From assembly GCA_028869315.1 (NCBI GenBank), contig JAGWSV010000241.1:1-42653 (forward strand): DNA of 42,653 bases, read 5' to 3'. This stretch comes from Rhodospirillales bacterium. GTDB lineage: Bacteria > Pseudomonadota > Alphaproteobacteria > Acetobacterales > Acetobacteraceae. The number at the start of each line of letters is the position of its first letter. The stretch's first letter is position 1. Shown piece by piece: positions 1 through 42,653 of the stretch. The notes under the pieces were generated by a model. The model was not told the origin of the DNA. It ran no database searches and saw nothing but the letters and a program-made list of their open reading frames with translations. Position numbers and translations under genes: made by a program.

Positions 1-684
1 GACCCGAACCACCGCGACCGCATCGCCTTCGCCCGCGTCTGCTCGGGCCGGCTCACGCGCGGGATGCGGCTGAGGCAGGTGCGCACCGGCAAGCTGATCC
101 CGCTGCACGCACCACAGTTCTTCTTCGCCCGCGAGCGCGAGATTGCCGAGGAAGCCTTCGCCGGCGACGTGGTGGGCATCCCCAACCACGGCACCCTGCG
201 CATCGGCGACACGCTGACCGACGGCGAGGCGCTCAATTTCGTCGGGGTCCCGTCCTTCGCGCCGGAAATCCTGCGCCGGGTGCGGCTCGATGACGCGATG
301 AAGGCGAAGAAGCTGCGCCAGGCGCTGGTGGAACTGGCCGAGGAAGGCGTGGTGCAGCTGTTCCGGCCGCAGGACGGCGCGGCCCCGATCGTCGGCGTGG
401 TCGGCGCGTTGCAGCTCGACGTGCTGGCCGCCCGGCTCGGCGCGGAATACGGCGTAGCGGTGGGGTTCGACGCGGTGCCGTTCGCGTTGGCGCGCTGGGT
501 CTCATCGGCGGACAAAGCGGCGCTGGAGCGCTTCATCGCCGCCAACCGCTCGGCGATCGCCGACGACGTGGACGGCGATCCGGTGTTTCTCGCGACCTCG
601 GATTTCATGCTACGGCGGACCATGGACCTGACGCCGGCGCTGACATTCCGCGACGTAAAGGACGTGCGGGCGGCCGCGGCCTGA
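1..684 (+). CDS. prfC: Peptide chain release factor 3 (RF3), 3' part only
   Basis: This reading frame is open from the first base, so the gene begins upstream and only about 227 C-terminal residues are here. RF3 is the translational GTPase that removes RF1/RF2 from the ribosome after termination. The visible part matches RF3 domains II and III: a beta-barrel stretch reading RLTRGMRLRQVRTGK, the segment HAPQFFFARERE, then EEAFAGDVVGIPNHGTLRIG, and a domain III with VPSFAPEILRRV and EEGVVQLFRP. The GTPase domain with its P-loop lies outside the window. The ATG at 64 is internal and is not a start. The stop is TGA at 682-684. The next gene (801-1964) is convergent. The family assignment is confident; regulation cannot be judged without the 5' end. 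Confidence 0.93.
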   Translation, partial: DPNHRDRIAFARVCSGRLTRGMRLRQVRTGKLIPLHAPQFFFAREREIAEEAFAGDVVGIPNHGTLRIGDTLTDGEALNFVGVPSFAPEILRRVRLDDAMKAKKLRQALVELAEEGVVQLFRPQDGAAPIVGVVGALQLDVLAARLGAEYGVAVGFDAVPFALARWVSSADKAALERFIAANRSAIADDVDGDPVFLATSDFMLRRTMDLTPALTFRDVKDVRAAAA

Positions 685-800
685 TACCGGCGGGTGCGTT
701 CGCCGACCGGGAGAACGCGCCGGGCTGGCAGGAGGCTGCATGCGCACGCGAGGTCATAACCGCCGGCAGGACGATCCGCGGCCGGCACCGTCCGCCTGCG

Positions 801-1964
801 TCACGGGCCGACTTCGCGTATCCGCAACGGCAGCAGCAGCCCGAAGCACACCGCCCCCAGGCCGCCCGCGACCAGGAACACCCCAAGCGCCGGCAACGCC
901 GCCACCACCGCCGCCCCCAAACTGGGCGCCGCCGCCTGCGCCAGCAGCGGCGGCACCGCCAACCAGCCGAGCAGCGCCGCGTAGCCGGCGGGCCCGAAGA
1001 TGGCCATTGGCAGTGTCCCGCGGTTGATCGACAGAATCCCGTTGCTCATCCCATACAGCACCGCGAACACGGCCACCGAGGCCGGGCCGCCGAGCACCAG
1101 CACCGCGACCGCCAGCGGCATCAGCGCCGCGGCCAGCCGCGCCCGCGTCAGCACACGCCAGCGCCGGTCGAGCGACCAATCGACCACCCGCCCCAGCACC
1201 TGTCCGGGCCCGATCAGCGCCGCCGCCATCACCGCATGCCCGCGGCTCAGCCCCAGGCCGTGGAAAAGCTGCAGGACGTAGACGGCGATCGCGGTTGTGA
1301 TCAGCCAGCGCAACGTGAAGAACCCCGAAAGGCATGTCAGCGCCGTGAGCCGCCGGCGCCCCCCCGGCCCGCTCCGCGCGCGCGCAGGCGTCGGCGGCAT
1401 GGGCCCGGCCTTCGGCACCAGCCACAGGATCACCGGCAGGTTCACCGTCAACAACACGCCGGCATAGATCGCCAGCGTGGCCCGCCACCCGAACAGATGC
1501 ACAAGCGCGGTGCTCGACGGCCAGAACACCGTGCTGGAGAACCCGGCGACCAACGTGATCCCGGTGATCACCGGCCCCGCGCCGACGCCCAGCAGCCGCC
1601 CGACCGTGGCGAAGGCCGCGTCATAAAGGCCGAGCGCCATGCCGACGCCCAGCACCGTCCATCCCACATACCACATCGAGAGTCCGCGCGCGGCGGCGAG
1701 CAGCCCCAGGCCGGCGGCCAGGATCACGGCGCTGGTTGCCAGCACGCCGCGCCCCCCACGCCGGTCGATCCAGCGCCCGATCCGCGGCGCGCAGGTGCCG
1801 GCGACGATCAGCGCCCAGGACAACGCCCCCACCGTTGCCGTCCGCGACCCGCCGAGGTCGCGCGTCACCACGCCCAGGATCACCGCCGGCAGGTAGAAGG
1901 TCGTCCCCCAGGCGATGAGCTGCGTCAGCCCGAGAACCAGGCTGAGACGTCGCGTCAGGCGCAT
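801..1964 (-). CDS. MFS transporter, 12-TM type
   Basis: This is a 387-residue, very hydrophobic protein of the major facilitator superfamily. It starts with a short basic segment (MRLTRRLS) followed by a first membrane segment containing LGLTQLIAWGTTFYLPAVI. The inter-helix loop RIGRWIDRRGGR, residues roughly 61-72, fits the MFS motif A region between TM2 and TM3. The rest shows regularly spaced hydrophobic helices with small loops, and the length is normal for the family. It lies 21 bases downstream of the GNAT acetyltransferase gene on the same strand, so the two are probably co-transcribed. An acetyltransferase next to an exporter suggests handling of a toxic amine or amino-acid analogue, but the substrate cannot be read from the sequence. 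Confidence 0.85.
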   Translation of the reverse strand: MRLTRRLSLVLGLTQLIAWGTTFYLPAVILGVVTRDLGGSRTATVGALSWALIVAGTCAPRIGRWIDRRGGRGVLATSAVILAAGLGLLAAARGLSMWYVGWTVLGVGMALGLYDAAFATVGRLLGVGAGPVITGITLVAGFSSTVFWPSSTALVHLFGWRATLAIYAGVLLTVNLPVILWLVPKAGPMPPTPARARSGPGGRRRLTALTCLSGFFTLRWLITTAIAVYVLQLFHGLGLSRGHAVMAAALIGPGQVLGRVVDWSLDRRWRVLTRARLAAALMPLAVAVLVLGGPASVAVFAVLYGMSNGILSINRGTLPMAIFGPAGYAALLGWLAVPPLLAQAAAPSLGAAVVAALPALGVFLVAGGLGAVCFGLLLPLRIREVGP

Positions 1965-1985
1965 CCGTCGTGTCCCCCGCCCTGG

Positions 1986-2579
1986 TCAGCCGGCGCGATC
2001 GGGCGATCGCTCCCCCGGCGGCCGGTCGTTTGACGGCCGGTCCGGCGGCGCAGCATCACCCGCGCCCAACGACCGTTGCAACAACACCGTATCGAGCCAG
2101 CGCCCGTGCTTGAAACCGACCGAGCGCAGCACGCCGACCAGCCGGAACCCCAGCCGCTCGTGCAACCGGATCGAGGCAAGGTTGCCGCTGTTGCCGACCA
2201 CCGCCACCATCTGCCGGAACCCGACGTCGGCGCAGGCAACGATCAGCGCCTCGAGCAGCCGTGTCCCGAAGCCGCGCCCCGCCGCTTCGGGCCGCAGATA
2301 GACGGAGTTCTCCACCGTCTCGCGATAGGCGGGGCGCGGACGATACGGCCCCGCATAGGCGTAGCCCAGCACCTGCCCGCCGGCCTCGGCGACCAGGTAG
2401 GGATAGTCGTGCGCGACAAGCTGCGCATGGCGCCGGAGCATCTCCGCGACCGACGGCGGATCCGTTTCGAAGGAGGCGGTGCCATCCCGGACATGCTGGC
2501 CATAGATCGCAGCCACGGCCGCGATGTCCTGCTCGATGGCAGGGCGGACGAGCGGAGCGGTTGTCGCGGGATGTTCCAT
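1986..2579 (-). CDS. GNAT N-acetyltransferase, phosphinothricin acetyltransferase (bar/pat)-like
   Basis: This is a 197-residue acetyltransferase of the GNAT fold. The frame extends further upstream, but the start at 2579 is chosen because the protein then begins MEHPATTAPLVRPAIEQD and a purine-rich ribosome-binding site (GAAGGAAG) precedes the ATG. The acetyl-CoA loop is RPEAAGRGFGTRLLEAL, about residues 115-131. The phrases DGTASFETDPP, YAYAGPYRPRPAYRETVE and LHERLGFRLVG, with SVGFKHGRWLDTVLLQ, are typical of the bar/pat/YncA group, which acetylates phosphinothricin or methionine sulfone-type amines. The proline- and arginine-rich tail of about 20 residues is probably disordered. It precedes the MFS transporter and is divergent from a LysR gene that may control it. 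Confidence 0.87.
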   Translation of the reverse strand: MEHPATTAPLVRPAIEQDIAAVAAIYGQHVRDGTASFETDPPSVAEMLRRHAQLVAHDYPYLVAEAGGQVLGYAYAGPYRPRPAYRETVENSVYLRPEAAGRGFGTRLLEALIVACADVGFRQMVAVVGNSGNLASIRLHERLGFRLVGVLRSVGFKHGRWLDTVLLQRSLGAGDAAPPDRPSNDRPPGERSPDRAG

Positions 2580-2687
2580 CGGTGCTTCCTTCGCTCGGGG
2601 CGCCCATCGTTCTCGTGGGTGCGCATGCCGGTTCCACCATCCGCCCTCGCCCGGTGGAAGAAAGATTTTCCAATACGGCGCATCAGA

Positions 2688-2702
2688 ATAAGCTTTGCTT
2701 AT
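2688..2702. promoter_or_regulatory. ATAAGC-TTT-GCTTAT inverted repeat, candidate LysR operator
   Basis: A perfect 6-bp inverted repeat with a 3-base centre lies in the AT-rich end of the intergenic space between the GNAT gene and the divergent LysR gene. It fits the T-N11-A pattern of LysR-type binding sites (T at 2689, A at 2701). Its right arm includes the first two bases of the regulator's ATG, so occupancy could block both initiation and any promoter reading toward the GNAT gene. Function is inferred from position and symmetry only. Confidence 0.5.
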
Positions 2703-3597
2703 GGTTTCCCCGACCTTGCGCCAGCTCCGTACCCTTCTCGCCGCCGTCGAGGCCGGCAGCGTGTCGGCCGCCGCACGCCGGCTCGGCCTGACCCAGCCGG
2801 CCGCCAGCCAGCAACTGCGCGACCTGGAGCGGGCGCTTGGCGTGCGCCTGCTTGACCGCGCCGCCGGCCGAGTGATCCCGACGGCCGCCGGCGCCGCGAT
2901 TCTCGATCCCGCCCGGCGCGTACAGGCCGCGACCGCGGACGTGGTTGCCGCGGCGGAGCGGCATCGTGGCGGCGAGGTCGGGCAGGTGCGCCTCGGCACT
3001 GGCGCAACCGCCTGCATCTACCTGCTGCCGCCGATGCTCGCCGCGGCGAAGCAGCGCATGCCGGGCCTGGAGATCACCGTCGCGACCGGGAACACTCCGG
3101 ACATGCTGCGCCAGGTCGAGTCCGGCGGCCTCGATATCGCCTTCATCACGATGCCGCTGTCGCTTGGCCGGTCACTCAGCGGCACCCGCGTCCTGTCGGA
3201 CCCGCTGGCCGCACTGCTGCCGGACACGATGGCGCCGCCCGCCGCAACCATGACGCCGGAGCACATCGCGGGGCTGCCCCTCATTCTCTACGAGGCCGGC
3301 GGCAACACGCGCGGCCTCGTCGATGGCTGGTTCCGGCGCGCGGGACTTTCGGCGCGGCCGATCATGGAACTCGGCAACGTGGAGGCGATCAAGGTGCTGG
3401 TCGGCAGCGGCCTCGGCGCCTCGATCCTGCCGGAACTGGCCCTGCGCGCGCCGGTTCCGGGGGCGATGACGCGGCGGCTGCGGCCGGTCGTCGCGCGCAA
3501 CCTGGGCTACGTCCTGCGGCGGGAAAAAGTGCTGAATCGCGGACTGCAGGTCCTGATCGCGGAACTGGAACGAATCGCAGCAGGTTCGCGGCCGTGA
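2701..3597 (+). CDS. LysR-family transcriptional regulator
   Basis: This is a 298-residue LysR-type regulator. The N-terminal winged helix-turn-helix covers roughly residues 4-62: LRQLRTLLAAVEAGSVSAAA, then RRLGLTQPAASQQLRDLE and LGVRLLDRA. The remainder is the two-lobed effector-binding domain, beginning near GQVRLGTGATACIYLLPP. The ATG at 2701 is preferred over the in-frame TTG at 2695 because family members begin just before the LRQL helix. No convincing Shine-Dalgarno sequence precedes either codon. The gene is divergent from the GNAT-MFS pair, the classic position for a regulator of its neighbours. A short inverted repeat overlaps its start codon and suggests autoregulation. The effector is unknown. 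Confidence 0.9.
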   Translation: MVSPTLRQLRTLLAAVEAGSVSAAARRLGLTQPAASQQLRDLERALGVRLLDRAAGRVIPTAAGAAILDPARRVQAATADVVAAAERHRGGEVGQVRLGTGATACIYLLPPMLAAAKQRMPGLEITVATGNTPDMLRQVESGGLDIAFITMPLSLGRSLSGTRVLSDPLAALLPDTMAPPAATMTPEHIAGLPLILYEAGGNTRGLVDGWFRRAGLSARPIMELGNVEAIKVLVGSGLGASILPELALRAPVPGAMTRRLRPVVARNLGYVLRREKVLNRGLQVLIAELERIAAGSRP

Positions 3598-3652
3598 CGG
3601 AGCTTGGGTGATCGCCCCGGAACGTACCAGGCGCCAGGAGCCGAACGGGCCG

Positions 3653-3682
3653 GCGCGCCAGCCGCAGGGACGCCGGGCGCGC
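3653..3682. terminator. Possible bidirectional hairpin between convergent genes
   Basis: GCGCGCC at 3653-3659 and GGCGCGC at 3676-3682 can pair as a 7-bp all-GC stem with a 16-base loop. It lies between the 3' ends of the LysR gene and ispE. There is no T tract on either side, so it is not a canonical intrinsic terminator, and self-complementary GC runs arise easily at this composition. Confidence 0.28.
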
Positions 3683-3731
3683 GATACCGGCGGCCGGCCG
3701 TAGCAACCCAGCCTGGACGCCCTCTGTCGCC

Positions 3732-4601
3732 CTACGCCGCCTGCCCTGCCCCGCCCCAGCACCACCACCCGGGCCGCGCCAGGGCCGCGGCGGCGGCGGC
3801 GGCTGCCTCGGGTTCGGGAAACAGCCCGAAACACGTGGCGCCCGAGCCGCTCATGCGCGCCAGCAGGCATCCGGGGCGGGACGCCAGCGCCTCCAGCACC
3901 GCATCGATCGGCGGGCACAGCACGCGCGCCGGACCCTCGAGGTCATTGCGCAACAGCGCCAGATCGGCGGCCATCGCGCGGGCGTCCGCCCAGCCGTCCG
4001 GCAGCACCGCGGGGGCGGAGAACGGTCCGACGCGCGCGCGAAACACCGAGGCCGTCGCCACCGGCAAGCCGGGGTTCACGAGGACAAGACCGAAGCGCGG
4101 GAGCCGGGGGGCGGATGTCAGTGTCTCGCCCACGCCGCCCATGCGCGCTGGCTTGCCGGCCAGACAGACCGGCACGTCCGCACCGAGGGTCGCGGCAATC
4201 GCCGTCAGGTCGACCTGTGCCGCCGCAGCGCCCCACAGGCGGGCGAGCAAGCGCAATGCCGCCGCCGCATCCGCCGAGCCGCCGCCGATGCCGGAGGCGA
4301 CCGGCAGCGCCTTCTCGAGCACCAGCCGTACCGCCGGCGTGACCCCCGCCATTGCTGCCAGCGAGCGGGCAGCGCGCAGCACCAGGTTGTCCGGCTCCGC
4401 CGCCAGGGCCGCGCCGAAGGGGCCGGCTAGCTCCAGGGTGAGGTCGGTCGCCGGTTCCGCCCATAGACGGTCGGCCGCACCCGCAAACACGGCGAGGCTG
4501 TCGAGCCGGTGGTAGCCGTCCGCGCGGCGGCCCAGAACGTGCAGGAACAGGTTGATCTTGGCCGGCGCCTGCTCGGCGCGCGCCGCTCCCGCCCCGGTCA
4601 T
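3732..4601 (-). CDS. ispE: 4-diphosphocytidyl-2-C-methyl-D-erythritol kinase
   Basis: IspE phosphorylates the 2-hydroxyl of CDP-methylerythritol, the fourth step of the non-mevalonate (MEP) isoprenoid pathway. The 289-residue length is normal. Visible signatures are [20 protein letters not shown] near the N-terminus, with the conserved lysine at residue 15. The GHMP-kinase glycine-rich loop follows as [17 protein letters not shown], then LGADVPVCL with the catalytic aspartate. A C-terminal GHMP segment reads [15 protein letters not shown]. The start at 4601 is chosen by homology to the family N-terminus; the frame runs on upstream without a plausible start. It lies 62 bases downstream of the TPR gene on the same strand, an arrangement I associate with alphaproteobacteria, and is probably co-transcribed. 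Confidence 0.93.
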
Positions 4602-4663
4602 CGCGGTGTTGCGCGCCGCTCCCGGCGCAGACGCCTGGGTCGACACCCGACGCAGCGCCCGGA

Positions 4664-6418
4664 TCAGCGCAGCCGGGTCGCAGGGACGTCCGTCGCCGGC
4701 TTGGCCGCCGCCGACTTGGTCCCCGCCTTGGTGCGGGCGGCGGGCTGGCGCGCGCTGGCGCGGTCGTGGCGCAGCCGAACGCGCAGCTTGGCCGCCGCCG
4801 ACGGTTCCAGCCCCAGGGTCAAGGCGCGTTCCCACTGGTACCGCGCTTCGAGCTTGCGGCCCGCAGCCCAGTAGACGTCGCCGAGATGGGCGTTGATCGT
4901 CGGATCGTCGGGTGCCAGTTCGGCGGCCCGCTGCTCCACCGTCACCGCGCGTGCGATGTCGTGCCGGCGCAGCAGCACCCAGCCCAGGCTATCGGTGATG
5001 GCGGCACTGTCCGGGCGCGCCCGCGCAGCGGTTTCGATCATCCGCTGCGCCTCGGGAAGGTGAACGCCGCGATCGGCCCAACTGTAGCCCAGGTAGTTCA
5101 GCACCAACGGCTGGTCGGGCGACAGGTGCAGCGCGTGGTGGAAATCGGCCTCGGCGCGCGGCCAGTCCCCGGCTTCGTCATAGGCGATGCCGCGATTGTA
5201 GAGCAGCACCCAGTCGCGGCGGGTCGGTGGCGCCGCGTTGGCGAGCGCCCGCGTATAGGCGGCGATGGCGGCCTGCAGCTTGTGGGTATCGCGCAGAATG
5301 TCCCCCGCCGCGCCGAACGGCAACGCGCTATGTGGGAACAGGCGCTGCAGCCGGTCCAGCCGGCGAAGCGCTTTCTGCGGCTGGCCCAGCCGGTGCAGCA
5401 GATCCGCTGCCTCCAGGGTCGCGACCGGGTCCAGAGGGTCGTTCAATGCCACCCCCGCCAGCAGCGCCAGCGCCTGGCGCAAATGGTCCTGGTCGCTCAG
5501 CAGTTCGGCGCTGAGGAGCAAGGGCGGGGCGAAGCCGGGGCGCGCCGCCAGCGCGAGGCGCAGCATCGCCAGCGCCGATTCCGGGCGATCGGCCGTCTGC
5601 AAGGTGGCGCCCAGACCCAGGAACGCCTCCGCCATCCCGGCAGCGGCACTGGACACCGGACGCTGGGCAAGCGTGCCGGCCAGGGCCGGCAGGGCGATCG
5701 AAAATTCCGGCACCGCCTGCCCAAGTGCATCCAGCCGGCGCAGCGCCGCCGGGCGACGCCCGTGTCGATAGTCGAAGCTGCCGATGATCAGGCTGGTGCG
5801 CAGGTCGCCGGGTCCGAGCGCGCCCGCCGCCCGCCGATACAGCGTGGCGGCCTCGGCGGTGTGGCCGCCGAGATCCGCGATCAGCGCAGCGTGCAGCAGG
5901 TAGAAACCCGGGGCATGGGGTTCGGCGAGCAGCGGCGCCAGCGTCGCCAGCGCCGCATCGGTCTGGCCTTCGCCCTGCCTGGCCCAGGCGAGCAGCACCG
6001 GGCGCAGCAGCCCGGCCTGGCCGTCACGCGGCAGGGTGCGGGCGGCGGCCTCCGCCCGGGGCCATGCCCCGGCGCGCGCATCGGTCGCGACGCGCAGCAG
6101 AATGGCGGCTTGATCGTCCGGCAGACGCCGGGCGAGGCGGGCCGCCTCCGGACTGCCGCTCATCAACGCGGCTTGAAAGGCCCTTCGCAGCAGCAGCGAA
6201 TCGGTGGGGCGGCGGGCCAGGGCGCGGCCGAAATAGATGGCGGCGACGCCCGGATCACCCTGCGACACCGCGAACTTCCCGGCCAGGAAGTCGCCCGCCG
6301 TACTGGCGACAGGAGCCGGAGCCGCGGTATCGGCACAGGCGGGCAACGCGCCCGTCGCGAACAATGCCATGCCGAGCACGGCAACGCGGGAGAAGCGACG
6401 GAGATGCGAAGGAACCAT
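4664..6418 (-). CDS. TPR-repeat exported protein
   Basis: This is a 584-residue protein made mostly of tetratricopeptide repeats. It begins with a secretion signal: basic residues (HLRRFSR), a hydrophobic core, then ALPACADTA. The cysteine could be a lipoprotein acceptor, although proline at the -2 position is unusual, or cleavage could follow ACA. Repeats are recognisable from about residue 40 to 540, most clearly near the C-terminus: [19 protein letters not shown], then [31 protein letters not shown] and [19 protein letters not shown] basic, alanine-rich tail follows. TPR arrays are protein-interaction scaffolds, here probably in the periplasm or attached to the envelope. The partner is unknown, and the proximity to ispE need not mean a shared function. 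Confidence 0.85.
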
Positions 6419-6561
6419 GACCCTGGACCTTACCCGGCTGCCGGGACCGGTGCCATGGGGATTTCATGGACGGAGCCACGCGGGCGTTCTGCCCAAGCGT
6501 GCCGGTCGATCGCTTGCAGGTCGGTCGCGCGTGAGCCGGCCGCGGGCAGGGCGCCCGTGCG

Positions 6562-7092
6562 TCAGCCGCCGGCGACGAGGCTCCGGGATGCGGCCCGACG
6601 GCCTCGGGCCAGTGCCAGGCCGAGGACGCCGGTTGCCAGCAGGGTCAACGTGGCGGGTTCCGGGACGGTGAGACCAAAGACCGCCTGGTAGGTGCCGCTG
6701 GTCGCGGTGCCGGCCCAACTCACGGTGATGGTGCCGGCCGTCAGGCTGGTGGTCACCTTCGGCAGGAAGCTGGTGGAGAGCAGCGAGAGGGTGGTGAACG
6801 GCTTGGCGGAAGCCGTGAAGGTCATGCTCCAGCCGGCGGAGTTGGCGGCCGGCGCGATGATATCGGTGATAGTGAGGGTGGTGCCGGTGAAGACCGCGGT
6901 ATCGGTATTGCTAGAGTCCGAATAGGAGAACGTGCCCGGAGCGGTCAGGCTGGAGAGAGTAAAGAAATTCGTCGTCAGGCCGCTGAACTCCAGCGATCCA
7001 TCGATCGTCTGGCCGGTATAGTCCGCACGGGCGATGCCCGCGTGGGCAAGTGCCAGGATCAGGGCGGTCGGAATCAGATAGCGGGCTCGCAT
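6562..7092 (-). CDS. PEP-CTERM sorting-domain protein
   Basis: This 176-residue secreted protein has a signal peptide (MRARYLIPTALILALAHAG, cleavage likely after ARA) and a Ser/Thr-rich, low-complexity body. The PEP-CTERM tail starts at VPEPATLTLL, followed by a hydrophobic helix and the basic end RGRRAAS. PEP-CTERM tails are recognised by an inner-membrane exosortase, which removes the tail during export to the surface; such systems often accompany exopolysaccharide genes. No exosortase gene is in the window. The start at 7092 is supported by the signal peptide and by GGAG six bases upstream. Base composition in the body is less GC-skewed than in the neighbours because of the many Thr and Ser codons. 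The body fold was not recognised. Confidence 0.82.
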   Translation of the reverse strand: MRARYLIPTALILALAHAGIARADYTGQTIDGSLEFSGLTTNFFTLSSLTAPGTFSYSDSSNTDTAVFTGTTLTITDIIAPAANSAGWSMTFTASAKPFTTLSLLSTSFLPKVTTSLTAGTITVSWAGTATSGTYQAVFGLTVPEPATLTLLATGVLGLALARGRRAASRSLVAGG

Positions 7093-7399
7093 GGCAGGCT
7101 CCAACAGACGGCCTCGGAAAACGTCACCTGACCTGTCGGTCCTGGCACGCACCAACGCGGCCTCATCATATCGGGGGCGCAGCGCCGTCACAACAAGAAT
7201 GGCGCAGGACAAGGAGCGCATTATTCCGCAATGGGTTTGTCGCCGTTGGTTGCCGAATTGGGACGCGCCTGCGGCACCCGATCTCGCGGGCCAACCCCGC
7301 CGCACGCCTCCGGCCCCGGCCTGATCCGTGCCCGCCCGGCGAGCGGCTCGGCGGCGCGGTCCGCTTGACCGCGGCACGACAAATCGCGACGGTCGGGCC
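7093..7399. other. Divergent intergenic region
   Basis: This stretch of 307 bases separates the PEP-CTERM gene from the flavin monooxygenase gene. The left half carries the PEP-CTERM promoter. The right half (about 7240-7399) is GC-rich and must drive the monooxygenase, but no clear promoter boxes or ribosome-binding site were found there. Open frames crossing it on both strands have no recognisable protein features. Confidence 0.6.
7165..7193 (-). promoter_or_regulatory. Sigma-70 type promoter of the PEP-CTERM gene
   Basis: Reading on the minus strand, TTGTGA (7193-7188) and TATGAT (7170-7165) are separated by exactly 17 bases. They match the -35 and -10 consensus at 4/6 and 5/6 positions. 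Transcription would start near 7158, giving a leader of about 65 bases before the ATG at 7092. This is the best promoter match noticed in the window. Confidence 0.55.
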
Positions 7400-8770
7400 A
7401 TGACCCGCAAGCTCCGGCTCAATGCCTTCGACATGAACTGCGTGGCCCACCAGTCCCCGGGGCTGTGGACCCACCCGCGCGACCGCGCCGACAGCTACAA
7501 TACCCTCGGCTACTGGACCGATCTCGCCCGTACCTTGGAACGCGGGAAGTTCGATGCGGTTTTCCTCGCCGACGTGCTCGGCATCTACGACGTCTATCGC
7601 GGCTCGCCGGCGGCGGCGCTGGAAGGCGCAGTGCAGGTGCCGGTGAACGACCCGATGATGCTGGTCTCGGCGATGGCGCTGGTGACCGAACATCTCGGCT
7701 TCGGGGTCACCTGCACCCTGTCCTACGAGCATCCCTACCCGTTCGCTCGGCGGATGAGCACGCTCGACCACCTGACGGGCGGGCGGATCGGCTGGAACAT
7801 CGTCACCGGCTATCTCAACAGCGCCGCCAAGGGCATGGGCATGCCCCGCCAGCAGGGCCACGACATCCGCTACGAGATCGCCGAAGACTACATGCAGGTG
7901 GTCTACAAGCTGTGGGAAGCGAGTTGGGACGACGGCGCCGTGCTGCGCGACCGCGCGACGGGACGATTCGCCGACCCCGCCCGCATCCACCGGATCGCGC
8001 ATGACGGCCCCTATTTCAGCCTCTCGGCGATCCATCTCTGCGAGCCCTCGCCGCAACGCACGCCGGTGCTGTTCCAGGCCGGCGCCTCCACCCGCGGGCG
8101 GCAGTTCGCCGCCGAGCACGCCGAATGCGTGTTCATCAACGGTCCCTCGATGCGGGTGGTGAAGCCGATCGTCGCCGATATCCGCCGCCGCGCCGAAGCC
8201 GCCGGGCGCGACCCGCGGGAGATCGTGATCTTCACCATGATGACCGTGATCACCGACACCACGGCGGAAGCGGCACGGGAGAAATTCGCCGCCTATCGCG
8301 CCTATGCCAGCGAGGAGGGCGGGCTCACCCTGATGTCGGGCTGGACCGGCATCGATTTCTCCCGCCTGCCGCCGGACGAGCCGATCCGCTACGGCGACCA
8401 CGACGCCATGACGTCGGCGCTGGAAGCCTTCACCATTGCCGATCCAAACCGGGAATGGACCCCGCGGGAGATCGGCGCCCATGCCGCGATCGGCGGCCGC
8501 AGCCCGGTGATCGTCGGCGGGCCGTCGGAAGTCGCGGACGCCTTGCAGGCCTGGGTCGAGGAAACCGACGTCGACGGTTTCAACCTGGCCTATGTCGTGA
8601 CGCCCGATACCTTCACGGATTTCGTCGATCTGGTGGTGCCGGAGCTGCAACGCCGCGGCGCCTTCAAGGACGCATACGAACCGGGGACGTTCCGGGAGAA
8701 GCTCTACGGCCCTGGCCGGGCGCGGCTGCCCGAAACCCATCCGGCCGCCCGGGTTCGCAACAGAGGATAG
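7400..8770 (+). CDS. LLM-class flavin-dependent monooxygenase (NtaA/SnaA/DszA family)
   Basis: This 456-residue member of the bacterial luciferase-like superfamily uses FMNH2, supplied by a separate flavin reductase, and oxygen to oxidise organic substrates. Nitrilotriacetate and dibenzothiophene sulfone monooxygenases are the characterised relatives. Family phrases include LNAFDMNCVAHQSPGLW, then KFDAVFLADVLGIYDVY, STLDHLTGGRIGWNIVTGY and GPYFSLSAIHLCEPSPQR, followed by TPVLFQAGASTRGRQFAA. The ATG at 7400 is chosen because family members begin near RKLRLNAFDM; an in-frame ATG at 7328 would add 24 Arg-rich residues with no counterpart. The OsmC gene starts 8 bases after its stop and the MFS gene follows, suggesting one transcript. 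No flavin reductase is visible nearby, and the substrate is unknown. Confidence 0.9.
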   Translation: MTRKLRLNAFDMNCVAHQSPGLWTHPRDRADSYNTLGYWTDLARTLERGKFDAVFLADVLGIYDVYRGSPAAALEGAVQVPVNDPMMLVSAMALVTEHLGFGVTCTLSYEHPYPFARRMSTLDHLTGGRIGWNIVTGYLNSAAKGMGMPRQQGHDIRYEIAEDYMQVVYKLWEASWDDGAVLRDRATGRFADPARIHRIAHDGPYFSLSAIHLCEPSPQRTPVLFQAGASTRGRQFAAEHAECVFINGPSMRVVKPIVADIRRRAEAAGRDPREIVIFTMMTVITDTTAEAAREKFAAYRAYASEEGGLTLMSGWTGIDFSRLPPDEPIRYGDHDAMTSALEAFTIADPNREWTPREIGAHAAIGGRSPVIVGGPSEVADALQAWVEETDVDGFNLAYVVTPDTFTDFVDLVVPELQRRGAFKDAYEPGTFREKLYGPGRARLPETHPAARVRNRG

Positions 8771-8778
8771 ACAGATCC

Positions 8779-9285
8779 ATGGACGCATCCGAACTCCGCG
8801 CGCTGCAGGCGCCCATCAAGCAGCGCTACCGCGACGATCCGGCCTCCGCGCAGGTGCCGGCCCGGGCGGAAGCCCGGCTCGACCCCGACGCCATCGCCTG
8901 CACCATTCCGTCCTGGCACGGCGAGATACGGGCCGGCCTGCACCGCGCCGCCGGCGGCGACGGAACGCTCGCCTGCTCGGGCGACATGCTGCTGGAAGCG
9001 TTGGCGGCCTGCGCCGGAGTCACGCTGCGCGCGGTCGCCACGGCGATGGGGATCACGATTCGCGGCGGCCGGGTCATCGTCGAGGGCATGTGGGACGCCC
9101 GCGGCACGCTCGGGATCGACCGCACGGCGCCGGTCGGGCTCTCCGCGATCAGCCTCCGATTCGAGCTCGACACCGACGCGCCGGCCGACAAGCAGGCGCG
9201 GCTGATCGAAACGACCGAGCGCTACTGCGTGATCCTGCAGACCCTGAAATCCCCGCCGCCGGTCACGCTCGCGCCGATCTCCTGA
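8779..9285 (+). CDS. OsmC-family protein
   Basis: This is a 168-residue protein of the OsmC/Ohr superfamily, whose members reduce organic hydroperoxides through a pair of reactive cysteines. Both expected cysteines are present: one in LLEALAACAGVTLRAVA and one in TTERYCVILQTLKSPPPV. The length is slightly above the usual ~140 residues because of an N-terminal extension of about 35 residues. The start ATG lies 8 bases after the monooxygenase stop. Placement between a flavin monooxygenase and an exporter suggests protection from peroxides or processing of an oxidised product, but many OsmC-like proteins have no known substrate. Confidence 0.85.
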   Translation: MDASELRALQAPIKQRYRDDPASAQVPARAEARLDPDAIACTIPSWHGEIRAGLHRAAGGDGTLACSGDMLLEALAACAGVTLRAVATAMGITIRGGRVIVEGMWDARGTLGIDRTAPVGLSAISLRFELDTDAPADKQARLIETTERYCVILQTLKSPPPVTLAPIS

Positions 9286-9296
9286 CCCCGAAACCC

Positions 9297-10487
9297 GTGC
9301 CGTCCGGTACGCGCGCCCGCCACGGGGCGGCGCCGTTCCCGCTGCTCGTGGCGATCACCGCCTGCGGCACGCTCGGGATGCACCTCATCATCCCGGCGCT
9401 GCCGGCGACCGCGCGGGCGCTGGCGGTCTCCGCGGGCACGATCCAGCTCACCATCACGCTCTACCTGGTCGGGCTGGCGATCGGGCAACTGGCTTATGGG
9501 CCGGTTTCCGACCGGTTCGGGCGGCGGCCCGTGCTGCTCGCCGGGCTGTCGCTGTTCACCTGCGCGGGGGCGGCGACCGCGCTGGCGCCCTCGGCGTCGC
9601 TGCTGATCGTCGCGCGGATCATGCAGTCGCTGGGCGGCTGCGCGGGGCTGGTGCTGGGCCGCGCCATGGTCCGCGACGCGGCGGAAGGCGACCGGGCGGC
9701 GGCGCAGCTGGCCCTTCTCACCCTGGTGATGGCGATGGCGCCGGCCGGGGCACCGGTGCTCGGCGGCTACACCGTCGCCTGGTTCGGCTGGCGGGCCGCC
9801 TTCGGACTACTGGCGCTGATCGGGGCCACGACCACCCTGCTGGCGGCGTGGCGGCTGCCCGAGACCGGCCGGCGCAGTGCCACCGGCGGCGCCGGGGCGA
9901 TGGTGCGGGCGTCGCTGCGGCTGCTGCGCTCGCGCGCATTCCGCGGCTATGCGGTCGGCGGCGCCTGCACCACCACGTCGTTCTACGCGTTCATGTCGGC
10001 GTCGCCGTTCATCTTCACCAACCTGCTGCACCAGACGCCGCAACGGATCGGCCTGTACTACATGGGCCTGATGGTCGGGCTGGCGGCTGGCGGCTTCTCC
10101 GCCAACCGGTTGGCCGGGCGGGTGGCGGCCGCGCGGGTGCTGCTGGGCGCCAACCTCGTCTCGATGGCGGCGGCCTGCCTGTTCCTCCTGGCCTGGGCCA
10201 CCGGCACGCTGTCCGTGGCAACCGTCGTGGGATCGATCGCGCTGTTCATGATGGGCGCCGGCATTGCCAGCCCGTTCGCGCTGACCGCGGCGATCTCGGT
10301 GAACCCGAACGCGATCGGCGCCGCATCCGGTCTCTATGGGTGCGTGCAGATGAGCTATGGCGCGCTCTGCACCGTGATCGTGGCGTCGCTGAACCCCGGT
10401 TCGGTGCTCACCGTCGGGGCCGTTCTGCTGGGCTCCACCCTCGTCGGGCGTGTCGCCCTCATGACCGCCATCCGGACGCGCGGCTGA
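9297..10487 (+). CDS. Bcr/CflA-type MFS drug exporter
   Basis: This 396-residue transporter belongs to the DHA1 subgroup of the major facilitator superfamily, the Bcr/CflA type. The diagnostic TM1 segment GTLGMHLIIPALPATARAL is followed by LYLVGLAIGQLAYGPVSDRFGRRPVLL, which carries motif A. Motif C-like sequence PAGAPVLGGYTVAWFGWRAAF lies in the TM5 region. No ATG fits the family N-terminus, so the GTG at 9297, 11 bases after the OsmC stop, is taken as start; the exact start is uncertain. It probably exports a small hydrophobic compound and may be co-transcribed with the monooxygenase and OsmC genes. Confidence 0.86.
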   Translation: MPSGTRARHGAAPFPLLVAITACGTLGMHLIIPALPATARALAVSAGTIQLTITLYLVGLAIGQLAYGPVSDRFGRRPVLLAGLSLFTCAGAATALAPSASLLIVARIMQSLGGCAGLVLGRAMVRDAAEGDRAAAQLALLTLVMAMAPAGAPVLGGYTVAWFGWRAAFGLLALIGATTTLLAAWRLPETGRRSATGGAGAMVRASLRLLRSRAFRGYAVGGACTTTSFYAFMSASPFIFTNLLHQTPQRIGLYYMGLMVGLAAGGFSANRLAGRVAAARVLLGANLVSMAAACLFLLAWATGTLSVATVVGSIALFMMGAGIASPFALTAAISVNPNAIGAASGLYGCVQMSYGALCTVIVASLNPGSVLTVGAVLLGSTLVGRVALMTAIRTRG

Positions 10488-10488
10488 C

Positions 10489-10510
10489 CCCTCCGGGCGG
10501 CGATGGAGGG
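10489..10510. terminator. Possible hairpin between convergent genes
   Basis: CCCTCC at 10489-10494 can pair with GGAGGG at 10505-10510 across a 10-base loop. It lies directly after the MFS stop and before the 3' end of the oppositely oriented dioxygenase gene. No T tract follows, so termination is only a possibility. Confidence 0.32.
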
Positions 10511-10522
10511 CCGGCTACGACG

Positions 10523-11395
10523 TCAGAACGGCGTGTCGCCCCGCACCGTCACGCGATGCATGATGCGGGTTTCCGACGGGTAGTCGTTGATCGCGAAGTG
10601 CTGCGTGCAACGATTGTCCCAGAACGCCAGCGATCCGGTTTCCCAGCGGAAGCGGCAGATGAACTCGGGCCTGGTCGAATGCGCCATCAGGAAATCGATC
10701 AGCGGGCGGCTTTCGGCGTCCTCCATGTCCTCGAAATGCTGCACGTGGCCGCCGATATACAGTGCCTTGCGCCCGGTTTCCGGATGCGTGCGCACAAGAG
10801 GATGGACCGAAGTGGTCTGCACCTCGCCCGGATCCTTGACCTGCATCGTCGTCTTGTCGGCATAGAACTCGCGGCGAGTCTTGCCGCCATACTTCTTTGC
10901 CCCGTCGCCATAACAGACGGTGCGCAGCCGCTCGCACAGGCGCTGCATGCCGGGCGACAGCGCCTCGTAGGCAAGATACTGGTTGGTGAACATCGTGTCG
11001 CCGCCGGCGGACGGAACCTCCTTGGCGTACAGGATCGTTCCCATCGCCGGCGCCGGCGCGAACATCTGATCGGTGTGCCAGGACCCGCCGAAATTGCGCG
11101 CATCGGTGGGGCGCTTCACGATCTCCAGCACTTCCGGATACTCGGCCATACCGACCATGAAGGGATGCAGGTGGATTTCCCCCCAACGGCGGGCGAAGGC
11201 AAGCTGGCGCTCCGGCGTGAGGCTCTGGCCTCGGAAAAAGATCACCTGATGCGCCAGCAGGGCGGCACGAAGCTCGGCCAGCACCTCCTCCGGCAGGTCC
11301 GCGGACAGGTCGACGCCGCTGATCTCGGCGCCAAGGCTGCCGGCGATGGGGCTGGTCTCGATATGGCGGTGTGCGGCATTGCGAAGCTGTTTCAT
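10523..11395 (-). CDS. TauD/TfdA-family Fe(II)/2-oxoglutarate dioxygenase
   Basis: This 290-residue enzyme belongs to the family that hydroxylates taurine, 2,4-D or related acids using iron, oxygen and 2-oxoglutarate. The iron triad is complete: His107 and Asp109 in GGSWHTDQMF, and His266 in FWDNRCTQHFAINDY. Arginines in SETRIMHRVTVRGD (277 and 281) supply the 2-oxoglutarate contact. The N-terminus IAGSLGAEISGVDLSADLP and the phrase HQVIFFRGQSL are typical. The start at 11395 is set by family alignment; the frame stays open to 11461. The gene is convergent with the MFS exporter. The real substrate cannot be inferred; taurine is only one of many for this family. Confidence 0.9.
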   Translation of the reverse strand: MKQLRNAAHRHIETSPIAGSLGAEISGVDLSADLPEEVLAELRAALLAHQVIFFRGQSLTPERQLAFARRWGEIHLHPFMVGMAEYPEVLEIVKRPTDARNFGGSWHTDQMFAPAPAMGTILYAKEVPSAGGDTMFTNQYLAYEALSPGMQRLCERLRTVCYGDGAKKYGGKTRREFYADKTTMQVKDPGEVQTTSVHPLVRTHPETGRKALYIGGHVQHFEDMEDAESRPLIDFLMAHSTRPEFICRFRWETGSLAFWDNRCTQHFAINDYPSETRIMHRVTVRGDTPF

Positions 11396-11528
11396 GGCCC
11401 GGTTCCCCCGCCGGACCCTCGCCCGACCGGCGGAGCATGACTCCGAACGCCGTGCCCGCAAAGCGGGGCACGCTCAGTGCAGCGGCCGCATCCAGCGACC
11501 CGCCGGGTGGTCCTGCGGGCCGCCGGGA

Positions 11529-11789
11529 TCAGCGCCGGGTGGCGGCGCCGCGTGCGAAGCCGGGATCGAGCACCTGCTCGATCTCGCCCCGGGTCAAGCC
11601 GATGTCGCGCAGTTCCATATCGCTCATCGCGTAAAGCTCGCGGCGGGCCTGGGCGCGCTCCCGCGCGACGGCGACGAAGCCGGCCAGCTGCGCAACCAGA
11701 CCCGCTTCGCGGCGCGGCGGCACCCCGGCTGACAGACGATCGAACGCGGTCCCGGGCAGCAGCGCATTCCTTGGAAAATAGGCAGACAT
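11529..11789 (-). CDS. DUF1127 small protein
   Basis: This is an 86-residue basic protein whose C-terminal half matches the DUF1127 (YjiS-like) pattern: ARRELYAMSDMELRDIGLTRGEIEQVL, given here only as the key stretch around residues 48-74. The N-terminal 40 residues are variable. A strong ribosome-binding site, GAGGAGG, sits six bases before the ATG at 11789. DUF1127 proteins are abundant in alphaproteobacteria, and some have been linked to regulation of metabolism; no biochemical activity is assumed here. The gene is divergent from a LysR gene and shares a 123-base intergenic region with it. Confidence 0.85.
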   Translation of the reverse strand: MSAYFPRNALLPGTAFDRLSAGVPPRREAGLVAQLAGFVAVARERAQARRELYAMSDMELRDIGLTRGEIEQVLDPGFARGAATRR

Positions 11790-11883
11790 GGCCAACCTCC
11801 TCTGTCCGACAGTCCGGCTCGGCGCCGGTGACCGAAAGATGGGTGCCTGCGCCGCAGATGAGAGCGGGGCGATTCTGCGATAT

Positions 11884-11906
11884 ATTCTCCCGGTTTCCGG
11901 GAGAAT
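11884..11906. promoter_or_regulatory. 23-bp perfect palindrome upstream of LysR gene
   Basis: ATTCTCCCGG (11884-11893) and CCGGGAGAAT (11897-11906) form a perfect 10-bp inverted repeat around TTT. It ends six bases before the ATG at 11913. The GGAGAA in the right arm is the likely ribosome-binding site of the LysR gene, and a -10-like TATATT (11881-11886) overlaps the left edge. It could therefore act as an operator over the promoter or as an RNA hairpin that hides the ribosome-binding site. Confidence 0.65.
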
Positions 11907-11912
11907 TCGCCG

Positions 11913-12806
11913 ATGAGCACGATCGAGGCATACCAGGCGTTCGTCGCCGTGATCGAACGTGGCAGCCTGACCGCGGCCGCCCGCGGGCTCGGCCGCTCGT
12001 TGCAGGCGGTCAGCCGCGCGCTGGCACAGGTGGAGCAGGATCTCGGCGTGGAACTGGTCCACCGTTCCACGCGACGGCTGGAACCAACCCCGGCGGGCAT
12101 GGGCTTCTACCGGCGCATCCGCGACGCGCTTGCCGATATCGAGGCGGCGCGGGTCGAAGCCGCCGAGCACGCGACCGCCATCGGCGGACCCATGCGGGTC
12201 GGCGGGCCGTCGCTGTTCGGCCCGATGTTCCTGGTCCCGGCCGTGGCCGCCTTCCTGCAGCGCCATCCGGCGGTGACGATCGACCTGAGGCTGGCGAACG
12301 AGTTCGTCGATCTGATCGCCGACCGGCTCGACCTGTCGGTGCGGGTCGGGGTGCTCGAAGATTCCTCGTTGCGGGTGCGCCGCATCGCCATGATGCGGCG
12401 GGTGTTCTACGCCGCCCCCGCCTACCTGGCCGAGCGCGGCCGGCCGCTTGTGCCGGCCGACCTGGCGCGCCACGACTGCGTCGTGCGCACCTCGGCGCAG
12501 GATTCCGACGTCTGGCCCTGTACGCACGCGGGAAACGTCGAGATGATCCACGTGCGCGGACGCTTCGCCGCGCCCACGGCGGATGCGTGCAACGAAGCGG
12601 TGGCGCGCGGCCTCGGCATCGGCCTGGGCCAGATGTGGCAGGCGCGGCCCTTGCTCGACCAGGGCCGGGCAGAGCTGGTCCTGACGGATTTCGAGCCGGC
12701 GCCGATCGCCGTCAGCGTGATCTGGCCGGCCGGCCCGGCCCTGCCGGCCCGCACCAGGCTGCTGATCGACTTCCTGGTCGCGCGGCTGGGAGCGGAGCAG
12801 TGGTGA
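11913..12806 (+). CDS. LysR-family transcriptional regulator (CrgA-like group)
   Basis: This is a 297-residue LysR-type regulator. The DNA-binding domain spans roughly residues 1-60: STIEAYQAFVAVIERGSLTAA, then GLGRSLQAVSRALAQVEQ and LGVELVHRSTRRLEPTPAG, a pattern of the CrgA/DsdC-like branch. The effector domain begins near GPMRVGGPSLFGPMFLVPAV, with DLRLANEFVDLIADRLDLSVRVG following. A 23-bp palindrome lies immediately before the start and overlaps the ribosome-binding site, which strongly suggests autoregulation. It is divergent from the DUF1127 gene and convergent with the amidohydrolase, so its targets could lie on either side. The ligand is unknown. Confidence 0.92.
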   Translation: MSTIEAYQAFVAVIERGSLTAAARGLGRSLQAVSRALAQVEQDLGVELVHRSTRRLEPTPAGMGFYRRIRDALADIEAARVEAAEHATAIGGPMRVGGPSLFGPMFLVPAVAAFLQRHPAVTIDLRLANEFVDLIADRLDLSVRVGVLEDSSLRVRRIAMMRRVFYAAPAYLAERGRPLVPADLARHDCVVRTSAQDSDVWPCTHAGNVEMIHVRGRFAAPTADACNEAVARGLGIGLGQMWQARPLLDQGRAELVLTDFEPAPIAVSVIWPAGPALPARTRLLIDFLVARLGAEQW

Positions 12807-12837
12807 GCCGCCCTGCCCTGCCCGGTCACGGCCCGCC

Positions 12838-13839
12838 CTACCCCGCCGCCGGCAGCTTCAGCAGCGTGTCCGCGGTAGCGTGCGCGATCTTCTCCCGATC
12901 CGCCGGCGACACCGGCAGCATATCGAGGAACCGCCGCGCGGCGGGGTTCGCCGCGAACGGATAGTCGACCGAGAACATGATCCGATCGGCCCCGAAGGTC
13001 TGCAGCGCCGCCAGAAACGGCGGCACGGTGAAGAACCCGCTGGTGGTGATCCACACCTGGTCGAGGATCGTCTGCGTCACCGTCCGGCGCAGCACCTTCG
13101 CCGCCTCCGCGGCCAGGGTCTGCTCGCAGCGGGCGAGCATGAACGGCAGCGCCTCGCCCATATGGCCGACGATGATCTTCAGTCCCGGATGCCGGTCCAT
13201 TGCGCCTGACAGCACCAGCCGCAAGACCTGCACCGCCGTCTCGATGTGCCAGCCCCAGGCGGCGGTCGCCATCACATAGCTCATCTGCCCCGGCAAGCCG
13301 TCGTAATAGGCGTGCCGCACCGGCTCGGCCGCAACGCCCGGATGGATGTAGATCGGCACGTCCAGCGCCGCCGCCCGCCCCAGGATCGGGTCGAAAGCGG
13401 GATGATCGAGGCAGCGCCCGTCGGTCAATCCGTTGATCAGGGCGCCATGGAAGCCCAGCTCCCGCACCGCCCGTTCCAACTCGTCGGCCGCCGCCTCCGG
13501 CGCCAGCATCGGCAGGTGCGCAAACCCGGCGAGCCGGCCGGGATGCGCCGCCACCCCCCGCGCCAGCGCGTCGTTATAGTCGCGGGCAAGCCGGATGCCA
13601 TCGGCGCCCGCGACCAGGTCGGCCCCGGGGCCGGACACCGACAGCACCTGAACCGTGATCCCCGCCGCATCGAGATCGGCGATACGCGCCGGGCCAAGAT
13701 CGGCCAGTTCGTCGCGCCGGGTCACACCGCTCCAGGCCACGCCGGGCGGCGGGAAGCCACGCCGCTGCACCAGCGCGGGATCGATGCGCGCCGCCAGGTC
13801 GGGGACGATGAAATGCTCTTCCAGGGCGACGATGCGCAT
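12838..13839 (-). CDS. Amidohydrolase-2 family protein (ACMSD / resorcylate decarboxylase-like)
   Basis: This 333-residue TIM-barrel metalloenzyme belongs to the amidohydrolase-related group that includes aminocarboxymuconate-semialdehyde decarboxylase and gamma-resorcylate (2,6-dihydroxybenzoate) decarboxylase. Likely metal ligands are visible: Glu7 and His9 in VALEEHF, His166 in IYIHPG, His226 in IIVGHMGE and Asp292 in MFSVDYPF. The phrase VLRLVLSGAMDRHPGLKIIVGH is typical of the decarboxylase branch. The family is dominated by non-oxidative decarboxylation of aromatic or unsaturated acids, so decarboxylase activity is favoured over hydrolysis. It lies 77 bases downstream of the crotonase-like gene on the same strand, probably one operon for breakdown of a carboxylated compound. 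Confidence 0.88.
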   Translation of the reverse strand: MRIVALEEHFIVPDLAARIDPALVQRRGFPPPGVAWSGVTRRDELADLGPARIADLDAAGITVQVLSVSGPGADLVAGADGIRLARDYNDALARGVAAHPGRLAGFAHLPMLAPEAAADELERAVRELGFHGALINGLTDGRCLDHPAFDPILGRAAALDVPIYIHPGVAAEPVRHAYYDGLPGQMSYVMATAAWGWHIETAVQVLRLVLSGAMDRHPGLKIIVGHMGEALPFMLARCEQTLAAEAAKVLRRTVTQTILDQVWITTSGFFTVPPFLAALQTFGADRIMFSVDYPFAANPAARRFLDMLPVSPADREKIAHATADTLLKLPAAG

Positions 13840-13916
13840 GGCGATGGATCCCTTTCCGATGACCGAACGCAGCCGGTCCTCACCCGCCGCATGCGGGAAC
13901 AAGGCTCGCCGGAGCG

Positions 13917-14699
13917 CTATTCGCCGCGCCAGAGAGGGGTGCGCTTGGTGAGGAACGCATCCATCCCCTCGCGGAAATCCTGGCTCATGTAGCACATCAG
14001 GATCAGATCCTTGTCCTGGCCTTCCGGCAGACGCGGCCGCAGGCGCCGCAATGCTTCCTTGGTAGCCGCCAGGGTCAGCGGGGCATGGCCGGCGACCAGC
14101 TTCGCCAGCGCCTCGGCGCGGGCCATCAGCGCCGGCTGATCGTCCAGAAGCTCGGAAACAAGGCCGACCGCCTTCGCCTCCTCCGCCGCCATCAACCGGG
14201 CGGTGAACACGATCTCGGTGACCAGCGCCGGGCCGATCAGCGCAGCGAGCCGGGCGTAGTTCGCCATCGACAGACAATTGCCCAGGGTGCGCGCGACGGG
14301 GAAGCCGAAGCGGGCGTTGCGCGCGGCGATCCGCATGTCGCAGGCCGCGGCGATCCCCGCCCCGCCGCCGGTGCAGGCACCGGAAATGGCGGCGATGGTG
14401 GGCTTCGGGCAGCGTTCCAGCGCATCGAGCACCCGATCGAGGCGAGCTTCGTACGCAAGCGCGTCCTCCGGACCGGAGAACGCGCGGAACTGGGAAATGT
14501 CGGTGCCGGCGGCAAAGGCCTTCTCGCCGGCACCGGTCAGCACCAAGGCACGGATGGCCGCGTTCCCGGAGGCCTCGGTGCAGAGCTCCGCCAGCCGCTC
14601 GTACATTGCAAAGGTCAGCGCGTTGCGGGCGGCGGGTCGGTTGAACGTGATCCAGCCGACGCCGTCCCGGATCTCCCACAGAAGGTCCTGCTCGCTCAT
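13917..14699 (-). CDS. Crotonase-fold (enoyl-CoA hydratase/isomerase family) protein
   Basis: This 260-residue protein has the crotonase fold, which binds acyl-CoA thioesters and stabilises an enolate in an oxyanion hole. Oxyanion-hole segments are GAGEKAFAAGTDISQF (about 57-71) and SGACTGGGAGIAAACD (about 106-121). The two glutamates that catalyse hydration in classical enoyl-CoA hydratase appear to be absent: the aligned positions are Gly115 in GGGAGI and Val135 in FGFPVART. It may therefore be an isomerase, decarboxylase or hydrolase rather than a hydratase. The start at 14699 is supported by GGGAG eight bases upstream. It precedes the amidohydrolase on the same strand and is divergent from the MetE-like gene. 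Confidence 0.87.
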   Translation of the reverse strand: MSEQDLLWEIRDGVGWITFNRPAARNALTFAMYERLAELCTEASGNAAIRALVLTGAGEKAFAAGTDISQFRAFSGPEDALAYEARLDRVLDALERCPKPTIAAISGACTGGGAGIAAACDMRIAARNARFGFPVARTLGNCLSMANYARLAALIGPALVTEIVFTARLMAAEEAKAVGLVSELLDDQPALMARAEALAKLVAGHAPLTLAATKEALRRLRPRLPEGQDKDLILMCYMSQDFREGMDAFLTKRTPLWRGE

Positions 14700-14803
14700 G
14701 CTTCGCTCCCTCGACATGCCCGCGCCCGCGGGCGCATCGTGCGGCTCTATCGCCCTGCCCACGCGACGGCAAGCCGACCAACCAAAAGGAGAATCATACC
14801 GTC

Positions 14804-15832
14804 ATGTCACGCACCTTGTTCCAGACTTCCGTCGCCGGCAGCCTGCCGAAGCCGGCGTGGCTCGCCGAGCCCCGGAAGCTGTGGCCGGATTGGAAAGCCC
14901 GCGGCGCGGAGCTGGACGCCGCCAAGCGCGACGCCACCCTGCTGTGGATCAAGGAGCAGGAAGACGCCGGGCTCGACATCATCACCGATGGCGAACAGTC
15001 CCGCCAGCATTTCGTGCACGGCTTCCTGGAGCAGGTGGAGGGGATCGACTTCGCACACAAGGTGAAGATGGGTATCCGCAACAACCGCTACGACGCGATG
15101 GTTCCTGTCGTGACTGGTTCGTTGCGGCTGCACGGAAGGGTGCACGCGACCGAGGCGCGGCTGCTGCGGGCGCACACCACACGGCGGACCAAGTTCACCC
15201 TGCCCGGCCCGATGACGATCGTCGACACCCTGGCCGACCAGCATTACGGCAACCGGCAGGCTATGGCGTTCGCCTTCGCCGACCTGCTCAACCAGGAAGC
15301 CCGCGGATTGCAGGACGACGGCATCGACATCATCCAGTTCGACGAGCCGGCCTTCAATGTCTACATGGACGACGCGGTTGCCTGGGGGATCGAGGCGCTG
15401 CATCGCGCGACCGAGGGCCTGACCTGCACCACCGCAGTGCATATCTGCTACGGCTACGGGATCGAAGCGAACATCGCCTGGAAGCACGGGCTGGGTGAGG
15501 AATGGCGGCAATACGAGAAAGTGTTTCCCGCCCTGGCCGCCAGCCGCATCGACCAGGTTTCGCTCGAATGCGTCAATTCCCGCGTGCCGGCCGAATTGAT
15601 GGGCCTGCTGAAGGGCAAGGACGTGATGGTGGGGGTCATCGACGTCGCCACCGACCGGGTGGAAACGCCGGAGGAGGTCGCGGCCACCATCGCCGCCGCG
15701 TTGCGCCACGTGCCACGGGAACGACTGCTCCCCTGCACCAATTGCGGTCTGGCACCGATGGCGCGAGACGTCGCCATCGCCAAGCTCCGGGCACTCGCGG
15801 CCGGAACGCAACTGGCCTGTACTGCTGCCTGA
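14804..15832 (+). CDS. MetE-like methyltransferase (C-terminal catalytic domain only)
   Basis: This 342-residue protein corresponds to the C-terminal half of cobalamin-independent methionine synthase, which moves a methyl group to a zinc-bound thiol. The start matches the family phrase QTSVAGSLPKPAWLAEP. Candidate zinc-site residues are His213 and Cys215 in TTAVHICYGYG and Cys311/Cys314 in LLPCTNCGLAP; FDEPAF (180-185) is another conserved element. Full MetE has about 750 residues with a second, N-terminal barrel that is absent here. Such short homologues occur widely. Some may be core methionine synthases using other methyl donors and others may act in catabolism, so the substrate is uncertain. 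It is divergent from the crotonase gene, with 104 bases between them. Confidence 0.85.
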   Translation: MSRTLFQTSVAGSLPKPAWLAEPRKLWPDWKARGAELDAAKRDATLLWIKEQEDAGLDIITDGEQSRQHFVHGFLEQVEGIDFAHKVKMGIRNNRYDAMVPVVTGSLRLHGRVHATEARLLRAHTTRRTKFTLPGPMTIVDTLADQHYGNRQAMAFAFADLLNQEARGLQDDGIDIIQFDEPAFNVYMDDAVAWGIEALHRATEGLTCTTAVHICYGYGIEANIAWKHGLGEEWRQYEKVFPALAASRIDQVSLECVNSRVPAELMGLLKGKDVMVGVIDVATDRVETPEEVAATIAAALRHVPRERLLPCTNCGLAPMARDVAIAKLRALAAGTQLACTAA

Positions 15833-15833
15833 C

Positions 15834-15864
15834 CTGCATTGCGCCCCGCTGGTCGGGGATGCAG
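15834..15864 (+). terminator. Stem-loop after the MetE-like gene
   Basis: Immediately after the stop, CTGCAT (15834-15839) and CCCC (15844-15847) can pair with GGGG (15855-15858) and ATGCAG (15859-15864), leaving a four-base bulge and a seven-base loop. No T tract follows, so this may be a weak or factor-assisted terminator. Confidence 0.4.
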
Positions 15865-16001
15865 ACGAGACAGATACGCAAACGGGGCGCGTCGAACAGA
15901 CGGCCCCGCTTGCGGGCTTGAGGCGCGGAGCGCGTCCGGGAGCAAACCGCATCCGGTCAGCCCGGCCGAAGCACACGCGCGACGAACGGAGCCCGGTAAC
16001 G

Positions 16002-16034
16002 TTGGCAGCCGGAAAACCGAGAACCACTTAAAAA
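16002..16034 (+). promoter_or_regulatory. Candidate promoter region of the alpha-glucan cluster
   Basis: The 282 bases before glgE hold the only obvious control region of the cluster. TTGGCA (16002-16007) matches a -35 box at 5/6, and the AT-rich CTTAAAAA lies 19-20 bases further on, which is too wide for a good sigma-70 promoter. A second TTGACC at 16077-16082 has no good -10 partner. No EcfG-type GGAAC...CGTT pair was found by eye. Confidence 0.25.
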
Positions 16035-16114
16035 TCGCGTGATCATCGGGTGAATCGCGCAACCGCCGCTCTAGGGTTGACCAGGGCACTGAATACGTTC
16101 TACGGTTGCACACG

Positions 16115-19100
16115 ATGACGAACACAGAACGTCTGTTATGTCAGCGTATTTATTATCTGCATCCTCTGTTGTGTGGAACGATCGCGGGATGGCCTGCGGA
16201 GCTTGATCGCTGTGCCGGAATGGGGTTCGATCACGTGCTGCTGGCACCCCCGTTCGCTCCTGGCCCAACCGGCAACCTGTTCCTGACAGCGGATTTGCGC
16301 GCGCCGCACGAGGCGCTTGGCTGGCCGAGCGATGCGACGGCGCTCGTTGGGCAGATCGCGGCGCTCTGCCGCGCTCGCGGGCTTGGGCTGCTCATCGATC
16401 TTGTCCTCGACAAGGTGGCCGATCAGGGCCCGCTCTGCGCTGCGCACCCGGCGCTGTTCGAGGCGCCGGACAGCCTGGCCGCGCTCGACCCGCGGGTCGC
16501 ACGGGGCGGGTTCGGCGCGATCCGGGCCCGCTGGGACGCCGCCGGGCCGGCAGCCGACCTCGCCGGGCTTTGGGCCAGCCACCTGCGCCTCTGGGCGGAG
16601 GCCGGGCTCGCCGGGGTTCGGATACTGGGGCTCGACGCGGTCCCCGCCACCAGCCTCCGCACCCTCATCGACGACGTCCGGCGGAAGACGCCCGGTTTTC
16701 GCTTCCTCGGCTGGACCCCAGGGCTGGCCGCACCGCGACTTGCCGCGCTGCGCGGCGCCGGGCTCGACCTCGTCTTTTCCTCCCTGCCCTGGTGGAATTT
16801 CCGCGACGGCTGGCTGTGGCAGGAGACGGCGTCGCTGCGCGAACTGGCCGGCGTGGCCGCGGCGCCCGAAGTGCCCTTCGGCCCCAGGCTGGCGGCGCAA
16901 TGGCACGACCCGGCCCTGCTGCGCGCCGGGTGCACGCGGGCGCTGGGCTGCGCCGCAATGCTGGGCGCCGCCTGGCTGATGCCGATGGGCTTCGAATACG
17001 GCACCAGCCGCCCCTTGCCGGTGGCGCATGGCCGGCCGCAGGACCTCGCCGCGATCCGCGAGGAAGCGCCGTTCGACCTCGGCGGCACCATCACCGCCGT
17101 GAACGACGCGCGCGGCCGGGCGGCCGGTTTCGGCGATGGCGACATGCGGCTGCTGACCGGCCCGGGCGCCGAGATGATCGCGCTGCTGCGCGCCGACAGC
17201 GCGGACGCACGCCGGGCCGGAGCCGCCTCGCTCGCGTTGCTCAACACGCATCTCACGGCGCCGCGCACGATGCGCGGCGCCGTGCTCCTGCCGGCCGCCG
17301 CCACCCCGCTCGCCGGGCTCCGCGACGGCGACAGCGCCGTCTCCCCGCTGGACGAAATCGAGGTCGCACCGGCGGCGTTGCGGATCCTGGAGGCGATCCC
17401 GGCGCTTGCGGTGCAACGCCCTGCGGAGGCGGCCGAGAAAGCCGCGCGAGCCGCCGCCGTCGCGCCGCGCATCGCCATCGAGGCGATCAGCCCGCGTGTG
17501 GATGGCGGCCCGTTTGCGGCCCGCCGGATAGTCGGCGAGGCCGTGACCATCGCAGCCGACCTGATCTGCGACGGGCACGGCATGCTTGCGGCGGTGGCCC
17601 TCTGGCGCGCCGCCGACGAAACCGCGTGGCAGGAGATGCCCATGCGCCCCGTCGGCAACGACCGCTGGCAGGCGGAGATCCCGCTCTGCCGCCTGGGCCC
17701 GCATGAATTCGCCGTCGAGGCCTGGTACGACGCCTTCGCGACCTTCCGTGACGAACTTGCCAAGAAGCATGCAGCCGGCCTCGCCCTGGGCCTGGAACTG
17801 GAGGAAGGCCGGCACCTGGTCGCGCAGGCGGCAGCGCGCAGCAAAGAGGACTTGCGTGCCGCGCTGGATGCCCTGCTGGCCCGGCTGGATCCGGCCGATG
17901 CCGACGCCGATCGCCGCCGCATGGCGCTGATGGACCCGGCCACGGCCCTGCTGATGCGCCAGGCCGACGACCGTCCGTTCCGTATTCGCTCCGACCCGCC
18001 GCATGGCATCGACGCCGAGCGCCCGACCGCCGGCTTCGCCAGCTGGTACGAGATGTTCCCGCGCTCGATGAGCGACGATCCCGATCGCCACGGCACGTTT
18101 GACGACGTCATCCGCCACCTGCCGCGCATCCGCGCCATGGGGTTCGACGTGCTCTATTTCCCGCCGATCCATCCGATCGGCCGGACCAACCGCAAGGGCC
18201 GCAACAACGTCGTCGTCGCCGCGGAAGGCGACCCCGGCAGCCCCTATGCGATCGGCGCCGAAGAAGGGGGGCACGACGCGCTGCATCCGGAGCTCGGCAC
18301 GCTGGACGATTTCCGCCGCCTGCGCGACGCCGCGGCCGCGCAGGGGCTGGAACTGGCGCTCGACTTCGCCATCCAGTGCGCGCCCGACCATCCATGGCTG
18401 CGCGCGCATCGGGACTGGTTCGATTGGCGGCCGGACGGCTCGCTGCGCTACGCGGAAAACCCGCCGAAGAAATACGAAGACATCGTCAACGTAGACTTCT
18501 ATGCGGCGGGCGCGGTCCCGTCGCTGTGGATCGCACTGCGCGACGTGGTGCTGTTCTGGCTGGCGGAAGGCGTCCGGCTGTTCCGCGTCGACAACCCGCA
18601 CACCAAGCCGTTGCCGTTCTGGCAATGGATGATCGCCGACGTGCGCCGCCGCGATCCCGGCGCGGTGTTCCTGTCGGAAGCCTTCACCCGCCCGAAGATG
18701 ATGTACCGGCTGGCGAAGGTCGGCTTCTCCCAGTCCTACACCTACTTCACCTGGCGCAACACGAAAGCCGAACTGCAGACCTACTTCGCCGAACTGGCCG
18801 CCGACCCGCTGCGGGAGTTCTTCCGCCCGCATCTTTTCGTCAACACCCCAGACATCAACCCATTTTTCCTGCAGCGATCCGGACGCGCCGGCTTCCTGAT
18901 CCGCGCGGCCCTGGCGACGACTCTTTCGGGTCTCTGGGGCATGTATTGCGGCTTCGAACTGTGCGAGGCCGCCGCGCTGCCGCATCGCGAAGAATATCTG
19001 GATTCGGAAAAGTACCAGATTCGCGCCTGGGACTGGAACCGGCCAGGCAACATCGTGGCGGAGATCACCCGGCTGAACCAGATCCGCCGCGACAACCCGG

Positions 19101-19405
19101 CGCTCCAGACCCATCTCGGGCTCACCTTCCACGCCGCCACCAATGACATGGTGCTGTTCTACGGCAAGGCCACCGCGGATCGCGGCAACGTCGTCATGGT
19201 CGCGGTCAGCCTGGACCCGGACAATGTACAGGAGACGGAGGTGGAAATCCCCCTTTGGGAATGGGGGCTCGCGGACACCGACGCGATCTGGGCCGAGGAT
19301 TTGATGGATGGGCGGGGATCCGTCCTGCGCGGCAAATGGCACCATCTGCGACTGGACCCGTCCGCGCGTCCGTTCGTGATCTGGCGCCTGGCCCCCCTGC
19401 CCTGA
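16115..19405 (+). CDS. glgE: Long-form GlgE: alpha-1,4-glucan:maltose-1-phosphate maltosyltransferase
   Basis: GlgE adds the maltosyl unit of maltose-1-phosphate to the non-reducing end of alpha-1,4-glucan. The core occupies about residues 450-1096: a DUF3416-type N-domain from [15 protein letters not shown], then a GH13 barrel starting near [13 protein letters not shown]. Catalytic residues are Asp826 in [10 protein letters not shown] (nucleophile), Glu855 in FLSEAFTRP (acid/base) and Asp913 in VNTPDINPF. Typical GlgE has about 650-700 residues; here another 450 precede it and resemble a decayed alpha-amylase barrel ([45 protein letters not shown]) without a catalytic set. The ATG at 16115 is preferred over the TTG at 16106, though no ribosome-binding site is clear. 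It is the first gene of the cluster; treS-mak follows after 20 bases. Confidence 0.93.
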
Positions 19406-19425
19406 AGGAAGCGACAGAGACACCC

Positions 19426-22738
<3,313 letters not shown>

Positions 22739-22746
<8 letters not shown>

Positions 22747-24922
22747 CCACGGTCTCGATCCCGCGGCGACCGAGTCGTTGGTGCACGGACGCCATCACGA
22801 TCCATTCGCCGTGCTCGGTCCGCACCCGTCAGGCTCGGGCCAGGTGGTGCGCAGCTTCCAGCCGGCCGCGGAACGGGTCGAACTGGTCGACCGCCACGCC
22901 GGCCAGGTGCTGGCGGAGCTGACCCGCGTCCATCCCGCCGGCCTGTTTGCTGCGCCCATGCCGGCCGACGTGCCCTATATGCTGCGGATCCACGACGGCA
23001 GCTTCGTGCGCGAGACCGAGGATCCGTACTCGTTCGGCCCCGTGCTCGGCGACCTCGACCTGCACCTGCTGGCCGAGGGGCGGCATCACGAACTCGGCCA
23101 GTGCCTTGGCGCCCACATGACCGAACATGAAGGCGTGCGCGGGGTACGCTTCGCGGTCTGGGCGCCGAATGCACGCCGGGTCTCGGTGGTGGGTACGTTC
23201 AACGCCTGGGACGGGCGGTGCCATCCCATGCGGCTGCGCCACGTATGCGGGGTGTGGGAGATCTTCATTCCCCGCGTGCTGCCGGGCACGCTCTACAAAT
23301 ACGAACTGATCGGCCCGGCTGGCGATCTGCTGCCGCAGAAGGCCGATCCGGTCGCCGCCGCCACCGAGGAACCGCCCGCAACCGCCTCGGTCGTCGCCAC
23401 GCCGTCCTGCATGACCTGGAGCGACGGCGCCTGGATCGCCGGGCGGGCGGCGCGGCAATCCGCGCCGGCGCCGATGTCGATCTACGAGGTGCACGCGCTA
23501 TCGTGGATCCGCGCGCACGAGCCCGGCCGCTGCGGCTGGGACGTGCTGACCGATCGGCTGGTTCCCTACGCCGCCGGCATGGGGTTCACCCATCTCGAAC
23601 TGCTGCCGATCATGGAGCATCCCTTCGCCGGCTCCTGGGGCTACCAGCCGCTTGGCCAGTTCGCGCCCACCGCGCGGCTCGGCCCGCCGGAGGCGTTCGC
23701 GCGCTTCGTCGACGGCTGCCACCAGGCCGGGCTCGGGGTCATCCTCGACTGGGTGCCGGCGCATTTCCCGAACGACGCGCACGGGCTGATCCGCTTCGAC
23801 GGCACGCCACTTTACGAGCACGCCGACCCGCGCGAGGGGTTCCACCCGGACTGGAACACCATGGTCTACAATCTCGGCCGCAACGAGGTGCGCGGCTTCC
23901 TGATCGGCAGCGCGCTGCACTGGCTGGAACGCTATCACGTCGACGGCCTGCGGGTAGATGCCGTCGCCTCCATGCTATACCGCGACTACAGCCGGCGCGC
24001 CGGGGAGTGGTTGCCCAACCGATACGGCGGGCGGGAGAACCTGGAAGCGATCGACTTCCTGCGCGAGCTGAGCCGAACGGTGGCCGGACGCTGCCCGGGC
24101 GCGCTGCTCATCGCCGAGGAATCCACCGCCTGGCCCGGTGTCACCCATGCGCCCGCCTCCGGCGGCCTGGGGTTCGATTTCAAATGGAATATGGGCTGGA
24201 TGCACGACACCCTGCGCTACATGAAGGAAGACCCGGTGCATCGCCGCTACCACCACGACGACATGACGTTCGGGCTGGTGTATGCATTTTCGGAACGTTT
24301 CGTGCTGCCGCTGTCGCATGACGAGGTGGTCTACGGCAAACGCTCCCTGCTCGGCCGCATGCCCGGCGACCGCTGGCAGCGCTTCGCCAACCTGCGCGCC
24401 TATCTCGGCTTCATGTGGTCGCATCCGGGCAAGAAACTGCTGTTCATGGGCGGCGAGTTCGCGCAGGAGGCGGAATGGAACCACGACGGCTCGCTGGAAT
24501 GGGACCGGCTCGACGACCCGGCGCATCGCGGCGTGCAGCATCTGGTGCGCGACCTCAACCACCTCTACGCCGCCACGCCCTCGCTGCATCGGCGTGACGC
24601 CGAGCAGGCCGGCTTCCGCTGGGTGGTGCTCGACGATCGGGCGCAGAGCGTGCTCGCCTGGCTGCGCTTCGGGGAGGCGGCGGACCCACCGATACTCGCG
24701 GTCTGCAACTTCACGCCGGTGCCACGCCACGGCTACCGGGTGGGCGTGCCGCAGGCCGGCCCCTGGCATGAGGTGCTGAACACCGATGCGGCGGCCTATG
24801 GCGGCGCCGGCATCGGCAATGGCGGCCGGGTGGTCGCGCACGAGACGCCGAGCCACGGCCTGCCGGCCGCGCTCGATCTCACCGTGCCGCCGCTCGCGAC
24901 CCTCATCCTGCGCGCCGGTTGA
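22739..24922 (+). CDS. glgB: 1,4-alpha-glucan branching enzyme
   Basis: GlgB cuts linear alpha-1,4 chains and re-attaches them by alpha-1,6 links. The 727-residue length is normal. An N-terminal module ([14 protein letters not shown]) is followed by a CBM48 domain ([18 protein letters not shown], then [11 protein letters not shown]) and a GH13 barrel ([22 protein letters not shown]). Catalytic residues are Asp407 in [17 protein letters not shown], Glu460 in [13 protein letters not shown] and Asp528 in [12 protein letters not shown]. The segment [19 protein letters not shown] is a hallmark of the branching enzyme. Its ATG lies inside the end of treS-mak, so the two are probably translated together. 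It branches the polymer made by GlgE. Confidence 0.96.
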
Positions 24923-24942
24923 GCCGGACAGGAGCGCCGCCC

Positions 24943-27081
24943 GTGCCCGCGCTGCCCGACACGCTGCTCCCTGGCCGGCCCGACCCGCTGGGTGCCACCT
25001 GGGATGGCCTGGGGGTGAACTTCGCGGTGTTTTCCGCCCATGCGGAAGCAATCGACCTGTGCCTGTTCCAGACCTCCGGGCGGCGGGAGATCGCCCGCTA
25101 CCGGCTTCCCGAGTGCACCGACGAGATCTGGCACGGCTATCTCCCGGAGGCGCTGCCAGGCTGCGTGTACGGCTATCGCGCGCATGGCCGCTACGCCCCG
25201 CGAAGCGGCCACCGGTTCAATCCCAACAAGCTGCTGCTCGATCCCTATGCGCGCGCGCTGGTTCGCGACCTGCACTGGACAGACGCGCTGTACGGCTACC
25301 GGATCGGCGCCACCCGGGGCGATCTTTCGTTCGACCGGCGCGACAGCGCCGCGGCGATGCCAAAAGCCGTCGTCACCACCGACCGGTTCGACTGGGGCGA
25401 CGACCGGCGACCCGACATCCCGTGGTCGGACACCGTCATCTACGAAGCGCATGTGCGCGGCCTCACCATGCGCCGCGACGACCTGCTGCCACCGAACCGC
25501 GGCACCTTCGCCGCGCTGGGCGACGCGCGGGTGATCGACCATCTGCGCCGGCTCGGCGTCACCGCGGTCGAACTGATGCCGGTGCAGGCCTACGCCCAGG
25601 ATCGGTTTCTGGTCGAAGCCGGGCTCACGAACTACTGGGGCTACTCCACCCTGGCGTTCTTCGCGCCGGAGCCGCGCTATCTCGGCCCCGGCGGGGCGGA
25701 TAGCCTGCGGATCGCGGTGCGCCGCCTGCACGCCGCCGGGATCGAAGTGATCCTCGACGTCGTCTACAACCACACCTGCGAGGGCAGCGAGCAGGGTCCG
25801 ACCCTCTCCTGGCGCGGGCTCGACAACGCCAGCTACTACCGGCTGGTGCCGGGCGATGAACGCCACCTGATCAACGACACCGGCTGCGGCAACACGCTCA
25901 ATCTCTCGCATCCACGCGTGCTGCAGATGGTCATGGACAGCCTGCGCTACTGGGCGACTTCGTTCCGGGTCGATGGATTCCGCTTCGATCTCGGTACGAC
26001 TCTCGGGCGCGAAGGGCCCGGATTCGATCCCGGATCGGGTTTCTTCGACGCGATCCGGCAGGACCCGGTGCTCTCGCGGCTCAAGCTGATCGCCGAACCC
26101 TGGGATGTCGGGCCGGGCGGCTATCACCTCGGCGACTTTCCGCCGGGTTTCGCCGAGTGGAACGATCGGTTTCGCGATACCACGCGGCGGTTCTGGCGTG
26201 GCGATGCGGGGCAGCGGGCCGAGTTGTCGGCGCGGCTGTCGGGCTCGGCGGACCTGTTCGGGCGCCGGCGCCGGCGGCCCTGGTCGTCGATCAACTTCGT
26301 CGCCGCGCATGACGGGTTCACCCTGCACGACGTGGTGAGCTACGCGCATCGCCACAACGAGGCCAATGGCGAGGACAACGCCGACGGACACGGCGACAAT
26401 TGCAGCAGCAACTGGGGGCTGGAGGGACCGAGCCACGAGCCAGCCGTGAACGCACTGCGCGAGCGGGTGAAGCGCGCCATGCTGGCGATCTTGCTGCTCT
26501 CCCACGGCACCCCGATGCTGCGCGCCGGCGACGAGATGGGCGGCACGCAGCAGGGCAACAACAACGCCTATTGCCAAGACAACGAAATATCCTGGATCGA
26601 CTGGCGTCGCGCGGAAACCGGGCCGGCGCGGCAGCTCGGCGCTTTCGTCGCGCGCCTGATCGCGCTGCGCCGGTCGCGGCCGATCCTGCACAGCGCCCGG
26701 TTCCTCCACGGCAAGAGCGAGCCGACCCCCGGCATCCTCGATATCGCATGGTTCGACGAGGACGGAAGGCGACTGTCGGAGGAGGCATGGAACGATCCCG
26801 AAGGACGCCGGCTGGTCCTCCGCCGCGCCGGGACGGCCGCGGATCCCGGCCAGGGGGTGGATGTCGTGCTGCTGCTGATCAACGGCTCTGAACACGACCA
26901 TGCCTTCGTCCTGCCCCCGCCGCCGCTCGGCTGGCACCTGCTGCTCGACACCGCGCGTCCGGAGCGGGACCCGACGACGATGCGGGGCGCCACGACCATG
27001 GTCGCCAGCCGCAGCGTGACCGTACTCGGCGCCACGGTTCCGCCCCCTGTCGTTCCCGCGTCCGCGGGACGGCCGGCATGA
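24943..27081 (+). CDS. glgX: Glycogen debranching enzyme (isoamylase type)
   Basis: GlgX hydrolyses alpha-1,6 branch points of phosphorylase- or exo-trimmed glucan. It has 712 residues from the GTG at 24943, chosen because GGAG lies eight bases before it; an in-frame TTG at 24919 would add eight residues and overlap glgB. An N-terminal CBM48 (GVNFAVFSAHAEAIDLCLF) precedes the GH13 barrel. Catalytic residues are Asp349 in GFRFDLGTTLGRE, Glu385 in LIAEPWDVGPGGY and Asp457 in AAHDGFTLHDVVSY. The phrases NYWGYSTLAFFAPEPRYL and NGEDNADGHGDNCSSNWG are diagnostic for GlgX/isoamylase. It ends with an ATGA overlap into treZ. It releases linear chains for MalQ and TreY. Confidence 0.95.
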   Translation: MPALPDTLLPGRPDPLGATWDGLGVNFAVFSAHAEAIDLCLFQTSGRREIARYRLPECTDEIWHGYLPEALPGCVYGYRAHGRYAPRSGHRFNPNKLLLDPYARALVRDLHWTDALYGYRIGATRGDLSFDRRDSAAAMPKAVVTTDRFDWGDDRRPDIPWSDTVIYEAHVRGLTMRRDDLLPPNRGTFAALGDARVIDHLRRLGVTAVELMPVQAYAQDRFLVEAGLTNYWGYSTLAFFAPEPRYLGPGGADSLRIAVRRLHAAGIEVILDVVYNHTCEGSEQGPTLSWRGLDNASYYRLVPGDERHLINDTGCGNTLNLSHPRVLQMVMDSLRYWATSFRVDGFRFDLGTTLGREGPGFDPGSGFFDAIRQDPVLSRLKLIAEPWDVGPGGYHLGDFPPGFAEWNDRFRDTTRRFWRGDAGQRAELSARLSGSADLFGRRRRRPWSSINFVAAHDGFTLHDVVSYAHRHNEANGEDNADGHGDNCSSNWGLEGPSHEPAVNALRERVKRAMLAILLLSHGTPMLRAGDEMGGTQQGNNNAYCQDNEISWIDWRRAETGPARQLGAFVARLIALRRSRPILHSARFLHGKSEPTPGILDIAWFDEDGRRLSEEAWNDPEGRRLVLRRAGTAADPGQGVDVVLLLINGSEHDHAFVLPPPPLGWHLLLDTARPERDPTTMRGATTMVASRSVTVLGATVPPPVVPASAGRPA

Positions 27082-28967
27082 CGGGCCGGTTCAGGCAGGA
27101 CCTGCCGTTCGGCGCCACCCTGCGGCCCGACGGCACCACGCGCTTCCGTCTCTGGGCCCCCTCGGCGCCGGACATCGTGCTGGAAGTGGACGGCCACCCG
27201 CCGATCGCGTTGCAGCGCGAGCCGAATGGTGCGGCGACGGCCATCGTCCGCTGCGGCGCCGGTAGCCGCTACCGCTACCGTCTGGCCGATGGGCGCGCGG
27301 TTCCCGATCCGGCCTCGCGCGCCCAGGCGAGCGGGGTCCATGGCGTCAGCGTCGTGGTGGATCCGCTCGCCTACGCCTGGCGCTTCCCCGATTGGCCGGG
27401 CCGTCCTTGGCACGAAACGGTTCTCTACGAGGTGCATGCCGGGCTGCTCGGCGGTTTCCGCGGCGTGATGGCGCAGTTGCCGCGGTTGCAGGCGCTGGGC
27501 GTGACCGCGGTGGAACTGATGCCGATCGCCGCCTGCCCTGGACGGCACAATTGGGGCTACGACGGCGTGCTGCCCTACGCCCCTGATGGCAGCCTCGGCA
27601 CGTTGGAAGAGCTGAAGGCGCTGGTGGACGCCGCGCACGGGCTCGGCCTGATGATGTTCCTCGATGTCGTCTATAACCATTTCGGACCCGACGGAAACCA
27701 CCTGAACGCGTACGCCGCCGCCTTCTTCCGGGCCGACGCGGCGACGCCCTGGGGCGAAGCGATCGACTTCCGCCAGGCCCCGGTGCGCGACTTCTTCGTC
27801 CACAACGCGCTCTACTGGATCAACGAATACCGGTTCGACGGGCTGCGCTTCGATGCCGTCCACGCCATCGGCCCGCCGGAGGCGCTGCCCGCGCTCGCCG
27901 CCGCCATCCGCGCAGCGATCCCGGCCGGACGACACGTCCATCTGGTGCTGGAGCATGACGGCAACCGCGCCGGCCTGCTGCGCGCAGGTCCCGCAACGGC
28001 GGGGTTCGACGCGCAATGGAACGACGACCTGCACCATTGCCTGCATCGGCTGCTCACCGGCGAGGCCAGCGGCTATTACGCCGATTATGCCGATCCGGCC
28101 GGCAAGCTCGCGCGCTGCCTCGCGGAGGGGTTCGCCTGGCAGGGCGACGCGTCGCCCTATCGCGACGGCGCGCCGCGCGGCGAGCCGAGCGCGCATCTGC
28201 CGCCGACCGCGTTCGTGGGCTTCTTGCAGAACCACGACCAGGTCGGCAACCGCGCCTTCGGGGAGCGCCTGACCCGACTTGCCGATCCGGCCGCACTGCA
28301 TGCCGCGCGGCTGCTGCTGCTGGCGCCCCAGGTGCCGCTTCTGTTCATGGGGGAGGAATGGGGCAGCACCACCCCGTTCCTCTATTTCACCGATCACGAG
28401 CCGGCCCTCGCCGCGCTGGTGCGGGAAGGCCGGCGGCGCGAATTCGCGCATTTTCCAGGCTTCGCCGATCCCGCGGCACGGGCGCGTATTCCCGATCCAA
28501 ACGATCCGGCCACGTTCCGGGCCTCGATCCCCGATCCGGTGGAAGCCGGCAGTCCCTCCGGTCGCGCGATCGCGGCCTTCACCCGGCATCTGCTGGCCCT
28601 GCGTCGCCAGTACGTGGTGCCGGGGTTGCCCGGCTGCCGCAGCCTGGGCGCCCACGCGGTCGGGCCGGGCGCGGTGCGCGCCGCCTGGCGGCTCGGCGAC
28701 GGGCGGGAGCTGACGCTCGTCGTCAACCTCGCCGCCTCCGCCGCTCAGCTGCTGCCTCCGCCCGGCGGCGTGCTGTGCGCATCTGCCCCGGGCGTCGCCG
28801 CTGCCGTGCAGGCCGGCGAACTCCCCGCCACCGCCGCGGCGGCCTTCCTGACCCCGCCCACGTCATCGGCCCCGCCGTCCACCGAAAGCCCGTCCGCCGA
28901 AAGCCCGTCCGCTGACGCCCGCGCTGGTGGCCGATCTCGCGGCCCCGGCACCATGGGGCACCGGTGA
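27078..28967 (+). CDS. treZ: Malto-oligosyltrehalose trehalohydrolase
   Basis: TreZ hydrolyses the bond that releases trehalose from maltooligosyl-trehalose made by TreY. Its 629 residues include an N-terminal beta-sandwich (FGATLRPDGTTRFRLWAPSA) and a GH13 barrel starting at HETVLYEVHAG. Catalytic residues are Asp259 in GLRFDAVHAIG, Glu292 in LVLEHDGNR and Asp387 in FLQNHDQVGNRAFG. FMGEEWGSTTPFLYFTDH is typical of TreZ. The last ~35 residues are a low-complexity tail (STESPSAESPSADA) encoded by a 15-bp repeat, and this tail runs into the malQ start. The ATG overlaps the glgX stop, and its own TGA overlaps the malQ GTG. Confidence 0.95.
   Translation: MTGRFRQDLPFGATLRPDGTTRFRLWAPSAPDIVLEVDGHPPIALQREPNGAATAIVRCGAGSRYRYRLADGRAVPDPASRAQASGVHGVSVVVDPLAYAWRFPDWPGRPWHETVLYEVHAGLLGGFRGVMAQLPRLQALGVTAVELMPIAACPGRHNWGYDGVLPYAPDGSLGTLEELKALVDAAHGLGLMMFLDVVYNHFGPDGNHLNAYAAAFFRADAATPWGEAIDFRQAPVRDFFVHNALYWINEYRFDGLRFDAVHAIGPPEALPALAAAIRAAIPAGRHVHLVLEHDGNRAGLLRAGPATAGFDAQWNDDLHHCLHRLLTGEASGYYADYADPAGKLARCLAEGFAWQGDASPYRDGAPRGEPSAHLPPTAFVGFLQNHDQVGNRAFGERLTRLADPAALHAARLLLLAPQVPLLFMGEEWGSTTPFLYFTDHEPALAALVREGRRREFAHFPGFADPAARARIPDPNDPATFRASIPDPVEAGSPSGRAIAAFTRHLLALRRQYVVPGLPGCRSLGAHAVGPGAVRAAWRLGDGRELTLVVNLAASAAQLLPPPGGVLCASAPGVAAAVQAGELPATAAAAFLTPPTSSAPPSTESPSAESPSADARAGGRSRGPGTMGHR
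28875..28916 (+). repeat. 15-bp tandem repeat in the treZ 3' end
   Basis: CCGTCCACCGAAAGC (28875-28889) and CCGTCCGCCGAAAGC (28890-28904) are followed by a partial third copy starting CCGTCCGCTGA. The repeat is in frame and adds Pro-Ser-Ala/Thr-Glu-Ser units to the tail of TreZ, so copy-number changes would keep the reading frame. Confidence 0.75.
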
Positions 28968-31036
28968 GCCCGCTCGCCCAGCTTGCCGGCGCAGCAGGCG
29001 TGGCAGTCCGTGCCCGCGATGCGTTCGGCACCGTGCATTCGGTCCCGCCCACCACCTTGCGGGCGGTGCTGGCGGCGCTGGGCCTGCCGGCCGAAACAAA
29101 AGCCGAGGTGGCGGACAGCCTGGCGGCGCTGCGCCGCCCCCCTGCCCTGCCGCCGCTGGTCACCGCCGAGGCCGGCCAGCCCGTCACGCTGCCGTCGCCC
29201 GCCGGCCGGTTCCGCCTGCAGCTGGAGTCCGGGGAAACGGCGGCGGGCATGCTGGCGGGCACGGCCAGCGGCGCCACGGCCCCGCCGGTGACCGAACCGG
29301 GCTACCACCGCCTGGAGACGCCGGCGGGGGAGACAATCCTCGCGGTCGCGCCGCCCCGCTGCTTCGGCCTGACGGACCTGGCCGCGGACGAACCGCCGCA
29401 CGGGAAGCGGCCCTGGGGCCTTTCGGTGCCGCTTTATGGACTGCGCCGGCCCGGCGACGGCGGCATCGGCGACTACACGGCGCTGGCGGCATTCGTCGCC
29501 GCGGCGGCCGCGCAAGGCGCCGCGGCGGTCGCGATCAGCCCGGTGCATGCACCCTTCGCGGCCGACCCGACGCGGTTCAGCCCGTATTCGCCGTCCAGCC
29601 GGGCGCTGTTGAACGGTCTCTATGCCGACCCGCAGCGTCTTCCGTTCGGCCTCGCGATGCCCGATCCGGGTCCCGACCTCGCCGCCGATCTCGCACGGCT
29701 CGAAGCGCGCGACCTGATCGACTGGCCGGCGGCAGTGGCGGCCCGGCTGCGCCGGCTGCGCGCGGCCTTCGCAGCCTTCGCCGCCGCGCCCCCGGAGGCG
29801 CTTGGACCCGCCCGGGCCGCCTTCGCCGCGTTTCGCGCCGCGCAGGGCAGGACGCTCGAACATCACGCGCGGTTCGAAGCGCTGCACGCGCATTTCCTGA
29901 CCCAGGACCCGTCATGCCGGCATTGGCGCGATTGGCCGCCGTCCTACCGCGACCCGGCCAGCCCGCACGTCGCGGCGTTCGCCCATGCCCATGCGGACGA
30001 GGTCGCCTTCCACGCCTTCCTGCAATTCCTGGCCGATGCCGGCCTCGGTGCAGCGCAAGCCACCGCGCGGAACGCCGGCATGAAGATCGGGCTGATGACG
30101 GATCTCGCTGTCGGCACAGACAGCGGCGGCAGCCAGGCATGGGCATGGCAGGCAGAGATGCTGGTGGGCCTCAGCGTCGGCGCGCCGCCCGACCCCTTGA
30201 GCCATGGCGGGCAGGACTGGGGGCTCGCCAGCCTCTCGCCCGCCGGCCTGCGTGCCAACGGCTTCGCCGGGTTCATCGAGATGCTGCGCGCCGCGCTGCG
30301 CCATGCCGGCGGGGTGCGGATCGACCACGTCATGGGCCTGCGCCGGTTGTGGGTGATCCCGGAGGGCGCGGCGCCGACCGAGGGCGCCTATCTGGCCTAC
30401 CCCGAGACCGACCTGCTGCGCCTGGTGGCGCTCGAATCCTGGCGGCATCGGGCGATCGTGCTGGGCGAGGATCTGGGCACCGTGCCGCCCGGCTTTCGCG
30501 CCGGTCTGCGCCGGGCCGGGCTGATGGGCCTGTCGGTGCTGATGTTCGAGCGCAACACGACCGGCTTCATTCCGCCCAAACGCTGGCGGCAGGACGCGGT
30601 GGCAATGACCTCGACCCACGACCTGCCCACCGTCTCCGGCTGGTGGCAGGAACGGGACATCGACTGGCGGGCCCGGCTGGGCCTGATCGATCCTGCCGCC
30701 GCGCGGCGCCAGCGCGCCGAACGCGCCACGGACCGGGCGGCACTCTGGACGGCGTTCGGCGCCAGCGGTGCCGCCTCCGGACCGCCGCCGGCCGCCACCG
30801 GCGGCGTCGCCGCAGCGGACGCGGCCTGCGCGCATCTCGGCGCAGCGGCCTCGGGGCTGGCGCTGCTGCCGGTCGAGGACGCGCTGGCGCTGGACGAGCA
30901 GCCGAACCTGCCCGGCACCATCGACGCGCATCCGAACTGGTGCCGCCGCCTGCCGGCTGCGGCGGATGCGGTGCTGGAGCCGCCGGCGGTGCGGCGGCGG
31001 CTCGCCGCCCTCGACGCCCGCCGGACCCGACGATGA
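28964..31036 (+). CDS. malQ: 4-alpha-glucanotransferase (amylomaltase)
   Basis: MalQ (GH77) transfers alpha-1,4-glucan segments between chains and to glucose or maltose. The 690-residue length fits the proteobacterial type with an N-terminal extension: a helical module (ARDAFGTVHSVPPTTLRAVLAALG), then the barrel starting at GLSVPLYGLRRPGDGGIGDY. Catalytic residues are Asp454 in GVRIDHVMGLRRLWVIPEG, Glu502 in VLGEDLGTVP and Asp553 in STHDLPTVSGWW. It starts at a GTG whose last two bases begin the TGA stop of treZ (GTGA), and its stop overlaps the treY ATG. It sits between treZ and treY, which are more often neighbours, and probably adjusts chain lengths for TreY. Confidence 0.94.
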   Translation: MSPLAQLAGAAGVAVRARDAFGTVHSVPPTTLRAVLAALGLPAETKAEVADSLAALRRPPALPPLVTAEAGQPVTLPSPAGRFRLQLESGETAAGMLAGTASGATAPPVTEPGYHRLETPAGETILAVAPPRCFGLTDLAADEPPHGKRPWGLSVPLYGLRRPGDGGIGDYTALAAFVAAAAAQGAAAVAISPVHAPFAADPTRFSPYSPSSRALLNGLYADPQRLPFGLAMPDPGPDLAADLARLEARDLIDWPAAVAARLRRLRAAFAAFAAAPPEALGPARAAFAAFRAAQGRTLEHHARFEALHAHFLTQDPSCRHWRDWPPSYRDPASPHVAAFAHAHADEVAFHAFLQFLADAGLGAAQATARNAGMKIGLMTDLAVGTDSGGSQAWAWQAEMLVGLSVGAPPDPLSHGGQDWGLASLSPAGLRANGFAGFIEMLRAALRHAGGVRIDHVMGLRRLWVIPEGAAPTEGAYLAYPETDLLRLVALESWRHRAIVLGEDLGTVPPGFRAGLRRAGLMGLSVLMFERNTTGFIPPKRWRQDAVAMTSTHDLPTVSGWWQERDIDWRARLGLIDPAAARRQRAERATDRAALWTAFGASGAASGPPPAATGGVAAADAACAHLGAAASGLALLPVEDALALDEQPNLPGTIDAHPNWCRRLPAAADAVLEPPAVRRRLAALDARRTRR

Positions 31037-33798
31037 GCGTGCCGCGCGCCACCGCGCGGTTACAATTCTACCGCGGCTTCACCCTGGACGACGCGGTCGC
31101 GATCGTTCCCTACCTGCATAGGCTCGGCATCAGCCATGTCTATGCCTCGCCGCTGTTCACCGCCCGCCCCGGCTCCACGCACGGCTATGACGTCATCGAT
31201 CCGAACGTGGTGAACCCGGAGCTTGGCGGGGAAGCCGCGCTGCGCCGCCTGGTTGCGGCCCTGCGGGCGCGCGGCATGGGATTGGTTCTTGATATCGTGC
31301 CCAACCACATGGCCGTCGGCGGGTCCGGCAACGTGTGGTGGCAGGACCTGCTGGAATGGGGCCGAGCCAGCCCCTATGCCGATTTCTTCGATATCGACTG
31401 GAACCCGGCTGCCGTCTTCCTGCGCGGCAAGCTGCTCGCCCCGTTCCTCGGCAAGCCCTACGGCATCTGCCTGGAAGCGGGCGAGATCACGCTGCGCTTC
31501 GATCCTGCCGACGGCCGCGTGTTTGCGGCCTATTACGACCACCGCTTTCCGCTGGCCCCCCGCGACTACCCGAAGGTGCTGGCGGGAGGTGGCGGCGCGC
31601 TGGCGGCCGCGGTGGCGCCCTTGGCCGCGCTTCCGGCCGGAGCGCGGGGTGCTCCTGCGGCGCGGGAGCGGGCGGCGGCGACGCGACGCAGGCTGACCGA
31701 TCCGGAACTGGCGCCGGCCGTTGCCGCGGCGCTGACCGCGTTCGCGCCGTGCCGGCCGGAGGGGCGCGCGCGCCTGCACGCGGTGCTGGAACGCCAAGCC
31801 TATCGCCTGGCGTGGTGGCGGGCCGCCGACGAAATCAACTGGCGCCGCTTCTTCGACATCACCGGCCTCGCCGGGTTGCGGGCGGAGCGGGCGGCGGTGT
31901 TCGCGGCAACCCATGAAGGCGTGCTGCGGCTCTACGCAGAGGGGCTGATCGACGGCGTGCGCATCGATCACGTGGACGGGCTGGCGGACCCTGGCGGCTA
32001 TTGCCGCCGCCTGCGCCGGCATCTGGCGGCCGCCGCCGCACGGCGGCCGCCCGGCTCGGACCACGCGCCGGCGCCGATCTGGGTGGAGAAGATCCTCGCC
32101 GCCGGGGAGCGCTTACCGCCCGGCTGGGACACCGACGGCACCACCGGCTACGACTTCATGGACCGGGTCTCCGCCGTGCTCCACGATCCGGCCGGGGTCG
32201 CGGCGCTGACGGCGACCTGGGTCGAAGCCTCCGGCCGTCCGCCGGGTTTCATCGAGGAGGTGGCCGCCGCGCGCCGCCAGATTCTGCGCGACAACCTCGC
32301 CGCAGAAGCGGAAGCGCTGGCCGTGGCGGTGCGGGCGATCGCGCTCCAGGACCCCGCCACGCGCGATTATGGGCTGGCCGCGATCCGACGGGTGCTGGAC
32401 GCCTTGCTCGCCCACTTTCCGGTCTATCGCATCTATGCCGGGCCGCGCGGTCCCGTTGCTGCCGATATCGGGGTGATGCGCCACGCCTGCGCCCTCGCGC
32501 GGGCCAGCCTGGGCGCCGCCGACCACGCCCTGCTCGGGCTGATCGGCGGCTGGCTCGGCGGCGACGGGCTGCGCGCCTTGCCGGCTTCCGTGCGGGCCGT
32601 GCGGCTGCGGGCCATGCTGCGGTTTCAGCACCTGACGGCGCCGGCGGTGGCGAAGTCGGTAGAGGACACCGCGTTCTATCGGTACGGTCGGCTGCTGTCG
32701 CGCAACGAAGTCGGCAGCGACCCCGAGACGGTCGCGTGCGGGCCGGAAGCGTTCCATGCCGACATGCGCGCGCGCCGCGCGCGCTGGCCACGGGCGCTGC
32801 TCGCCACCGCAACACACGACCAGAAGCGAGGCGAGGACACGCGGGCGCGGCTGGCGGTGTTGAGCGAACGGCCGGACCTCTGGGCGGATGCGCTGGGCCG
32901 CTGGATGCGGCATACGGCGGGGTGGCGCCACGGCGACGCGCCCGATCCCGCCGATGCCGCCATCCTGTTCCAGGCAATCCTGGGGGCCTGGCCTTTGGAT
33001 CTGTCCGCCGCCGACCCTGCCGGGCTGGCGCGGTTCGGCGCGCGCATGGCGGCCTGGCAGCAGAAGGCGCTGCGCGAAGCCAAGCGCCGATCGGGCTGGG
33101 GCCTGCCGGATGGCGGGTATGAAAGCGCCTGCCAGGGCTTTCTTGCCCGGCTTCTCGATCCCACCCGCTCGGATGGGCTCACGGAAGAGATCGCGGGGTT
33201 GGTCGCGCGCATCGCCCCGGCGGGGGCGCTGAACGGGTTGGCGCAGACGGCTTTGCGCCTGACGGTGCCGGGCATCCCGGATCTCTATCAGGGTACCGAG
33301 GTCTGGGATTTCAGCCTGGTCGACCCGGACAACCGCCGGCCGGTCGATTTCGGCGCGCTCGCATCCGCCCTGACGGGCGACCCAGCGCCGGACGCCCTGC
33401 TCCCACAGTGGCGGGACGGGCGGGTGAAGCAGGCGATGATCCGGCGCCTGCTGGGGATGCGCGCGCGTCTGCCCAGCCTGTTCGCCGCCGGCGCCTATCG
33501 TCCGCTGCTTGTGGTCGGCGCACGGGCGCAGCACGCGCTGGCCTTCGCGCGGATCGGCCGGGAGAGCGCGGCCGTGGTCGTGGTGAGCCGGCTGGCCGCG
33601 CTTCTCCCGGGCGTGGAACGGATGCCGCTGGTCGCACCGGAAGCCTGGGGCGACACCGAGGTGGTGCTGCCACGGCGCCTGCCGGCGGGCGAGGCGACCT
33701 GCGCCCTGACGGGCGCCCCGGTCCGGCTTGCGCAGCCGCGCCTGCGCCTCGGTGCGCTGCTCGCCGGGTTGCCGGTCGCGACGCTGGTGCTGCGCTGA
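31033..33798 (+). CDS. treY: Maltooligosyl trehalose synthase
   Basis: TreY converts the reducing-end alpha-1,4 bond of maltodextrins to the alpha-1,1 bond of trehalose. It has 921 residues, within the usual long range for the family. The N-terminus ATARLQFYRGFTLDDAVAIVPYL and SHVYASPLFTARPGSTHGYDV are diagnostic. Catalytic residues are Asp312 in GVRIDHVDGLADP, Glu352 in IWVEKILAAGE and Asp596 in TATHDQKRGEDTRARL. GIPDLYQGTEVWDFSLVDPDNRRPVDF near the C-terminus is also typical; only key residues of that region are cited. The ATG overlaps the malQ stop. It is the last gene of the cluster; an IS1380 remnant starts within about 20 bases of its stop. Confidence 0.95.
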   Translation: MSVPRATARLQFYRGFTLDDAVAIVPYLHRLGISHVYASPLFTARPGSTHGYDVIDPNVVNPELGGEAALRRLVAALRARGMGLVLDIVPNHMAVGGSGNVWWQDLLEWGRASPYADFFDIDWNPAAVFLRGKLLAPFLGKPYGICLEAGEITLRFDPADGRVFAAYYDHRFPLAPRDYPKVLAGGGGALAAAVAPLAALPAGARGAPAARERAAATRRRLTDPELAPAVAAALTAFAPCRPEGRARLHAVLERQAYRLAWWRAADEINWRRFFDITGLAGLRAERAAVFAATHEGVLRLYAEGLIDGVRIDHVDGLADPGGYCRRLRRHLAAAAARRPPGSDHAPAPIWVEKILAAGERLPPGWDTDGTTGYDFMDRVSAVLHDPAGVAALTATWVEASGRPPGFIEEVAAARRQILRDNLAAEAEALAVAVRAIALQDPATRDYGLAAIRRVLDALLAHFPVYRIYAGPRGPVAADIGVMRHACALARASLGAADHALLGLIGGWLGGDGLRALPASVRAVRLRAMLRFQHLTAPAVAKSVEDTAFYRYGRLLSRNEVGSDPETVACGPEAFHADMRARRARWPRALLATATHDQKRGEDTRARLAVLSERPDLWADALGRWMRHTAGWRHGDAPDPADAAILFQAILGAWPLDLSAADPAGLARFGARMAAWQQKALREAKRRSGWGLPDGGYESACQGFLARLLDPTRSDGLTEEIAGLVARIAPAGALNGLAQTALRLTVPGIPDLYQGTEVWDFSLVDPDNRRPVDFGALASALTGDPAPDALLPQWRDGRVKQAMIRRLLGMRARLPSLFAAGAYRPLLVVGARAQHALAFARIGRESAAVVVVSRLAALLPGVERMPLVAPEAWGDTEVVLPRRLPAGEATCALTGAPVRLAQPRLRLGALLAGLPVATLVLR

Positions 33799-33815
33799 CA
33801 GCGCGGAGCGATGTG

Positions 33816-34250
33816 CCCGGGCCGGCGCGGGCAGACGGAAGCCATGGCGACGCTGATGCGGCGCACGCTGATGCGCACCCGCGCGCCGGGCTTCGGCGGC
33901 TTCAGGCGGATCGTGCCGCCGGTGGGGTTGGCGCGGTCCGTCTCCGCCAGCACCGAAGGCACCGGGGCGTGGCGACCTTCCTTGCGATCGACCAGGTTTT
34001 CATCGCCCGGCGCACTGCCAACCATCCGCTGTGTCGCCAGCGTCCGCGCGCTGCGTCCCACGCACGGCGCATGGTGCGCGTCCTTGACGCAGGCGGCGAA
34101 CCGGCAGGTCAGCCCGATCGCCGGATCGGCCGCGCCGGGGAGGAGCGCACCGGCGTCCGTCGCGCGCCGTCTACCGTCGAAGCCCGCCACCACTGCGCGG
34201 CGTTCCACGCGTGGGAACTCGAAGCGCGCCAGGATACAGAATGTCGGCAT
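33816..34250 (-). pseudogene. IS1380-family transposase remnant, internally deleted
   Basis: On the minus strand a continuous frame reads first like the N-terminus of IS1380-type transposases: FPRVERRAVVAGFDGRR, then DAGALLPGAADPAIGLTCRF, ending at MVGSAPGDENLVD near 33987. It then jumps to their C-terminus: GGTIRLKPPKPGARVRIS followed by VRRISVAMASVCP near 33825. The middle with the catalytic residues, roughly 300 residues in an intact protein, is missing, so it cannot transpose itself. The frame remains open into the antisense strand of treY, so the original stop is lost or uncertain. Assignment rests on recalled family patterns, and the boundaries are approximate. Confidence 0.62.
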
Positions 34251-34468
34251 CGGGGACGTCCTCGGCTTCACCGCAAGGCTTTGCCGCAGGGGACCTTCCG
34301 GCAGTTCTGATCAACTCGGCGTCTCCGGCGGCGGACGCTGTTCCACATGCGTAAGCCGATCCACCGGCGCATCAGCGCCGCAGCCACCGGAGCCGCGAGG
34401 AAGCAACCGCGATCTGACGCGTTTCACGACCACGAAGCGTAACCGCAGGAAAAGCCGGTCATTTGTAA

Positions 34469-34493
34469 AAATTCAGATCGAATTTCACGAAAT
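34469..34493. promoter_or_regulatory. Overlapping palindromes in AT-rich segment upstream of glycan operon
   Basis: AAATTC (34469-34474) and GAATTT (34480-34485) form an inverted repeat around AGATC. ATTTC (34482-34486) and GAAAT (34489-34493) form a second one that overlaps it. They lie in the only AT-rich stretch of this intergenic region, about 150 bases before the first glycosyltransferase, and are candidates for a regulator site near the operon promoter. No clear -35/-10 pair was found. Confidence 0.4.
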
Positions 34494-34641
34494 GTTAACG
34501 CTTCGGCACCCGGTCGGTTTTCCCGCCGGCCAGAGCGCAAACGCGCACTCTCGCGCCACCGTGATCATGACAGCAGACAGCCGTCAGGGTCCCGTCAGTT
34601 TCGCCGCCTAGCTTCCCGCGTCACCAAGACCGGAGGCTGGA

Positions 34642-35970
34642 ATGCCCGACAGTTTGCCCCTTGCGTCCTATGACCTGGCCGCCGCACTCCGCCGGTCCGA
34701 CCCAGCTCCGCCGGGACAGCCACCTGGTGGGAATCGCCCCGAGGTGTTTCTCTATTCCCACGACACATTTGGTCTAGGGCATCTGCGTCGCAACCTGGCG
34801 ATCGCCGGTCGGCTGCTCGCCCATGGCCGGTTTTCAGTACGCTTGCTGACCGGATCGCCGGTGATCGCGTCCTGGAGCCTGCCGCGTGGCCTCGATGTGC
34901 AGCCGCTGCCGCCGGTGGTGAAAGTGGCCGCCGAGACCTATGCCGCCCGCACCCCGGGCGAGCCGTTCGGGCTGGTGAAAGGCTATCGTGAGGCCTTGAT
35001 CCTGAGGCTGGTGCTCCGCCACCGCCCGGACGTGTTCCTGGTAGATCACGCCCCTTCCGGAATGAATGGGGAGCTGCTGTCGACCCTGGCGCTGATCCGA
35101 CGAGAAATGCCCGGTACCCGCACCATCCTCGGCCTGCGCGATATTCTCGACAGCCCTGCGATCGTGCGCGATCTCTGGAGCTCGCAGGATATCCACGCTC
35201 TGCTGGACCGCGCCTACGACGACATTTTCGTTTACGGCAGCCAACGGCTGTTCGACGTGGTAAACGGCTACGGCATGTCTCCCCGCGTTGCCGAACGCGT
35301 GCGCTATTGCGGTTACGTGGTGAATGCCGCCGGCGACGATGCCTCAGGCGAGGCCGATGGCGTCGCACGGCGCGCCGCGACACCTTGCTGGAACGCCGGC
35401 CGGGCGGGCGGGCGGCCGGTCGTGCTGGTGACAGCGGGGGGCGGTGGCGACGGTCATGCCATGATGGACGCCTACCTGCGGGCCCTGGCGGCACTGCCAG
35501 AGGGTCGATTCCATTCCGTCCTGGTGACGGGCCCCCTGATGCCTGGGGACGAGGCCGCCACGCTGCACCGCGCCGCCGCCGGTCGGAGCGACATCGAAGT
35601 GCTGGAGCGCACGACCGATCTGGTACCGAGCCTGCGGGCGGCCGACCTCGTCGTCTCGATGGCCGGCTACAACACCAGCGTTGAACTCATCGCGGCGCGC
35701 AAACGGGCCATCCTGGTGCCGCGCGCGGCACCGCGCGCCGAGCAGCGGATGCGCGCCGCGCTGCTGTCCAAGCTTGGCCTCATGCACGTCGCCCATCATG
35801 GACCGCGGCTCGCTGAGCAGTTGGCCGCCTTGCTGCCCGCCGCGTTGGCCGCGCCGGCCGTGCGGCCGGAAGCGTGGGACACGCTCGATCTGCGCGGCAC
35901 GGACCGGGTCGCGGAGCATCTGCAGACCTGCGTTGCCAGCCGGAGCGCGTCTCTGGAGCCGGCGGCATGA
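34642..35970 (+). CDS. MurG/GT28-like glycosyltransferase
   Basis: This 442-residue protein has the GT-B fold of MurG-like (GT28) enzymes, which use nucleotide sugars. The N-terminal domain has the glycine-rich acceptor loop YSHDTFGLGHLRRNLAIA (38-55). The C-terminal domain has VLVTAGGGGDGHAMM and the donor-binding SMAGYNTSVELIAARKRAILVP from about residue 339. GGAGG lies five bases before the ATG, the best ribosome-binding site of the operon. It heads a set of overlapping genes (two GT4 enzymes, an ABC exporter, an outer-membrane protein). The first 30 residues are Pro-rich and probably disordered. Donor and acceptor cannot be deduced. It is a soluble or membrane-associated cytoplasmic enzyme by prediction. 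Confidence 0.82.
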   Translation: MPDSLPLASYDLAAALRRSDPAPPGQPPGGNRPEVFLYSHDTFGLGHLRRNLAIAGRLLAHGRFSVRLLTGSPVIASWSLPRGLDVQPLPPVVKVAAETYAARTPGEPFGLVKGYREALILRLVLRHRPDVFLVDHAPSGMNGELLSTLALIRREMPGTRTILGLRDILDSPAIVRDLWSSQDIHALLDRAYDDIFVYGSQRLFDVVNGYGMSPRVAERVRYCGYVVNAAGDDASGEADGVARRAATPCWNAGRAGGRPVVLVTAGGGGDGHAMMDAYLRALAALPEGRFHSVLVTGPLMPGDEAATLHRAAAGRSDIEVLERTTDLVPSLRAADLVVSMAGYNTSVELIAARKRAILVPRAAPRAEQRMRAALLSKLGLMHVAHHGPRLAEQLAALLPAALAAPAVRPEAWDTLDLRGTDRVAEHLQTCVASRSASLEPAA

Positions 35971-37379
35971 CCGGGTCTGGTGCGGGGATGCCTGGTCGCG
36001 GAACGGGTACCGCAGAGATGACCGACGCGACGGTCGCGCCGCCGGCGGAGCCGGTGGCCTATGTGATGAAGCGGTACCCCCGCCTCACCGAAACGTTCAT
36101 CCTGAACGAGATCCGCGCGATGGAGCGGCTCGGCGCACGGTTGCACATCTTCTCGCTGTTGGCGCCGGAACCGCCACCGCACCACCCGATGGCGGCCGAG
36201 GTGACGGCGCCGCTTCATTCGCCGCCGCAAGCCGGCTGGGCGAAATTCACGGGGCTGGCGCGGGCGCACGCGGCGGCCCTGGCTGCCGCGCCGCTGCGCT
36301 ATCTCGGGGCCGTTGGGCGGGCGATGGTGTTCTCGGCGCTCTCGCCCACGCCGATGTCGGTGTGGAAGCAGTTCGGCCGCGCCGGCTTCGTCGCCACCAC
36401 ATGCCGCCGCGCGGGAATTCGGCACATCCACGCGCATTTCGCCAACGCGCCGGCGGCGGTGGCCCGGTTCGCCAGCATGATGTCCGGCATCCCGTTCAGC
36501 TTCACGGCGCATGCCAAGGACCTTTATCTCACGCCGAAACGCGTGATCCAGCGGCGCGCCGGGGCGGCCACCTTCGTCGCGACCTGCACCGGCTACAACG
36601 CCCAATACCTGCGCGACCTCGTCGGACTGGAGCAAGCCGACAAGATCCACCTCGTCTATCACGGCATCGATCTCGGCCTATTCACACCACGGTCCGCTCC
36701 GGCTGCCGTCCCGGGCCGCAGGAAAGACCATGTGCCGCTGATCCTGACGGTCGGACGGCTGGTGCCGAAGAAGGGGCATGACGACCTGATCGCCGCACTG
36801 GCGCGGCTGCGCGACCGCGGCGTTGCGTTCCGCTGCCGGATCGTCGGCGCCGGGCCGCTGCAACATGAGCTTGCGGCTGAGATTACCCGGCATGGGCTCG
36901 GCGAAACCGTCACCCTGGAGGGGCCGATGACGCATGCGCGCCTGATCGGCCTTTATCGCGAGGCCGACCTGTTTGCGCTGGCGCCTCGGATCGCCGATGA
37001 CGGCGACCGCGACGGCATCCCCAACGTGATCGCCGAGGCGATGGCGATCGGCGTTCCGGTCGTATCCACCGATGTCTCCGGCATTCCGGAATTGGTCCGC
37101 AACGACGACACCGGCCTGGTCGTGCCGCCGCGCGACCCCGAGGCCCTGGCCGGGGCGTTGGCGCGCCTGTTGGCGAACCCGTCTCTGGCCGCAAGGTTCG
37201 CCGCGCGCGCGCGGGCGCGGCTGGAGGAAGAATTCGATCTGTGGACCACCACCCGTCGCCTGCACACACTGATGGAGGGCGACGCCTGCTGCGCCGGCGT
37301 GCATGGCGAGCAGACGAACCCGTTCGTCCGCCCGGCCCCGTCCTGGCGACGGGCCGAGGCCGTGCAGGCGGGCGATTGA
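35967..37379 (+). CDS. GT4 glycosyltransferase (WcaL/colanic-acid-like)
   Basis: This 470-residue GT-B enzyme resembles the WcaL/AmsK branch of family GT4, which builds exopolysaccharide repeat units. Typical phrases are YVMKRYPRLTETFILNEIRAMERLG near the N-terminus (key residues only), HAHFANAP (155-162), FTAHAKDLY, YHGIDL and LTVGRLVPKKGHDDLI. The donor-site stretch GIPNVIAEAMAIGVPVVST includes Glu357 of the E-x7-E type motif. The start overlaps the preceding stop (ATGA), so it is translationally coupled; an ATG at 36018 closer to the conserved domain is an alternative. The last ~30 residues, after the final helix, are probably disordered. Confidence 0.88.
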   Translation: MTGSGAGMPGRGTGTAEMTDATVAPPAEPVAYVMKRYPRLTETFILNEIRAMERLGARLHIFSLLAPEPPPHHPMAAEVTAPLHSPPQAGWAKFTGLARAHAAALAAAPLRYLGAVGRAMVFSALSPTPMSVWKQFGRAGFVATTCRRAGIRHIHAHFANAPAAVARFASMMSGIPFSFTAHAKDLYLTPKRVIQRRAGAATFVATCTGYNAQYLRDLVGLEQADKIHLVYHGIDLGLFTPRSAPAAVPGRRKDHVPLILTVGRLVPKKGHDDLIAALARLRDRGVAFRCRIVGAGPLQHELAAEITRHGLGETVTLEGPMTHARLIGLYREADLFALAPRIADDGDRDGIPNVIAEAMAIGVPVVSTDVSGIPELVRNDDTGLVVPPRDPEALAGALARLLANPSLAARFAARARARLEEEFDLWTTTRRLHTLMEGDACCAGVHGEQTNPFVRPAPSWRRAEAVQAGD

Positions 37380-37389
37380 GCACGGTCGG

Positions 37390-38712
37390 ATGAGGATCCT
37401 CTATCTCAACCTCGATCGCGGCATTCCGGTCCTCGGCGACAAGGGCGCCTCGGTGCATGTGCGGGAGTTCCTGACCGCCGCCGCCGGGCTGGGGCACGAG
37501 GTCGTGCTGATCGCGGCCACGCTCGGCGACGGCAACCCGCCACCGCCGGGGCGCCTGGTGGAACTGACATGCGATCCCGCGCCGGAGGCGCTGGCGGCGG
37601 AGTGCACGGCGCTGGGGCTCGATGCCGGCGACCTCGAGCGGGCGATCCTGCGCCGGGAAGTCGCGCGCCTGGCCTATGATCGGACCCTGCCGCAACGCGT
37701 CTCCGCGAAGCTCGCGGAGATCGGCTTCGTTCCCGACCTCGTCTACGAGCGCCACGCCCTGTTCCACCAGGCCGGGGTCGCGATCGCCGTCGCCTGCGGT
37801 GTGCCACGGCTGCTGGAAGTGAACGCGCCGCTGGTGGAGGAACAGGCAAGGTTCCGCGGCCTTTGGTTGGAAGCGGCGGCGCGCGCGGCGGAGGCGGCGT
37901 CTTACCGTGGGGCCGACGCAGTGATCGCGGTGTCCGACGCGGTCGCCACCCACGTGCGCGCGTCCGGCGGGCATCCGGCCACGGTGCATGTGGTGCCCAA
38001 CGGCGTCGCACTCGGCCGCTACGACGACCCGGCTGGCGGGGCAGCGATCCGGGCCAGGCTGGGACTCGGCGGCGCCCCGGTGATCGGCTTCGTCGGCAGC
38101 TTCAAGCCATGGCACGGGATGGGGTTCCTGCTCGACGTATTCACGGAACTCGCCGCCCGCAGGCCCGATGTGCGACTGCTGGCCGTGGGCGAGGGGCCGG
38201 AACGGGCGGCGCTGGTCGATCGCGTCGCCGCTCTGGGGCTCGGCGACCGCGTGTGGCTGCCGGGAAGGGTGGCGCATGCCGAGGTGCCGGCCTGGCTGGC
38301 CGCCATGGACTTCACCGTGGCGCCCTATCTGCCGCAGCCGGAGTTCTATTTCTCGCCCCTCAAGCTGTTCGAGTCCTTTGCTGCCGCCCGTCCGGCGGTG
38401 GCGCCGCGAGTCGGTCGGCTGGACGGGCTGATCGTTCCTGGGGAAACCGGATATCTCTATTCTCCTGGCGATCCAAGCGGCTGTCTCGCGGCGCTGGAGG
38501 CGCTGCTGGAGCACCCTGTTCGCTGTCGTGCGATGGGCCTCGCAGCGCGCCGGCGCGTCGCTGCGAGCGGCTGGGACCAGACCGTGGCCCGGATCCTGGC
38601 ATTGGCACCACGACGGGCTGCGAAGGACACGGTTGCTTGCACCCTATCCGGTGACAAGGGTGTGCCCATCGCCGGGCTGCCCGCCACCGGAGCGCACGAG
38701 TTCGCCACATGA
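37390..38712 (+). CDS. GT4 glycosyltransferase
   Basis: This 440-residue family GT4 enzyme has the GT-B fold. The N-terminus MRILYLNLDRGIPVLGDKG with ASVHVREFL forms the first Rossmann strand and acceptor loop. The hinge and donor half show HVVPNGVALGRYD, IGFVGSFKPWHGMGFLLDVF and LKLFESFAAARPAVAP, where Glu328 is the expected donor-binding glutamate. It begins 10 bases after the previous gene and its stop overlaps the ABC transporter start. The last ~40 residues lack conserved features. Together with its neighbours it probably adds a further sugar to a lipid-linked or small-molecule acceptor; linkage and sugar are unknown. Confidence 0.88.
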   Translation: MRILYLNLDRGIPVLGDKGASVHVREFLTAAAGLGHEVVLIAATLGDGNPPPPGRLVELTCDPAPEALAAECTALGLDAGDLERAILRREVARLAYDRTLPQRVSAKLAEIGFVPDLVYERHALFHQAGVAIAVACGVPRLLEVNAPLVEEQARFRGLWLEAAARAAEAASYRGADAVIAVSDAVATHVRASGGHPATVHVVPNGVALGRYDDPAGGAAIRARLGLGGAPVIGFVGSFKPWHGMGFLLDVFTELAARRPDVRLLAVGEGPERAALVDRVAALGLGDRVWLPGRVAHAEVPAWLAAMDFTVAPYLPQPEFYFSPLKLFESFAAARPAVAPRVGRLDGLIVPGETGYLYSPGDPSGCLAALEALLEHPVRCRAMGLAARRRVAASGWDQTVARILALAPRRAAKDTVACTLSGDKGVPIAGLPATGAHEFAT

Positions 38713-40772
38713 CCCGGCGGACTGCCCCGAGAGTCCCTTCGGGCGTGCCGGGACGGGAAGCAGGCGTGCGGTTCCGCTGGCCCGGGCGCCGCGGCCGATC
38801 GGGCGGGGCTGGACCGTCGGCCGCGACGCCGTCGATCCCGTCGGCGCGCGCGCGCAGACGGTGGCTTTTGCCGTATCTGCGTGCCGAAGGGCGGACGCTT
38901 GCAGCCGGCGGGGCGGCCATGGCGGCGCGTGCCGCGGTGTTGCTGGCGTTGCCCTGGCCGCTGAAATTCATCATCGACAACGTGATCTTCCGCCGCCCGT
39001 TGGCGCCGGCGGTGGCGGCGCTGCTGCCCGATCCGCTGGATCATCGGATGGCGCTGCTGAACGCGCTGGCGCTCGGGATGCTGGGGCTCGGCGTCGCCGA
39101 TGCCGCGCTTGTCTATCTCGGCAACAAGCTGTTCCTCGATGCCGGGCAGCGGATCGTGGCCGCGATCCGGTTCGATCTGTTCGCCCATGTGCAGCGGCTG
39201 TCGCTCGATTTCCATCGGCGCCAGCGCGGCGGCGAGGTGATGGCCCGGCTCGGCGGCGACGTGAAGCAGGTGCAGGACGCGATCGCCGCCATCGGTATCG
39301 ACCTGCTGCCGCACGCGCTCACCATCCTCGGCATGGCGAGCGTCATGCTGGTGATCGACTGGCGCTACGCGCTGCTCGCGCTGTCGGTCGCCCCGGTGCT
39401 GTTCCTGATCGCGCGCCACTATGCCGACCGGCTGCGCCAGAGCCTGCGCCAGGTGCGCCGGCACGAGACCACGCTGTTCGGCGTGGCGCAGGAAATCCTC
39501 GGCAGCGTGCAGCTGGTGCAGGCGCACGCACGGGAGGCGCACGAGGACGGCCGGTTCTCGGCCGAGGCGAACAAGAGCCTCGACGCAAGCTTGCAGGCCA
39601 ACGGCGTGCAGTCGCAATTCGGCCCGGCGATGAACCTGGCGATCGCCATCGCCACCGGCGCGATCGCCTGGTACGGCGCGGCGAACGTGATCCACGGCAC
39701 GCTGACGCCGGGCGAGCTGCTCATCTTCCTGGCCTATCTGCGCGGCATCGCCACGCCGGCGCGGCAGCTGGCGAAGACCGGGCGGGTGTTCGGCCGCGCC
39801 TCCGTGTCCCTGGAACGCATCGCCGAGCTGCTTGTGGAACAACCCTCGGTCGCCGAAGCACCGGGCGCCGTGGCACCTGCCACGTGCCGCGGGGAAATAA
39901 CGTTCCGCGACGTGCGCTTCGGCTACCGCGCGGACCAGCCGGTGCTGCACGACATCTCCTTCGCGCTGGAACCCGGCCGCACCGTCGCGCTGGTCGGCCC
40001 GACCGGATCGGGCAAGAGCACGATCGCCGGGCTGATCCCCCGCTTCCACGACCCCGGTGCCGGCGCGGTGCTGCTGGACGGGCGGGACCTGCGGACCCTG
40101 CCGCTGGCGTTCCTGCGCCGCAACGTCGCCACCGTGCTGCAGGAACCGATGCTGTTCCAAGCCAGCGTGTGGGAGAACATCGCCTATGGCCGCGAGGGCG
40201 CCGGCCGGGCGGAGGCGATCGCCGCGGCCCGCGCGGTCGGCGTGGATGCGGTGATCGAGCGCCTGCCTGGCGGGTATGACTGTCCGGTGAGCGAGCGCGG
40301 CCGCAGCCTGTCGGGCGGACAGCGCCAGTGCATCGCGATCGCCCGGGCGATGCTGTGCGACGCCCCGGTGGTGATCCTGGACGAGCCGAGCAGCGCGCTC
40401 GATCCCGCCACCGAGCGACGGCTGATGGAGGGACTGTCGCGGCTGGCCGCACGGCGCGCGGCGCTGGTGATCGCGCACCGGCTGTCTACCGTGAGGGGGG
40501 CGGATCTGATCCTGGTGCTCGACCGTGGACGGATCGTGCAGCGCGGGACCCATGCAAGCCTGCTGGCCGCGGGCGGTATCTACGCGGAGCTATGGCAGGC
40601 CCTGCGCCGCGATGACGAGTCGATGAACGCGGTTTCGCAGGGGCCATCGCCGGCGGACAGGGCGCCAGTGCGGGGATGGTCGAGGGAGGAATGGTCAAGC
40701 GGAGGCGCGACTCGGGACGGAGACGCAACGAGTAGAGCGACGAGGGCGGAGTTGCCGCTGGCGCCGTCGTGA
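38709..40772 (+). CDS. MsbA-like ABC exporter half-transporter
   Basis: This 687-residue protein fuses a six-helix permease domain to an ATPase domain, the arrangement of lipid, glycolipid and type I exporters that act as dimers. An Arg/Pro-rich cytoplasmic N-terminus of about 50 residues precedes the membrane domain (ALPWPLKFIIDNVIF onward, to about 360). The ATPase domain is complete: Walker A GPTGSGKST with Lys436, Q-loop VLQEPMLFQ, signature LSGGQRQ, Walker B VVILDEPSSALD and H-loop IAHRLST. A polar tail of about 50 residues follows. Start and stop both overlap the neighbouring genes (ATGA, GTGA). The context of three glycosyltransferases points to export or flipping of a glycosylated product. 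Confidence 0.93.
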   Translation: MTRRTAPRVPSGVPGREAGVRFRWPGRRGRSGGAGPSAATPSIPSARARRRWLLPYLRAEGRTLAAGGAAMAARAAVLLALPWPLKFIIDNVIFRRPLAPAVAALLPDPLDHRMALLNALALGMLGLGVADAALVYLGNKLFLDAGQRIVAAIRFDLFAHVQRLSLDFHRRQRGGEVMARLGGDVKQVQDAIAAIGIDLLPHALTILGMASVMLVIDWRYALLALSVAPVLFLIARHYADRLRQSLRQVRRHETTLFGVAQEILGSVQLVQAHAREAHEDGRFSAEANKSLDASLQANGVQSQFGPAMNLAIAIATGAIAWYGAANVIHGTLTPGELLIFLAYLRGIATPARQLAKTGRVFGRASVSLERIAELLVEQPSVAEAPGAVAPATCRGEITFRDVRFGYRADQPVLHDISFALEPGRTVALVGPTGSGKSTIAGLIPRFHDPGAGAVLLDGRDLRTLPLAFLRRNVATVLQEPMLFQASVWENIAYGREGAGRAEAIAAARAVGVDAVIERLPGGYDCPVSERGRSLSGGQRQCIAIARAMLCDAPVVILDEPSSALDPATERRLMEGLSRLAARRAALVIAHRLSTVRGADLILVLDRGRIVQRGTHASLLAAGGIYAELWQALRRDDESMNAVSQGPSPADRAPVRGWSREEWSSGGATRDGDATSRATRAELPLAPS

Positions 40773-41608
40773 GCCGGCCCCCTAACGGGTTCTACCGCGC
40801 AGCCGCGGCGGCGCTGATGCTCGGGGTCGCCCTGGATGCCGGTACGGCGGCAGCCGATCCCTGGGTGCCGGCTTCGGGCCATGGCGTCGTCAAGCCGATG
40901 ATTCGGTATTTCTACGCCAACGAGGCCTTCTCCCCGTACGGTTTTTCGACCAAGCGGCTGCCGTCCGGCCCGGAGACCAAGACCGAGTATCGGGCGACCG
41001 GCATTCAAGGTCTCGGAGATGGGTTCTCGCTGGAATACGACCTGCGCGCAGCGCTGGTGCGAAAATCGTCGACCCGGCACCACCATACGGTGTCCACTAA
41101 GGCGTGGGGGCTCGAGGACCAGGAAATCGGGCTGAATTATGGGTTGCGCCAGGGCCGAAGCTTCGCCGATTCGGTGACCCTCAACATCGTGCTGCCCACT
41201 GGCCCGTCCGCCAGCAACCCGCAATTGGGCACTGGACGCTGGGCTATCGAGCCGGATTACCAGGTCGGCATCGTCCAGGGGCGCTTCAGCGCCACTCTCG
41301 CGATGGGGCCACGACAGTTTCTCGACGGGGCGGTGACGCAGTTGCGGACGGACGCGCGTCTCGGCTTTCGGGCATCCCATCGTTTGACCCTCGCGACCTC
41401 GCTCTTTTTCGTACGCAGCATCCAAAACCGGTCGTCGCTGCCGCCGGGCACACAGGCGGAACTCTACAATCGGTTGCGCCTCGGTGCGGCGGCGGAGTTC
41501 GCAGTGACAAAGCGGCTCCGTCCGTTCGTGGCCTATGAGGTCGATGTCGCGGGACAGGGCATCCATGCGGGGGAGCGCGTCACTCTCGGTTTCGCGTTCC
41601 ATTTCTGA
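40769..41608 (+). CDS. Predicted outer-membrane beta-barrel protein
   Basis: This 279-residue protein starts at a GTG overlapping the ABC transporter stop. A signal peptide (FYRAAAAALMLGVALDAGTAA) probably ends before DPWVPASG. The mature part has alternating hydrophobic/polar strands and ends in phenylalanine (TLGFAFHF), the usual recognition signal for outer-membrane assembly. The phrase LNIVLPTGPSASNPQLGTGRW resembles beta-barrel transporters of the phenol-degradation MetA type, though this match is weak. It could be the outer-membrane route for the product of the operon. Gene overlap supports co-expression with the exporter, but a role in transport is an inference. Confidence 0.72.
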   Translation: MSRPPNGFYRAAAAALMLGVALDAGTAAADPWVPASGHGVVKPMIRYFYANEAFSPYGFSTKRLPSGPETKTEYRATGIQGLGDGFSLEYDLRAALVRKSSTRHHHTVSTKAWGLEDQEIGLNYGLRQGRSFADSVTLNIVLPTGPSASNPQLGTGRWAIEPDYQVGIVQGRFSATLAMGPRQFLDGAVTQLRTDARLGFRASHRLTLATSLFFVRSIQNRSSLPPGTQAELYNRLRLGAAAEFAVTKRLRPFVAYEVDVAGQGIHAGERVTLGFAFHF

Positions 41609-41621
41609 GGCCGGCCCGCCC

Positions 41622-42377
41622 ATGCGCGAAGCCCGCCCGATATCTGATCCTGTCCGCCTGCTGCTGGTGCGACACGGGCAAACCGACTGGAACCGGGAGG
41701 GCCGCTACCAAGGCCGGAGCGATCCGCCGCTGGCGCCAGAGGGTTCGGCGTCGGTTAAAGCGCTGGCCGAACGCTTACGCGGCGTGCCGATCGCCGCGTT
41801 GTTGACCAGCCCGCTGCGGCGCGCTGCGGAGACTGCCGACCTCCTTGCGCAGGCGCTGGGCCTCCCGCCACCCCAGATCGATCCACGGCTGACAGAACTC
41901 GCCTTCGGCGCCTGGGAGGGGCTGACCCAGGCCGAGGTGAAGGCGCGGTGGCCTCAATCGCTGCGTGCGTGGAAGCGTGCGCCGGACACGGTGCGGTTTC
42001 CGGGCGGCGAGGATCTGGCGGCGGTCGACGCTCGGCTGGCGGACCTGCTGCGGACCCGGCCCTGGGAAGGCGACAGGAGCGGCTCGGCATCATCGGGATC
42101 GGCGATCCTGCTGGTGACCCATGCAGGGCCGATTCGCCTGCTTCGGCTTGCCGCCGAGGGTCGAAAGCCGGCCGAGTTTCGCCGCATCGAGGTCGGCCCG
42201 GCCTCGCTGCACGTACTCGATCTTCATCGCCTTCCGCAGCAGGACCCACATCCGGACAGGCACGAGCGTCGGCCCAGCCTGGCATCATGTGGTGGCCTGG
42301 CCGCAGTGGCGAGTCTGAGAGTCGGTCCAAGATCATATCTTGTTGCGGCAAAACCTTCTGAGCATCAGCCGAACTGA
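41622..42377 (+). CDS. Histidine phosphatase (phosphoglycerate-mutase-like)
   Basis: This is a 251-residue protein of the histidine phosphatase superfamily. The phospho-accepting motif is LLLVRHGQTDWNREGRYQG with His18. LLTSPLRRAAETADLL and the acid region LTELAFGAWEGLT follow, and the second catalytic histidine is His167 in LLVTHAGPIRLLRLA. Relatives include CobC-type alpha-ribazole phosphatases, phosphoglycerate mutases and phosphatases of glucosyl-3-phosphoglycerate, so it could remove a phosphate from an operon intermediate. Typical members end near 200-210 residues. The last ~20-45 residues have no family features and probably read into IS DNA. It starts 13 bases after the barrel gene and is the last gene of the operon. 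Confidence 0.88.
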   Translation: MREARPISDPVRLLLVRHGQTDWNREGRYQGRSDPPLAPEGSASVKALAERLRGVPIAALLTSPLRRAAETADLLAQALGLPPPQIDPRLTELAFGAWEGLTQAEVKARWPQSLRAWKRAPDTVRFPGGEDLAAVDARLADLLRTRPWEGDRSGSASSGSAILLVTHAGPIRLLRLAAEGRKPAEFRRIEVGPASLHVLDLHRLPQQDPHPDRHERRPSLASCGGLAAVASLRVGPRSYLVAAKPSEHQPN

Positions 42378-42653
42378 CGCCCAACGGAGGAATGGCCCAG
42401 CGGAGGAATGGCCCAGCGGAGGAATGCCAGGGCTTTGCGGCTGAGCCACTCCCATTCCTTGCTCAGGCGCCGGCGGCGGTTCAACCAGGCGATGGTTCGT
42501 TCCACGATCCATCGCCTGGACAACACGACGAATTTGGCTGTGGCGCACCGCCGCATGGTTCCGACGTTCACCTTGCGGCAGACCCGGGCCAGGCCCCGTT
42601 GGAACTTCGGGCCCTGGTAGCCCGCGTCGGCATAGAGCTTCAGAAGGAATGGA
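42365..42653 (-). pseudogene. IS5-type transposase, 3' end, frameshifted and cut by the window edge
   Basis: The minus-strand frame from the window edge reads LLKLYADAGYQGPKFQRGLARV, then FVVLSRRWIVERTIAWLNRRRR and SRKALAFLRWA, the C-terminal part of IS5-family DDE transposases; the glutamate in VERT is the last catalytic residue. At ALAFLRW the frame runs into a 16-bp repeat and ends at 42365. The expected family ending, LRWASVRLMLRRFCRNKI, is found in another frame down to 42333. Removing 32 bases (two repeat units) restores one continuous frame. The element continues right of the window, so its other end and flanking duplications cannot be seen. Whether the altered tail inactivates it is unknown. 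Confidence 0.82.
42379..42426. repeat. Three tandem 16-bp units inside the IS5-type transposase
   Basis: GCCCAACGGAGGAATG (42379-42394) is followed by two identical copies of GCCCAGCGGAGGAATG (42395-42410 and 42411-42426); the first copy differs at one base. The family reading frame needs only one unit, so two were gained, adding 32 bases and shifting the transposase frame near its C-terminus. Confidence 0.92.

What the first reader, a model, noticed from the sequence alone, without database searches (positions are those of the whole stretch)
16115..17460. GlgE carries a ~450-residue degenerate amylase-like N-terminal half
Seen: the enzyme has 1096 residues while the GlgE core needs about 650. 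The extra half shows barrel-like landmarks ([40 protein letters not shown]). The usual acid/base glutamate strand is replaced by FRFLGWTPG and no final NHD-type motif is seen. Inference: it is a pseudo-enzyme barrel that may bind glucan, hold the dimer or regulate GlgE. Long GlgE forms may exist elsewhere in proteobacteria, but I know of no assigned role for this half.
Basis: partly seen in the sequence, partly recalled or inferred. Interest (0 to 1): 0.6.

Follow-up and report, generated by a model that had tools for sequence, protein, structure and literature searches.

The report
Dead amylase barrel fused to GlgE
The first 450 residues of this bacterial glycogen-building enzyme (GlgE) are a complete but catalytically dead copy of a second sugar-cutting enzyme, whose intact relatives work elsewhere as separate proteins; the dead copy has been kept by selection across many Proteobacteria, probably to hold the glucan chain or the protein assembly.

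Summary
Confirmed and extended. The ORF at 16115-19405 encodes a 1096-residue GlgE; Pfam's GlgE N/S domain starts at residue 451, and the core keeps its triad. Residues 11-450 are predicted with high confidence (pLDDT 89, pTM 0.89) as a whole GH13 barrel plus a C sandwich, best matched by GlgE crystal structures. All three catalytic positions are lost (nucleophile to L171, acid/base to W200, stabiliser to F255). New here: (1) the domain is a degenerate branch of a distinct GH13 lineage, sister to the GlgE barrel. In relatives it is intact (D/E/D), fused to GlgE or stand-alone; stand-alone genes sit beside glgA or treZ-treY, and all 20 extra ones checked are intact. (2) In trees of both halves the pseudo forms make one clade across alpha-, beta- and gammaproteobacteria, with no short GlgE inside among those sampled. 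(3) The dead half is under purifying selection (dN/dS 0.08-0.38), and Trp replaces the acid/base Glu in 52 of 62 sequences that are only about 30% identical. Long GlgEs are common in databases, but I found no paper describing this half. The role (glucan holding or scaffold) is inferred and untested.

The parts
16115..19405 (+). long GlgE (alpha-1,4-glucan:maltose-1-phosphate maltosyltransferase), 1096 aa
16145..17464 (+). non-catalytic GH13-type (beta/alpha)8 barrel plus C-domain sandwich (residues 11-450)
   Evidence: model pLDDT 89.4, pTM 0.89; Foldseek to GlgE 4u33 E 1.4e-21; VIA Z 33-34 to 3dhu, 3zss, 4u33
16613..16645 (+). beta4 motif [11 protein letters not shown] (167-177): nucleophile position 171 is Leu (Asp in intact relatives, GFRCDAA)
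16697..16723 (+). beta5 motif FRFLGWTPG (195-203): acid/base position 200 is Trp (Glu in intact relatives, AETLGC)
   Evidence: W in 52 of 62 pseudo sequences, E in all intact
16778..16825 (+). beta6 motif [16 protein letters not shown] (222-237), most conserved part of the dead half; S222 replaces N, E237 replaces Q
16865..16891 (+). beta7 motif PEVPFGPRL (251-259): P254-F255 replace the His-Asp (TS stabiliser) of PESHDTxRL
17465..19402 (+). GlgE core (domain N/S 451-636, catalytic barrel, C domain); triad D826, E855, D913 present
   Evidence: Pfam; these three columns are invariant in 46 aligned long GlgEs
19426..22746 (+). TreS-maltokinase fusion, next gene
   Evidence: Pfam; ORF; start chosen by inspection
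22739..24922 (+). GlgB branching enzyme
   Evidence: Pfam
24919..27081 (+). GH13 with CBM48, GlgX-type debranching enzyme
   Evidence: Pfam; named by resemblance and operon context
27078..28967 (+). GH13 plus DUF3459, TreZ-type
   Evidence: Pfam; named by resemblance and operon context
28964..31036 (+). MalQ (GH77)
   Evidence: Pfam
31033..33798 (+). TreY-type GH13
   Evidence: Pfam Alpha-amylase in this frame; start approximate

Best explanation
The first 450 residues are a pseudoenzyme domain. A separate GH13 glucan enzyme, sister to the GlgE barrel and found beside glgA or treZ-treY in other bacteria, also occurs fused in front of GlgE; in one proteobacterial lineage the fused copy lost its catalytic residues while keeping the whole fold (shown by alignment, fold prediction and trees; which arrangement came first is not settled). 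It no longer makes or breaks glycosidic bonds (inferred from loss of all three carboxylates). It is kept because the GlgE core depends on it (inferred). My preferred mechanism, inferred only, is that the former active-site mouth, now carrying Trp/Phe instead of Glu/Asp, works as a built-in glucan holder (or, hard to tell apart by genetics alone, as an assembly scaffold) that keeps the growing alpha-glucan near the maltosyltransferase site, the job that surface sites on domain C are proposed to do in actinobacterial GlgE.
For: Fold. Triad lost in the window and in the pseudo clade, intact in relatives. Distinct GH13 lineage sister to GlgE, pseudo forms nested inside intact ones: (100/99 and 100/100 support). 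One pseudo clade in the tree of N-halves (65 rows, SH-aLRT 97) and in the tree of cores (40 rows, 99, no short GlgE inside). Purifying selection on the dead half: dN/dS 0.08-0.38 in 21 close pairs (most of them within the pseudo clade), window vs L016 0.32 (core 0.21). Trp at the acid/base position in 52 of 62 sequences whose median pairwise identity is 30%. Of 100 columns fixed in intact forms, 12 switched to a new common residue in pseudo forms, 8 of them on the active-site rim (P 0.008). Precedents: secondary glucan sites of GlgE (PMC5076824) and non-catalytic functions of plant isoamylases ISA1 and ISA2 (PMC12510319, title and start of abstract seen).
Against: No binding, oligomer or activity data. 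As a whole the active-site rim is not clearly more conserved than the rest of the pseudo barrel (25 of 323 circular shifts reach the observed difference): only the beta5-beta6 side is, while beta4 and beta7 have drifted, and several lineages (L026, L028, L080, L083, L112) have deletions in this half. This fits a scaffold at least as well as a glucan pocket. The linker (438-450) is predicted with pLDDT under 50, so the placement of the half on the core is unknown. Short GlgEs work without it.
Confidence: 0.6

Rival explanations
1. Pure scaffold: the dead barrel folds against the GlgE core and stabilises it or its dimer, and sugar binding plays no part.
For: Fold-bearing residues are the best conserved; beta4/beta7 rims and nucleophile position drift; no short GlgE inside the pseudo clade, as expected if the core now needs the domain.
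Against: Switched-and-fixed residues cluster on the former active-site mouth (8 of 12, P 0.008), with Trp fixed in place of the catalytic Glu.
Confidence: 0.3
2. Sensor or regulator: the former active site binds a small sugar or sugar phosphate (trehalose, maltose, maltose 1-phosphate) and changes GlgE activity.
For: The half is encoded in a trehalose/glucan operon; beta5-beta6 side of the pocket conserved.
Against: No direct evidence; the pocket is eroded at beta4 and beta7 and in several lineages; the S. coelicolor authors saw no sign of allosteric control by carbohydrates in their short GlgE (PMC5076824).
Confidence: 0.15
3. Drifting leftover: a fused enzyme that lost its job and is tolerated, with no present function.
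For: The N-half evolves about twice as fast as the core and shows deletions in some lineages.
Against: dN/dS well below 1 in all 21 pairs tested; the whole fold is kept at about 30% identity; not lost in any of the 40 pseudo-clade proteins in the core tree (sampling partly selected for the domain); Trp200 kept in 52 of 62.
Confidence: 0.07
4. The half still has an unusual catalytic activity using other residues.
For: Complete barrel fold; new conserved E237, D125, R127, R275 in the pseudo clade.
Against: None of these takes the place of the GH13 nucleophile, acid/base or stabiliser in the alignment; E237 lies within a predicted helix (233-242).
Confidence: 0.03

Closest known systems
GlgE, GH13_3 (S. 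coelicolor 3zss, M. tuberculosis 4u33)
   Same: The C-terminal 646 residues are GlgE with its triad; the N-half has the same A+C domain fold (VIA Z 33-34) and its nearest tested neighbour in the GH13 tree is the GlgE barrel.
   Different: The solved GlgEs have five domains and no extra barrel; the N-half lacks domains N and S and all catalytic residues.
Stand-alone, triad-intact GH13 proteins of about 420-440 aa next to glgA or treZ-treY (e.g. L146, L157); only generic GH13 hits in Pfam and NCBIfam
   Same: Same lineage as the N-half (tree).
   Different: Catalytic triad D/E/D intact; separate gene.
Plant isoamylase 2 (ISA2), with non-catalytic functions in glucan structure (PMC12510319)
   Same: GH13 protein with a non-catalytic role in alpha-glucan synthesis (ISA2 as catalytically dead: general knowledge).
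   Different: Separate polypeptide of a debranching-enzyme complex (general knowledge), not fused to GlgE, different GH13 branch.
GlgA-GlgB fusion of Waddlia/Criblamydiaceae (PMC7935935, PMC11046441)
   Same: Bacterial fusion in which the GH13 half is reported inactive.
   Different: Different enzymes; inactivity is put down to the fusion itself, not to loss of the triad across a large clade.
L. plantarum alpha-amylase 3dhu and T. neapolitana AmyB 4gkl
   Same: Closest solved sequences to the intact stand-alone form (E 2.5e-19 and 3.8e-16) and close in fold to the dead half.
   Different: Named as alpha-amylases in the PDB; other lineages, not fused to GlgE.

Membership tests
GlgE (GH13_3 maltosyltransferase), residues 451-1096 | PF11896 domain N/S followed by GH13 barrel and GLGE_C | tested here: met
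   5.7e-52, 1.4e-09, 2e-14
GlgE (GH13_3 maltosyltransferase), residues 451-1096 | Catalytic Asp nucleophile, Glu acid/base, second Asp | tested here: met
   D826, E855, D913 invariant in 46 long GlgEs; motifs located
GlgE (GH13_3 maltosyltransferase), residues 451-1096 | Maltosyl transfer from maltose 1-phosphate | not testable with these tools
   needs enzyme assay
GH13 clan fold, residues 11-450 | (beta/alpha)8 barrel plus C-terminal sandwich | tested here: met
Catalytically competent GH13 enzyme, residues 11-450 | Asp (beta4), Glu (beta5), Asp (beta7) | tested here: not met
   L171, W200, F255
glgA/treZ-linked GH13 lineage (sister to GlgE barrel), residues 11-450 | Falls inside the lineage in a rooted tree | tested here: met
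   N-halves together 100/99, pseudo forms 100/100 inside; the short internal branches among intact forms are unresolved
GlgE duplicate (recent internal duplication) | N-half nested among GlgE barrels | tested here: not met
   GlgE barrels form their own clade 100/100, N-halves another
Carbohydrate-binding module (known CBM family) | Match to a CBM profile | tested here: inconclusive
   No CBM hit in Pfam at E up to 1, but glucan binding itself was not tested

The most novel reading that the evidence does not exclude
A former GH13 active site was rebuilt into a glucan-holding site by fixing aromatic residues (Trp200, Phe255) in place of the catalytic carboxylates, giving proteobacterial GlgE a built-in, barrel-sized carbohydrate-binding module that sets which chains it extends; the ancestor was a free glgA/treZ-linked GH13 enzyme.
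Probability: 0.4. Interest if true: 0.68.

Novelty: new variant of a known kind. Interest (0 to 1): 0.5.

Why it matters
GlgE has been studied structurally as a five-domain enzyme, mainly from actinobacteria, where it is a drug target. A large part of proteobacterial GlgEs (25 of 40 in the class-wide sample, counted by reading the list) carry a second barrel that annotation passes over as 'maltotransferase domain-containing protein'. The set holds intact, partly lost and dead versions and free relatives, so it is a natural series for testing how an enzyme becomes a non-catalytic partner. It also points to an unassigned active GH13 lineage tied to glgA and treZ-treY, whose role in glycogen and trehalose metabolism can be tested by gene removal.

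Tried and rejected
Internal duplication of the GlgE barrel: suggested by blastp of L018's N-half to the GlgE core and by the profile's second hits, rejected because GlgE barrels and N-halves form separate clades. Intact triad hidden in the window copy: rejected by alignment to intact relatives. Pocket conserved as a whole: not supported (25 of 323 shifts); only the beta5-beta6 side. Sequence-only recognition by Pfam/NCBIfam/PDB was too weak to decide. First genome-contig query with the broad alignment failed for lack of conserved stretches. Literature searches for long GlgE or its extra half found no description in the held library; subscription papers are not covered. Four plasmid-derived rows were not accepted for structure prediction and were left out. 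L071 looked like a stand-alone gene but is followed at once by GlgE pieces in other frames, so it is treated as a broken or mis-assembled fusion.

Full report
OBSERVATION. The open frame 16115-19405 codes for 1096 residues. All named motifs are present. By sequence alone the extra half is barely recognisable: Pfam Alpha-amylase E 0.43, amylosucrase E 0.0023 in the PDB.

FOLD. AlphaFold2 on residues 11-450 with 14 aligned sequences gave mean pLDDT 89.4 and pTM 0.89, with eight barrel strands and a C-terminal sandwich. The best Foldseek matches are GlgE crystal structures (4u33, E 1.4e-21); VIA-align gives Z 34.0 with alpha-amylase 3dhu and 33.7 with GlgE 3zss over 372-388 residues. The full-length model (pLDDT 82.8, pTM 0.78) keeps this fold but has a low-confidence linker at 438-450, so the arrangement of the two halves is not known.

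CATALYTIC RESIDUES. Relatives show what was lost. Intact N-halves read INHT / GFRCDAAYQVP / AETLGCT / PESHDTxRL; the window reads LDKV / [11 protein letters not shown] / GWTPGLA / PEVPFGPRL. The nucleophile Asp is Leu171, the acid/base Glu is Trp200, and the His-Asp pair with the transition-state stabiliser is Pro254-Phe255. The GlgE core keeps D826, E855 and D913.

DISTRIBUTION. Long GlgEs are frequent: in the class-wide sample of 387 genomes I count 25 long against 15 short GlgEs (my reading of the list). Named carriers include Acetobacteraceae (Acidisphaera, Acidisoma), Luteibacter, Nevskia, Vineibacter, Bordetella, Achromobacter, Burkholderia, and on plasmids Azospirillum (intact), Rhizobium and Caballeronia. 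RefSeq calls many of them 'maltotransferase domain-containing protein'. The closest named relatives of the window are Acetobacteraceae and other alphaproteobacterial MAGs, which suggests the window's family.

STAND-ALONE RELATIVES. The same domain exists as a free protein of about 420-440 residues. In one order outside the window's class, 40 of 151 genomes carry it; in 15 of 16 regions examined it lies near glgA, a GT5 glycogen synthase, on the same strand. In the family of G153 it lies directly before treZ and treY in four genomes (G153, G303, G920, G923). G153 and G303 have a separate short GlgE on other contigs, and no GlgE was found in G743. All 20 additional stand-alone proteins examined keep D/E/D. 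No dead stand-alone form was seen: the dead forms found are fused to GlgE (two truncated contigs, L110 and L118, and the distant stand-alone L081, which lacks the stabiliser, are set aside).

EVOLUTION. In a rooted GH13 tree the N-halves form one group (100/99) beside the GlgE barrels (100/100), and the dead forms nest among the intact ones (100/100); so the half is neither a recent copy of the GlgE barrel nor a generic amylase. In a larger tree, 65 degenerate N-halves form one clade (97) and the intact ones another (95, with one partly degenerate member). In the tree of GlgE cores, 40 of the 42 long degenerate proteins form one clade (99) with no short GlgE inside; the other two (L027, L082) lie apart, so loss of residues happened more than once. 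Whether stand-alone or fused came first is not resolved.

SELECTION. Nei-Gojobori dN/dS for 21 close pairs (most of them within the pseudo clade) is 0.08-0.38 in the N-half, in most pairs about one and a half to three times that of the core, never near 1. Median identity among 62 dead N-halves (80% redundancy cut) is 30%, yet Trp200 is kept in 52 of 62, P202 in 51, S222 in 51 and E237 in 61, while intact forms have E, L, N and Q in all 12. Of 100 columns fixed in intact forms, 42 keep the residue, 46 are relaxed and 12 have switched to a new common residue; 8 of these 12 lie on the rim of the former active site, which holds 31 of the 100 columns (P 0.008; rim taken from the predicted strands, cut-offs chosen by me). 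Against a simple pocket: the rim as a whole is not clearly more conserved than the rest (25 of 323 circular shifts as high), only the beta5 and beta6 segments are, and several lineages have deletions in this half.

MECHANISM. Shown: fold (predicted), loss of triad, ancestry, selection. Inferred: no glycoside chemistry; present role. I prefer a glucan-holding module made from the old active-site mouth (Trp/Phe instead of Glu/Asp), in line with secondary glucan sites on domain C of actinobacterial GlgE, where disruption slows extension of polymers (PMC5076824), but a plain scaffold is nearly as likely. The operon glgE - treS/mak - glgB - glgX - treZ - malQ - treY, in which neighbouring genes lie within about 20 bases of each other or overlap, makes any effect on glucan elongation or turnover fit.

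KNOWN OR NEW. Non-catalytic GH13 proteins are known (ISA2, PMC12510319), and long GlgEs are in databases without comment. I found no paper on this half in the held library, which lacks most subscription journals. I therefore call it a new variant of a known kind.

Noticed in passing
L146, L198-L213 (near glgA); L157, L158, L214, L217 (before treZ-treY): A stand-alone, triad-intact GH13 protein of about 420-440 aa without assigned function is coupled to glgA or to treZ-treY; 40 of 151 genomes of one order carry it.
   Followed up: partly
L071 5595-9199: N-half and GlgE core of one genome lie in three different frames, a frameshifted gene or an assembly error.
   Followed up: partly
L112, L121, L083, L080, L026, L028: In some lineages the dead half has large deletions or is hardly recognisable, as if eroding further.
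   Followed up: partly
window 16136-19432 and 19159-22740, minus strand: Open frames of 1098 and 1193 aa antisense to glgE and treS/mak, most likely a by-product of high G+C coding DNA.
   Followed up: no
window 34642-40769: Three glycosyltransferase genes and an ABC transporter (membrane plus ATPase) follow the glucan operon on the same strand; possibly glycan assembly or export.
   Followed up: no
L027 (G037): A separate, apparently independent decay: nucleophile Asp to Asn, beta3 loop deleted, but acid/base Glu and His-Asp still present; its sister L060 is intact.
   Followed up: partly
L101, L102 (Acidisoma), L024, L059, L061 and Bordetella rows: Dead forms that still have Asp at the nucleophile position while acid/base and stabiliser are gone; could be retention or reversal.
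   Followed up: no
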